In this document: in pieces, positions 1-64,000 of the stretch
Position numbering within the stretch: position 1 is the first letter of the stretch
Layout: each line of letters begins with the position of its first letter
Assembly: GCA_007922225.1 (NCBI GenBank)
Contig: ML679969.1
Coordinates: 21,390,810-21,454,809 of the forward strand
Source of the DNA: Emydura subglobosa
Lineage: Eukaryota > Chordata > Testudines > Chelidae
DNA: 64,000 bases
Reading direction: 5' to 3'
Position numbers and translations under genes: made by a program
The notes under the pieces: model-generated
What the model was told of the DNA's origin: nothing
The model's input: only the letters and a program-made list of their open reading frames with translations
The model's database searches: none

Positions 1-1014
1 AGCTCCTCCCCCCCCCGTCACACACAGCTCAGCCTTTCAGCGCCGAGCCCAGCTCCCATTCAATACATATCGCTCTCGTTCTCTGGGGTGCGCGATGTTT
101 GTGCGTTTCAGCCTCAGCCCAGCAGCCTTTTCATGGGGCTGAAATCGCCCTTCGAGAGGCAGAGCTGCCACCCACGTGCGAATGCACAGTCAGGTTGCCC
201 CGAGGAGAGACGCCCTAGTATTGTTGAGGTGCCACCCACGGGCCCAGCTGTGATCACAGGCGCAATCAGGCATGTGCCCCCAATGCTGAGCGAGCGCTCA
301 CACCCCAGCCCTGGGTTTTCTCACTCGGGATGTGCTGAACGCCATCTGAAGGTGTGTCTCTAAGAGACACCTCGGAATAGAAACGCCGGCAAACCGCAGC
401 TTCCCGAATGAGGTCACCTCGCCCCTGCAAGCTCCAAGGCGGGGGATGGGGGGGTATTTTTGACTGTTTTTATAACACTTCCCTCTCCGCTTCCGCAATA
501 CCTGATTAAACCATGAGCTCAGCCTTGCTGCAGCACCGACCTCCTCGCTGCCTGGAGACAAGGGAAGCAGCAACCTGAGCTCACGCGTTCTGATGTGGAG
601 GGATTGTTTTTCCTGGTAACCAGTTACTGAATATCCCTCAGCCAGGCTTCTTCCTCCAAATCCCTGCCACATCTGCTAAGTGAACCACATGCCCCCCGCC
701 CTTCCCGGATCTGTCTCAGTCCTAGCCGGAGAGGGGGTGATCTGTTTCCTTTGTGGTCATTGTCATTATCTGGCAATAACAATCTCTGACTCACATGTTT
801 TTCCTTCCCTGGACTTTTTGCGTAGTGTCCTCGGCAGAAGGGGCAGAGCTCTGTTTTACGTGGGCTGCTAACGGCACTAGACCAAGAGGAGCGGAGTGTG
901 AAGAGACCGCTTAGCACCTTTTAAAGGAGCAGAAAATAGTTTTGACCAGAGGAGGCAAAAGGAAAAACACAGACGTGGCCCTAAAATAGCGTTTGAAGGA
1001 ATGCATGTGTGAGA
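1..1014. other. Unassigned sequence at the window edge
   Basis: Moderately GC-rich, with no supported gene, RNA or repeat. Confidence 0.35.
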
Positions 1015-1790
1015 AAGTGGGAATTGTTCATAATGTGTTGTATGATTCCAGTATGTGCCTCAGTTTCCCCTATGTGCTGCATGGCTAAGTAGGTGGGGGA
1101 AAAGGTTCTTCAGTCTTTGCCACGCTCCAGGTGTGACTGAGCCTGGCTGTCTGGGCCCATGCCCATGGAGCGCCCAGAAGACAATTACCGGCAGTAGCAA
1201 TTAAGGACTGTGGATGGCCACCCTCGGCAGAAAGCCAGGGGCTTGTGACCAGCTGGAGAACAAAGGGCTAAGGAAGATGGGCAGGGAGCAAGAACAAAGC
1301 AGTAATGAGGAGCCCATTGGGGTTGTAAAGTGTGGGCTGTTGGAGGCAGGAGAACGTCTGGATTGGGACTAAAGAGGACTCTGGGCCGACCCAGATGGAC
1401 TTTGCTGTAACTCTGTGTTAACCAAGAACTTTTTACACTGTGTTCCAGACATCTAATAAACCCTTCTGCTTTTTATAACTGACTGTGAGTCACTCCAGAT
1501 CAAGGAAGTTGGGGGGAGTGCATTGCTCTCTTTGGGTTTGTAAGTCTCCCTCCTGGGTCCAATGCAGGGGGACTGGCTGAGAGGAGCTCAGGGCATGAAG
1601 CAGGGGTGCTAGAGGGTCGTTCCGGAGGCGTGAAGCCAAGGGGCTGGCCCCAGTGAGCGAGTGTGGCCCTAAGGGGGGCTGACAGACTGAAGGGATCTTC
1701 CCAGAGATGTTCCAGAGCTGTGCCAGAGCACTGGACCTGTGGGCCTCTACCCGCCAAACCATAGAGCAGGCGTCTACCCGGTATATGCGA
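1015..1790 (+). mobile_element. LTR-like retroelement fragment (solo LTR plus flank)
   Basis: The block tgcctcagtttcccctatgt, then acagacatctaataaaccc-like sequence with AATAAA at 1454-1459 and ctgactgtgagtcactccag after it, has the U3-R-U5 style of endogenous retrovirus LTRs seen in turtles. No gag, pol or env reading frame is present, and the borders are approximate. Confidence 0.45.
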
Positions 1791-1799
1791 TCGGTTCCA

Positions 1800-3589
1800 G
1801 GCAGGCTACTGGGTGGCTTCTACAACCATACATTCTGGCTACCATTTGTGGGCACCACAGACCCCCCAGAGCCCTGTTCCTAAAATAGCAGGCTTACCTG
1901 CTTCTCCTGGGCCAAAATTTCCGGGCCTTCCAAGCCAGAAGTGGCTGCAGTTCAGGGGTGCTGGCTCTATAGCTACAGTGTCAAGGGGTTGTGCAAGTGT
2001 AAGCTCTGATGGGTATGTCTGTAAGTATAAGGTCTCTGTTCCTAATGCACCCACCCCCTCCGCCGAGATCTGACGCCACTTGCTGATTCTGGCTGCCGGA
2101 AGGCTGATCTCCTGCACAATTAAATAAGATGTCATTAGTCAGCGAGATGTTACAGGAATCGATAGACAATGATGCAGATTAAACGCCAGGAGATTTTAGA
2201 AGGCACTTAAAGGGAAGAGAGCAGAGCTGAGCATTCAGTGGAGAACACTTATCGATGGTCCATTTAATGCTCACCCCTGGGGAACTGCATAAGGATTCTC
2301 AGCGAGCCCAGTGCGAGCCTCAGAGGTTGGGGGTGTGTTTCGGGGCAGTGGAGGAGGGCAGGTTCGGGACCAGTCTCACAGCGCCGGGGAGATCAGATCC
2401 GCAAAAGGCCTTGCTCAGCCCCTGATGGAATTCGGCTGGGAGGAAAGAGCCCAGGCTCCAGACACCGGCCTGCTGTGTTCCCCAAGGCAGCCTAGCCCTG
2501 TCCCGCTGCCCCACAGACACGTGCCAGCCAGGATCGTGAGTGAATCCGGTCCTCTAAAGAGATCGGTTCTCTGGCTCTCAGCCGTCACCAACTTCCTAGA
2601 CTTTCCACTGGAGAACAGGCCCACTGCCTCAGTGCGATCTAGAGCTAGTTCTGAAGCAACCGCAACGCCAGAGCAAAGGGAGCGGGCCAGGCCATGGCGC
2701 AGAGAGGGAAGAGGCGCAGCCCCGGGAGAACCGGCTAAGGAAACAGTTAAGGAAAGAAAACAGAGAGACCAGCTGAGGACAGAGTGAACCTGCTCCTTTC
2801 TTTAGTTGTAGGATCATCGGCATTTTGCAAGGGCTAAGTACCAGTTCCTGCTATAGCCGGCCAGAGACAACCCAAGGGCAGCAACAGTCACCATGGGCCA
2901 CCCCCCACCAGCCCTGTGCCAAAGAGACCAGCGCCCTGAGCACAAACAAGGGTTACCGAGAGCAGCTGGGACCTCAGCCTGAAACACAGGGAAGGGGGTT
3001 GCTGAGCTGGGGATCCAGCCTTATGCCCAGCATGCGCTAAAGCAGATAGAGGCGGCGCCCTTGAGAGAGAACGAGGCTGACATTGCTAGGGCACGTGCTC
3101 TTTCCCTCCCCGCTGAGCCTGTCAGAGACACACCCTCTGCCCCTCCCCCCCCTTGGCCAGGCCAGGCCCTGATGTGGGGAGCCTCCCTCCCGCTGGCGTA
3201 TGGTGTGTGGCAGCGGCAGCCAGCCTGCAGGTGCTAACAGCCCACCCCAGCGGGCTGCCGGTGGAAAGCCCAGAGTGTGCTTTGAAGCGAGTCACTGTTG
3301 CAGTCAGGGCCTGGGGGGGCCGCGGGGAGCGGTGTCCTGCTACCCTTATTGCCCCGGGGGGCCTTTCACCTGGGGGCTTTGATCCAGATCCTCAAAGGTA
3401 GCTCAGCTCCCACAGCCCAGTGAAAAAAATGTTTTTTGGGTGCCAACACACCTTTGAGGAGCTGGGTCTTGCAGTTTATCCGACTCCCCCCCAAAAAAAA
3501 TTCACTCCCCCAAGGCCTCCCGGGGATTATCTGTGGCTGGAGGGGTCCCTGGGACTGACGCTCTTTTGTAATGTTTAGATGGGCACCCA
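1800..3589. other. Non-coding flank beyond the PCDHG 3' end
   Basis: No recognisable gene. In mammals DIAPH1 converges on the PCDHG 3' end; I found no formin exon here. Confidence 0.4.
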
Positions 3590-4200
3590 GCTCACCGCTT
3601 TGCCTCGGAGTTTGAATGGCCACGGCTCAGAGGCGCCGCAGGCTCGCCTAGTTCATTCATTCTGCTCCAGCTCAGCCGTGACTTATCCGCCCCCTCCCTG
3701 CAGCCCGGACAGTCACTCGCCGCTGCGCTCCAGCCTGGCTCCGAAGAGCAGCCGGAGCTTTGGGGATCAGGTTCCCCTCCCCCGCCTCAGCCTCGCGTCT
3801 GACATCTGCAGCGAGCGGAGCGACTCCTCTCCGAGCTCCCCGGTTGCCTAATCCGAGCCCTGGGCGGCCCCCCCGCAAGCATCCCCGGCCGGCAGGCAGC
3901 TGCAGCCCGCCCCAATGCACGTTCGGCACAGCGGTGACACCAAGACACAAACCGCGGGGGGCCAGGCCAGGGCAGCGCGGCGGGGGTTCGTCCCTTGCAC
4001 CCAACGGTCCGGTTCAGGCCGCGAGGGTTCCAGATGGCCGGGTTCCCCTGGCCCGGCCTGTGCTGGAGACAGGCACAGCGGTGTCACGGCCCCTGCTCCA
4101 CGGCGACCGAGGCGGGGCAGCGGTGAAGCCGGCACGCAGAAATCGCATCTCCAAGCAGCGAGTGGGAGGGTCCCAGGCTGGGTTACCCAAAAAAACTCGC
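3590..4200. promoter_or_regulatory. CpG-rich block downstream of the PCDHG 3' end
   Basis: Dense CpG and GC-box-like sequence (ccgccgct, gggcggcc) with no supported exon. It could be a CpG island of an unannotated transcript or a distal element of the cluster; in mouse, enhancers that act on beta and gamma protocadherins lie downstream of the gamma constant exons. Function is inference. Confidence 0.35.
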
Positions 4201-4214
4201 CCAGTAGTGAAGAG

Positions 4215-5440
4215 CCCTGAGGGGGCCTGAGGGAAAAGTGTGGGGAAGGGGAGAGAACAGCACCATGTCAGTGATGGGGGAGAGAATAGCGCTGTGTTTG
4301 TGATGGCCCCTGCCAATGATGGGGGAGGGGAGCACTGGGTCCATCAGTGATGGGGGAGGGGGAGAAGAGCCCCCTGTTAGTGAGGGAGGAAGGGCAACAG
4401 TGAGCCCTGTCAGAGTTGGGGGAGAGAAAGAGAAAAGCACCCTGTCATTCATGATGAGAGGCAAGGGAAAATGGCATCCTATCAGTGGTGCGGGAGGGTG
4501 AGAAAATAGCACCCATCCAGTGACAGTGATGGGGGAGGGGGAGAACAGCACTGTATCAGAGATGGGGGAGGGGGAGCACTGGGCCCATCAGTGATTGGAG
4601 GAGAAAAGCACCCTGTTAGTGACGGAGGAGGGGGAACATGGGCTCTGCCACTGATGGGGGAAGGGGAGAGAATAGCACTGTGTCAGTGATGGGGGAGGGG
4701 AAGTACTGAGCCCATTAGTGATTGGGGGAAGGGGGAGAAAAGCACCCTGCCAGTGATGGAGGAAGGGCAACATTGAGCCCTATCAGGCATTTCAGTCATC
4801 TGTCCAGAGGATGAAAATATCATCGATGGGCTGGGCCCTATCACAGATGATGGAGGGGGGAGAAATGCACCCTTGTCAGTGATGGGCAAGGGGCAGCACT
4901 GAGCCCTGTCAGAAATGGGGGAGGAGGAGAGAAAAGCACCCTATGACTGATGCTGGAGATGCAGGTGGGGCCCTGTCAGTGATGGGGGTGGTGGGCAGAG
5001 GATGCTTTCATTGATGGTTATGGGGAGGAGGGAGAACAACCCTATGCGGGATGGGGGATGCTGACCCGTCAGAGATGGGGGAGGGTGAGTGCTGGGCCTT
5101 TCATTACCAGGGGAGGGGAGTGCTGAGCACTCGCAGTGTTGGGGGAGGGGAAGAACAGCACTCTGTCAGTGATGGAGGGTTCTGGACCCTGTCACTGATG
5201 GGGGGGGAAGAACATGGGGTCCTGTTAGTGATGGGGGAGGGGAAGTGCTGAGCCCTGTCAGTGATGGGGGAAAGGGAGTGCTGGGGGATCACTGGGTGCT
5301 GTCAGTGACAGAGGAGTGGTGGTGGGGCAGCACTGGGCCCTTTCACTGCTGGTGGTAGAGGTGATGGGTAGCAATGAATGCTGTCACGGATGGCTGTGGA
5401 GTTGGTGGGGGAGCATTGGGCCCTGTCAGAATGACTGGAG
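4215..5440. repeat. Minisatellite, about 32-36 base degenerate unit
   Basis: About 35 head-to-tail copies built on cagtgatgggggaggggaga followed by a short gcactgagccctgt-like arm. Units alternate between a long (agaacagcaccctgt) and a short (gcactgggcccat) form, suggesting a higher-order dimer. One insertion at about 4785-4850 holds a piece related to the YIDDIF retroelement fragment at 22.14 kb, in opposite orientation. All ORFs here are composition artefacts. Confidence 0.85.
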
Positions 5441-6009
5441 AGGTGGGGACAGAAACAGGGATATTTCTCTTCTAGTATTTCATTTCCCAGTCCATAAGCA
5501 ATTGACATAATGAGCAAGAATAACATAAGCAATTGCCCATCTGTGGAACGTATGTGTACCCAACCAGTGGGCCCATGCTCCAGCTCAGTGGCATGCTCTC
5601 TTTTCTCCACAAGCCTGCAGAGGCCTCTGTGTGGACTCTGCTACCCAACCCCAAACCTGCAGGTCAAACGGGAATGAATGTATGCAGATTGAATTTGCAG
5701 TACCTAGAATGTGGTTACTCCCTGCACTCCACGGATCCCCCTCAGGGGCTGACTGCATTCCCCATAGCCATGCTTTGCCAGGGGCCATAGGGTCCAAGAG
5801 GCCAAGCACCAGTTCCCAAGGGATAATTCAGTTTTCACTCCATTACGCAAGAATAATTCCTGGAGCATCAAGCTCCGAAACACTTTCTGTAGGTTGAATG
5901 ATAATTTACCAAATACCCATACTATTTGCCTCAGTTTGCAGCTTCTGGACACACAGCAGTCAAATAGAAAAACATGCAGGCAGGCAGACTCTCAGGAACA
6001 ACTTTACAA

Positions 6010-8634
6010 TCAGTTCAGAAGAAACCATTTTATTATTTTTTTCCCAAAGAAAAAAAGCAATATAAATATTAGAGTATAAAACTTGCGTGTAACACATTGA
6101 CATTGGTCTATATGGATATAAGGAGGATATAAGCATTTATATAATATATAAGTATAATTCAATATTAGACACATTGAAAAGACAAGTGTGTTTTCATTTC
6201 ACATACACTTAGAGCACAGACCACATGGAAAGAAGATAAAGAGAAATTGAAAATACTGATGTCCACAAGTTAGTTACTAAGATAAAATAACACACCACTA
6301 GTACAAAACACTCTCTACACTACCTCAGATTGCTGATTAAAAGGAAATATAAACACTACAAGTCATCTACAATACTTCTAGAAGGGTCACATAATAACTA
6401 CATTAGTCTGTATAAGCCTTACTAACTGTGTAAACTGTTTCTAGTGCAGCCACCGCACAGGGTGACTGGGAGCAGTACAAAAATCATACACAGACAAGTT
6501 CTTCCCATAGACAGGTCCTGTTTCTCTAGTCATAAGGAGATAGCAATTGGCTAGCGAGGCATCTATTAGTGCACAATGCTCTGGTGAATACTGCCAGAGG
6601 TGGAGCTGCTTCAAGACCAGGCAAGCATCTTGGCTGCTTGGAGAAAGTTTAACATGAGTGATCATAGAAGGCTGAATCTTCTCAGGTGAGTTATTCATTA
6701 GAAGTTAAAAAAATCCTGGCATTGTTATCCCTGTATCCTTACCCTTGTCTTCTCAGGTCTGTCCCACTTACTTTGATATGGGAAACCAGCCCAGTGTGAA
6801 GGGCATTCCCCTTTTCTAGATGAAAAGGGGCTTAAGGGTACAATACAGTCTTTCTGACTGACTAGGTGCTTGTGGGGACCTGATGCCAAGCTAACTAGAT
6901 GCTAAGGGTACACTACATACTCTCTCTTTGCTGTGTTTGGACCAGCAGTGAGGAGGGTACATAGTTACAAAGGGCACATAGTGGAGAGACCCTACTTCTC
7001 GACAATTCTATTCTATCACTGTGGTAAAAATCCCAATACCAGTGGTACCAACAACAAAACAAAGTCTTCTTGTCCATATTTCTGATTAAATCCAGTGGAT
7101 TTTGAGTCACATCTCATTGCTTGTATACAGTTAGAGTCTGGGCTGGAATGAGCAAGTGGTCCAGCAGTATCCTTCACTGTATCAGAATCCTACCTCTTAG
7201 TCACTTGACTGACCTGGGCCATTCTGTGAGCATCCCCAGAGCAGTTCTCAGGCTCACTGGCTTTATAGTCAGTGGCATGTGCTCAGCTCCAGTTCTTGTG
7301 TTCCATCAAATCAACTGTCAGTTACTGAGTATCCAGTTCTGAAGGCCAGTGAACTAAGGCTGCTGCTCTGCATAGATATGGAATGTGCAAATCTCATCAC
7401 TGCTCTAGACCAGGGCAATGGCTCTTTATAACACATTGTGCCACTTATTACTGAAAGCCACTCCTAGATAGACACTACTTGGCCTGCACTGAGACTCACT
7501 TATCTGACAGTGTATTTACACCATGCTGTACATGCATGCAATGATTTCTCTAGATCTGGTGGAGTTAGCGGTCCTACTGTAGATGTGAGGTGAGTATTTT
7601 GCATGCAGTTCAATGTGCAGAAATGTGAAGCATTCAGTCTCCATTCCGTACAAGCAGTTCAGAGCTAATTCTCTGATAATATCAGTCCTTGATATGGACT
7701 TAGCTATTTCACTGCTTTAAGGAGCTGCAGCTCCTTGTTCTCACAGCAGGGGACTTAGACTTTCTTAACTGTAATTCCAGGAAAACATTAACTGTACATA
7801 TAAATATTTACTGCAAAGTATTGAGGAGATGAATTTTCTCTTTAGAGGCCTCTAAATCAATATGGACAGGTTTTGTATATTTCAATAATGCTAGTGGCAT
7901 GCTCTGTACTTAGATCTTTTCCACTGCAGTTTGAATGCATTCCCTGTCTCTCAGACATCGTGATTTTTGTTTCATATTTCAGGCCATCATTGGTCATACA
8001 CAAAAAATGTTTAAAATGCATCATAGCCTTATTTCCATGAGCTTGTGCAGTATAAACACTTATTTCTTTTAGAATAACAGGTACACAGGAACTGAAGCAC
8101 TCCCTACCAACTTCGTAACTAGGAATCCATTTCAAGATTACTTAGGGTGAGATTTACTAATGGAAAGTTAAATATCAGAATTTGGAACATGGGTTCTAAT
8201 CTGGGGAACTTTTTTTTTTTTTTGAAAATGATCAAAGGTATATAAATAAAAAAAATCCATGTTAAAATTATTTACACTGGATGAAGCCAAGTACAAGCCT
8301 TGCGACTTTCTTGGACCATTCTGGAGCAAACCAAATCCAAAGACATTTTTAAAAGATTTTACATGCTTGCATATTAAATTACCCAAGTGATAGTATAAAA
8401 TATTAGTTAGTATTCACAGGGCACTTGGTTTTTGTTTTGTTTTGTTTCCAATTATTTTTCATCATGAGAACTAACAGTAGGAGCCCTACTCCTAGCTCTG
8501 ATGATGACATACATTCGTAATGGTTCCTACTTTTTCATCACAAAATTCACATTCATCCTCTATCCTAGGCTGTGATTTGGGGGAGTGCTGGAGGGGTCTG
8601 CCCTGTAGGTCTGAGTTGCTAATGGTCTGTCAAT
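6010..8634 (-). other. Shared 3' untranslated region of PCDHG transcripts
   Basis: The sequence runs from the stop codon to the first clear minus-strand AATAAA (tttatt on the plus strand, 6029-6034). No strong alternative signal was found between. The A/T-rich composition and lack of repeats other than a poly-T tract at 8211-8223 fit a conserved UTR. The exact cleavage site, and whether shorter forms exist, cannot be read from sequence. Confidence 0.5.
6029..6034 (-). terminator. Polyadenylation signal AATAAA
   Basis: Minus-strand AATAAA, followed in transcript direction by atggtttcttctgaactgat. It is the first canonical signal after the CON3 stop and would serve all gamma isoforms. Confidence 0.5.
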
Positions 8635-8861
8635 CTACTTCTTCTCCTTCTTCCCAGACTTCTTCTTGTTTCCACCTGAAGAGCCTGAGCTCTTCCCGTC
8701 TCGTTTACCTGAGGAGTTGGAGAGGGTGGCAGTGCTGCCCGGGATGTACACATTCTGTCTGTAGTCAGGGACGTGCTGCAGAGTGAACTGGGGGCCATAC
8801 CTGGTGCTGAGGCCCATAGTGCCGGCTCCTCCACCCAGAGTAGAGTTCCCATCAGCTGCTT
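8635..8861 (-). CDS. PCDHG (constant exon 3): Protocadherin gamma constant exon 3 (C-terminus)
   Basis: The acceptor cctgtgcag precedes AA, which completes glutamate from CON2; then [40 protein letters not shown] and the lysine-rich end [12 protein letters not shown], stop TAG at 8635-8637. CON1 to CON3 add up to 375 nt, or 124 residues plus stop, the same length as the mammalian gamma constant domain. The basic tail is a known lipid-binding and phosphorylation segment in mammals. The ATG seen 28 bases upstream in the intron is not a real start. Confidence 0.97.
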
Positions 8862-8934
8862 CTGCACAGGGCACAGGAGGGAAGACCATTAATATCTACA
8901 AGAGTGAAATCTCAACTTATTATTAATTATTCCT

Positions 8935-9145
8935 ATTACAGTAGAGCCTACAGGCCTCAACCAAGATTGAGGCCCTTTGTGCCATGTGTTCTACAGACAC
9001 ATAGTGAGAGACAGTCCCTGTCTCAAAGAGCTTGCAGTCTACATAGACAAGAAAGACAACGTCACACAGGGGTCAGTGGCAGAGTGAGGCACTGAATCCA
9101 GGACTCCTGAGTGCCAGTCCAGAGCCTTAATCACAAGTTCATCCT
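8935..9145 (+). repeat. MIR-like SINE
   Basis: Contains agtccctgtctcaaagagct, gtcacacaggggtcagtggc and atccaggactcctgagtgcc in SINE order, with an internal deletion relative to the copy at 21.07 kb. It lies 75 bases inside the intron from CON3. Confidence 0.6.
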
Positions 9146-9149
9146 TAGA

Positions 9150-12100
9150 TTGTGAAAAACTGTAGTGTTTCATAAGAGGATGAAGAGTAGATTAATATAC
9201 CAAGAGGAGCAGATCTGTCCCAAGACTCTTGGCAGAAAGGTGGTGATTACAACATCAGAACAGAATGGAAACACAAACGAATTACTACTGATGAGCCACT
9301 ACACTGGCAGTAAAATGAGTTTCTCTGGATAAACAGAGGTAACTTTCTAAACCAAAAATATCAGAGCCTTCTATTATCAGAGTAGTATGAGACCTGTGTG
9401 GCGTGGGTCTCAGGGATAGAGCACAGAGGGCATAGGGGACAGCAGCAGCTCCAGTAGTGCATATCTAAGAATGGGGAGCAGGGCACAGGGCCAGGGAGGT
9501 GGGAAAGCAAAAGAACTCCTATCAACAGTTAAAATCCTTACTTCTCCCTCCTCAGAATATACCTCTAAAAAGAGCGGGGGCAGGTCAGTTTCTGAAGATG
9601 GAAGAGTTATTTGGTGCTCCCTGATTAAATGGGCAGTGCAATATATGATCATCCCAATCCTAGGCTAGTTCTTGAAAGTTTTTTTTCAGGACATGTTGCT
9701 ATTAGTAATGGTGCTGTCATTTACATGTTCAGGACAGTGTACTAGGAAGATGATGGAAAGAAATCCTATGTGCTTATCTGATCTTATTGCTCATCTCTTA
9801 ATTCTGGAACTCCTACCATTTGCCAGTCTGGTAGTGGCACATAAGCATCTGCTGCATGGCTGCTCTAGCCCCATCACTACCTAGCCTCTAGGGGCTAACA
9901 TAGTTGCACTCTACTCCCTGCCTGATAAATTCAGTACCTTTCATCTTGGTATCCATCTGCTGCTTAATATTCAAAACACTTCCCTTCCTCATCCAGAGAA
10001 ACCTGAGCATTATAAATATATTTAAACCAACTACTCAAGCCATTACTAGTATGCTATTATACTATTAAGAAAATTCCACCACTGGGTAATGTCAGATCTA
10101 GCAGTTCTTTCTAACCACTTTAAGTCCTGACCCCAGTATTGTTGTAGGATGGGTCTAATTTAGGGAGTAAAATATATGGAGTAATAGGAAATTCCTATAA
10201 TGCAACAGCACAAAGTGGTCCTGGGGAGCTGAGCATAATGTGATCAATATAGAAGCAGTGGTGCCTTTCATGGATCTGTGCCATAATTCTGAGCTGGGGA
10301 GCAGAGCATAGGAGGGAGGTAGATAAGTATAAGGATACCTGTAGTGCTGCAGGGAAAAAGAGCAAACAGAGATATCACAGGAGGAAAGCAGGGCACTCCT
10401 TTCATGCTGTAATGCTGACTTGATCTACAGAATAGAATGCAGAAGAGAGATGTGGGAAGTGGGAAAAAGGGGAAGAACCTCTGTAATGCAGGCTGTGGAT
10501 CACAGAGCACAAAGACGACTTGGGCAAGCAGGGAATTCCTGCAATATTGCAAGGAGTGGCTAATTCACAGGAGTCACTATGCACGTGGACTCTGACGTTA
10601 CCTACAAAAAGTGATCCAGGTCAGAAGATCTCAAAGAGTGGCCCATGGATTATCATTTGTTTGAGGAATCTTTTCCGATTAACCATGGAACATTCTGAGA
10701 TCCAGGCACTGGGGGACTGGGTATTTAGGGGGAAAGCTTTTTCTAACATAGTAGTCTGCAGAAGGAAAGAGCTTGATAATCACTGGTGCTGATGATTCCA
10801 ATGCTCCTATGCAGAAGAACTTTGTTAGCTCAAGAACACCTTGGAGCAGCGAAGCAATCTATACCCCTGTAATAGCCCCATCTTCACCCTATCTCAGGAA
10901 TCACATGCACATACTATATCAGTTTTGGGGTGAGAAATTTTCTAGGGATAGAATCAGCACAGCCACACCACTTCCCTGACTCTCTCCTGATTATTGCTGA
11001 GGTCATTTGGTTAATAGCAGGTGTACAGCATCAACCAGCCCAGTATGTATTAGGTGCCTTATGCTTAAATAAATCATGCATGGGAACTACCTGAATAGCT
11101 ATTGATCTTGCATTCAATGGCACAGATCTGATCTGGCGACTAGAGATCAGTGGGGGATGATAGAGCAAGACTGAGCACTATACAATTGTCCTGACAAGAA
11201 TTTTACCCTCACTGTTTTCTCTTCTTCTTTAATCTTTCTTTCAAATTATATTTTTAACCTTCTTTAATTTAAAATACTTGCCTTGTTTTTTGTTTTTAAA
11301 TATGCAAATAAGCTAGTAGGAAAATATGTTCTGCTATTGGAGAAGATCAATTGGTGATGGAGACCTTAGTGCTAGCACCCAGCCAGCTCCCACTTGGGGA
11401 TCCCCTACTCCCTTGTAACATTGTACCATAACAATAGGACATGCTTGCACTGAACCTAATAGAGTCGCATTTGTTGCTTCTAAACAATAGGTTTTCTTCT
11501 TGATTTTTAGCAGTAAAAGGAGATGTCAGAGGAACACAGTCCAATGGCCCAAGGGCCAGTGCACAAGAACTGCTAGTGAAAAATGCACTGCAGGGAAATG
11601 CGATTTTGGACTCTGGTGTGAAATCCGTCAGGCTCTCCTGTGGTTTATGATACCTCCTGATTTCCCAGTTGGACTCTATAGTTTTGGGATACTTGGCTAC
11701 TTTTCTTTTTAGAACTGATTCCTGCAATTGGGTAGGATTACTTTTAAGAGTCTGTAGAGGGGCAGGAGGCATATACATTTTAATTATATTTATTGCTAAT
11801 CCACAAAGCTAACTATTTATTTCTTGGTTTTATTGTTCACCCCATGGAGTGTGTTCAGACATCTACCTTCTCATCATTTTAAATGTACTCAGAGACCTGT
11901 ATCTGTTAATCTCAGCAACAATTAATACACCAGTTCATTAACACATCCTTCAGGGTGTTTCAAAGTGTTCATGGGTAAACTAAACACTTCAGAGACATTC
12001 TCAGATTTGACTGCAAATGAGAGAACAGCTTGTGGTTCTATTCTTATTTCATTCAACAGTGCAGGTGGGGGTAGGGAATTTTCTCTGTGCTGATCCACTT

Positions 12101-13230
12101 CTTCATTTCAGATGGAGACAAACTGGCTGGCGGCGGACAGAGAGGGGGAGCTTTGCAGCTTTAAGAATGTGTTTACGGTACCACTTTAAATAGAACATTC
12201 ACTGTGGACTCAGCAATCTGTCTCCTCAGTCATCATATCACTGCTAGTGGCCTATCAATCCACTTCTGTGTCATAATGTTACTAAGAGAAGCCATCCCAG
12301 CTGCATTTTGAAAGTGTAAAGTACTGCAGGCCTGGTGGAATGAGGAGAAGGGGGAGGGGCTGTAAAATCAGTATGCAGAACAGCTTTTCTAAATGAAATA
12401 AACATCAGGAGCCAGCATGGTTTCCAGTGAGGAAAGTATCTGTGACGTTCACAGGCTGCCAGATGAGCCAGTTTGCCCAGTCTAAGAATCACCAGTGAGC
12501 TCAATGTGCTGTTTCTAGGTAACACTAAATTACTGTGGAACAGCAAGAGAACGGATATGGATCATTCAGCACTAAGCTGCTTTTCTGCAATAAGGGAGTT
12601 TCAACTCCTGTTGACTGGTAACGAGTCTTATTCAGTGTTTATCAATACCAATTCAAGCCTGTGCAGGTCTGAATAACTTCCTATAGACACATAAATATTA
12701 GGCTGTCTAAATAGCTTCATATTCCCTGACACTCTTTTAAGGTAACCTCCCATTATACTGCCACTTATGGTAAATGGTCTCAAATTGTAAATTGTCTTAT
12801 GGTCAAAGTGATCTGAGGAAAATAAATTAAATTATCCAGGATCTTAGATTAGACAAAAATAACCAACTCATGTCTCTGTTTCTCTTACAAACTGAGCTCA
12901 ATTCTGGCTAAGACAACACGCTTTAGGGGGATTATCACTTGAGCACTTGACACTGTGGCTGCTGTTGCGGCTTCCAGTGAACCCAATATAGAGATCTTTA
13001 TTTAACAGTGTATATAGTACAGCTTAGAAAGCCAGGCCTTGGCTTGTGGACAGGTGGGGTCTGAAAATCCAGGCAGGACCATCCTGGCCTTATTTCACTC
13101 ACTTCTACCACGACAACCAAAGCAGATTTTTCTTCTTCTACACATTGGATTGTATCAATTTAGATTATATCTAAAGTATTTTAAAAGGAGAGTCGCTAGA
13201 ATTAGATGCCATCAAGTATCTAACCTTTAG
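9150..13230. other. Intron 2 segment next to CON3
   Basis: A/T-rich intron with no recognised exon, RNA gene or named repeat apart from small fragments. Confidence 0.45.
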
Positions 13231-13424
13231 TCCAAGGGTTCTCAAACTGGGGGTCATGACCCCTCAGGGGGTTGCGAGGTTATTATGGGGGGGTTGCGAG
13301 CTGCTCCCACGCACGCTGGTAAGGGTGGCATGGCATAGGGGGTTATCCCTTTTTGGGGGGTGGTCATCACAGCCTGAAGTATTTTCCAAAGGGGTCCCAG
13401 CAAAAAAAGTTTGAGAACCCCTGC
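13231..13424 (+). mobile_element. hAT-like MITE
   Basis: Ends caagggttctcaaactgggg and aaaaagtttgagaacccctg are inverted repeats. The body carries gaccctcaggggttgcgag-like sequence typical of this MITE family. The flanks ctttagtc and ctttaaga could be a decayed 8-base target duplication. Confidence 0.75.
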
Positions 13425-13429
13425 TTTAA

Positions 13430-14929
13430 GAATGGTCTGCAAAAGGGCAAATCTCTTCAGACTCTTAGAAGCCCTGACTTTTCAAACTGCCGAAGAACTT
13501 GAGGCCCTTTGAAGTGGGTGTGTAAATAGAAGCATTTCCACTGGCAAGCAAAGCTCAGTCCATATGGAGGTGTCACAGCACCAGGAGTCAGAGACTGATG
13601 GTTGGATTAGTTTTTCCCTTCCTGCCCTCACCCCAACCTAAACTTCCATATGCTGGAGAGAGAGAAAAGTACAAAAAGAAGGGATGAAATCTCTGAAGTG
13701 CTGTTGTTGTCAGAAAAGAAAAAATGGCACCTTCTTCCTCAACGGTGAGTTAGATCTCTAGTCTTTCCTGATAGCAGGTGCATGTTTATACCCTTCCTTC
13801 TGGTTAGCCCTGAAGAGCCCACACCGCTGGGGAGAGGGTACTGGAGGCTAGTCTGCCTCACCATCATAAGTAGAATTGGAGATGTGGTGCTCCCGTTATG
13901 TGTCACTGATTAACAGAACGAATGTGATCAAAAGGCTACTGTACGCGGATTTGTTGATCTCCCAGTATGATTGGCAAAGTGGCCAAATGAAAGAAGAAGC
14001 AGCAACAGCATTGTTACTGAACTTAACTGAGTTCCAACTGATGAAACTTCGGACAGGATTGCTACCTGCCCCAGGGAGAAACCTATGAAAAGGGAGCAGA
14101 GGGGAAGGAGAATTCCAGGAGAGAGAGGATTTTGGGAGCTGTAGAGTTTGCAGAGAATGAGGTCTTCCAACCGTGAAGTCCTGAGGATTCATGGGGAAGG
14201 CAATCCAGAACCATAAAGACAGGAGCCATGCTACAGGGATAGCTTCACCTTTGCATAACTGCACTAGAATGACTTCACCCCTGGGAGAAGTCCTACTGCT
14301 ATTGACTGCGTCCCCTGCAGCTGTTCACTGGCAGCCTTGAATGGGACCCAGAGGGATTCAGCAGTGCCACTGCTAACTGTATTAACTCCCAAATAGATTG
14401 GATCTGCAGGGCATGGTGCTGGAAAGCACAGCCAGTCTCCTGCTCTGTCTCCTCACACTCAGTGGAGGGGCATCTGTGATATCCCAGGCTGAGGCAGGGG
14501 AAATGGTGCAGCAAAGGTATTACTGTCCCCCTTCTGGCTTGAATGTGAGTGGCTCTTATGTGGGCACACAGGCATAGAGGGGTGCAAGAAGCCTTCCCCC
14601 CACATTGATCTCCACCCAGCACAGCACTTAAGCATATGAGGAGTGATTCTGAAGTCATGAGACTACTAATGTGTTTAAAGATAAGCACATGCTTGTGCAT
14701 TGTGCTGATCTGGACCAATGTGGTGGCTGCGCAAGAGCCTCCCACAAGAGCAGTCCTGGTCTCTCTGCACTCTGGTGAGAATAGAGTCTTCTAACTTCTG
14801 TTCCCCATCCTCTTGCAGCAAGACACAGAAAATGCAGCTGGGAGTATTGGGGAGGAGACAATCACAGCCCTCTGCCTAATTCCCATTCTGCAGAGTGGAG
14901 CAGGCTCAGCAGGGAAAACAATCTGCCAT
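13430..14929. other. Intron 2 segment
   Basis: No gene recognised. The short ORFs (for example on the minus strand near 14.3-14.75 kb) lack family motifs. Confidence 0.45.
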
Positions 14930-16455
14930 AGTCTAATGGATGGAAGATTAGGGAAAGTGTGGGCCCCTTACAGAATGGGGGAGGCAACCTAGTGACAGAG
15001 GATGTGGAGAAAGCTGAGGTACTCAATACCTTTTTCGTCTCTATCTTCACAGACAAAGTCAGCTCCCAGACTACTGAACTGGGCTGCACACAGAATGGGG
15101 AGGAGATGAGCAGCCCTCAGTGCTAAAGGAACAAGTTCAGGACTATTTAGAAAGACTGGACATACACAAGTCCATGGGGCCAGATGCAATGCATCTGAGG
15201 GTGCTGAGGGAGTTGGCTGATGTGATTTCAGAGCTATTGGGTATTATCTTTGAAAGATCGTGGCAATTGGAGGAGGTCCCTGATGATTGGAAAAAGGCAA
15301 ATATAGTGCCCATTTTCAAGAAAAGGAAGAAAGAGGATCCAGGGAACTACAGACAGCCTCACCTCAATCCCTGGAGAAATCATGGAGCAGGTCCTCAAGG
15401 AATCCATTTAAGGCATTTGGAAGAGAGGAAGGTGATAAGGAAAAGTCAACATGGATTCACCAAGGGCAAATCATGCCTGACCAACCTGATTGCCTTCTAT
15501 GAGGAGGTGACTGGCTCTGTGGATGTGGGGAAAGCGGTGGACATGATGTACCCTCAGCAAGTTTGCAGATGACACTAAGCTAAGGGGAGTGGTAGATATC
15601 CTGGAAGGTAGGGATAGGATACAGATTGACCTAGACAAATTGGAGGATTGGGCCAAAAGAAATCTGATGAGGTTCAACAAGGACAAGTGCAGAGTCCTGC
15701 ACTTAGGACAGAAGAATTCCATGCACATCTCCAGACTGGGGATCGACGGGCTAGACAGCAGTTCTGCAGAAAAGGACCTGGGGGGTTACAGTGGATAAGA
15801 AGCTGGATATGAGTCAGCAGTGTGCCCTGGTTGCCAAGAAGGCTAATAGCGTATTGGGCTGCATTAGCAGAAGCATTGCCAGCAGATTGAGGGAAGTGAT
15901 TATTCCCCTCTATTCGGCATTGGTGAGGCCACATTTGGAGTATTGTGTCCAGATTTGGGCCCCCCACTACAAAAAGGATGTGGAGAAGTTGGAGAGAGTC
16001 CAGAGGAAGGCAACAAAAATGATTAGGGGGATAGAGCACAAGACTTATGAGGAGAGGCTGAGGGAACTAGGCTTGTTCAGTCTGCAGAAGAGAAGAATGG
16101 GGCGGGAGGGGATGTGATAGCAGCCTTTAACTACCTGAAAGGGGATTCCAGGGAGGATGGAGCTAGATTGTTCTCAATGGCAGTAAATGAGAGAACAAGG
16201 AACAATGGTCTCAAGTTGCAGTGGGGGAGATCTACGTTGAATATTAGGAAAAAGTTTTTCACTAGGAGGGTGGTGAAGCACTGGAATGGGTTACCTAGGG
16301 AGGTGGTGGAATCTCCATCTTTAGAGGTTTTTAAGCTGTGGCTTGAAAAAGCCCTGGCTGAGATGATTTAGCTGAGGTTAGTCCTGTTTTGAGCAGGGGT
16401 TTGGACTAGATGACCTCCTGAGGTCCCTTCCAACCCTAATCTTCTATGATTCTAT
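14930..16455 (+). mobile_element. CR1 LINE, 5'-truncated with internal deletion
   Basis: Starts in the linker ahead of the RT domain (TEDVEKAEVLNTFFVSIFTD), continues with YLERLDIHKSMGPDAMHLR and DDWKKANIVPIFKK, and ends at the CR1 3' repeat (CTATGATTCTATGG). Compared with the copy at 46.87 kb it lacks about 260 bases (between 15546 and 15556), which removes the palm-A block (DFSKAFD region), and it has lost four bases near 15353. It retains [12 protein letters not shown] sequence and the C-terminal [20 protein letters not shown] block. Dead copy inside intron 2. Confidence 0.92.
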
Positions 16456-18160
16456 GGAACAGATTTCACACATCCCCAGGAGCACAGAAAAAACCCTAGA
16501 GAGGACATCACATCAATGCAGGGCATCACCAGTCAAGGCAGTGGCAAAAAATGCCATGAACTAGTTTACCATGTAGTTAGGGGGAGTTTTGGGAGTTTTG
16601 CCAGAGTAAGGTCCCTTCCTCATAGGTAAGTGAAAACTGATGCACAATCTAGAAAGAACCTATTTGGCTTTTAGATCCCAGGGATTGCAGGGCAGGCAAT
16701 TAGAAAAATAATCATTTCATTTGTAAAGTGAGGACATTTTAGTTGGAGTCACAGATAAACGGTAAACATAGGGCCCCACCTCCAAGGATATTTTTACAGT
16801 GTGGAACCACATTTTCACATTGTTTCCTTTCTTTAAAATATATATGAGTTGGCTGTGGCAGCTGTTTGCCTGGGCTGTTCAGTGTCTGCAGAGAGGCTTT
16901 CAGGGTGACAAAGTTCAGGCTAAAGCTGCTCTCTAAAGAAGAAATACCAGTTTGAAATACCCAGCCCCAGACCTTTTTCTGCCAAGAGCAGAGAGAAAAC
17001 ATCCTAAGCATTTTTCTCAGTGTGTTATGGCTATGCTGTTTGTTCTATCTTTAACATTTAGAGGGAACAGACTTGAAGGTATTTATAAACAAACGCTTTA
17101 TACAAAACAGCTAGCCTCTTTATCTTGAATTCTGCATTCAAATAACTTGCCTATTATGATTCATTAACAAAAGTGCACCCGGATCACAGAGCTACAAACA
17201 CTCTTCTATATTTCCTGTCACTCACACATAATAATAGAAGTTAAATGTAAAAAAAAACAAAAAAAAAAACACACACACACACAAAACCACACACAACCCA
17301 CAATCAGAATAATTGCAAAGAAAATATTTTCAAGCTGTTGAGGCAGATACTCAGTTATGCCTCAGCCCTCTCTTTCTCTGTCAGCACTAAAATGTATTTG
17401 CATTTTGCTACCAAAAATGAACTAGCAGCTAGAATAATTCTTGTATGTGTGGGTACAACCTGGTCATGAAATATCTGCTAACTAATATTTGGGATCACAA
17501 TTTTTCATGGGTGCAAAATTGCTGCTATAAAAAAGGAGTTACCTTGTTTAAAAATCTGACTCTTTGATCAAAAAACAAAAACATCTCTCTTTTCTGCAAC
17601 TAACACAGGTTATTCCTTCCCTGATATATAGGAATGGGGTAGGGGATAGAGGGACTAGATAAGCCTCTGGTCTGATCGAGCACAACAAATCCTATGTTCC
17701 CAATACTGTTTCCATGTCCAGCTTCTATTCACAACCAAATCCAAACAAGATATTGGACTTTCTATACAACTACACATACATATTTTTTTAAAAGAATGAG
17801 ACACTCCAAATACAGGCTCTTCTATACCATATCATCATTTTGTAAGCCAAATGCCACTCTCTCAAGAATGTGGATGCTACAGATTTTCAGCCTTTACCCT
17901 CCTGCCTTACTACACAACTGAATTACTATCTCACACCAACCACAAGTTAATCATTCCCCATTCATCTCTCTTTTGCATGGTAATACATGTGCTAACAGTA
18001 TTCGAATGGTATTTGCTTAAGAAGTACTTTAGGAAGCCCTGTCATCCTTGTCAGTTGCTTTGAACCACTGGTAATACAAAAATCCTATCTAATTACATGC
18101 ATTTTAAATGTTTGTTTCATTACAAATGATGCAATTATCTTGTGATTAAAGAAAACTGAC
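16456..18160. other. Intron 2 segment next to CON2
   Basis: Non-coding. It includes a run of A-rich and (CA)n sequence at 17250-17290. No exon or RNA gene was recognised. Confidence 0.5.
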
Positions 18161-18249
18161 CATTTGCTGATGCCAGGATCATGGCTTGAAGCATTTCTGT
18201 GTCAAACTGGTTGTTTGGCCAAGCTCCACCTTCTTCTCCATTCTGAGAG
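18161..18249 (-). CDS. PCDHG (constant exon 2): Protocadherin gamma constant exon 2
   Basis: An 89-base exon: acceptor tttttcttag, a single C completing the GGC glycine from CON1, then [19 protein letters not shown] and [10 protein letters not shown], then a G before donor gtcagt at 18160. That G pairs with AA of CON3 to encode glutamate. Compared with mammals the only clear change is in the variable EEGGA patch; the [16 protein letters not shown] core is conserved. The flanking introns are 13.9 kb upstream and 9.3 kb downstream. Confidence 0.97.
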
Positions 18250-18439
18250 CTAAGAAAAAGAAAATAAAAACAGAGTTACCAAAGGCCCAGCAGAGAAGGT
18301 GGGATTCTGTTAGATATTTTTATAGAGATACAAGGCTCTGTATAAAAAGTTAATGCTATTGATTCTTATAAGATCACCCATTCATGGAATACTCTAGAGA
18401 TAACATTTTCCAAGGTCTGTATCTCGGTTTTAAAGAGCA

Positions 18440-19089
18440 GTGGTCAGTAAAGACCTGATTTTACAGGTATTTAGGTGCCTAAAGATGTAGCTAGCTGCTT
18501 AGTGGATTTTTCAGTAGGGCCTGGATCCACAAAGGAACTTAGGTGTTGCCATGCTCAGCTTCACCACACCTAACTTTTAGGTGCCTAGAAAATAACTTGA
18601 ACAACTCTGTGAACCACAAAGTCTGATTTAGGCAACTACACAGTGAATGGAGAGAGATAGGCAACTTAGAATGAGATCCACAAGAGAGGTCACATTAAGC
18701 CCTGGTCTATGCAACCCATTTATGTTGGTATAACTACATTTCTCAGGGCATGGGAGTGCTCTGCTGGTGACATAGGTAGCATCTTCATTGAGTGCTATAA
18801 TAGCACAGCTGTGCTGCAGCAGCCTATAAATGCAGACAAGCCCTAAACTGGGAGCTACTCAAACTAGTCAATGGGAGACGCTGAAGGGAGGGCTGTGTGC
18901 TAAGCCCCACCCCTTTAGCAGAGACAGGTGCCTAGGGCAGGCTGCAGGGAGGCACCTGTCTCTGCTAGCTATACACAAACCCAGGGAAGATTGACATGCC
19001 TTCTCTTAACTGTCATGTGGGGCCGGATCAAGGGCCGCTTAACTCCACACACAGCAGTGGGGGGGGAAGGGTGGGTGTGGAAGGGGCAG
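18440..19089. mobile_element. Repeat cluster including a MITE at 18697-18847
   Basis: ccctggtctatgcaacccat (18700) and aatgcagacaagccctaaa (18829-18847) are the decayed ends of a GCCCTGGTCTACACTA-type MITE, with ttatgttggtataactaca inside. The first 200 bases belong to the ggtgcctaa repeat group. Confidence 0.45.
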
Positions 19090-19460
19090 CTTTCCCTTAT
19101 AACATGTAGCTTGGTGGCTAGGGTACTTCCCCTGGATGTGGGAGACCACCAGTGTGAATCCCCTCTCTACCTGATAAGGAGAAGGGACATGAAGAGGGAT
19201 CTGTACACTTTCAGGTGAATGCTCTGACCAATGGACCCCAGAGTGAATCTCCTTCTTTCTCTGGCCCACTTAATATTTAATTATAGTGGAACAACTTCAG
19301 CAGGAGAGACTGAGAAGAGCCAAATGAGAATATCGTATAATTCCAGCACTCACCTGAGAGGTAGCAGATGTCTGGTCAAATCCCTATTGCTTATCACTAA
19401 ACCAGTGGTCTTCCTTCCTTCCCCCCGGTGAGTACTCTAACTACTGGGCTAAGGGTCACA
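19090..19460 (+). repeat. tRNA-like SINE remnant, two facing units
   Basis: tagcttggtggctagggtac plus accaccagtgtgaatcccct resemble degenerate A and B boxes of a tRNA-derived repeat. A second, opposite unit reads actctaactactgggctaag near 19433. No intact tRNA fold is supported. Confidence 0.4.
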
Positions 19461-20079
19461 AGGGAGGTCCTGCTATCTCCCCCTGGCAATTTCGTGTGGA
19501 TTTAGGCAGCTTCTCAGCACACCCCTGTCAGATCAGACCCTGCAGATGGGTTAGGTGGAGGGGAATCTGTACTGGGGTTTCGGTGGGAAACAGGCATCTG
19601 GATGTCCAGAGTGAGACAGAACTGTGCAGGCTGAAAGGCAGAAATATAGGTGCCTAGGGAACAATTACCACAAAAACTTAGGCATTGAGTGAGGTTAGGC
19701 GCTTACAAGATTAGGTGGCAGCTGAGCAGGTGTTTTGTGGCTCTCAGTGCCACCAAAAAATTGTACTAGGTGTCTAAGTCTGGGAGTTAGGTGTCTAAGT
19801 GCCTTTATGAATCCAGGCCTAGGTGCCTAACTCCCATGGCACCTCCTTGGCACCTATCTGCATCTTTAAGTGCCTAAATGCCTTAAAAAATTAGCCCTAT
19901 AGCCCCAATCCTGAAAATGTGTCCAGGTAAGTGAAGAAACTCACATATGCAAGAGTCTTTGCAAGATTGGGCCCTGCATTCCCATCTGAAGGCTATGTAA
20001 GGTGAAGGCCTTTAGGTGATTTCAGGTAAGTTACACTGTATAACCCCATTCGTGATGAGGTTTCAGATGATACCTAAAG

Positions 20080-20540
20080 GTTTGGTGGTGTTTCCCAAAT
20101 GACAGGCCCTCACCAACCAGTAGGTTGTGGGAAGGTTGTAGATGGTTTGCCGTGTCTAGGGCTGGATTAAACCATTGCTGGGTCTTGGCCTAGGCAAATA
20201 TACACTTCTCCTGGCCTGATGGGGAGCGAAGGCCCAGGGATGGAGGGAGAGGCTGCTGGGCGAAACCTGAATGGCGTTGATATCCCATGTGCCAGGTTGC
20301 AATGCCCAGAATGGAAAGCCAGGCCCAGCCTGTTGCAGCTGTGGGGTAAGCGCACGTCGGGCTCACTCTTCCTCTGTCCCCTGCTGCCCTGAGGCCTCCC
20401 CTCCACACCAGACCAGGATTAAGCTTGCAGTATCCGGATGGAGGTATATAAAGGTGGATCACCAAAAAAAAAAAAAAAAAAAGGCAAAATGCAGTTGATG
20501 GGTCACCTTAGTGAAGTTTGGGAACCATTTGCCCATAGAT
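20080..20540. repeat. hAT-like MITE remnant with an inserted poly(A)-tailed segment
   Basis: Outer ends gtgtttcccaaatgacaggc (about 20088) and gtgaagtttgggaacca (about 20511-20527) are partial inverted repeats. Between them a segment ends in 19 A residues at 20464-20482, suggesting a retroposed insert. Weak call. Confidence 0.3.
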
Positions 20541-21064
20541 TAACAGGGTTTTGGATCAAGTGGGGGGAGCCAGCTGACCAATGCTGAAAAAGTATATGTT
20601 CTGGGTTCACAAGCCCAGAGCAGAGGGGAGTTATATCACCCAGTAGCTCTGCAGAACCTGAGAGGCAGGGGAGAAAATAGTATGTTACCATTACCTTCCT
20701 ACAGCCATAGGGCAGGAAAATAAGAGGGGTGCTAAAGGAGGAGAGCCAGCATTTAGTCTGGTCACCAAACCCCAGGGCTCAATGAAGGCTGATGGGTGGC
20801 TTGTTAGCACTACAGACCACTCAGAAAGCTTTCAAAGTCTCAGAGGATACAACTGAACTTCAATTAACCAGGAGTTTTGGTTAAATGAGGTTGCAATCTA
20901 TATTCTTATGTACAGCATAACATATTTCTCAGTGTCGTTTGCCAGATGGCCGGCAGCTGTGTTTAACATTGTTTGCTCACTGACTTGCAATCATATTCCC
21001 CTCCCCCCCCAAGGGGTTCAGTTAAATAGTCCTAGTGCCCCAAGATCTGCTTCATATTAAATTT

Positions 21065-21480
21065 TTAGTTGGTGATGTTATTATTTATTTATTTTAGGGT
21101 AAGTACCTTTAGGCCCTAACCAACATCAAGGTCTCATTACGCTAGTCTGTGTACAAACATATAGCAACAAACAGACCCTGTCTCAAAGACATCAGAGTCT
21201 AAATAAACAGCACGGACAAAGGATTATTATCCCCGTTTTACAGAGGGGACATTGAGGAAGAGAGAGCCTACAGGCCTGTAGGGTTTAGGTGCCTAGGTTC
21301 TTTTGAAAATCCCACTAGGAACTTCTCTGCATCTTTAGACACCTAAATTCCTTTGAAAAATCTGGCCCTAAGTGACTTGCCCAGGGTCACACAGAAAGCC
21401 TGTGTCACAGCCAGGAGTTGAACCACAGTCTGCTGAGTTCAAGTCCAATGCCTTAACCATGACACCATCTTCCCCTTCCA
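21065..21480 (+). repeat. MIR-like SINE, near full length
   Basis: It contains the run ccctgtctcaaagacatcag, then attatccccgttttacagag, then the MIR core agtgacttgcccagggtcac, then gagttgaaccacagtctgct and ccttaaccatgacaccatct. The middle (21285-21360) is interrupted by a ggtgcctagg-type repeat. Confidence 0.65.
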
Positions 21481-21739
21481 TTTTCTATATTACTCCACTA
21501 ATATCCAGGACTGGATTGGCCATTGCAAACTATCAGAAGATAGACAGGGCTCATTTGCAGCATGCAAATTATTGTGTAATTTTCAGAGGAAAACCTAGTA
21601 GGAGATAAGTCCAGGGACATTGCTTTTACAATACGTGCTGTCTCGTGAAATCTAGGATATCCCAAAAGCTGGTTAACCACATCAATCTACTGACTACGTG
21701 ATGATGTAGTCTGTGTAAAGCAAGCCACAAGTGAGTTAT

Positions 21740-21965
21740 GCAGGCACCCCAAATTGTTACTATTGTTACAGTAGCACAGAGAGGCTCCAGTCAAGATTAG
21801 AACCCCCTCGTGCTGGATACTGTACAGATACTTGGTAGGAGGCAATACCTGCCTAAGAGAGTTCACAATCTGTAAATTCAAAGGGCAAGGGAACAAGCAG
21901 AGCTGGGAAGAGAATTCAAGTCTCCTGACTGCTAGTTCATTGCCTTAGTCCATGTTGCCTCTTCA
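21740..21965 (+). repeat. MIR-like SINE fragment
   Basis: Contains tggatactgtacagatactt, ctgcctaagagagttcacaa and agaattcaagtctcctgact in the same order as the better copies at 8.94 and 21.07 kb. Confidence 0.4.
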
Positions 21966-22083
21966 AATAAGTGCTGATAAAATTTTATCCCAGGTGCTCT
22001 GTGTATGTCACATATTTGACAGAACAGCTATTGCTTTAGAGAGTTTCAAAACCTGTGACTGAACTATATTTTGTATTTCTCCA

Positions 22084-22209
22084 CATGGAGTCGGGTGCCA
22101 TTGTTACTCAGAGTCCAGCCAGCTGTGGTGATATGCCTGAAATACATTGATGATATTTTCATCGTCTGGACAGATAACTGAAATGCCTGACAGGGCTCAG
22201 TGTTGCCTT
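22084..22209 (+). mobile_element. Retroelement polymerase fragment (YIDDIF motif)
   Basis: One frame reads LKYIDDIFIVWTDN at about 22134-22176, a reverse-transcriptase palm-C-type motif of Penelope-like style. The following 60 bases match the reverse complement of the minisatellite unit at 4.74-4.83 kb. Confidence 0.45.
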
Positions 22210-23319
22210 CTTCCATCACTGGCGCAGTGCTTTTCTCCCCCTTCCATGTCATTATCCTTTTCAGCTTCTGCCCCGCTGCCCTGGGACAGCAGGGCAAGAG
22301 CAACCAGTTTCTGGGGGCTGTGGGGACTGGCGCTCTCAGCTGTCACAGACAGAAGGAGGCCCAGGGCTGGGGGTGGGGACAAGAGGGGCAGCAGCTCTCA
22401 GTTGTGATGGGGACCTCCAGCTCTCAAACATGGTGGGCTGCATGGGCCCCACTGCTGTCTGCCAGAGCAAGAGATGGGGATCTGGGCAGCGCGGGCAGTG
22501 GCTCCAAGCCACCACAGGTGGCAGGAATTCGTGCTGCTGTCCTCTAGGACAGGCAGTGGGACCCTGGCTTTGAGCCACTGCCAGAGGCAGAGATCCTGTG
22601 GCTCTGAGCTGTGGGAAGCCAGGGAACCTCGGAGCTCCAGGGTCCCTCCACCACCTGTGATGACTTGGAGCTCTCAGCCGCTGTGGGGAGCCCCACAGCT
22701 CCCAGCCACCGCAAACAGCAGGAAAACCATGTTGCCCCCAGCTATGGCAGCAGGGAAAATTCTGCTGCCCTGAGCCACCGCGGGGGAACTCTGGAGCCCC
22801 AAGATGGTGTGGGCCGTGGGCCGGGGGGGGACCTACGGTGACTCTGAGCTCTGGGGTCTCTCCACCGCCTGTGGTAGCTGACGGCAGGGGACCCCACAGT
22901 GCTGAGCCAGCACTGGGGGATTCCAGAGCCCCAAGCCAGTGCAGGCAGTGGGCTCCACAGCTCCGAGCTGTGGGCAGCTGGGAGACATCAGAGCCCTGGG
23001 GTTCCTCTGCCGCCCTTGGCAGCTCTGAGCTCACCGCAGGGACCCCAGCCAGCTCCCAGCCGTGGCAGGGAAACCCCACTGCCCCCAGCTGTAGAGGGTG
23101 GCTGGTGAACCCCGCAGTCCCCAAGCAGCCAGCCTCTGTACTTCCCTCGACTCCCAGCCACTGTGCCCCCTCCTTTCCCCTGGGCATCTCCCAGTTGCTG
23201 CCTGATATTTTTAGTAGAAGTTATAGACAGGTCATGGTCTTCCATGAATTTTTGTGTATTGCCTGTGACCTGTCCATGACTTTTACTAAAAATAACCGTG
23301 ATAAAATCTTATGCTTCGC
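22210..23319. repeat. GC-rich degenerate tandem region plus fold-back DNA-transposon end
   Basis: From 22.34 to 23.2 kb the sequence repeats a loose 75-80 base unit built on cagctcccagccrc and gagctctgagctgtggg, which produces long spurious frames. Its right side (23204-23310) has two facing arms, tttttagtagaagttataga and tcatgacttttactaaaaa (the latter after cctgtc), forming a fold-back of the kind found at hAT transposon ends. Confidence 0.4.
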
Positions 23320-23935
23320 AATGATTAACATCTCCGCCCCCAAAACACCTTTCAAGATCCATGGATCCTACACATGCCCATCACAACATGTGAAGTGCTG
23401 CATCCGGTGCACTGAATGCCCCAATAGCAACAATGTGAGTGAAGCCAGACAATTAGTATGTTCTTAAATGAACTCAAACAGCAAAATGATAAAAGACAAA
23501 AACAGCACATCACCTGTGGGTGAACATGTTTTACAAAGCCATCACTCCATATCTGGGCTACCCGTCCTCATCATCAAAGGACACCTGCACAAGGCTTTCA
23601 AAAGATGAGCCTGGGAACTTAAATTCAGAACTTTCCTAGACACTAAAAATCATGGACTGAACAGAGACCTTGGATTTCTGGCTTATTACAACAAGCTGTA
23701 ACCCATTAACAACCCCCTCCCCTCAGCTGCTTTCCCTCCCCCTTTCCTCCCTATTACTGGAAGGGTATTAATGGGCCACTTCATTATGAATGGTCCCTTA
23801 AAATATGTATTAAATCCTTCTGCTAAACAATCTAGTACACCTGAAGAAGAGCTCTGTGTATGCTCAAAAGCTTGTCTCTCTCACCAACAGAAGTTGGTCC
23901 AATAAAAGATATTCCCTCCCCCATCTTGTCTCTCT
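23320..23935 (+). mobile_element. Penelope-like retroelement, 3' end remnant
   Basis: In plus-strand frames the remnant shows CIRCTECPNSN, then SPVGEHVLQSHHSISGLPV and HGLNRDLGFLAYYNKL, separated by stops. This order (cysteine pair, VGEHF-like block, LNxDLGF) matches the endonuclease end of Penelope-like elements as I recall it. The non-coding 3' end (cagaagttggtccaataaaa) closes it. A polymerase fragment of apparently the same element lies at 22.1 kb. Confidence 0.55.
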
Positions 23936-23999
23936 AATATCACATAGGAACTCTATGGAAGGGGCAGGGATAGATTTCAATTCTCCAGGCTTCGTTCAA

Positions 24000-26489
24000 T
24001 TGCCTGAACCATGAGACTATCCTTTCTCTTCTTGCAATCTCTTACACAGCTTCTGATTTCTGCAACAAATGAGGCAAGGGTCCTACAGACAACAGTCTCC
24101 TTCAGTACACAATCCCGAGGCATTCCCAGAACACGCCGTTCTAGGTTCTGGAGGGGGAGATCTCCAATGGTCACAGACCCTTCCACCCTCCCCAACATCT
24201 GGCCCCTTCTGCCTTGTCTCCTCAGTTTGTCCTTGGCCTAGTCCTGTTGCTTCCCCACTTGGGCTCCAAGCCCAGTCTTCCTCCCCTCTCACTGACTTCT
24301 CATCCTTTGCCTTGTTTCCTGGCCCAGCCAGTCCCATTCTCTGCCTTGGGGCTCCCCCTCCGAGTCCCTGTCTTTCCCCACCCCAGCTCCTAGTCCCCAC
24401 TTGGGCTCCAAGTCCCAGTCTCTGCCCCAGGGTTCTTGTCCAGTCAGTCTCAGCTCCCCCTAATTCTAGCTCCTCATCTGATCTGTCTCACCACTTGCTC
24501 TGAGTTGCCTCCCCATAACTGGTTCCTCAAGTCCCAGTCCTCCCCTCCCAGCTCCTTGGCCATCTCTGTCTCTCCCCTTCTCCACTGGTTCCACAGTCCC
24601 CAGTCACTCCTGCCCAGGTCCCAGTTTCTCTCTCTCCCCCCAGCTGCCAGCTCCAAGTCCCAGTTCTCCTCCACCCAATCCCCCAGGCTGCTTGTCCCAT
24701 TCTACTCCCCACCCCATCCCAGGACCAGCTCTTGTCCCTCTGCATTTAAGTCAGGTGGTTCCTCCTCCATACTGCTTGGGCACAGTGGGAGGGGAATTTA
24801 GTGCTCACAGAAAACAGTCCCTCTGTTCCAGTGCCTGGCCCCAAATTGGGCCCTGGAATCTGGGAAGAAAAATTGTAGGGAAAGTCCTGCTCCACCCTTG
24901 TCTCCTTGAATGGAGCATACTCAGTGCAGATAGGATCTCCAGAGAATGTAGCTGCCAAACTCTAACAAGTCTCAGCTGAAACATGTGAAATTCCATTTTC
25001 AGATGTTTATAACTTTGCCAAATTTGAGCAACAGGAGGGTCACCTCCTTACTAAATTTCAAGTCCCTGTTTCAGAGCATGGGGACCCTGGAGCTTCTGAA
25101 AATATTCTTGGTAGTTATCTTGGGAAAAACAACATATTTTCCACCAGTCTTGTTCTCAGAAATTGCTGCACCATTTTTGCTGCAACTTGCCATAGAAATT
25201 CAGCCTGAGGCAGACACCAAGCAGGAAGAGATCAGCCTGAATAGTTTAAATTGGGCAAACTGAGGAGCAACTAGAAACAGGGTCTTATAAGGGGAAGTGT
25301 CAGGCCACCTTAGCTATAGACAGCAATACCTGGATGGCCAATAGTGTATATTGGTGATATCCATATGATTAATAAAATGTATTCCATGGTTCCATAATTC
25401 ATCATGTCCCTTTGGCCACTCTTGCCACTAAGCCATGTGTGCTGGACTTTTTCTGACATTCCAAACCCTGGAGAAACTTCCAATGGTTGCCATTTAAAAA
25501 AAATAACCTGCCAGTTTCCATCTTTCTTCTCTAAATGAGGAATCCCCACTCACCCCAGCCCTCATCCACATAAAACACTCCTATAAACAAACTACCCTGG
25601 CTAGTGACCCAGAATGGGCAATATTTAGTACTAGACAAGTCACAAGTTTAAGATAGTGACCTTGCAGAGATAGTAATTAGACCTCTATAATGCTGTCAAT
25701 GGGAGAGTTTCAGATTTCCAATGGGATACACAGCACTGAAAGGAGCTGAGATACTGAACTTCAATGTCAGCACAAAGGGCAGTCCCTTAGCATCCATCAA
25801 CTGTCTGGCCAGTAATGGCAGGATGGGAAGGGTATAAATTTTTTATCGGCGTGAATTTGGGATTGTTACTGAGACACTGGCAGGCCAGATGCCTGCTCTT
25901 GCCCAGGTTGCAGACATTAGCTAAGAACTGACAACCTCATAGCTAAAAAGCAGACCAGGTCGCTTGTATGTTAGTTTTGCTCAAAATAGATATTAGTCTT
26001 ATAAGAATGATTTTAGTGTTTAGACTCTACAAAAGGCTTGTGTGTTGCTTCATGCACTAATCTCACTTATAATATCTATGTCCCATGTTATAAGGTAATA
26101 TTTAAGTGTTTGCTCTGTAACTGTAAAAGTGTTTTGCTCTGAAACTGCAAACCCCCAGAGTCAGGAGAGAAACTTTACCAAGTGTGAAATACTAGTTTGC
26201 CACAGGAGGTGGCATCTCCTGCACAACAAAAGAAGGCCCATAGACACCAGACAAACCATTGTGGAAGAGATGTTCACAAATTCATCCCATTATTTTGAGC
26301 TGGGGGGAAAGGAACAAAAATCCCTGACAAGAGGAAACTGCATCTTTTGGGCTGTTTGAACTCTGAAGGACCAGAGACTCTAAACTGAAATGATAGATCC
26401 CCAGGGCCTGCCTCCTGGGTCTGCCCTGAAAGACCCTTTGAGTTGACAGATCACCACAACTCTATCACTCTTAGGAGATGGTAACTCAT
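24000..26489. other. Intron 1 segment with pyrimidine-rich low-complexity block
   Basis: From about 24180 to 24760 the plus strand is C/T-rich with many degenerate tcccagtc and ctccaag units; long frames here reflect composition, not genes. The rest, including 25.0-25.26 kb, looks like unclassified repeat and unique intron. Confidence 0.45.
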
Positions 26490-26735
26490 TAGTGTGTCTA
26501 TGTCTACACTGCTGGCTCCTTGGGGATTGATCCCAGAAGTGCTCTCCAATCGACACCATTAATCCACCTCCCCAAAAGGAATAAAGCTGCGTTGACCAGA
26601 GGGCATCTCCCATCGACGCAGTCCAGTGGAGATGCCACAGTATGGCAATGTAAGTAAGTCGATGGGAGATATGCAAGCTACATTATGTCACTTGTGTATC
26701 CTGTCGACTGCTGGTGGCAGTGTAGACCAGGCCTA
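26490..26735. mobile_element. MITE with tgtctacactgc terminal inverted repeats
   Basis: The left end tgtctacactgc (26501-26512) is mirrored by gcagtgtagacca (26718-26730). The 245-base interior is non-coding and contains cgatggga repeats in both orientations. Such elements (ends GGCCTGGTCTACACT) are frequent in turtles and crocodilians. Confidence 0.6.
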
Positions 26736-26739
26736 TGTT

Positions 26740-29700
26740 TGCTTGTTTTAACCTGTAAATAACCCTCTTATTCCTTTTTCCTAGTTAATAAACCTTGAGA
26801 TAGTTTATTACAGGATTGGTTACAGGCATTGTTTTTGGTGTAAGATCTATGGTACCAGCTGATCTGGGGGGTAAATGACTGGTCTCTTGAGACTGGAAGC
26901 AACTTGAATGTGGTGTGATTTTTTGGTGTAAGTGACCATTTATCCCTAAATCCAGTTTGTCTAGGTAGCAAGATAGACTGGAGAGTCTAAGGGGACTGTC
27001 TGTGACTCCCTGGTGAGACTGTTATAGTGATGCAGGAGTTCACATTCATTACTGGCTTGGTGAAATCTAATTATAGATCATATCACCAACTTGGGACATC
27101 TGCCCTCTTTCTGACAGTCTGCCCTGAGATTGGTACTTATGGTCGTGAGTCCTCCAGACAGTGTGACACATGTCACAGGGCTTTAATTTTTAAAATATTA
27201 CCCTCTCTATTGAGCATGTTGTCCAGTGTGCCAGTGCTGACCTGCTTTATGTTGCAGTGTGTAAAGACTGTGCCCTCCTCCGACATCTGCTTTCCTGCTC
27301 CCAGCATAAGAACTGCTTCACTGGCAGCACTCTGTGAGCACAACCCTGATCTCATCACAAACGCTTTATGCACTGAATCACATGTGCAGAGTACAGTACA
27401 GCAGCTGCTTCCATTATAACATATGCTCAGAGCACTACAGTGCTACTAGCACTGGGGGTATTTCATGGTAGTCCTCTGTACATGCAGTACTGTGGAAGCA
27501 GCTCCTATACTGGTACAGGGTTAGGAATTAGGTACTATATCTTTAAATAGTTTGTGGGCCTTCTAGTATCCTAACTGTATTCTGTGTGCTTCAGAAGCCA
27601 CCAGAACCCTGCCAGAGCAGCAGTGTATGTAACTAGGCCTCCTATGTTCTCTGTAGTCAATAAACAGTTATCTGGACCCACTATGTCCATGTTGTTCCTT
27701 CATAACATGTTGGTTATATAAAGAGCAGAAGACACAATGGCTGGGATGATGGCAGAAGACAATAGAGGGGGGGACACTGTCCAGAAAATGGCCACATGGA
27801 CACTTTGCTGGGCAACGGAGGAGACAATATTAAAAAAATCAATACGTCCCCGTTTCAGCCCCTCAAACACATGATAAAGCAGTAACATTCATCCTAGAGG
27901 CTAAGCAGCCCCTTTAGGTTTAACAGGGGATCCAAAACCTCTTTGTGACTCTCCTAGGAAATGTCCCATATGATTATTATTAATACTGAGCATCATTACA
28001 CTAGATACTATCGCCACAGTCTGCATTATAGAGCATGGTGGGAGAGCACAGGCATGTATTTACAGTTGTTTCCAAACATTACGCAACATTTAATGGATTT
28101 TCAAATCTTTAGATGTTCTGTTGCCTGTGCAAAGTATGCGTGTGTTTGTGTGTTTAATGTGCATACACAAGTAGCAGAAATGGCAAAGGACAAAAGAGAC
28201 TAAGTCTCCTTTCCATTCTCCTGATCCTTGGGCTGGGCTGATTCCTGACATAAATAAGAGCAATCTGAAAGCTGCTTTATGCTATGAGTAGTGTGGGAGC
28301 CATCTGGGCTCAGTTCAGCTGGCTATTTGGGTGTTTTGCATAACAAAAGTGGTGCAAAGCAGACAGCATCAGTGAATTGGGCCCAAAGATTGTCAAAGCC
28401 CCTGTAATTCATAATTCAGTTGAAAAAAAGACTAGTCACATTAGACTTTCTGATAAGAACCTTCTGAGGCAGATGCTATCACTATCAATAAACATAACAT
28501 GTCTCATATTCAAGTTTACAAAGACTGTTTTAAAAGACTTAAAATACTTTCACTTCAAATCAAAGGTTGGGGTCCTGATCTGGATCTAAATTTTCCCCAG
28601 TTTTCAAGGGTTACAATCAGGTGTGATGGTTTAGCTTCAATTATAAGAGAAGGGCGGAAGGTGAGAAGTCTATATTTTAATTTGTATGTGTCACCCTCTC
28701 TGACCTTTGCCCTCTAGTTCAGAGACACTGGGAGCTGGATGTTGAGCTCCAGGTCCTCTGTTCTTTCACCAGAAACCATCACCAATATATGTAACACATT
28801 TTAATGATCAAATTATTTACACATTACCAAACTATATTATTTTGTTTCTGATATTGCTGCACGATTAAGACATTTCTATAAAGCTCATCTTCTAGAATGT
28901 AATGGCCAAAATTCTGCTCGCTCTATTCTTTAACTGATATACACTATATATGGTTTATTCATTATTTTTATTACATTCAAAACCTACACTTCATTGTAAC
29001 AGGCCAGCAGGAGTAGGGCAATCTCCTGAGCAGTTGCTACTGTCTATGAAACCCAGTCTGGAACTCTGTCCTTTCTGTCCCAGAAGTGCCACCCCCTACC
29101 CCTCCTCAGAAAGAACCCCTTGGTTTGCAGTTGCCCTCACTGGAACTGGGGATAAGTATAGCCTGAAGTTGTTATTGGTGTGTGTAATGTGAATTTTCAC
29201 ACATTTTGATTTTTGCAAAGAGAATGGATGAAAGGTAAAGCTAAAGGTATCTATAGCTACATCACCTTAAAGGAATATTTGCATACTTTTTAACACTTAC
29301 GTTTTAATTAATTGCAGTGTTCTTGCTATAGAGTTTTTATTCTGGTTGACTTAAGATTGCTGGCCTAATGTAACAAACTTTGTTTCTGTTTTGGAAAGTG
29401 TGTGTGTGTGTGTGAGCAAATGCACCTACATGCTTTTGAAAATCCCACCCATTTGCATATCATATTCACATAGCTGATGGTGTGGAGTGGAATAAAGTTT
29501 TTACTGGCATGAATGTAGGATGTCCTTTTTATTTAGGAGTGATTAATTCACAGGTGAGTTATGCAGGTCATACCACACAAGTGCCAGGAACATCCTTATG
29601 CCACACCATGCCTTCATGCACTTTATAAATGCCACATATTTTACATAAAATGATACTGCTAATAACATTTCTAAGAGTATTAAAATGTTATATCGGGACT

Positions 29701-30859
29701 TTTTTAAAAAAAAAAATCTTCCCTCTGCAAAGCCAGGCTCCCTTAGTACCAGGAATCCAACTGTAGAGAGTTCAGAGGGAGAGAATAAAATACAACTAAT
29801 AAATAGAAAACACCTCTAAAATAACCCCCAGTAGCTTTTCTTTAGACACAGCCAATTTCAGTCAGTTCCAGGGCTAAAAACAAGTGTTGTTCCATTGCAA
29901 AGTTCTATTTCTCTCTCCCCTCCATGTGGCATGGGGTTGACAGCCCAGTGCTGGAGGAGACAATTGTAACATTGCTAAATCAATGACAGACTGAACCGGA
30001 GCAGAAATCTGTGCTGCACTCATTTGGCTTGCTTCTAGACTATGAGTAGGGGCCCAATTTGGCAAACATTTAAGCATGTGCTTAAACCCTAATGCTTTGC
30101 TGAACTTGGGCCTAGAAGAACAAGCAGAACAGAAGGCAAATCAAAGCTCCCACTAAAGAATAATTCCTGCAGGCCGTGCCAGGAGCTGACCCATTGTGCA
30201 AATGTGTGACTGTGCAGGGGATAACCTCGGTATCTCTACATCCTGGTGACTTTTGCAGAATAAGCAAGAAGGATCACTAGCACAGGGTGACTAGAGTGTC
30301 TTCCCTTTTTCAAGGGCAGAGTGCTGCTTCCACTGTGTCATCTGCTCTACTGGCTCAGAAGCAAAGAAACCACCTGAAATCTCAATCTCACTTTCCCACA
30401 TAGCATCTTGTGTTACTCCTGGACTGGCAGTCTGAGCATAATTTTGTTTTGAATATTTAAACATAAAAATCTGCAATCCAAATTATTTGAGATGGGGAAG
30501 TGGGAGGTTGATTTGCTTTCTTTTTTTTAATATAAATTATGTTTGTTGTTAGTTGGTGTTTCATATTAATGTACATGTGCCTAGAGATTGTCATGGGTGC
30601 ATTTTTAATAAATCCAAAACTAAAGAATATTAAATTAACCAAGTTAGACCAATAGTCTCCTGACTATTTCTGACTAACCAGATTAATCTCAGAAATTAAG
30701 AGCCACATTAGTTAGTGACAGCTGATTTTATAGCATGTTTTCATGGGACATTGTATAAAGTACCATGAATGATCCCACCGGGCTCTGTTCCCAGAAAGCA
30801 GCCCTCTCTGCACACTATTTGCCCATGATTTGCCTCTTTCACATTTCTGATCACATGAG
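26740..30859. other. Intron 1 of the constant region (part)
   Basis: Non-coding. Minor features are a (TG)n run at 29398-29414 and a short repeat with aagcatgtgcttaaa near 30073. No exon or RNA gene was recognised. Confidence 0.5.
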
Positions 30860-30980
30860 AATTTAAAATTATTATTATTATTATTATTTGCATTTGGTGG
30901 CACCTAGAAGTCTATTGTGCCAGGCACTGTACAAACACAAGAAGATGGTCCCAACCTCAAAGAACCTATAGTTTAAATGT
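30860..30980 (+). repeat. (ATT)n followed by MIR-like SINE fragment
   Basis: A run of about seven att units (30868-30888) is followed by tgccaggcactgtacaaaca and a gtcccaacctcaaagaacct block that also appears at 8.95-9.05 and 21.12-21.2 kb. It is a 5' piece of a MIR-like SINE. Confidence 0.5.
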
Positions 30981-31469
30981 AAGAAGGATACAGCTGCTCA
31001 GCCTATAATGTGTGTGAAACTGTGTAGGAAATCCACAGGCATATGTGAGAAAGGCTGGAGGTAGCTCAGAGAGTCCTCCATTTGGAAGACAGGAGGGGGC
31101 AATTGGGTGTTGGATGTGTGCTGAGAGTGGAGAACCAAAAGGGCTATAAATTCCATGCATCTTTGATAAGCTGTCTCCTCAGTCTCAGTTTCACTGATCC
31201 CCAGGGAATCCACAGAAGTCCCTCAGTTACCCTGATCCTGCCTAGTACCTGTCCTATTTGGTAGCAGGTGGGGAAACTCATATCCCAAATTTTGAAAATA
31301 ATACTATTATCTACTACTACCACCATCAACAAATAGCATGCTAGGGAGAGTCAGAAGTTCAGGGGATTGCTATCCTGATATGGAGACTTTCACTTATTGG
31401 TCAGTAGTTCAAATCCAGCTGGGATAGAAAGTAATCAAAGTTTAACAACAATGTAAAATGAGCTGGAGG

Positions 31470-31727
31470 TTTCAATGGTTGCAAACTTGCACTGAAATAA
31501 TTAAACCAGCTAGTGAAAGTCTCTGTGTAAACACTTTTATTTTAGAATAAATGTGTCTGATTTTAACTTGAGTCATTCTTTACTGACTTAAGCAAATCAA
31601 ACTACAATGCTCTTATTCCAAAATAGGAGTGTCTACCTGTGCAGACTTGCACTGAAAAACAAAAGGTATGAATTCAAACCCATTTTGTTATTTCAATGCA
31701 GGTTTGTGTGCAGACAAGGCCTCACTC
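31470..31727. mobile_element. MITE-like repeat with gtgtgcagacaaggc end
   Basis: The right end reads tttgtgtgcagacaaggcc and the left part contains ctctgtgtaaacacttttat, matching the end style of turtle/crocodile MITEs that start GCCTTGTCTACACAC. The interior alternates lines like gtgtctacctgtgcagactt. Boundaries are approximate. Confidence 0.45.
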
Positions 31728-32113
31728 CAGTTTCCAGTGGGCAGGTACAGGGGAGCTAGGCAGACGATTCTACAAAGAACACTAAGAGATTTGGTACTAA
31801 TATGACCCCTTTTTGGGTGTTTCAACAGAGAAGCCAAGGACTAAATTGCCCACAAGATTAAACTCCCCTTTCTGACCAGCAGCATTCCCCTCCAGGTCAA
31901 GTCTGAGCTCCAGAGGCAGGATGGGGGTAGGGTCACAGGGTGAAGGAAGTTTGCCCTGATCCCTAGACTATTTCTATTCTGTATATAAGCAGAGAAACTC
32001 CATCTCCCAAGCCACCAATCTGGCACCTTCCACCAGCCCTGAAATCATGAAATCAACAAGACAAATAAGAAAAGCCAGCATGTGGGCAGAGGAACAGAAA
32101 GTGAATAACTCAC

Positions 32114-32172
32114 CCACTAGTTCCAGGTCTCTGGGCCTGCGAGAAACGCCAGTCCGTATTAGGCTGAGCTTG
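32114..32172 (-). CDS. PCDHG (constant exon 1): Protocadherin gamma constant exon 1
   Basis: A 59-base exon: acceptor cccttgcag, then QAQPNTDWRFSQAQRPGTSG, then donor GG|gtgagt at 32113. It differs from the mammalian exon by about one residue (QAP to QAQ). The entry phase is 0, matching every intact variable exon in the window; it leaves in phase 2, matched by the C that starts CON2. It begins the shared cytoplasmic domain that all gamma isoforms carry, used for kinase and adhesion-complex signalling. It was too short to appear as an ORF and was found by reverse-complement reading. Confidence 0.97.
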
Positions 32173-33539
32173 CTGCAAGGGAAACAGAAAAGTATTTTAA
32201 TGCCTCTGTTATTGCCTTTGGAAATCAAAGCAAACTGATCCAAGATTATTGCAGCCTGGAAATCCATCCATGCTTAGGAGAAGCTAAAAATGTAGATGAA
32301 ACAGAATAATTTTAAAATTAAATGGAGTAACCAGAAATATACCTGTCCATGTAAAACAAACAAACAAGGACACAAAACAACCAGACCCTCCTCCCTCTTG
32401 AATATTTCTGAATCAAGAGAATTGCTAAAAAGCATGACAAAACAATTTGGTGAATAATCTTCCAGAATAAGCTCAGGAAACCAAGCTGTGAAAGAAACGA
32501 AGCATGCAATAGACTGATAAGGGCATCAATTTAATCTGAAGAACCCTATGGCACCAGAAATAATTAGCTAAGGGAGAAGCAGAGTTAATTGATACTGAGA
32601 AAGATGTGTTTTAATGCCGGCAGTGGCAATGTTACCAGAACGTCCTAATTTGTCCTTTCTCCCTTTCTAAAAATGCTGGCAAAGTGTCTTAATTTCACAT
32701 TCTATATTTTAATTAATCTTTTCCTGGATACCGTGTCCTTGGTGCATTACAGTATTTTTCTGTCCATGTACAAAAGAATTAACCTTCCACGACCAAATGT
32801 ATTATTTGTTTAGGAGACACAACAGACTATAGACATAACAGACCACTATGGAACTTGATTAGCAGGCCCTGTATCACTTTCCACCCACATTGTTTCATTA
32901 TCAGACAATGGACAGTTTGTAAATAAAGAAACACATGAACCAACTCTATGTATTAAGTCTTTGTAAGGAGAGCTGAAAGGCAGAACTGTTTTCTGTCTGA
33001 AATACAAGTACTTCCAAAAATCATAGACTTCTAGCTATCTTCTTAATTAACTCTGCAGTAATACTGGGGTGCTGTTAGCACTGTAAAGATTTCTCCTGTG
33101 TTACCTTGGGAATGAGCAGTTTAGGCTTTATAAGGCAGAACAGGATTATTTTGCTTGTATATACAATTACTAAGGAAAATAGAAGATGGATACAGCTGAC
33201 CTAGTTTTTAGTTAGCAGAAGATGTGATATTACTAATTTACCTACAGCTTTAATGATTATGGTAAAGAAAAGCCTCAGAATAATTACTGACTTTCCTAAA
33301 TAGGGGTCACTGCCATCCAAGCTGTATGCAAATATAAAAGTATACCTATATATATTTAACTTCTATTTTAAAAAATATTTTTACACATATATACACAAGT
33401 ACAAATACACACATACAAACATTTTGTAAATGAGACCTTCTCTATTTTCTGAAATGTTACTGTAATTGTCAGTCTCAATTTTAGGACATACAGTTACTGA
33501 CAAAATAATTTTAGAGCTGGAGTCTAAAATGATCAAACC
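32173..33539. other. Sequence between CON1 and the last variable exon (part)
   Basis: A/T-rich intron common to all variable exons. The only clear signal is the polypyrimidine-cag acceptor of CON1 at its lower end (ccttgcag). No other gene is seen. Confidence 0.5.
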
Positions 33540-33735
33540 TGGGTGCCTAAATTTAGGCCTTTATATCCATGTATAAGCATTTATATCCATGTATAGGCAT
33601 AAAAGTAGCTTTATTTTCAGATGTACTGAGCTCCCACAGATCTCATTCAGTTCAGTGGGAGCTGCAGGTGCCCAGCACCTCTAAAAATGGGGCTACATAT
33701 TTATACCTCCAAGTTTGAAAATTTTGGCCAGAGTT
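33540..33735. repeat. Interspersed repeat with partial hairpin (ggtgcctaaa / tcagtgggagctgcagg family)
   Basis: The segment holds a tandemly repeated tttatatccatgtata unit near 33560-33598 and the block cagtgggagctgcaggtgcccagcacctc. Related ggtgcctaa-bearing segments lie at 18.46-18.6, 19.6-19.9 and 21.29-21.36 kb. Family name not assigned. Confidence 0.35.
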
Positions 33736-33954
33736 GACATCATGGCATGATCAGCAGGTACATACATTACATACATTGGCCACCAAGTGAAAAGTTTCAG
33801 CAACACACCTACAAAATACAAAAAGATCAAAACTGATAAACTTTGTTTGGAAAACTACTCAGTTACAAGTCCAGCATCATATGTTCTGCAGAATAAAGTG
33901 GTAAGAGTTAAATACAAAGAACTTAATATTTAACCTTGAGAAATGCTCTGTGTA

Positions 33955-34040
33955 AGATGGAAAGCTTGTCTCTCTGATCAACAGAAGTTGGTCCAATAAA
34001 AGTTATTCCTGCCCCCACCTTGTCTCTTTAATATCCTGGG
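33955..34040 (+). repeat. Penelope-like 3'-end fragment
   Basis: Contains aaagcttgtctctctgatca and cagaagttggtccaataaaa, the same block as at 23860-23935 and in inverted arms at 62.8-62.96 kb. Non-coding. Confidence 0.5.
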
Positions 34041-34389
34041 ACCAACAAGCAATACTGCCTATAACAGTGCAATGTGTCACTTAAAAAGCTTCCATTATGT
34101 AAACAAGGAATGATCTAAGGAGAACACTGCAGTTCCCTAGGCCAGTCACTCTCAGTCTAGGGCTTTGGTTCTGAAATGTTAGATGCTATTCACAGCCAGG
34201 CATCCTTCCTTCACTGTGAAGAACAAGGACCCTTCCCCTCCCTCTTGCTGTACAGGTGAAAGTAATGCTCTTTCCCCAGGAGGCCACTAAGTGCATTGAA
34301 AGGACTGAAAGAGAAGAGTGGTGAATCTGGATATTTATGGACAGTTACACTGAGCAGAAAGGACAGCGGGACACACACGGGCAGCTTAC

Positions 34390-36825
34390 CCCATCACAAG
34401 GACTCACTAATGCGCTGGCCACCTGATCAAAGGCAGCCATGCTCTCTCCAGTAGTAGAATGACTGAAGGGTTTTAGGAAGAGGAAATCCCCTTGGTCAGA
34501 CATTGGAGAGAAACAAGATTTATAGTGCTGCGCCTGGGACACCAGGCCAGCTCCGCCTCCATCCAGATACTTGATGAAGCCTTCCGGATTCAATTGCCCG
34601 GGGAAGTTCGATGTGGATTTCCGGCCTGGCCTCCTACAACAACGTGAGAGGGACCAGCCCACAGCTCCAGGGCCAGATTTGAGGCACCTGGCGCCCAGGA
34701 CTGCCAGCATCACGCATGACACCAGGGAAATGGCTACCAGGGAGATGATGAGGTAGAGAGTCACACTGGATGCCCTGTAAGGCGATCTGGGAAGGTCCAA
34801 GGCCTTGGCGAAGTCTTGTGCAGTCCTCTCCTCAGGGGAGATGACTAGCGCCACCGAGGCTGACAGGGGTGGGGTCCCATTGTCCCGCACCTGGACCACC
34901 AGCCTGTGGGGCGCCTCTGACTCCCTGAGCGCCTCGGTTATTCGGATCTCCCCCGAGTGGCGCTCCACCCGGAACGGACACGGCTCGCTGCTCTCCTGGA
35001 GCCGGTAGGACAGCCAGGCATTGTGGCCGCTGTCGGCATCCACGGCCACAATCTTGGTCACCAGGTAGCCAGGCTGGGCCGTCGAGGGGACAGTTTGCTG
35101 GAAGGGGGAGCCCTGGGGGACGAGCGGGTACACGATGGTGGGGGCGTTGTCGTTCTGATCCAGGACGAACACGTGCACAGTGGTGGTGCTGCTCAGGGGA
35201 GGGGCCCCAGCATCCTTCACCATCACCGGCACCTGGAACACTTTCTCCTGCTCGTAGTCCAGGGCCCGCCAGGTGGAGATGGTGCCGTTCTGCGGGTCTA
35301 TATGGAAATAGGCTGAGAGAGGTAAAGCCTGCGCTCCGCTGTCCACGATGGAATAGGAAAGCTTGGAGTTGCCGCCCACATCGGGGTCAGAGGCGGATAC
35401 AGAGAGCACCGAGGCCCCGGGCAGGGTGTTCTCCTGAATGTGGGCGGTGTAGGAGGAGCTGGAGAACCGGGGCACGTTATCGTTCACATCGGAGATTTGG
35501 AGGGAGATGGTTTTCAGTGTGGACCTCCGAGGGGAGCCGGAGTCCGTGGCCGTGATAGTGATGTTGTACCCTGCAGCCTTTTCTCGATCGAGAGGGCCAG
35601 CGGTGACCAGGGAGTAGTGCCCTTGGAAGGAGCTCACCAGTGTAAAGGGGAGATCGTTCCTGATCTGCAGATGGACTTGTCCATTTTCCCCGGAGTCACT
35701 GTCCTTGGCGCCGATTAGCGCGATCACAGTTCCCGGGGGCGCGTCTTCCTGCACGGGACTGGACAGGGAGGTCAGCACAATGTCCGGGCTGTTATCGTTC
35801 ACATCCACCAGCTCCACCCGCAGGCTGCAGTGTCCCTCCATTGCAGGGGAGCCCTTGTCTCTGGCTCGGACTGCGAGCTCGTAAGCGCTGGAGTCCTCAT
35901 AATCCAGCAGGGCTTTGGTTCTGATCTCCCCTGTCCGAGGGTCCAGGCTAAAGAGGCGGAGGAGTTTATCAGGTGCATTATTGCTAGTTTTGAAAGAATA
36001 TTCAACCTCCCCATTCGGGCCTTCGTCCAAGTCAGTGACGTTTAGCTGCGTGACCAGAGTCCCTGCCCGGACATTTTCTTCTAGAAAAACTGTGGAAATG
36101 GGCGGATCACACACAGGGGGGTTGTCGTTGGCATCTAGGACGTGAACTGTGATCCTGGCAGTGCCTGATCTAACCGGATTCCCACCGTCAAGAGCTGTCA
36201 GGGTCAAATGATGGGCAGCCACGTTTTCTCTGTCCAGGGCTTTTTCCAGCACGATTTCGGGCATTTTAACGCCATCTCCCCTTACATGGATGCTCAGGGC
36301 AAAATGGTCACTGGCACTGAGTTCATAGGTGGAGATGGAATTGGCGCCCATGTCTGGGTCTTCCGCTACCTCGAGGGGCAAGCGAGTCCCTGGGTTCGCT
36401 ACTTCGGTGATCTCTAAAGAAACTTCCTTCTTCGGGAACCGCGGCGCATTATCGTTGACATCCAGGATTTCCACCTCCACCCGGTGCAGCTGCAGCGGGC
36501 TCTCCAGCACCAGCTGGAGCTGCAGGGAGCACGTGGAGCTCAGACCGCACAGCTCTTCCCGGTCTAGTTTCTCGTTCATAAGCAGGGCTCCGTCGACCAG
36601 ATTCACCTGGAAGTATTGGCGGCCGCCCTCGCTGACCAGCCGGAGGCTGCGGGCCGAGAGGCTCCGCACATCCACGCCCAGATCCTTGGCAAGGTTCCCC
36701 ACAAAGGAGCCTGGCTCGCGGTCCTCGGGCACCGAGTAGCGTGTCTGGGCGGGAGCCGGGTCCGGCAGAAAGAGGAGCGCGCCGAGGAGCAGCAGCTGCC
36801 ATCGCAAACTCTGTCTCCCGGCCAT
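34390..36825 (-). CDS. Extra C-type protocadherin gamma variable exon 2 (nearest to CON1)
   Basis: An intact exon of 812 codons (806 if the upstream donor is used). The signal peptide (1-26, LLLLGALLFLP) precedes TRYSVPEDREPG. EC linkers are DVNDN at 122-126, DANDN 231-235, DVNDN 341-345, DVNDN 446-450 and DQNDN 556-560. The membrane helix is at about 688-711. The tail has a basic cysteine patch (CCRRPGRK), then KSCFSPMSDQGDFLFLKPF at 769-787. Two phase-0 donors lie 18 bases apart: TTA then gtgagt (after 34408) and GGG then gtaagc (after 34390). Either joins CON1 in frame, differing by VSPCDG. It sits 2.2 kb upstream of CON1, closer than any mammalian gamma variable exon would predict from C5 order, and has no mammalian counterpart that I recognise. 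Confidence 0.9.
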
Positions 36826-37470
36826 GCCGAGCTCCGCGGTGTGTGACTGCAGCCACCCGGCGCCGCCTCCCCCTCCTGCCCGGACCGCTGCCGCCCGCGA
36901 ATTCGCGCCGCCGGTTCAACGCCCCCAAAGTCCAGTCCTCAGGCGCTCCGAGTGGGTGCCCGAGAGGGTTAGCGGCTGCCGGGGGGGCTGAGGGCTGCAG
37001 CCGGAGCTGGGGGGGGGGCACTGCCAGTGGATCTCAAACGCTCAGTTCAGCGGCTGGCTGGCGAAGAGCCACGCAGAAAGTCGGCGGGCGGTGGGTGCTG
37101 ACAAGTGACAATCCCTCCTCCCGACAGCGGTGCCCCTGCCCCAGACTCACCCAGCCTGCGCCCCACGCACGCTGGCAGGGAGTCACCGGCAAAGGATCCC
37201 AAACAGCAGGTGCTGAGCACCGAGATCGGGGAGAGCGGCTGGCAAGGGCGAGCTGAGGCTTGACACACAAGCCGGGCGGGGAGCGGGGAAGGGAGGGGAG
37301 GGGGGCAGACGCGGTACAGAGAGCGGCCCTGTCCTCTCCCAGGCCCGGCGATTTAGTGCTGGCCTGGCAGCGCGCTGGTGCCTTGCAGACACACTGGCCC
37401 AGCCAGACACGCTGCAGGTCACAGCGGGAGCGGGCTGGGGACGCAGCCTTGGCACAGTCAGGGAGCTCAC
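36826..37470 (-). promoter_or_regulatory. Compact GC-rich spacer and probable promoter of extra C-type exon 2
   Basis: Only 645 bases separate the donor of the upstream variable exon from the ATG of the next. The spacer is GC- and CpG-rich and contains no inverted CCAAT pair, unlike the other C-type promoters. A CGCT core occurs in gcgctccgag near 36943, but I cannot support a full CSE. Confidence 0.4.
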
Positions 37471-39912
37471 CTCAGTGACGCGGCTGGGAGCAGCCGGGCT
37501 GCTGCCCAAGGGGTTCCCGAGGCTTACGGAGGGTTTCATGAACGTGAACTCGCTGATGTCCGAGACGGGAGAAAAGCAGGATCTGTACCCCCGGGCAGGG
37601 GGGGCTGTGGCGGTCACTTGTACATCGATCATGCCGTTCCCCAGGCTGGGCTGGTACTGTGCTTGTCCGAACAAGGGGTGTGGGGGGACCTGGAGAGTGT
37701 CCGCGTTCACACGGCAGTCAGCCGCAGTACGTGCATCACCCCTGACACACCGGGCACCCAGGCCCGCCAAGCCAGCCAGTGACATGGCTGAGAGGATCGC
37801 TAGTGAAACGATTAAATACAGTGTTAACCTGGGGACTCGCTCACTTTCCGCCCCGTGAGCCTTTAATCCCCTGAAGGCCTCCGGGGCACTCTCCTCCAGC
37901 AACACCACCAGGGTGACAGAGGTGGACATGGGGGGCTCTCCTGAGTCTTTGATTACCAAGAAGAGTTCCTGCGTGGAAGCATCCTGCTCCTGGAGGACTC
38001 GAGTGGTCCTGATTTCTCCGGAGCGGAGGGCCACTCCGAAGAGACTGGGGTCGGTTGCCTGCATTAAGTGGTAGGAGAGCCACGCGTTTGGCCCGGAGTC
38101 CAGGTCCACCGCTATAATCTTCGTTATTAAGGCGTGGGGGCTGGTAGAGCGAGGAATCCTGAGCTGTACTGTGGAGTCCTTCCCGGCCAAGGGGAACTGG
38201 AGCCCTGGGGCGTTGTCATTCTGGTCTGTGACGAAGAGGTGGACCACGGTCCTGCTGCTGAGAGCTGGAGAGCCGCCATCTGAGACTTCCACCTGGAACT
38301 GGAAATAAGGGGTTTTCTCATAATCGAAAGGCAACTTCGCGGAAATGTGTCCATTTGTTGGGTTTATGGAGATATATGTGGAGGGATCCGCAGCTGGACC
38401 TTTCCCCGGGGTGCTCAGAAGAGAATAGGAAAGGCGCGAGTTCTGGCCCAAATCCGGATCGGTTGCAGACACCGTGACCAGGATTTTCTCCACCTGGTTG
38501 TTCTCTTTCACGATGACTTCATAGAAGGATCTCTGGAACTGCGGCGCGTTGTCATTGATGTCTGCGAGGGTGATGGAGAGAACGGTGTGTCGGGAGAGAG
38601 GCGGGCTTCCCAGGTCAGAGGCGGAGATGGTGACGTTGTACTGGGAGCGGCTCTCGCGGTCCAGCGGTTCACTGGTGAGCAGGGAATACTGCTGCTCAAA
38701 GTCTTTGCGGAGTTTGAAGGGAAGGCTCCTGGGCAGATGGCACTGGACCTTCCCATGCTCCCCGGAGTCTCTGTCTTTTACGTGTAGCACAGCGACTACA
38801 GTCCCGGGAGGGGCATCTTCACTCACGGAGCTGGAGAAGGAGGTGAGGACCACCTCCGGAGGATTATCATTCACATCAGTGATCTCTACAACGACGCTGC
38901 AATGCTCCTCCATCGTGGGGGAGCCCATATCCTTGGCCTCAACTTCAATCTCATAGACAGAAGCTTCTTCAAAATCTATATTCCCTTCAACTCGGATTTC
39001 TCCCGTTTGATCGTCTATTGCAAATATCCTGCGCAAGGCTTCGGAGTTGTGGCTGCTGAGGGAGTAGCGTACGTCTCCGTTAGGCCCTTCGTCCACGTCG
39101 GTGGCATTCAGTTGAATCACCAGCGTCCCTGAGGGCGAGTTTTCCACCAAGCGTGCTTGGTAGGAGGGTTTATCGAACACTGGATGGTTATCGTTGGCGT
39201 CTAGAACCTGGACAGCAATTCGTGTTTTGCTGGACCTGGGGGGAGAGCCACCATCCTCAGCTGTCAGGACCAAATGGTGGACAGCTCTGTGCTCCCGGTC
39301 CAGCGCTCTTTCCAGCACCAGCTCTGGGAATTTGCAGCCGTCTGTACGTGCCTTCACGTTGAGATTGAAATTCTCATTGGCGCTGAGGTGGTAGGTCTGC
39401 AAAGCATTAGAGCCCACGTCCGGGTCCTGCGCCTGATGGATAGGAAAGCGTGCGCCCAGAGAGGCCAGTTCATAGATCTGTAAAGCAATCTCGGTACTCG
39501 GGAATTCAGGAGGGTTATCATTTATATCCAATATTTCCACTTCAATGCGATAGAACTCCACTGGATTTTCAATAGCAAGTTTAAGATGCAAGAAACACCG
39601 GGAGTTCTGCCCGCAGAGTTGCTCTCTGTCAATTCTATCATTGACCACTATAATGCCGGTGTTCACATTCACAGAGAAATACTGGGAATCAGAGTCAGAA
39701 AGAATCTGCAGATTAGCAGCCGCGAGTTTTGCCAGGTCTGTCCCTAGATCCTTAGCAATATTTCCCACAAAGGCACCTCGAGTCAGTTCCTCTGGGATGG
39801 TATAACGGATCTGTGCGGAAGAGCATTGCAAAAACAAACACAGATAAAAGAAAGACAGGCGTCCCAGGCACCAGGCAGACTTTCCTGATCTTAGCATCCT
39901 GCTAAAATCCAC
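37471..39912 (-). CDS. Extra C-type protocadherin gamma variable exon 1 (between C5 and CON1)
   Basis: An intact 814-codon exon. The signal peptide (about 1-33, hydrophobic FFYLCLFLQC) precedes QIRYTIPEE. EC linkers are DINDN at 129-133, DANDN 238-242, DVNDN 346-350, DINDN 451-455 and DQNDN 563-567. LDRE-type motifs and DxDSG/DPDxG calcium motifs are all present. The membrane helix lies at about 696-719. The tail is short and private with YRSCFSPVSDISEFTFMKP at 776-794, a C-type feature. It ends GTCACTGAG then gtgagc (donor at 37470), phase 0; the frame happens to stay open another 288 bases into the intron. Mammals have no variable exon between C5 and CON1, so this is either a retained ancestral C-type isoform or a lineage duplicate. 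No mammalian name fits. Confidence 0.9.
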
Positions 39913-40128
39913 AGCGAGAAGCTATGCACACAGCAAAGAAAGCGTGTCTGCTTAAACTCCTGGAAGATGAACTGTGGCTCTGTAATAAAGTATCCGACAG
40001 AAAGGGGTCTGCGGTCACTGTTTATCTTTCTCATTCATTGTTTTGGGCACATATTGAAAGAGGCAGATACAGCTCCGGAGGGGAAGGGGAGAGAGTACGT
40101 GCTGATCTCCAATATTAGCCTCTTATTC

Positions 40129-40160
40129 ATTGGTTAAGAGTGTCTTCCCCTTTATCCAAT
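40129..40160 (-). promoter_or_regulatory. Promoter element of extra C-type exon 1: inverted CCAAT pair
   Basis: TTATTCATTGG (ATTGG 40129-40133), 22 bases, then CCAAT 40156-40160, lying 217 bases upstream of the ATG at 39912. Both boxes and their spacing agree with the C3, C4-like and C5 promoters, although the flanking sequence has diverged and there is no CGCT core. Confidence 0.5.
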
Positions 40161-40936
40161 CACTAACCTCCTTCCCAGGACAGCAACACAAGCACCAATC
40201 CATGTGCGGAAGTTGCTACTGTGTAACAAAGGTCCGTGGAACCTGCAGATTTTAACCTAGAGACACCAGGCAAACAGCAGACAATGAGAAACAAAGCCAA
40301 CTCTTTGTGAATTAAGCAGGAGTGTGAGAATTAACGCTTGTAGACGTGTGACCTGGATTACCTATTTGCAAAATAGAAGCACTTCTTGAAAACACACACT
40401 GATATTTTACATGAACTGAAACTCTTTAAATAAGGTTCAGAAAATGTGCAGCCGGTTTCATTTGGAACTGAAAGTTACTTAAATGAGAACAAATAATAAA
40501 TGTCTGTCCCTCTCCTTTCCCCTCCCTTCCCCCATTAGGGCGTTCAGATTAATTTAATGTAATTAATTGCTTTCACACTTCCTGTCATAACCGTGTTATA
40601 AACTTTTCATTGTTTAAGACACAATCCAGTGAAGTAAATCCCTGCAAGGAAAGGAACTAGGATTTTCTGATTCACAAATTAATGAACAGCTCATTGTGTG
40701 AGAACTAGTGTGTCTGGAGTATCTGCTTTACATACAAATATTTCGAGCGTTATTTTACATAAACCAAACCAAAGAAACCTTTGGGTGCCCAAGCGCACTT
40801 CATGATGGTGAGACATTTTTCACAGTTCATACCTAGATACAAATCCCATGGGCTGCTCTGTCTTTGATCACATATCATGTACGCTTCAAGACACCAAGTC
40901 ATTTGTGAGGAATGAAGAGCAAAAGCGCTATCTCAC

Positions 40937-43384
40937 CTGACCGGATTCATTCAGTGTATTTGTCCCAGACAAGAAAGTATCAGTTTCCATCGCTAGGGCA
41001 CTGGGTTGGGGACAACTCATAGGTCTCATAAAGGTGAAGTCACTTCTGTCCGACCCTGGAGAAAAGCAGGTCCGATAGCACTGGCTCTGAGAGTCTGTGG
41101 GCTTGAGTGTCACCTCCATATATTTCAACGTGCCGTCCGTGTTCAACTGAAGCTTAGGGCTGGAGTGTTTGTAAAAGTCTTTAGAGGGCGATTCGCTCAG
41201 GCAGCAACATGATGAATCGCTGTCTCTTTTCCTAAGGCACTTTGCAGATAATACGATGAAAGTAACTAGAGACACCATGCAAATTGCCACCAGCGCAATA
41301 ATTAGATAGAGAGTCAGGTCGGATTTATCTTTGGGGTTTGTAAGGAAATCGCGAGACTTGGAGTTTTCCTCCGACGCTTTGTCTTCTAAGTAAACCAGAA
41401 TGGTGACTGTGGAGGACAAAACTGGGTCCCCATTGTCCTTGATTAGTACGACGATTTTCTGCGCGGCGAGGTCTGTGTCTTGGAAGGCACGGGCGGTCCG
41501 GATTTCTCCCGTGTAAGGAGCTACCCGGAACAAGGAAGGATCTGTAGACTGTGGCAGCAGCGAATAGGAGAGCCAGGCGTTATGGCCAGAATCTGCATCC
41601 ACTGCTGTGACTTTGGTGACCATGTAGCCAGCGGGAGCCGACTGAGGTATCCTTTGGGGCGCTGCGCCCTCTCTGCCAGTTACCGGGTGCAAAATGGCCG
41701 GGGGGTTGTCGTTCTGATCCACAATAAAGACATAGACAGTAACATTAGAGCTGAGAGGGGGAGACCCAGAGTCCTGCACAGCCACGTGGATTTGCAGCAC
41801 CTGCAGCAGCTCGAAGTCGAAAGTGCGCTGCGCGTAAACATTGCCATTGTCCGGGTTCATATGAACAAAGGAAGAGGCTGGCGCATCCTGGATCTCACTT
41901 CCCGCTATAGAGTAAGTGAGGCGGGAATTTTCTCCCTGGTCGGGATCGGAGGCAGACACGGTGCACAGCAAGGAGCCCGGCGGGTTGTTCTCCTTCAGGA
42001 AGGCGTTGTAGAAAGTCTGAGAAAAGCGAGGTGGATTGTCATTGACGTCCGAAATGTTCAGCAATATCGTGGTCTCCGTGGTGAGGGAGGGAGACCCTGC
42101 GTCTCTGGCAGTCAGCTCAATCAGGTATTGCGAGACCCTTTCTCTATCCAGCGTCTCGCGGGTGATCAGTGCATAGTGGTTTTCAAAGGATTTAATTTTG
42201 AACGGCAGGTTCGGGGATATTCCTAAACTCACTTCCCCATTGACACCCGAGTCTCGGTCTCGCACATTGAAAAGCCCCACCACGGTCTCCAGTGGGGTGT
42301 TTTCTGGTACTGGATTCACCAAGGAGGTCAGCAGGACCTCTGGGGAATTGTCGTTGAGATCTTCTACTTCCACCTGGATAACGCAGTGTCCTTCCATTTC
42401 CGGCACGCCCTTGTCTCTGGCTCTCACGTGGATTTCATAGAAACCTGATTCTTCGAAATCCACAGCTCCCTGAACGCGGATTGCGCCAGTGGGAGGATCC
42501 AAAACAAACAACTTCCGGACGGAGTCAGAAGTGTGAACGCCAAAGGAGTATTGTATTTCTCCACTGGGGCCCTCGTCAGGGTCAGTAGCGTTGAGCTGAA
42601 TAAGCAGAGTATCCGCAGGGGTGTTTTCCATCACGCTGACCTTGTAGACAGCGTGGTCGAACACAGGTGCATTGTCATTGATGTCCAGAACAGCCACAGT
42701 TATCTGCGCAGTTCCGGTCCTGGCAGGATTTCCCCCGTCGATAGCGGTCAGTACCAGCTGGTGTTCCCGTTGCTCCTCTCGGTCCAGAGCTTGCTCTAGC
42801 ACCAGCTCCGGGAAGAGTTTGCCGTCCTTAAGAGTCTTTACGTTCAGTGAGAAGTGCGGGCTGGGGCTGAGTCGGTAGGAGCTGACAGTGTTGGTCCCTA
42901 CATCCGGGTCCTGGGCACTCTCCAGAGGGAAGCGCGCAGCCGCGGTGGCGGACTCGGCTATCCTCAGCAGGCGATGGGCGGTGGGAAAGCTGGGCGAATT
43001 GTCATTCAGGTCCAGAATCTCAACCTCCAGGCGGAAGAGCTCCAGGGGGTTTTCTGTAACGACCTGCACCGGCAGCACACACCCCACGCTGGCTCCGCAC
43101 AGCCTCTCTCTGTCTATCTTTTCATTCACCAGCAGAGCACCGTTGGCCAGGCTCACCGCGAAGTACTGCCTGCTCTCCTCCGAGCCCAAGCGCAGCCTGC
43201 GACCCGAAAGATCCGCCACGTTTAAGCCTAGGTCTTGCGCCACATTCCCCACCTCGGTTCCCAGCTCCGACTCCTCCACCACTGAATAACGAATCTGCCC
43301 AGAGACCCAGCCCCAGCCGCACAGTGAAAACAAACTCAGTACTTGCCATTTCCAAGCGGGCTGCCCGGGGCTTCTGGGCTCCAT
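40937..43384 (-). CDS. PCDHGC5: Protocadherin gamma-C5 variable exon
   Basis: An 816-codon exon. I chose the ATG at 43384 (MEPRSPGQPAWKWQV) because it places a normal signal peptide before QIRYSVVEES and matches the mammalian C5 layout; an in-frame ATG 34 codons upstream (43486) would add a non-hydrophobic leader. Six cadherin repeats follow, with DLNDN, DINDN, DLNDN, DVNDN and DQNDN linkers. The membrane helix lies at about 690-715. The private tail has a cysteine cluster, LKYMEVTLKPTDSQSQCYRT and CFSPGSDRSDFTFMRP, all close to mammalian C5 as remembered. The exon ends CAG then gtgaga (donor at 40936), phase 0. The product should be a combinatorial homophilic adhesion receptor on neurons, with a CFSPxSDxxxFxF block resembling a WAVE-complex-binding WIRS segment. 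Confidence 0.9.
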
Positions 43385-43647
43385 TTCCGAGCTATCCTCT
43401 CCTAGACAGTCTTTGTCCTGTCCCAGCACACAGGAGGCACCGGGCTCTGGATACGAGATTCTAAAATCCCCGATATTCCCTTCCACGGCTCATTGAACGG
43501 CTCTCGGGTTTGCCTGGCTGCAGCAGCGATTGTTAGTCACTGAGTGGAGGGGGTGGGGTGGGGGAGGGGAACTGAATCATAGCCTCAGCGCCAGAGGAAA
43601 AGGAGGGGGGTAGAGAGAGAGGAAGAGCAGATCCCCACAGCCTAGAT

Positions 43648-43713
43648 CAGCACCTCATTGGATGACAGCTCCATCCGCTCCCGGCCAATGACAACGCCTC
43701 CTAAACCCTTAAA
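43648..43713 (-). promoter_or_regulatory. PCDHGC5-like promoter: inverted CCAAT pair
   Basis: CAGCACCTCATTGG (ATTGG 43657-43661), 23 bases, then CCAAT 43685-43689, then TTAAAG at 43709. It is 273 bases from the preferred ATG, or 171 bases from the upstream in-frame ATG. The gene-sense core reads AGCTGTCATCCAATGAGG, so the CGCT core found at C3 and C4 is changed to AGCT. In mammals the C5 promoter is also described as lacking a CSE. Confidence 0.55.
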
Positions 43714-44558
43714 GCTGCAGAAACGCGCGCCACAAGCCCGCGTCAGAAGGACCAACTCCCCCAGAATTACATTTCACAAGCTTTAGTCAGTGGTTCTGGC
43801 AGCTAAATTTAGCAGCTCAGATTCTTGTTCTCAAGGAAACAGCACGTCGTGGAAGCATAGAAGGCACAAATCCTCATTATTTTGCTTTAGCAACCACAGT
43901 CATGACTTCAGATGTCACCCATCTCATCTGAACAAAGGACAAATCCTGGGCTGTGATGAATGCAGAACTCTGGTCGCTGGAGAGTGTTTTCAATCGCTAG
44001 GAAAATATATTTATGAAAGCGCGATGACCCCTCCACATCAAATGTTTCATGCATTTGGCGAAATAGCCCCCAATATCACTTTGAAACCTTATGGATAACC
44101 AGATAGATCGGAGCACTTTCTAAACACCTAGCCACTGCCACCTTTCAACACAAGATTTAGAAATCCGTCAGGGTCTCCCAACACTACCACGATCATTCCC
44201 CCTCACCCCCCAGAACAGCAGTCTGTTTACATACACCATACAGGTTTTGAGGCCTTTCAGTGTATTTTAAAGGCACAAGGCAGGTTTGCAGAGACTCATA
44301 ATGCCACTGTGTACTTTTCTAAGGCTGCTGTACAAGGGCAATTGTACAATCATTAATGCTCTGCAAGTTGACAGAAATATCTTGCCTTCTTCACCAGGGA
44401 CTCCGGTATTAAATCTAATCCCTCACTCAAAACCAAAGAGTAAACAGACGTTTTCAAATCGCAAGTCATCTTCAATAAAAGCAATTCACCAACATGCTAA
44501 GGACATCACAAAAAGACATTAACTCACACCCTATCTATTGTATGTTACTGTCTCTCAC

Positions 44559-46866
44559 TTCTCCCCTCGTAAGATCGCTGAGGTTATTGCCGGCCAGAAG
44601 AGTGTCTGTGCTGTTGATGTCCGGTTGATTAAAGGGTGTTGCAAACAGGAAATTGCTTCCCTCTGACAATGGAGCCTGACGAGACCTTTGGAGAGAACAA
44701 CGAGAAAGAAAATATCCCCCAAAAGCAGTGGGAAACTCCAGTTTCTCGTCCAGGCTCTGAAGATCTCTATCAGTGTCTCCTCACCTGCAGGGTATTTCTT
44801 CCCTGTAGATAAGCGGTCTAAGTTGCAACCGAGTCTCTGGCTCTTGCGTTTCGAAGGCACTTCACGGCTAAAAATACGCAAGCCACAGCAGAAAGGACTG
44901 AGATTGCTGCAGAAAGGACTGAGATTGCTGCAAGGGCAATGATGAGCCATTGTCAGGTGGGAAAGGCCATCCTGTTCCAGGTTAGACCTCCTGAAGTCTC
45001 ATGAGCTCCGGTCAGGGTCCTGCTCTGTGTTCATGATCACAGCGATCGTGGTAGACACGGGCGGGTCCCCACCGGCCTGGATCACAAGGACAATCTTCTA
45101 TGGGGGAGGTTGGGAGTTTTGTACAAGGGGAGCTCGGGTAGTTCTGCTCTCTCTGCTGTATGTGGAGACTTTGAATTGAGGCTTGTGTCTGTGGCTAGCT
45201 GCAGTTTGTAGGAGAGTCCTATCTTCCGCCCGGAGTCTGCGGCCACAGCTGGCCCTTTGGTCACGTAGTGCCCCGCCCGTGAAGAGAAAGGGAAGGGCTG
45301 CTGTGCCAGGAGCCCCTTCCCAGCCACAGGATGGATAATCAGAGGCGCTTTATTATTCCGGTCGAGGATGAAGATGGAGACAGTCCCACAGGTGCTGAGA
45401 GAAGGTGACCCGCTCTCTCTGGCTTGTATCTGTACAGCTGACTGTTGGATTTGTCCATAATCGAATGAGCTGCAGCAGGTGGTGGCGATCTCGGAGCTGA
45501 CATAGGCGTAGGAGGAAACGGGCACCCCTGCACGGGACTATCCACAGTGCGGCAAGACAGCAGGGAGTTCTGGCCCAGATCGGGATCAAAGGCGGATACG
45601 GAGCAGATGGAAACCCCCAAAACATTGTTCTCGGTCACTAGGGCTTGCTGGGCAGGCTGGGAAAAGCGGGGTGGGTTATCGGTCAGATCCGATATGTGCA
45701 AAAAAAAGGCTGTTCTGGCTGGAAAGTGGTGGTGATCCTGAATTTGTAGCTGTGATCACAACCTGATACTCCCAGACCTTGTCCCGATCCAGGGGCCGCT
45801 GGTGATCAAGGGGTAGCGGTCCTTGAAGGACGTTACTACCTAGAAGGGTGTGTCTGCGGGGACCAGAAGCTGAACCTCTCCGTTTTCCCCGGAGTCACCA
45901 TCACTAACGCTGAGAAGAGCCGCCAGAGTGTCCGCTCGCCCCGCGGCTGAGAGCGAAGTGACCCTAAAGCTAGGGGCGTCGTCCTTGACATCAGTTACCT
46001 CCACTAAGACGCTGCAGTGGGCGACCATGGAAGGAGATCCTTGGTTCCTGGGCCCTCACATCGATTTCCTAAACTGCTATATTCATAATCCACATTTCCT
46101 AGGACTCTATATCTCCAGTATCCTGGATGCTAAACAACCCCCGGATTTTCTGGCGAGTGTGGCTGCTGAAGGAACCGGTGACATCACTATTTATCCCCTC
46201 ATCCTTGTCGGTGGCATTTAATTTAATCACCATAGTTCCCTCCACAGCATTTTCTAGCAGGTTTACTTTGTATGCAGGCTGATCAAAGGCGGGCGGGTTG
46301 TCCGTGGCATCAAGTCTGAGACTGCACTCCGAGCAGCTCCGGATTTAGCAGGAAGCCCGCCAACCAGGGCTGTCAGCACCAGGCGGGGAAGCTCCCGCTG
46401 CTCCCTGCCTAGAGCTTTCTCTAACGCCAGTTCGGGGTGTTTGCTGCTGTCTTTATGATTCTTCACACTCCAGGGGAAAGAGCCAGGGGGGCTCAGCCGG
46501 CAGCTGCTGGCGGAGTTGCCTCCAATGTCCAAGGCTTCGGCAGTCTCCGCGCGGATGACGCCAGTGAGGAACGCCATCGAGAAACTCCGCTTCCACGCGG
46601 TGCGAGGCAGCTACTTGGCCAGCAGGAGCTCCAGTTACAGCAGACTCCAGTTACAGCAGTTATAGCCGCTCTCGGTCTATCCGCGCCCTCACCACCAAGA
46701 CGCTACCAAGCCTGGCAGGATCTGCAGCTGTCGGGTGGGCAGCATCCAGACCCAATCCTTATTCACATCCCTGGCCAAAGCCCCTGGGATGGAGTAACGG
46801 ATCTGTGCCACCTGCCCACCGCCCTGCAGCAGGACGGAAACCAGAAGCAAAGCGCCCATTTGCCAT
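44559..46866 (-). pseudogene. Second decayed C-type protocadherin gamma variable exon
   Basis: A relict signal peptide (ATG 46859, MGALLLVSVLLQ) leads to QIRYSIP, the start of EC1. EC1 then has a large deletion and an in-frame stop at 46689-46691. Recognisable EC2 (PELALEKALGRE, 46.45 kb), EC3/4 (about 46.0 kb), EC5 (DPDLGQNSLL, 45.55 kb) and EC6 pieces follow with stops and frame changes. A linker reads DRNNKAP instead of DxNDNxP. The membrane segment near 44.9 kb carries an in-frame 24-base tandem duplication (AAISVLS twice). The tail ends PLSEGSNFLFATPF and LSDLTRGE, with donor GAA then gtgaga at 44558 preserved. It does not match C3, C4 or C5 tails well, so it is either an extra C-type gene or a very diverged duplicate. 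Confidence 0.8.
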
Positions 46867-48420
46867 TGCAGGAATATTTAGAAAGATTGGACATACACAA
46901 GTCCATGGGGCCAGATGCAATGCACCCGAGGGTGCTGAGGGAGTTGACTGATGTGATTTCAGAGCCATTGGCTATTATCTTTGAAACATCGTGGCAATTG
47001 GGGGAGGTCTCTGATCATTGGAAAAAAGCAAATATAGTGCCCATCTTCAAGAAAGGGACGAAAGAGGATCCAGGGAACTACAGACCGGTCAGCCTCACCT
47101 CAATCCCTGGAAAAATCATGGAGCAGGTCCTCAAGGAATCCATTTTTAAGGCACTTGGAAGAGAGAAAGGTGATCAGGAACAGTCAACAGGGATTCACCA
47201 AGGGAAAGTCATGCCTGACCAACCTGATTGCTTTCTATGAAGAGCTGACTGGCTCTGTGGATGTGGGGAAAGCGGTGGACGTGATATACCTTGACTTTAG
47301 CAAAGCTTTTGATATGGTCTCTCACAGTATTCTTATCAGCAAGTTAAAGAAGTACAGGTTGAATGAACGGACTATAAAATGGATAGAGAACTGGCTAGAG
47401 CATAGGGCTCAATGAGCAGTGATCAATGGCTCCATGTCTAGCTGGCAGCTGGTCACAAGCGGAGTGCCCCAGGAGTTGGTGCTGGGGCTGGTTTTGTTCA
47501 ACATCTTCATTAATGATCTGGAGGATGGGGTAGATTGCACCCGCAGCAAGTTTGCAGATGACACTAAGCTGGAGGGAGTGGTAGATACCCTGGAAGGTAG
47601 GGGAAGGATACAGAAGGACCTAAACAAACTGGAGGATTGGGCCAAAAGAAATCTGATGAGGTTCAACGAGGACAAGTGCAGAGTTCTGCACTTTGGACGG
47701 AAGAATCCCATACACAGCTCCAGACTGGGGACCTATGAGCTAGGCAGCAGTTCTGCATAAAAGGACCTGGGGGTTACAGTGGATAAGAAGCTGGATATGA
47801 GTCAAAAGTGTGCCCTGGTCGCCGAGAAGGCTAATAGCATATTGGGCTGCATTAATAGGAGCATTGCCAGCAGATCGCGGGAAGTGATTATTCCCCTCTA
47901 TTCGGCATTGGTGAGTCCGCATTTGGAGTATTGTGTCCAGATTTGGGCCCCCCACTACAAAAAGGATGTGGACAAGTTGGAGAGAGTACAGCGGAGGGCA
48001 ACAAAAATGATTAGGGGGCTGGAGCACAGGACTTATGAGGAGAGGCTAAGGGAACTGGGCTTGTATAGTCTGCAGAAGAGAAGAATGAGGGGAGATTTGA
48101 TAGCAGCCTCTAACTACCTGAAAGGGGGTTCCAGAGAGGATGGAGCTAGGCTGTTCTCAGTGGTGGCAGATGACAGAACAAGGAGCAAATTGCAGTGGGG
48201 GAGATCTAGATTAGATATTAGGGAAAAGTTTTTCACTAGGAGGGTGGTGAAGCACTGGAATGGGTTACCTAGGGAGGTGGTGGAATCTCCATCTTTAGAG
48301 GTTTTTAAGATGCAGCTTGACAAAACCCTGGCTGAGATTATTTAGCTGAGGTTAGCCCTGCTTTGAGCAGGCGGTTGGACTAGATGACCTCCTGAGGTCC
48401 CTTCCAACTCTATGATTCTA
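46867..48420 (+). mobile_element. CR1 LINE, 5'-truncated, inserted at the start of a protocadherin exon
   Basis: This is a 1.55 kb plus-strand fragment of CR1 ORF2. It starts inside the coding region (QEYLERLDIHKS), passes the RT blocks VPIFKKGTKEDPGNYRPV, DFSKAFDMVSHSIL (palm A) and KFADDTKL (FADD catalytic motif), and ends with the CR1 3' terminal repeat (CTATGATTCTA). Stops and frameshifts (for example near 47160, 47415 and 47760) show it is inactive. It inserted within a few bases upstream of the relict ATG of the neighbouring pseudogene, in the opposite orientation. It is younger in appearance than the minus-strand CR1 at 61.2 kb and close in sequence to the copy at 14.93 kb. Confidence 0.92.
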
Positions 48421-48732
48421 AGAACCCCAAGCTCCCCTCCGCTGAGTGCCTAATGCAGCCCAAGCCAGGGGAAGCCACCCTGCCCTTTCCCTTTCCCGGA
48501 GCTCTCTCGGCTCCGCGCTGGCACAGCCAAGGAAGCCACTAGCTGGGAGCAGCTGCAGGCGATGGGTTTCAGACCCTCAGGGCGAGCAGAGCGGCACAGC
48601 GGCCATGGCGCTCCCTGCTTTCCCGGCAGAGCAGCAGCACAGCAGCGCCTCGCCTGGCCCAGGAGCGAGGGGGTGGGGCCGTCCCGCTGTCAGTCAGAGG
48701 AGACTCGATCAGCGCCGCCACAGCAACGTCTG

Positions 48733-48795
48733 ATTGGTGGAAGAGAATCACCCACGCTCCGCCTATAGGCTGAGCGGGAGGTGGGTGCTCTTAAA
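48733..48795 (-). promoter_or_regulatory. Relict promoter of the second C-type pseudogene
   Basis: ATTGG at 48733-48737, 24 bases, then CCTAT where the functional C-type promoters have CCAAT, then TTAAAA at 48791. The upstream 300 bases are GC-rich. The element now sits about 1.87 kb from the relict ATG at 46859 because a CR1 lies between them; without the CR1 the distance would be about 320 bases. Confidence 0.4.
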
Positions 48796-49291
48796 AGGCC
48801 AGCACAGCTCAGAGCGCTAGAAGGTAATTTACCAACAGCGGACGATTGCATGCCCCAGATGATGAACTGAACTTTAAGTACTAATTTACCGAGAGCTTAT
48901 AAAGTATTTTCACTTAGTCGCGGTTATGGGTTTGTTCCAAAGACCAGATTTACAATTCACAGTATGGGGGCCGGTCAGTCAATAAACAAGATAACACTAA
49001 TATTAGCAATATAAATTATTACCAAATTAAAGGTCATTTCTCTTACGTGCCATCATTCTTGGTTCGTTTTAAGGTGCTATGTGATGACCGGACGCAGAAT
49101 ATTCCGCTAAACCCTTGTAAAGGACGAAGTTGTAAAGAAGGGGGCGGGGTTATAATCGTCCTTTACTGTTCTCCTTTAACCCTCGATCGGAAGCGAGGCT
49201 CAGCCACACACTCTAGTCCAGGAGTTCTATAATCTCGCCCTGCAGCTGAGTGGCTTCTGACATCCTCACCTCGCTCAAAAGCACTTCTCAC

Positions 49292-51661
49292 CTCTTTGGT
49301 CAGGCTCCTGTCTGCTGACTGGTAGGTGGGGAGGGGAAACGTCACCGCTGGTGATATGTTCACAGGTTTCAACGACAGTAAACCGTTGCTCCTGGAGGCT
49401 GAAGAAATAAAGGCTCCGTAGTTGTAAGTCTGGGGTATGTGGGCATTTCCCCCCAGCTCGATGAATTTAATAGGATCATCAGCGCCAAGCTGGATGCTGA
49501 GAATTCCACTCGAGTGTGTGACTTCGTCCCGCCTCCTGCTGGACTGTTTGATACATGAGCAGCTCCCTCCCAAGCAGCGATAATCCCACGCCGCATTTTC
49601 TCTGAAGCACCTGGAAAGCAGGACAAGGAAGGTGGCAAAGGCGATGACCCAGATCGCTGCCAAGGACAGAATCAGGTACAGGGTCAAGTGGGACTCGCCC
49701 GCTGGCGGTGTGGAAAATTCTTTAAATTCAGGGAAGGCGTCATTAGAATTGTCTTCTATGGAGACCGTAAGGGTCAGGGAGGTTGAGAGAGAAGGGTCCC
49801 CATTGTCTTTGACAAGGACGATAAGATTTTGGGGCAAAATATCTCCGTGAATTGCGCGAGCGGTTCTCTTCCCCACGGTATAAGGGAATACCGCAAACAG
49901 GCCAGGATCTGTGGCGTTGAGAATTTGATAAGAAAGCCAGGCGTTAGCCGGAATCTGAGTCCACGGCCATCACCTTGGTCACCAGGTGACAGGCGTCGGC
50001 TGAGGGATGGAGGGTTTGCAGAAATACAGAGCCTGGTTTGATCCGCGGGTAAATAACTGCAGGAGCGTTGTAATTGAAGTCCAGAATGAAGAGGTGAACA
50101 GAGAGACGGGTCCCCCTGGAACAGAAGAGTTTGCTTTTGTTCGTGGTCAAAGGAGCGGAGGGCGTGCAAGCTGCCAGTCTGGGAGTTGATGGAAATGTAT
50201 GAGGAGATGGGCATTTCCTGTCGCTGGGTATCCAGCAAGGAGTAGGAAAGGAGGGAGTTCTGGCCTAAGTCTGGGTCAGATGCAGATGGAGAGAATAGCA
50301 GAGCGCCGGGGGGTTGTTCTCCCTCACAGACACCTTGCAGGAAGATTTGGGGAAGGCAGGCGGATCGTCGTTCACGTCGAACAGGTTTAGCGCGATGGCT
50401 CTTTGGGCGGAAAGAGGCGGCGATCCGGAGTCGGCAACAGTGACAGGGTTTACGTAGCCGGGAGATTCCTCCCTGTACAGGGAGCTGCAGTGACCCAGGA
50501 GACCTGGTTTCTGAAGGAGAATCTCAGTCCGAAGGGCAGGTGCTCGGGGATCTAGAGAGTCACTTTTCCATTCGCCCCGAATCCAGATCCCGGACGGTGT
50601 TGAGCGCTACCACGGTCCCCAGCTCCGCGTTCTCTGAGATGGAGCCCAGCACCTAGGTCAGTACGATTTCCGGGGCGTTGTCATTGACATTCACGATGTC
50701 CACCTGAACCTGCAGCTCTTCCATGGCCGGCGCCCGCCCATCTCTATCTAGCTTTGATGCCAACTTCATAATTTCTATTGGTTTCAAAGTCCAGCGGTGT
50801 GACTGGCCCTGTTTCGGGCGCACAGCGAACAGGCCTGAGACACTCTAGGACGCGTGGCTGCTGAGCGAATAGGTGACGTCACCGTTGGAGCCTTTGTCTG
50901 GGTCAGTGCGTTGAGTTGGATTAGGAGGGTGCCAAGCGGCGCGCTCTCCAGCAGGCAGAGGGCCCAAAGAGCGGTGCATTGTCATTGACGTCCAGAGCAG
51001 ACACACTGAGCTGTGCCGCCCCGGATCGTGGCGGGATACCCCCATCCAGGGCTGTTAACACCAAATGGCATTCGGCTTGTTTCTCTCTGTCCAAAGTCCT
51101 TCCCAGCAGCAGCTCTGGAACTAGAATCCCATCGCTGAGCTTCTTCACTTCCAGAGCAAAGGGATCATTGGGTGAAGCTTGTAGCCGATGACAGAATTAC
51201 TGCCGATGTCAGGATCCGGTGCTATCTTCAGCGGGATCCGTTGTCCTGGGACGTTGACACCGATATTCCCAAATCCAGTTCTCTGTTGAGAAAGCTGGTA
51301 GGATCGTCATTCAAGTCTGTGATCTCCACCTCTGCTTGGTACATTTCCAAGGTATCTTCAATCACAAACCCTAACTGCACAATGCAGCTAGACTTGAGCC
51401 CACAAAGCACCTTCCGGGCGTTTATAAGCAGAGTCCCGCTTCCTAGATCCATTCGGAAATGCTGCTGGTTCGCTTCTCCAGAGACCTGCAGCCTGCGAGC
51501 CGACAAGGAATCAATATCCAGCATCAAATCTGTTGCTATATTGCCCACAAAGGCGCCCTGCCGGGATTCCTCGGGGACAGAATAGCGAATCTGTCCAGAA
51601 ATTAAATCCAAATGGCAAGAGATGGCCCTTTCCACTTATTGCCTTGGCTTCTGTAGCCCAT
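49292..51661 (-). pseudogene. Protocadherin gamma-C4-like variable exon, decayed
   Basis: It lies in the C4 position between C3 and C5. The EC1 remnant (DIDSLSARRLQVSGEANQQH) and the tail (SSRRR, then GILSIQLGADDPIKF) resemble mammalian C4 from memory. Lesions are many. The relict ATG at 51661 runs into a stop within the signal peptide, while EC1 continues in another frame. There are frameshifts near 51255 and 51185, a short deletion near 50965, in-frame stops at 50845-50847 (EC3) and 50653-50655 (start of EC4), and further breaks to about 50240. The last 585 bases (49876-49292: end of EC6, membrane helix, tail) remain open, and the donor GAG then gtgaga at 49291 is intact. The number of independent breaks makes assembly error an unlikely explanation. 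C4 identity is probable, not proven. Confidence 0.8.
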
Positions 51662-51858
51662 TTCCGCCGCTGGCTGCTAGACACAGAAGCTGGCCTGGCC
51701 GAGGGTGCAGATCTTTAATGATGATACCCGAAAAATCTAATCTGCAGCAGCCAGAGCGAGGTTTCTCTTCCTGTTCCTGCTTTCTCTGCCTTTTTTTGGC
51801 AGCGTTGTAAGGGTTACGCTGTATTTTCTGGAGTAGCAGAGTTTATGCACTCTAATTT

Positions 51859-51924
51859 CAGCACCTCATTGGCAGACAGCGCCACAGTGCCTCAGCCAAT
51901 AGCCACAGCAGAGAGGTTCTTAAA
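51859..51924 (-). promoter_or_regulatory. Promoter element of the C4-like pseudogene: inverted CCAAT pair
   Basis: CAGCACCTCATTGG (ATTGG 51868-51872), 23 bases, then CCAAT 51896-51900, then TTAAAG at 51920. In gene orientation it includes GGCGCTGTCTGCCAATGAGG, a CGCT-core box, 207 bases upstream of the relict ATG. It is nearly identical to the C5 element in sequence and spacing, so the promoter has been better preserved than the exon it once served. Confidence 0.55.
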
Positions 51925-51929
51925 GCGAC

Positions 51930-53690
51930 AAGGTTAATTTTTTAAAGCTTTTACATATGTATTATTTCCTGCTTTTTGCCTCCAATACTACAAAATACAG
52001 TATTTCCCACCCTATCCTTTTCAATATTCTTGTGTTCTTGTGTAGAAAACATATGTGCATTAAGATATATGTCTCACAAATTATATATAACACCAGCCAC
52101 AGAATCCTAAACTCTTATCAGTCCAGGGATTTACCACATTGTCTTATTCCTCATGATCAAACACTTACATAGAATAGAACGCTCCTATGTTACGACTGCA
52201 CAACATCAGTTAGTAAGAACAACGGAAATAGACTACAACACTCAAGCTTCCGCCAATTTGTTGCTTACTGAGGTGCAAAATGAATACTATTTCAAATATT
52301 TAAAAAACCTAAAGCAGGTGGAATTAATTCTTGACTTCTCATTCAAACCGGTCTACAGAAAAACCCTATCCAGCTCATTCAAATGCTGAAAACAACTGAA
52401 ATATATAATCCCAGCTATCATATACACAAAGGATAGCCAAAGGCAAATGTTACACCCTTGATCTATTTATGGGGGAAATAAAATTGCATGAAAAAACCGA
52501 GAAAGGCAGTGAAACATTATACCACAACCAGATAGTCACTGCTTTTCTGTCATTACGTGTTAAATACAATCACAGATTATGGTAGTATGAAATAGCTGGT
52601 ATTTAGTGTACTTGAAAGCCCATTCTCAAACCATTATAATATCTTAAAAAGAGAAAAAAAAACTCTAGGAACGCTTATGATATAGCATTAATTTCTTACA
52701 TAACCAGCGACTGCACCAACAGCAAGTTTCTAAGGAACACTACTTGTTTTAAGAGCAATACTTTTTCAGATGAAATCACACACAAAATTAAAATAGCCTG
52801 ATGCTTACATTAACAGGTACAATTAATTCAGAAATAATGAAGATGTAATACCACACCATGCCAATGAAATACTCTAAAGTAAAAGAACCAAGAGCTTCTT
52901 TCTTTGACACCGGGTCACCCCAGTTCTCACTTACCCACTATATTGATTCTGAACCACACTGGGAGGACTCTAATACTGTCCGCAAATCTGCAGAGTGAGG
53001 ATTGCCCTTATTTCCCCCTGACCATAGTGAAAGTTGAGAGAGTTCAGCTCTTTACACAACCATGAGCCCTAAACACTTGGCTAGTGATAGGGAAAACCAT
53101 TCGCCTCCAATACATGGTATTTGATCCCCTCTCAAAGGTGCCGAGTAAACCTCTCGCTTCACAGTCTTATTATGAAGTAAAATAAATACAGCTAATAATA
53201 GATTAGGCGAGGAAAAATTACAGTGGGCCTTAGATTAACTTTAGCAGCCTCTGAGGGTTACTCTTGCGTCTCACAAACCAAGACTTCAACTACTAACTTG
53301 TATAAATAAAGTCCCATTACCGCTCCCACAATGCAGCGATTCCACGGTCTTTTGAGGCAGAAGATTTAATTAAATATACATTGTTCAATGTGATTACTTT
53401 AATGAGATATATCCCCGGATCCCTTTATCCAAACCAAAACCTAAACTAGAGACCATATAAATCTTGCAAATCTACTTCCGGGAGGGCTCAGGACAAACCA
53501 TGACGCTTTTCAAATGCACTTAATTTAAGGAATATAACATGGGAAAACGGTAGGGATCCGTTCTTCCTGCTCACAAAATGCCGATACAACACAGAGGAAC
53601 GCAGTGGGTTCACGGCTACAGGAAAAGCCAAGGTTTGGTGTGTAACTAGTGCGAGCCGAGAGCACATTACCAAATACAGGTGAGAGGACT
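51930..53690. other. Gene-free spacer between C3 and the C4-like pseudogene
   Basis: A/T-rich sequence with no exon, RNA gene or clear repeat that I recognise. Confidence 0.5.
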
Positions 53691-53697
53691 ACATTAC

Positions 53698-56139
53698 CTC
53701 GCCGGGAGCCGGACCCCTGCCCGTTGTGCCGACTATCTGATTATATAAGCCGGGCTCGCAGTTTTTCACAGTGTTCTGCTGGCTCCCGGTGGGACTGGGG
53801 GCGAAGGGCTTTTTGCACAGAAGGTTACTCTGGCGGGAGTCCGTGGTAAGATACACCTGCTGGTAGAAGTTCGGGGGCACAAATCCGCGGCGGACAGCGT
53901 CTATGTGGGTGAAAGGTCCCGGCGTTCTGTAAAGCGAGCTCCTGGAGGAGCTGAACATCTCCTTCGATTGCCTCCATTTGTAAACTTTAAAAATGCCCAC
54001 CCCGATCATGGTGACAAAGAAGGCCACGGAGACCAAGATCACAGCCAGGATCAAATAGAAAGTCAAGTGCTTCTTTTTGTCGTGTGTGGTGGACACCTCG
54101 GTGACGTCCCTCAGGGCCTCCTTAGCAGTCTCCACTACGGATATTGTGACGGTGGCGCTAGAGGACAAGGCGGGCTCCCCGTTGTCTTTGACCAAGATGA
54201 CCAAAGTGTGCTTAGGAGCCTCGTCCTCCAGCAGCTGGCGAGCTGTGCTGATCTCCCCGCTGTGCAGCCCCACTGAGAAGAGGCTGGTGTCGGTGGCCTG
54301 AAGAAGGATGTACGAGAGCCAAGCGTTGTATCCAGAATCGGCGTCCCAGGCCACGAGCTTGGTGACCATGTGCCCGGCGCTGACTGTCGGCGAGATCATC
54401 TCGAGGTGGAAGGAACTGGAGTTTGGAGGCGGGTAGAGAACTCTGGGCGCGTTGTCATTCAGGTCTGTCACAAACACAGTGACCGCGAGGTTGGTGGCGA
54501 GGGCCGGCGTGCCGCCATCGCGGACATGCACTGTCATTCTGAACTCCATCATGTCTTCGTGGTCCAGGGAGAGCAGGACGAAAATGGTGCCGTTCTCCGG
54601 ACTGATAGAGAAATACCTGCCGACTGCACTGCCCGAGGAGCTGTTTTCCAGGATGGAGAAGGAGAGCCGAGAGTTCTGGTTTAGGTCTGGATCCGAGGCA
54701 CTTAAGTTAAATATTGGGGTGCCGGGGAGGTTGTTTTCCGCCACATACACGTCGTAGGAGAGCTGGGGAGATTTGGGGGGGTTGTCGTTGATATCTGCCA
54801 CTTGCACTAGTATCTGGTTTTCCGCCCAGAGCGAGGGCGATCCCGCGTCCCGGGCTGTGATGGTGATGTTATACTCGGACACAAGTTCCCGGTCCAGAGC
54901 TGCTTTGGTTTTCAATGTGTAGTAATTTTTAAGGGAGGAGCTGAGAGTGAAAGGGATGCCAGTGGACATAAAGCAATTTACCAGGCCATTTTCTCCAGAA
55001 TCCAGGTCAGTTACGCTCAGCAAAGCTATCACGGTCCCAGGAGCGGCGTCTTCAGGCACCGGGCTGTATACCGATGTCACGGTGATCTCAGGCGCGTTGT
55101 CATTTACATCAATGATTTCCACCAGTACTTTGCAATGAGCTACTCCAGGATTAGGGCCCTTGTCTTTAGCTTGTATGTAAATCTCATAAAAAACCGTTTC
55201 TTCGTAATCCAGGTGCCCTTTGACCCTCAGCTCTCCAGTAGCAGAGTCCAGTGCAAAGAGCTCTCCCACTTTGGCAGGGGTGTGACTACTGAAGGAGTAA
55301 ACTATATCTCCATTGGGCCCCTCATCCAAATCAAAAGCGCTGGTTTTGACCACCAGAGTGTCTGTCTGGGTGTTCTCCTTTACACTGGCCCGGTAGGTGC
55401 TTTGGTTAAAGACCGGCACATTATCATTAGCGTCCAGAACATCGATCTGGATGTGCACACTGGCAGATCTGGGAGGGCTCCCCCCATCCAGTGCTGTGAG
55501 GACCAGCTGCAGTTCTGGTTGCTCCTCCCTGTCTAACTCCTTTTCCAGCACCAGTTCCGCATATTTGCTGCCATCCCCTCGCGTCTTCACGTTTAACACA
55601 AAATGCTGGTTGCCGCTGAGCTGGTAGGTCTGCAAAGAGTTACTCCCCACATCAGGGTCTTGCGCGCTCTCTAGTGGGAAGCGCGCTCCAGGCGCCACGG
55701 ACTCACTGACTTCCAGCCTCATTCGGCTAGAGGGGAAAGCTGGGTCGTTGTCATTGATGTCCTGGATCTCCACGGCAGCGCTGTATAACTCCAGCGGGTT
55801 CTCTACCACAATCTCAAAGCTCAAGGTGCACTGAGAGAGGGCCCCGCACAGTTCCTCCCGGTCTATCCGCTCGTTCACAAACACCAGCCCGCTCTTCAGA
55901 TCTGCCTCAAAGTACTTCTTGCTGCCTCCAGACACAAGCCGGAGCCTGCGAGCAGACAGCCGCTGGAGCTCCAAGCCCAGATCGGCTACCACGTTCCCCA
56001 CCGAGGAGCCTTTTTGCGTTTCCTCGGGTATAGCATAGCGAATGGCCGCGGAAGCCCACTCCGAAACGCCAGACAAAAACAACAGACTAAGTACTTGCCA
56101 TGCAGTTACCCAGCGGCTCCGTCCAGCAGCGCGTTTCAT
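53698..56139 (-). CDS. PCDHGC3: Protocadherin gamma-C3 variable exon
   Basis: One 2,442-base exon (814 codons) encodes a type I cell-adhesion protein that forms cis and trans homophilic recognition units on neurons. The start at MKRAAGRSRW gives a signal peptide, then mature EC1 beginning near AIRYAIPEE. Six cadherin repeats follow, marked by DINDN, DANDN, DVNDN, DINDN and DLNDN linkers and repeated LDRE and DPD motifs. The membrane helix spans about 694-717. The 97-residue private tail is the C3 signature: YKWRQSKEM, SSLYRTPGP, QVYLTTDSR and a CEPGLYNQI block close to the mammalian C3 tail, with no CFSP motif. The exon ends GAG then gtaatg (donor at 53697), phase 0 into CON1. Orthology is from remembered mammalian C3 motifs and gene order, not an alignment. 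Confidence 0.92.
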
Positions 56140-56353
56140 CTCCCAGTCGGGCAGCTCCGTAAGCAGGCGTGTGCACCGTCTATTTCCCTTAAAAATCCTC
56201 AGCTCGTCCCTTCATGCTGCGCCCCGGGAAGTGCCGGGACTGGCCTGTGTGGCTGAGACTCGGGCATTGCTTTCCGGCACAGCGCTCGCTCAGTCCCGGC
56301 TCTCACTGTCTCTGCCTCATCCCAGTTCACAGCGGGAAGGGCCGCCAGATCCC

Positions 56354-56398
56354 CAGCTACTTCATTGGTCAACAGCGGCACACAGAGTCCCAGCCAAT
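56354..56398 (-). promoter_or_regulatory. PCDHGC3 promoter core: CSE-like box with inverted CCAAT pair
   Basis: On the plus strand the order is CAGCTACTTCATTGG (ATTGG 56364-56368), 25 bases, then CCAAT at 56394-56398. Read in gene orientation this contains CGCTGTTGACCAATGAAG, with a CGCT core, about 225 bases upstream of the C3 ATG. The position and CGCT core fit the conserved sequence element (CSE, a CTCF-bound promoter box) known for clustered protocadherin promoters. The match is by eye; the CTCF assignment is inference. Confidence 0.55.
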
Positions 56399-56399
56399 A

Positions 56400-57717
56400 A
56401 CTGCACGGAGAATTCCTCGCGCCGGCTCCCTACTGCTGAGCGTGCGCAGTCCGAGGAGCTTTGTTAACTCGCCACCTCGCAGCACAGTGCTCGTGGAGCG
56501 CGGTGTGAGGTTTAGGGTTTAATACAAAACTAAACACTTCAGAAGAAAACGCATTTACCCTGGCACACAGGAATGTGGGATTTAAGTGGTTTCGCACTAC
56601 TGGCTATTTCCTAGGAAGGAGCGTCTCTTAGAACCACAACACATGGTAACAGCGAAAAGGAAATAGTCTCCTCCTACTGCCACGTGCTGATCGCCCACTG
56701 ACATCCTTGGGAAGTTCACATGAGGACCAAAGAGAGAACATGTCCGAGCCGGAAAACAAAAGAATACACATACGTCCTATACTTCAAGTAGATATCTCAT
56801 CAGAGAATCCAGCGTCCAAAGGAGAGTGAAGCGAAAGTCTGCGGTAAAATATCATCTCAGCCTAATCTCATAGGGCTATTTTCCCAGATAGGACAGAAAA
56901 TCACAGACAGGCAGCAGCAAAAGGGTAAAAATAAGCAGGAGCGATGCAGTGAACCAAAGCATCTGCGCAGAAGACAGGTCCACTTATATCAAGGAATGAG
57001 AGAAGCCAGTAGCAACTGATCATGTGGCCAGAGCTACACAGCGCAGGGCTGAGGGGTAGCTCACAGGTGTACAGGGCAATGGAAGGCGAACAGCAAGTGG
57101 CTTAGGAGGTGGGTGGGACGCCGCAGAGAAGCGGGGGGAAGGGGGAGAGCGGAAGAGGCAGCAGAAGTCCCATTACAATCACAGCAGTGGGGACAGGGAG
57201 AGCCAGTGAAAGCAACGGCTGTAGCGAGTCAGATGCTCCATTCCAGGCACATTCCTGCGCCTCTATGTGTGGTCTGTCTCTGAACTGGAAGCGGAAATGG
57301 AGCTCGCGTGGAGCAATACGTACGTGCTACTTTAGCATCTTTTCGAAGTGGTTTCAAAGGGGCACATCTGAACCGAGCTCTTGCCCCTCCCCTTTCTCAG
57401 GTGACCTCACCCCATTGTGTTTTCTAGAAGGCTCTGCAGATTTTAGTTCTTACAGCCTCCTTGCTTTGAACGCCACGATTTGACTGTCAACAAACCAGCA
57501 ACTACCACGTGGATAGGAGGACAATGACGATAATAATGGGCCAAATTCTGCAAACAATTGCACTAGACATGCCCTGTGACTTTAGGAAGGCAGCTGTCAT
57601 ACATAGCAAAGGACATCAACCTGCTCAATAGTCACTATGATAGTCATCTCTTCTCATTGGTCTCTTCGCAATTTACTATTTCCCAGCTACACAAGAAACC
57701 AGAACAGGAGAGTCAGG
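56400..57717. other. Upstream flank of PCDHGC3
   Basis: Moderately GC-rich non-coding sequence beyond the C3 promoter element. No conserved exon or named repeat was recognised. It may hold distal promoter sequence. Confidence 0.4.
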
Positions 57718-57935
57718 GATAGTGGTTTTCAACCTTTTTTTCATTTGAAGACTCTTCGAAATTTTAAAGGAGATGCAGCCCCCTTTGGAAATCTATTGTC
57801 TGTATATATAGTTGAAATCTATTGTCTGTGTATATAGTTGAATTCTGTTCAGTCAGTTTTCAGTCTAGGTCTTTTGAGGGCTCTTTAGATCTAATTGGGG
57901 GTCCATGGACCACAGGTTGAGAACCACCAGTCTAG
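57718..57935. mobile_element. hAT-like MITE
   Basis: The left end (agtggttttcaacct) and right end (aggttgagaaccaccagt) are imperfect terminal inverted repeats of the type seen in Charlie-like non-autonomous hAT elements. The interior is non-coding and includes a tandem duplication of a 30-base unit (gaaatctattgtctgtatat onward) near 57788-57845. Confidence 0.6.
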
Positions 57936-60900
57936 GAGAGTTCCTAGTACCTGACCTATCTCCTTTGTTCCATATAGTGATAATTACACCATAAAAATTA
58001 CAGCAAACGGAGTTGAAGACTATAAGGCAAGCCTACAAAAACACAGAGATTCCTAGTTAACTATAGTGGAGTTGAAAATATGAATTAGGAGGAAAAGCCT
58101 GAATAAGGGGAGGTGGGGTGATCACTCCAGCAGAAAAGCTAGCTTAAAATTGCAAGAAGAAATGCTCATAAAATAGGGGCATGTCTTGCAGCTGATATCT
58201 GTCCTCTCTTTTGCTCTCCGTCTATCTATATACTTTAGGTTTCCCATTAGATTTCTCATCCTAGTATCCAAGTTGTAAAATCAACCACCAAGAGTGAAGA
58301 AAGGCAAACATACAGTCATTGAATATTTGTGTTTTGCGCACTGTGCTCCGGTAATGTGTTAGAGAAGAGGCTGTAAATAACTTAAAAGCACCTGCACACA
58401 TGGCGGTGGGTAGCAACTTTCCTGGTACAAATCAAAACAATTATTCAGTAATCTAGTAAAGTGGACCAAGGAATGGAATGGACATCGCAGAAGGCAGGGC
58501 TGGCCCAAAACTGTGCAACCTTGTAAGTGCAGAGCTGTGGAAAAAATGAAGCCAACAAAGAGAACCCGAGCCAGTGTCCAGACTGGCCGCCTGTCACACA
58601 AGGGAGTTAGCAAGTTGGACACATCAGAGAGGGATATAATAATCAAATATTGTACTGCAAGTGCCCAACAGCTCATTTTATGGCAATGTCACACTTGTCA
58701 CCCATGATGCATATACAGCATAAAGCAACAGGCCATAATCCAGGTACCTCAGGTATGGCTAGCAGCTTTCATTATGTAGGTACTTGGCAGTTGACTCTGG
58801 CTTATATATTTTATGATTCTTCTGTTGCCTGTGACACCCACACCAAGGGATGGGCAGGTGCAGCCTGTGGTGCTGCCTTCTGACCTTTGGTCAGGCCCTT
58901 TTTTCTGGTTTCCATGCCCCTTTTCTGTGGGTGCCCCACCTTGGTGCACATATCATATTGAACTGGCCACACTTTACTCCCAAAGAGTATCTACAAATCA
59001 TCCCATTTTTCATGCAGGCTAGCCTCCTTTGGCAATAGGGTTTATTACCTTCTCCTCCTCTTCTGTACTTGCCATTAAACTGAGGAAATGATTGGATCAA
59101 TGATCTCTGAGATGAGGATCATCATCCCATTAATATTCAAAGGCAATTCTGTCTAAAGGAAAAGGTCTGCTTACACTGGACATTATAAACAAATAATGTA
59201 TTAAAAAAGAAAAGTAAATGTGGGTGGGGAAGGATGAATTTAACTTGGAAAATGAAGAGAAAATCCATTAAAGACAAGGACAATTTAAAATGTAATCCTT
59301 TGCTTATGGAGATAACCATTGCAAATTATTTGGAGGCCATTCAAGATGAGCTTCAGGATTGTGTAAAAAGAATAAGATGTACAAAATATATCCACAACAT
59401 TTTCAACTGCAGAGCACTTAACAAGAAAGATCCATTCGTGGAAACCCCAAATCCCCAATCCCCATACTCACCAGTTTCCATCTCAACTCTAACTGCAAGT
59501 CCTCTATTTGCCTTTTTCAGCCAGAGCATTTGGTTTCCTCACTTCACTCCTAACCAACATAATATAGTTTGAAATCTAGTGGGTATCAGATATTTGGACT
59601 AGGTAACCTAATTCTATAGACTACCTGCAAACTGATTAACCACATCATGATACAAAAGGTGCACCAGGATCATGTTACTGTGCTGCCATATTTTGGACCC
59701 AATTAATCTCTGGCTGCCTTTTTGTTTATTTTGATATGGTATTTCTGTTAACAATAATTTAAGATTTTATTGTATTATATTGAGGGAGTTAGTTTAACTA
59801 TGTATTGGGACAGAATTGTTGTAAGTAAAGATATCAATACAATTAGTATCTAAAACTGCAACATGTAATTATGTAATCATGATACTGAAAAAAAAAATTA
59901 AACTTGACCAGAAAATGTGCAGTACAGAGGGCATGATAAATAAACATTCAAGTTTTGGTCATTTCAAATGCATTTTTCACAAATTAGGTTATATCACAGA
60001 GCTAATAAATAATGAGCAGCCCTCAGCAGATCCAGAAAGAATGCAATTCTAGATGTTCATTTGTTTACCTGAAACTTATATAAACTATTTGGATCTCTTT
60101 AGGCAGCAAAATTTGGCTGGAAATATTGGGCTTGTCAGTCTCCTGTCCTGTACCCTGTGTTATCATTTACACTGGTACAAATGACTACATAAAAGCCAGG
60201 ACAACAAAGGACTTGTACTTTCCCATGTGCTTTCCAGCACTTTCCATTCCAGGCCTGAGCAGAAAGTGGAAGTGAGAGAAACACAGCTACATATTTCAAA
60301 ATCTTTTAAAAAGTTCATCATTAATTTTGTTTTAAACATAGGTGACAGATCAGGATGTTAGTTTCCCCATACTTGTTCAGTTAGTCCTTTTAATACATAC
60401 CTACAAATCTGTTTTGAACATTAAACCATGTCAATAGTGCAGGAAGCCACTTGAAAGATTCTGATCACAAGTACATTTGTTCTATTCTCACTATAAATTG
60501 AATGAACTCATATTTTAAAATAATCTGTAAACACCCAACCCTCCTCCCCTCCCCCCACACACAATTAGTCACCTGTTTACACTTTCTGATAAATTTATGT
60601 CAGGAGTGAATTTTCACAACTGACATGAAATACCCTAGAAACAAGGATTCTAATGGAAATGATGCATCTTTAACTCTGGAAGGGTTACCTGCCACAGGTA
60701 TTTTATGGTCCTATGTACAAGTCTTTACAATATTCTGTCCACTGTTATTCTTCTCTGAAACAGACAGTGAAATACTGTATTGAAATCTTCATTTCTTCTA
60801 CTGTAGTCTACCTCTGTTTCTTCTATTTATACTCACAACCTTTCTTATAGGCCTCTCTGCGGACAACTTGCTGTTAGGTTTTTTTCTAAAGATGACTTAA

Positions 60901-61196
60901 GGGAGAGAGAACCATAGTTCAGCACAGTCACTCCTTTCAAAGTAGAGTCCATTTTGGACTTCAGTACAAGCTGTATGTTCCTCCTTACTAGTCACATACT
61001 GGAACAAGAGTTGGAACATTTCTTTTCTGCTCACTGTCTGTGCCATTGTGAAGGTATTTTGGTAGATACACACCTGTAATTCAGAATCTTAGTGGCGACA
61101 CAGAGATATGTTTATATCAGTCCAACACATAAAGTGATGTCAGATGCTTTTGCTACCTTCTAGGTCTATTTCAATATTTTTATAAATACCAAACAG
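57936..61196. other. Gene-free spacer upstream of PCDHGC3
   Basis: This is A/T-rich non-coding sequence between the last A/B-type exon and C3. I see no cadherin exon relic, no tRNA and no convincing ORF; the short ORFs present lack recognisable motifs. Small interspersed repeat pieces are likely but not assignable by eye. Confidence 0.5.
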
Positions 61197-62325
61197 AATA
61201 ATAGAATCATAGAACCATAGGGTTGGAAGGGATGGCAAGGGTAATCTAACTTAACCCCTGCCAAGATGCAGGATTTGTTGTGTCTAAACCATCCAAGACA
61301 GGTGGCTATCCAGCCTCCTCTTGAAAACCTCCAGTGAAGGAGCTTCCATGACCTCCCCAGACAATCTGCTCCATTGTCCTATTGTTCTTACAGTTAGAAT
61401 TTTGTCCTGAAATTTAATCTAAATCTGCTATGCTGTAGTTTGAATGCATTGCCTCTTGTCCTGCCCTCTGTGGCAAGAGAGAACAACTTTTTTCCATCTT
61501 ATGGTTTCAAGTATTTGAAGACTGCTGTTATGTCTCCCATTAATCTCCTCTTTTCCAAATTAAACATACCCAGTTCCTTCAGCCTTTGCTCATATGACTT
61601 GCATTCCATCCCTTTGATCTTCTTTGTTGCTCACCTTTGGATTCTTTCCAGTTTTTCTACATCCTTTCTATACATTGGTAACCAAAATTGGACACAGTAC
61701 CTTAAGATGAGGCCTAACCAGTCCTAAGTGTTGTATTACTATCACCTCCCATGACTTGCATGCTATGATAATGCAACCCAAAATGGTATTTGGATTTTTT
61801 TTTTTTTTTGGCAACAGCATGGCATTGTTGACTCATGTTGAAGTTGTGATCCACCACAACTCCCAGATCTTTCTCAGCAGTGCTGCTGCCAATCCAGTTA
61901 ACCCCCCATTCTGTATTTGTGCATTTGTTTTTTCTTCCATAAGTATAGCACCTTACATTTGTCTTTTTTTTAAATTTCCTTTTGTTGTCTATAGCCCATT
62001 TTTCCAATTTATCAAAATCCCTTTGAATTTTAGCTCTATCCTCAAAAATGTTTGCAACCCTGGCTAGGTTAGTATCATCTGCAAATGTGATCAGTTTGCT
62101 CTCTATTCCTACATCCAGATCATTCATAAAGATGTCAAATAACACTGGACCCAAAATAGATCCCGGTGGAACCTCACTTGAGACCTCCTTCCAATTTGAC
62201 ATCATTTCATTAACACACATTTCTCCATGTTATCAGAATGTCATGTGAGACTGTGTCAAAAGCCTTGCTAAATTCCAGGTATATTATGTTCACTGTATTC
62301 CCTTTTAATATTTTCATCAAAGCCA
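61197..62325 (-). mobile_element. CR1-type LINE, 5'-truncated, old copy
   Basis: Read on the minus strand, this is the reverse-transcriptase half of a CR1 ORF2. It has a palm-A-like stretch (EFSKAFDTVSHDIL) near 62260, the block EVPPGSILGPVLFDIFMNDL near 62160 and the FADDTN catalytic motif near 62085. The open frame breaks at 61714 and the 3' end is the CR1 terminal direct repeat (TCTATGATTCTAT-like) at 61197-61215. It is more diverged than the two plus-strand CR1 copies at 14.9 and 46.9 kb. It carries a poly-T tract (plus strand, 61796-61810) inside the coding region, so it is clearly dead. Confidence 0.85.
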
Positions 62326-62804
62326 TCATTACAATTGGCTCTAACTGAGAAACTTGGCAAAATTAGTGGGCAAGGTAAGTCCTGACAGATCCATGGAGAC
62401 AAAATTACCCTTTCATCCCCAGATGTGCTTCTCCAGTTCACAGCTGGAGCATATTAATGGGTAAGCATGGGAGGAAATGTCCACTTCTGCTGCCATGGAT
62501 ATGAGGATTAGAAAAAGATTTGAGTCTCCAAGCCTGTCCCTCAAGCACCTTTCACAAGCACTACAATCTGTTAAAAGTTGTAAAAGGTGTATATGTTCAA
62601 AACCCCAATTGAAATTCTAACTGAAGCAGTGCCTTGTTTTACAGTACTCAGCAAAGTGGGGAGTAGATAACATAACACAAATATACATAGTATCTCAAGA
62701 AGAAGAGAGGTCAAGAGTCTTAATTTAAGGAGTGCAGAACCTGAAGTAAAGGGAATACACTTAGAAAGGTAATCTCCGGTTAGATATTAGAAATATGCTG
62801 ATAC

Positions 62805-62975
62805 CTATAAGAGAGACAAGGTGGGTGAGGTAATATCTTTTACTTCTGTTGACAGAGACAAGCTTTTGAGCTTGTATAAAATCAAAAGTTCACCTCTCTC
62901 GCCAACAGAAGCTGGTCCAATAAAAGATATACCTCACACACATTGTCTTTCTAATATCCTGGGACCAACAGGGCT
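62805..62975. repeat. Inverted pair of Penelope-like 3'-end fragments
   Basis: The left arm (about 62808-62875, gagagacaaggtgggtgagg and on) reads as the reverse complement of the right arm (about 62895-62960, which includes acagaagctggtccaataaaag). The same sequence occurs in single orientation at 23860-23935 and 33955-34035. The arms face each other around a short spacer, giving a fold-back structure. It carries no coding capacity. Assignment to a Penelope-like element rests on linkage at 23.3-23.9 kb to a GIY-YIG-type coding remnant. Confidence 0.55.
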
Positions 62976-62979
62976 AGAA

Positions 62980-63571
62980 CAATACTGCATACAAAAATAT
63001 ATGTATAAAGACATTTGAAATAATCTGCCAAGGTAGATTATGGAATTAACTCATCTGGAGATGTTCAAGACTGTCATATGACACACCTAAATAAGGGATG
63101 CTTTAGGGAAAATATCGGCACATTATGCGGAAATGGTCTAACCTACTGTAATTCCCTTGGGACTCAAATGATTTTTTACCACTACAGACTGAAAGTGTCT
63201 GAAGAAGCAGTTGGTCCCATACAACAAATAAACTGTTATATATTCTTCATCGAAAATACTCGAACTCTAAAATATCTATGGAAATGTTTTCCACACAGGG
63301 CACTGAGATCTTCCACCTATTCTGAGAAGGGAAATATTCACGTCTCCAATATCATAACGCAGATGATGCTGACCAGAATGAAACGGAGAAGTTTCACAGG
63401 ATTTTCTCTATTAACTGTTAGAAAACGTGTCTTTGCGGTATAAGTTAGATCTATTTGCAGTCTGCATACTTGTTGCAGAACTACAGGGAAGGACGATCCC
63501 GGAAACCTTAGATTACTGGTTGAAATACCCTCCACAGTTGGCATGACTTGCATTTCAGAACGGTGTCTCAC
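62980..63571. other. Intron/intergenic segment downstream of the A/B-type exon
   Basis: No gene or recognisable repeat is visible. The reading frame of the upstream exon continues past its donor for about 230 bases before a stop at 63338, which is simply intronic read-through. Confidence 0.5.
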
Positions 63572-64000
63572 CTGTGCCTGGCTGTCAGAGCTGAGGTTTC
63601 CCCTGCTAGACTCATTCCCCATGCCAGAATCCTCAGCAGAAAGGAGAATGTCGGTCAAAGTCTTTTGGTCCGGTTTGAGAAAGGTGAACTCCTTCTGGCC
63701 CGAATCGCCAGCCAAGCACACCTCGTAAGAATAGGGCAACTGCAAGGTCCCACTGCTGTAGTTACAGGAGAATTTGGGGCCGAGACTAGAATACAGATCC
63801 GGATTGTAAGATTCAAACACTGGGGGAGTTCTAGGTCTCCGACATTTAAAAATTAAAACCAATATCACTGTAAAAAGGAATAAAAACGAAATCAAAGCTA
63901 GAGCTACCACCAAAATAACAGTAAACCGAGACTGAGATTCCGAGTCACCCGACTGGTCGCGCATTTCCGGAAGAGCCTCTTGGAAGTTCTCGGCAAACAC
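63572..64000 (-). CDS. Protocadherin gamma A/B-type variable exon, 3' part (partial)
   Basis: This is the end of a variable exon whose 5' part lies beyond the window. The 143 visible codons start in the juxtamembrane end of EC6. A single membrane helix follows (about residues 26-53 of the fragment, FTVILVVALAL onward), then a basic stop-transfer stretch (KCRRPR) and a cytoplasmic segment with the PYSYEVCLAGDSGQKEF block typical of gamma A/B tails. The exon closes with CAG followed by gtgaga at 63571, phase 0, matching the phase needed to join CON1. It lacks the C-type CFSPxSD motif and the C3 tail, so an A or B subgroup member is the best call; I cannot name the paralogue. It is the last non-C exon before a 7.4 kb gene-free gap. 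Confidence 0.85.

Follow-up and report, generated by a model that had tools for sequence, protein, structure and literature searches.

In the mouse, neuron survival and postnatal life are reported to depend strictly on just one protocadherin gamma isoform, gamma-C4, and C4 is described there as the sole PCDHG gene under constraint in human (PMC6957209). In human, a neurodevelopmental syndrome results from biallelic PCDHGC4 variants (PMC8553613). Among reptiles, the gamma-c genes c3-c7 of the anole have been described (PMC2764143). It gives direct orthologs in the anole for human C3 and C5, and none in human for anole c4, c6 and c7, so by that analysis none of the five anole gamma-c genes is the C4 ortholog; 14 pseudogenes are reported for the anole cluster as a whole. 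The account of Xenopus gives no one-to-one gamma orthologs with mouse, and 22 Xenopus gamma exons group with mouse C4 and C5 (PMC4978886). Among the matches listed for literature on reptile C4 and protocadherin loss, nothing on point was found beyond these anole and Xenopus papers.

We analysed a window of 64,000 nucleotides from the turtle Emydura subglobosa, which contains the 3' end of the protocadherin gamma cluster on the minus strand; all features given below lie on this strand. In order of transcription these are the end of another variable exon (63338-64000), the intact C3 exon (53689-56139), a dead exon in the C4 position, psi-C4 (49292-51661, from ATG to splice donor), a second dead C-type exon, psi2 (44505-46894), the intact C5 exon (40928-43486), two further intact C-type exons, X1 (37183-39912) and X2 (34345-36825), and gamma constant exons 1 (CON1, 32113-32172), 2 (18162-18248) and 3 (8638-8862). 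The four C-type exons beside psi-C4 have open frames of 816-909 codons (C3, 816; C5, 852). As among the anole gamma-c genes, C3 and C5 are present and C5 is followed by two more genes. Set against the published description (PMC2764143), the arrangement differs in that anole c4 is reported to have no direct human ortholog and the text consulted mentions no C4 relic.

The C3 exon matched 4zi8 (titled Pcdhgc3) with 443 bits in a single stretch, with Pcdh10 summing to 445 over several stretches, and clustered with goat and pigeon C3 with 100/100 support in a tree of domains EC1-6. The C5 exon was named from trees and from its match to 4zpn (504 bits, the best among EC1-3 entries), titled MCG133388 isoform CRA_f, which we take to be gamma-C5. 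Over 816 residues turtle C5 shares 88.8% identity with a protein of Lepidochelys kempii, the next part of which is 90.1% identical to X1 over 477 residues; bird C5 sequences are 70-72% identical to turtle C5. These protein identities by themselves mark the animal as a turtle, though probably one not closely related to sea turtles. X1 is C6-like and also present in birds and sea turtle, X2 is C7-like and also present in birds, and the two are probably anole c6 and c7. Between 34345 and 39912, X1 and X2 show 75-78% identity to exons of birds, which are found there in joined form (C5+X1 or X1+X2). Adjacent variable exons are fused in these combinations in the turtle and bird database proteins P0001, P0122, P0123, P0127 and P0129, and such models are likely to be annotation errors. 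A reverse transcriptase fragment, CR1-like by resemblance, was also observed at 61714-62220 (Pfam RVT_1, 29.4 bits; cut-off 29.6).

Lesions in the C4-position exon

The original prediction for this DNA held that the exon in the C4 position appears to be a pseudogene, with a broken signal peptide, at least two frameshifts (near 51255 and 51185), a small deletion near 50965, and in-frame stops at 50845-50847 and 50653-50655. The boundaries of the exon are exact, with an ATG at 51661-51659 and the donor AAAGAG/GTGAGA immediately after base 49292. In the broken leader (51602-51661) the ATG opens only 19 codons before a TAA at 51604-51602, and this frame does not match that of EC1, which leaves a dead signal peptide. 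We aligned the exon with a codon-level aligner in which steps of 1, 2, 4 or 5 bases were allowed, using first a profile of the window's own C3, C5, X1 and X2 exons that contained no C4 sequence. This placed 11 frameshifts (51251, 51177, 50956, 50909, 50820, 50746, 50574, 50476, 50312, 50106 and 49946) and four stops (50847, 50655, 50554 and, in the poorly aligned leader, 51638). With a profile of three mammalian C4 proteins all 11 frameshifts came back, none displaced by more than 6 bases; this profile also marked 49384 as a possible twelfth and called three stops. Common to both profiles are the frameshifted stretch from 49946 to 51251 and three in-frame TAG codons, in EC3 (50845-50847), near the EC3/EC4 boundary (50653-50655) and in EC4 (50552-50554); several small deletions are also present. 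In control alignments of padded stretches, C3 received one frameshift mark and no stop, and C5 no frameshift and one stop, although both exons are single open frames.

All of the lesions named in advance were recovered, and eight further frameshifts and the stop at 50554 came in addition. The pseudogene state itself is borne out by the lesions in the two alignments together with the dead leader.

Such lesions might instead be assembly or sequencing errors in an intact gene. Homopolymers within 12 bases of the frameshift sites reach at least six bases at one of the 11 (50312, CCCCCC) and five at one other (50106), and this scarcity makes the frameshifts unlike long-read indel errors. Errors would also have to account for 11 frameshifts and three to four stops in a single 2.4-kb exon whose four neighbours are open, and 24 of the 25 best genome matches to C4 have no internal stop. 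Residues conserved across paralogs have decayed as well. Twelve intact sequences, namely marsupial C4 and 11 turtle exons, agree at 105 positions, and psi-C4 is changed at 11 of these (10.5%); when intact sequences were left out one at a time as controls, they were changed at 2-9 of 113-120 (1.8-7.5%, mean 4.1%). This decay is modest, not far above the 7.5% of the worst intact control. Taken together, we regard an error-based explanation as extremely improbable and treat psi-C4 as a genuinely damaged exon.

Orthology to mammalian PCDHGC4 and the open tail

For comparison with known proteins we used a read-through translation of psi-C4, with X at each lesion and the reading frame taken from the C4-free profile. 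Its best PDB match was human gamma-C4 (7jgz, 483 bits over EC1-4). The next entries of the EC1-4 or EC1-3 span were gamma-A1 (302 bits), Pcdh10 (299), gamma-B7 (294), alpha-4 (285) and C5 (280); entries of other spans gave 449 (Pcdh10), 447 (gamma-B4), 370 (gamma-A9), 359 (alpha-7), 358 (gamma-B2 hybrid) and at most 331 bits for the rest, the six-domain entries reaching 449 and 447 bits. psi-C4 grouped with the three mammalian C4 rows with support of 100/100 in the EC1-6 tree (30 rows) and 100/99 in a tree of EC1-3 only (27 rows, omitting psi2 and two bird rows), and the C5 and C3 clades were equally firm. A phylogeny placing the exon outside C4 had been set beforehand as counter-evidence, and both trees placed it inside.

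Residues common to the three mammalian C4 proteins and absent from turtle paralogs were kept at 28 of 113 positions in psi-C4, 17 of 134 in C5, and 3 to 10 (of 103-128) in eight other sequences. Overall, psi-C4 is 56% identical to marsupial C4. The C-terminal part of the exon reads SSGILSIQLGADDPIKF, the marsupial counterpart being SSGILRIQLGSEDPIKF, and the cytoplasmic motif SSGIL.IQLG..DPIKF is common to psi-C4 and C4. The cytoplasmic domain of psi-C4 matched marsupial C4 residues 684-815 with 93 bits, as against 34 bits for C5, the best of ten other turtle exons. On the PDB match and the two trees, which support the C4 identity first proposed for it, the exon is the ortholog of mammalian PCDHGC4. 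It is like the placental and marsupial genes in its position directly after C3, EC1-6 sequence, C4-type cytoplasmic domain and splice phase; it differs from them in being untranslatable, with a dead leader, 11-12 frameshifts and 3-4 stops.

The exon could alternatively be a dead, reptile-specific C-type paralog. The description of the anole cluster is in line with such a paralog, as it pairs anole gamma-c4 with coelacanth gamma-22 and not with a human gene (PMC2764143); the anole and coelacanth c4-like sequences were in neither of our trees. Against it stand the support with mammalian C4 in both trees, the best PDB match and the C4-type cytoplasmic domain of psi-C4, and psi2 next door would fit a paralog of this kind better, with only 4 of 103 C4-private residues. 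We therefore consider a paralog very improbable and retain psi-C4 as the mammalian C4 ortholog.

psi2 carries 15 frameshifts and six stops by alignment to the own-exon profile, and is more decayed than psi-C4, with changes at 26 of 102 shared residues. We rejected it as a second or true C4 on its C4-private residues and because it did not group with C4 in the EC1-6 tree, where it forms a long branch. Possibly it is what remains in this turtle of the anole gene named c4.

The last 218 codons of psi-C4 (49292-49945) form an open tail that covers the end of EC6, the transmembrane segment and a C4-type variable cytoplasmic domain, and has no certain lesion under the own-exon profile. At 49859-49885 in this tail, TVGKRTAR stands in place of the EC6 motif TGEIRTAR of C5, as if two small indels had compensated each other. 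A fold of the last 209 bases as RNA gave no signal (z 0.0).

The tail raises the possibility that only the ectodomain was lost and that a transcript beginning elsewhere, spliced into the tail, continues to yield the C4 cytoplasmic domain. The own-exon profile places no lesion in the last 654 bases and 15 in the preceding 1716 (the chance of a lesion-free tail is 0.008 if lesions are evenly spread, calculated post hoc, and 0.06 for the last 400 bases alone), the splice donor is preserved and, as judged against C5, in phase with CON1, and in mouse retinal cultures the variable cytoplasmic domain of gamma-C4 alone is reported to have rescued survival (PMC11975030, preprint). However, the tail contains no Met, its TGEIR motif in EC6 is scrambled, and the C4 profile puts the frameshift at 49384 inside the domain. 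The cytoplasmic domain of psi-C4 is 40% identical to that of marsupial C4 (38/96), compared with 52-68% for EC1 to EC6, and the marsupial and eutherian domains are 89% identical (85/96); special conservation of the psi-C4 domain, which this comparison was used to look for, was thus rejected. From these features a residual C4 tail product, though possible, appears unlikely, and continued use of the domain through such a transcript most unlikely; we read the whole exon as dead.

Searches for a working C4

The original prediction had named an intact C4 elsewhere in the genome as evidence that would speak against it, and this was looked for in the animal's own assembly (1.93 Gb in 1268 contigs, in which gaps are possible), where the window occupies positions 21390810-21454809 of its contig. 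A full-length match to the DNA of psi-C4 was obtained at the exon's own locus alone; the runner-up among 15 places was 243 bases at 68%. Whole marsupial C4 matched 63 places; the best intact exon was C5 (811 bits, 52% identity), and psi-C4 was recovered only as two weaker pieces. The two intact exons that ranked next after C5 in this search were both rejected as C4. One (L010) paired with an elephant-shark protein with 99/97 support and is delta-like, and the tree placed the other (L011) outside C4; the labels delta, alpha-C1 and alpha-C2 for exons of this genome were assigned by position and resemblance. Neither the DNA search nor the marsupial C4 search, with 49 of 307 candidates scored, found an intact C4 elsewhere in this assembly. 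As with known unitary pseudogenes, a gene present once was inactivated where it stands and the searches brought up no working copy, and on this sequence evidence the exon is very probably a unitary pseudogene of PCDHGC4 in this one turtle assembly.

We also looked for C4 among the predicted proteins of other animals. Among the best 120 of 7314 matches of the read-through in 5.8 billion proteins, identities of 53-58% were reached by mammalian C4 and by the cluster P0012, about 1% distant from the eutherian row in the trees; a goat C3-C4 chimera followed at 48%, and reptile, bird, amphibian and fish matches reached at most 46%. A profile of two C4 proteins and psi-C4 gave no reptile protein named C4 among the best 120 of 7967 matches. 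From the 224 proteins that these searches gave we took 62 (45 sauropsid, 17 others), and C4 or psi-C4 was the best match for none of their 86 ectodomain pieces that passed the length filter. Marsupial C4 residues 684-815, searched against the 5.8 billion proteins, gave five clusters of 426 candidates, with 1 to 59 other members each; by naming entry, four were from tammar wallaby, mink, goat and wild yak, and the fifth was P0012. As a control for this query, the decayed turtle tail shares four exact five-residue words with it and would score E=4e-21 in a database of this size, and turtle C5 0.0065.

Among the predicted proteins listed, the only intact C4 came from placental mammals, marsupials and P0012. 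No sauropsid C4 was found among them; these are gene models, so that a missing model is not a missing gene. Nor was a monotreme C4 listed, which may point to gaps in the collection.

Estimated age and possible consequences of the loss

The age of the loss was approached from three measures. The excess of changed shared residues over the mean control (about 7%) corresponds to about 0.03 substitutions per site, assuming 2.25 replacement sites per codon. The three to four stops correspond to 0.04-0.05 substitutions per site, given that 3.3% of random changes make a stop in the C5 frame. In the tree, the psi-C4 branch was 0.46, as against about 0.13 for turtle C5 and 0.26 for turtle C3, an excess of 0.20-0.33 per residue or 0.09-0.15 substitutions per site. 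These measures agree poorly and the dating is crude; what we consulted of PMC5451010 for a turtle substitution rate gave no usable number. In rough estimates, C4 would have died in the lineage of this turtle 20-105 million years ago, with a counting error on the shared-residue estimate alone of 4 to 46. The turtle-bird split lies some 250 million years back. Together with the rough clock, this suggests that C4 worked in turtles long afterwards, and that any losses in birds or lizards would be separate events.

We propose that in this turtle's lineage selection on C4 ceased and frameshifts and stops built up, probably tens of millions of years ago and well after the turtle lineage parted from that of birds and crocodiles. 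The exon could then give rise to no C4 protein with an ectodomain, splice donor notwithstanding. Judged from the turtle ortholog, C4 predates the mammal-reptile split and is hence no mammalian invention. Other reptiles and birds may likewise have lost C4, and something else may cover its pro-survival role. Whether C4 is an old vertebrate isoform that reptiles dropped more than once, the turtle copy having worked for well over 100 million years after the bird split before it died, is a plausible but tentative reading that stops a little short of probable.

With C4 dead in this turtle, the task in neuronal survival that it has in mouse would be done by other isoforms, or not be needed in this way. 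The original prediction took mouse C4 to be both necessary and sufficient for neuronal survival. This follows PMC6957209; sufficiency is disputed by PMC9793319, in which neuron loss and death still occur in mice that have the three gamma-C isoforms and lack the other 55, and other isoforms are reported to contribute to survival. A preprint reports that C4 acts in survival through its cytoplasmic domain alone in mouse, and its discussion favours alpha-C2 as a partial stand-in (PMC11975030). By sequence, C5 is the nearest intact relative of C4 in the turtle, at 52% identity to marsupial C4. The cytoplasmic domains of C5 and C4 agree at only 16 of 83 residues (19%), so a simple take-over through this domain is not obvious from sequence.

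The state of this locus suggests that an amniote can live without C4. If repeated loss in reptiles is true, amniote nervous systems are able to shift the pro-survival task away from C4. The dead turtle ortholog makes the question of which alternative carriers can take on that task directly testable.
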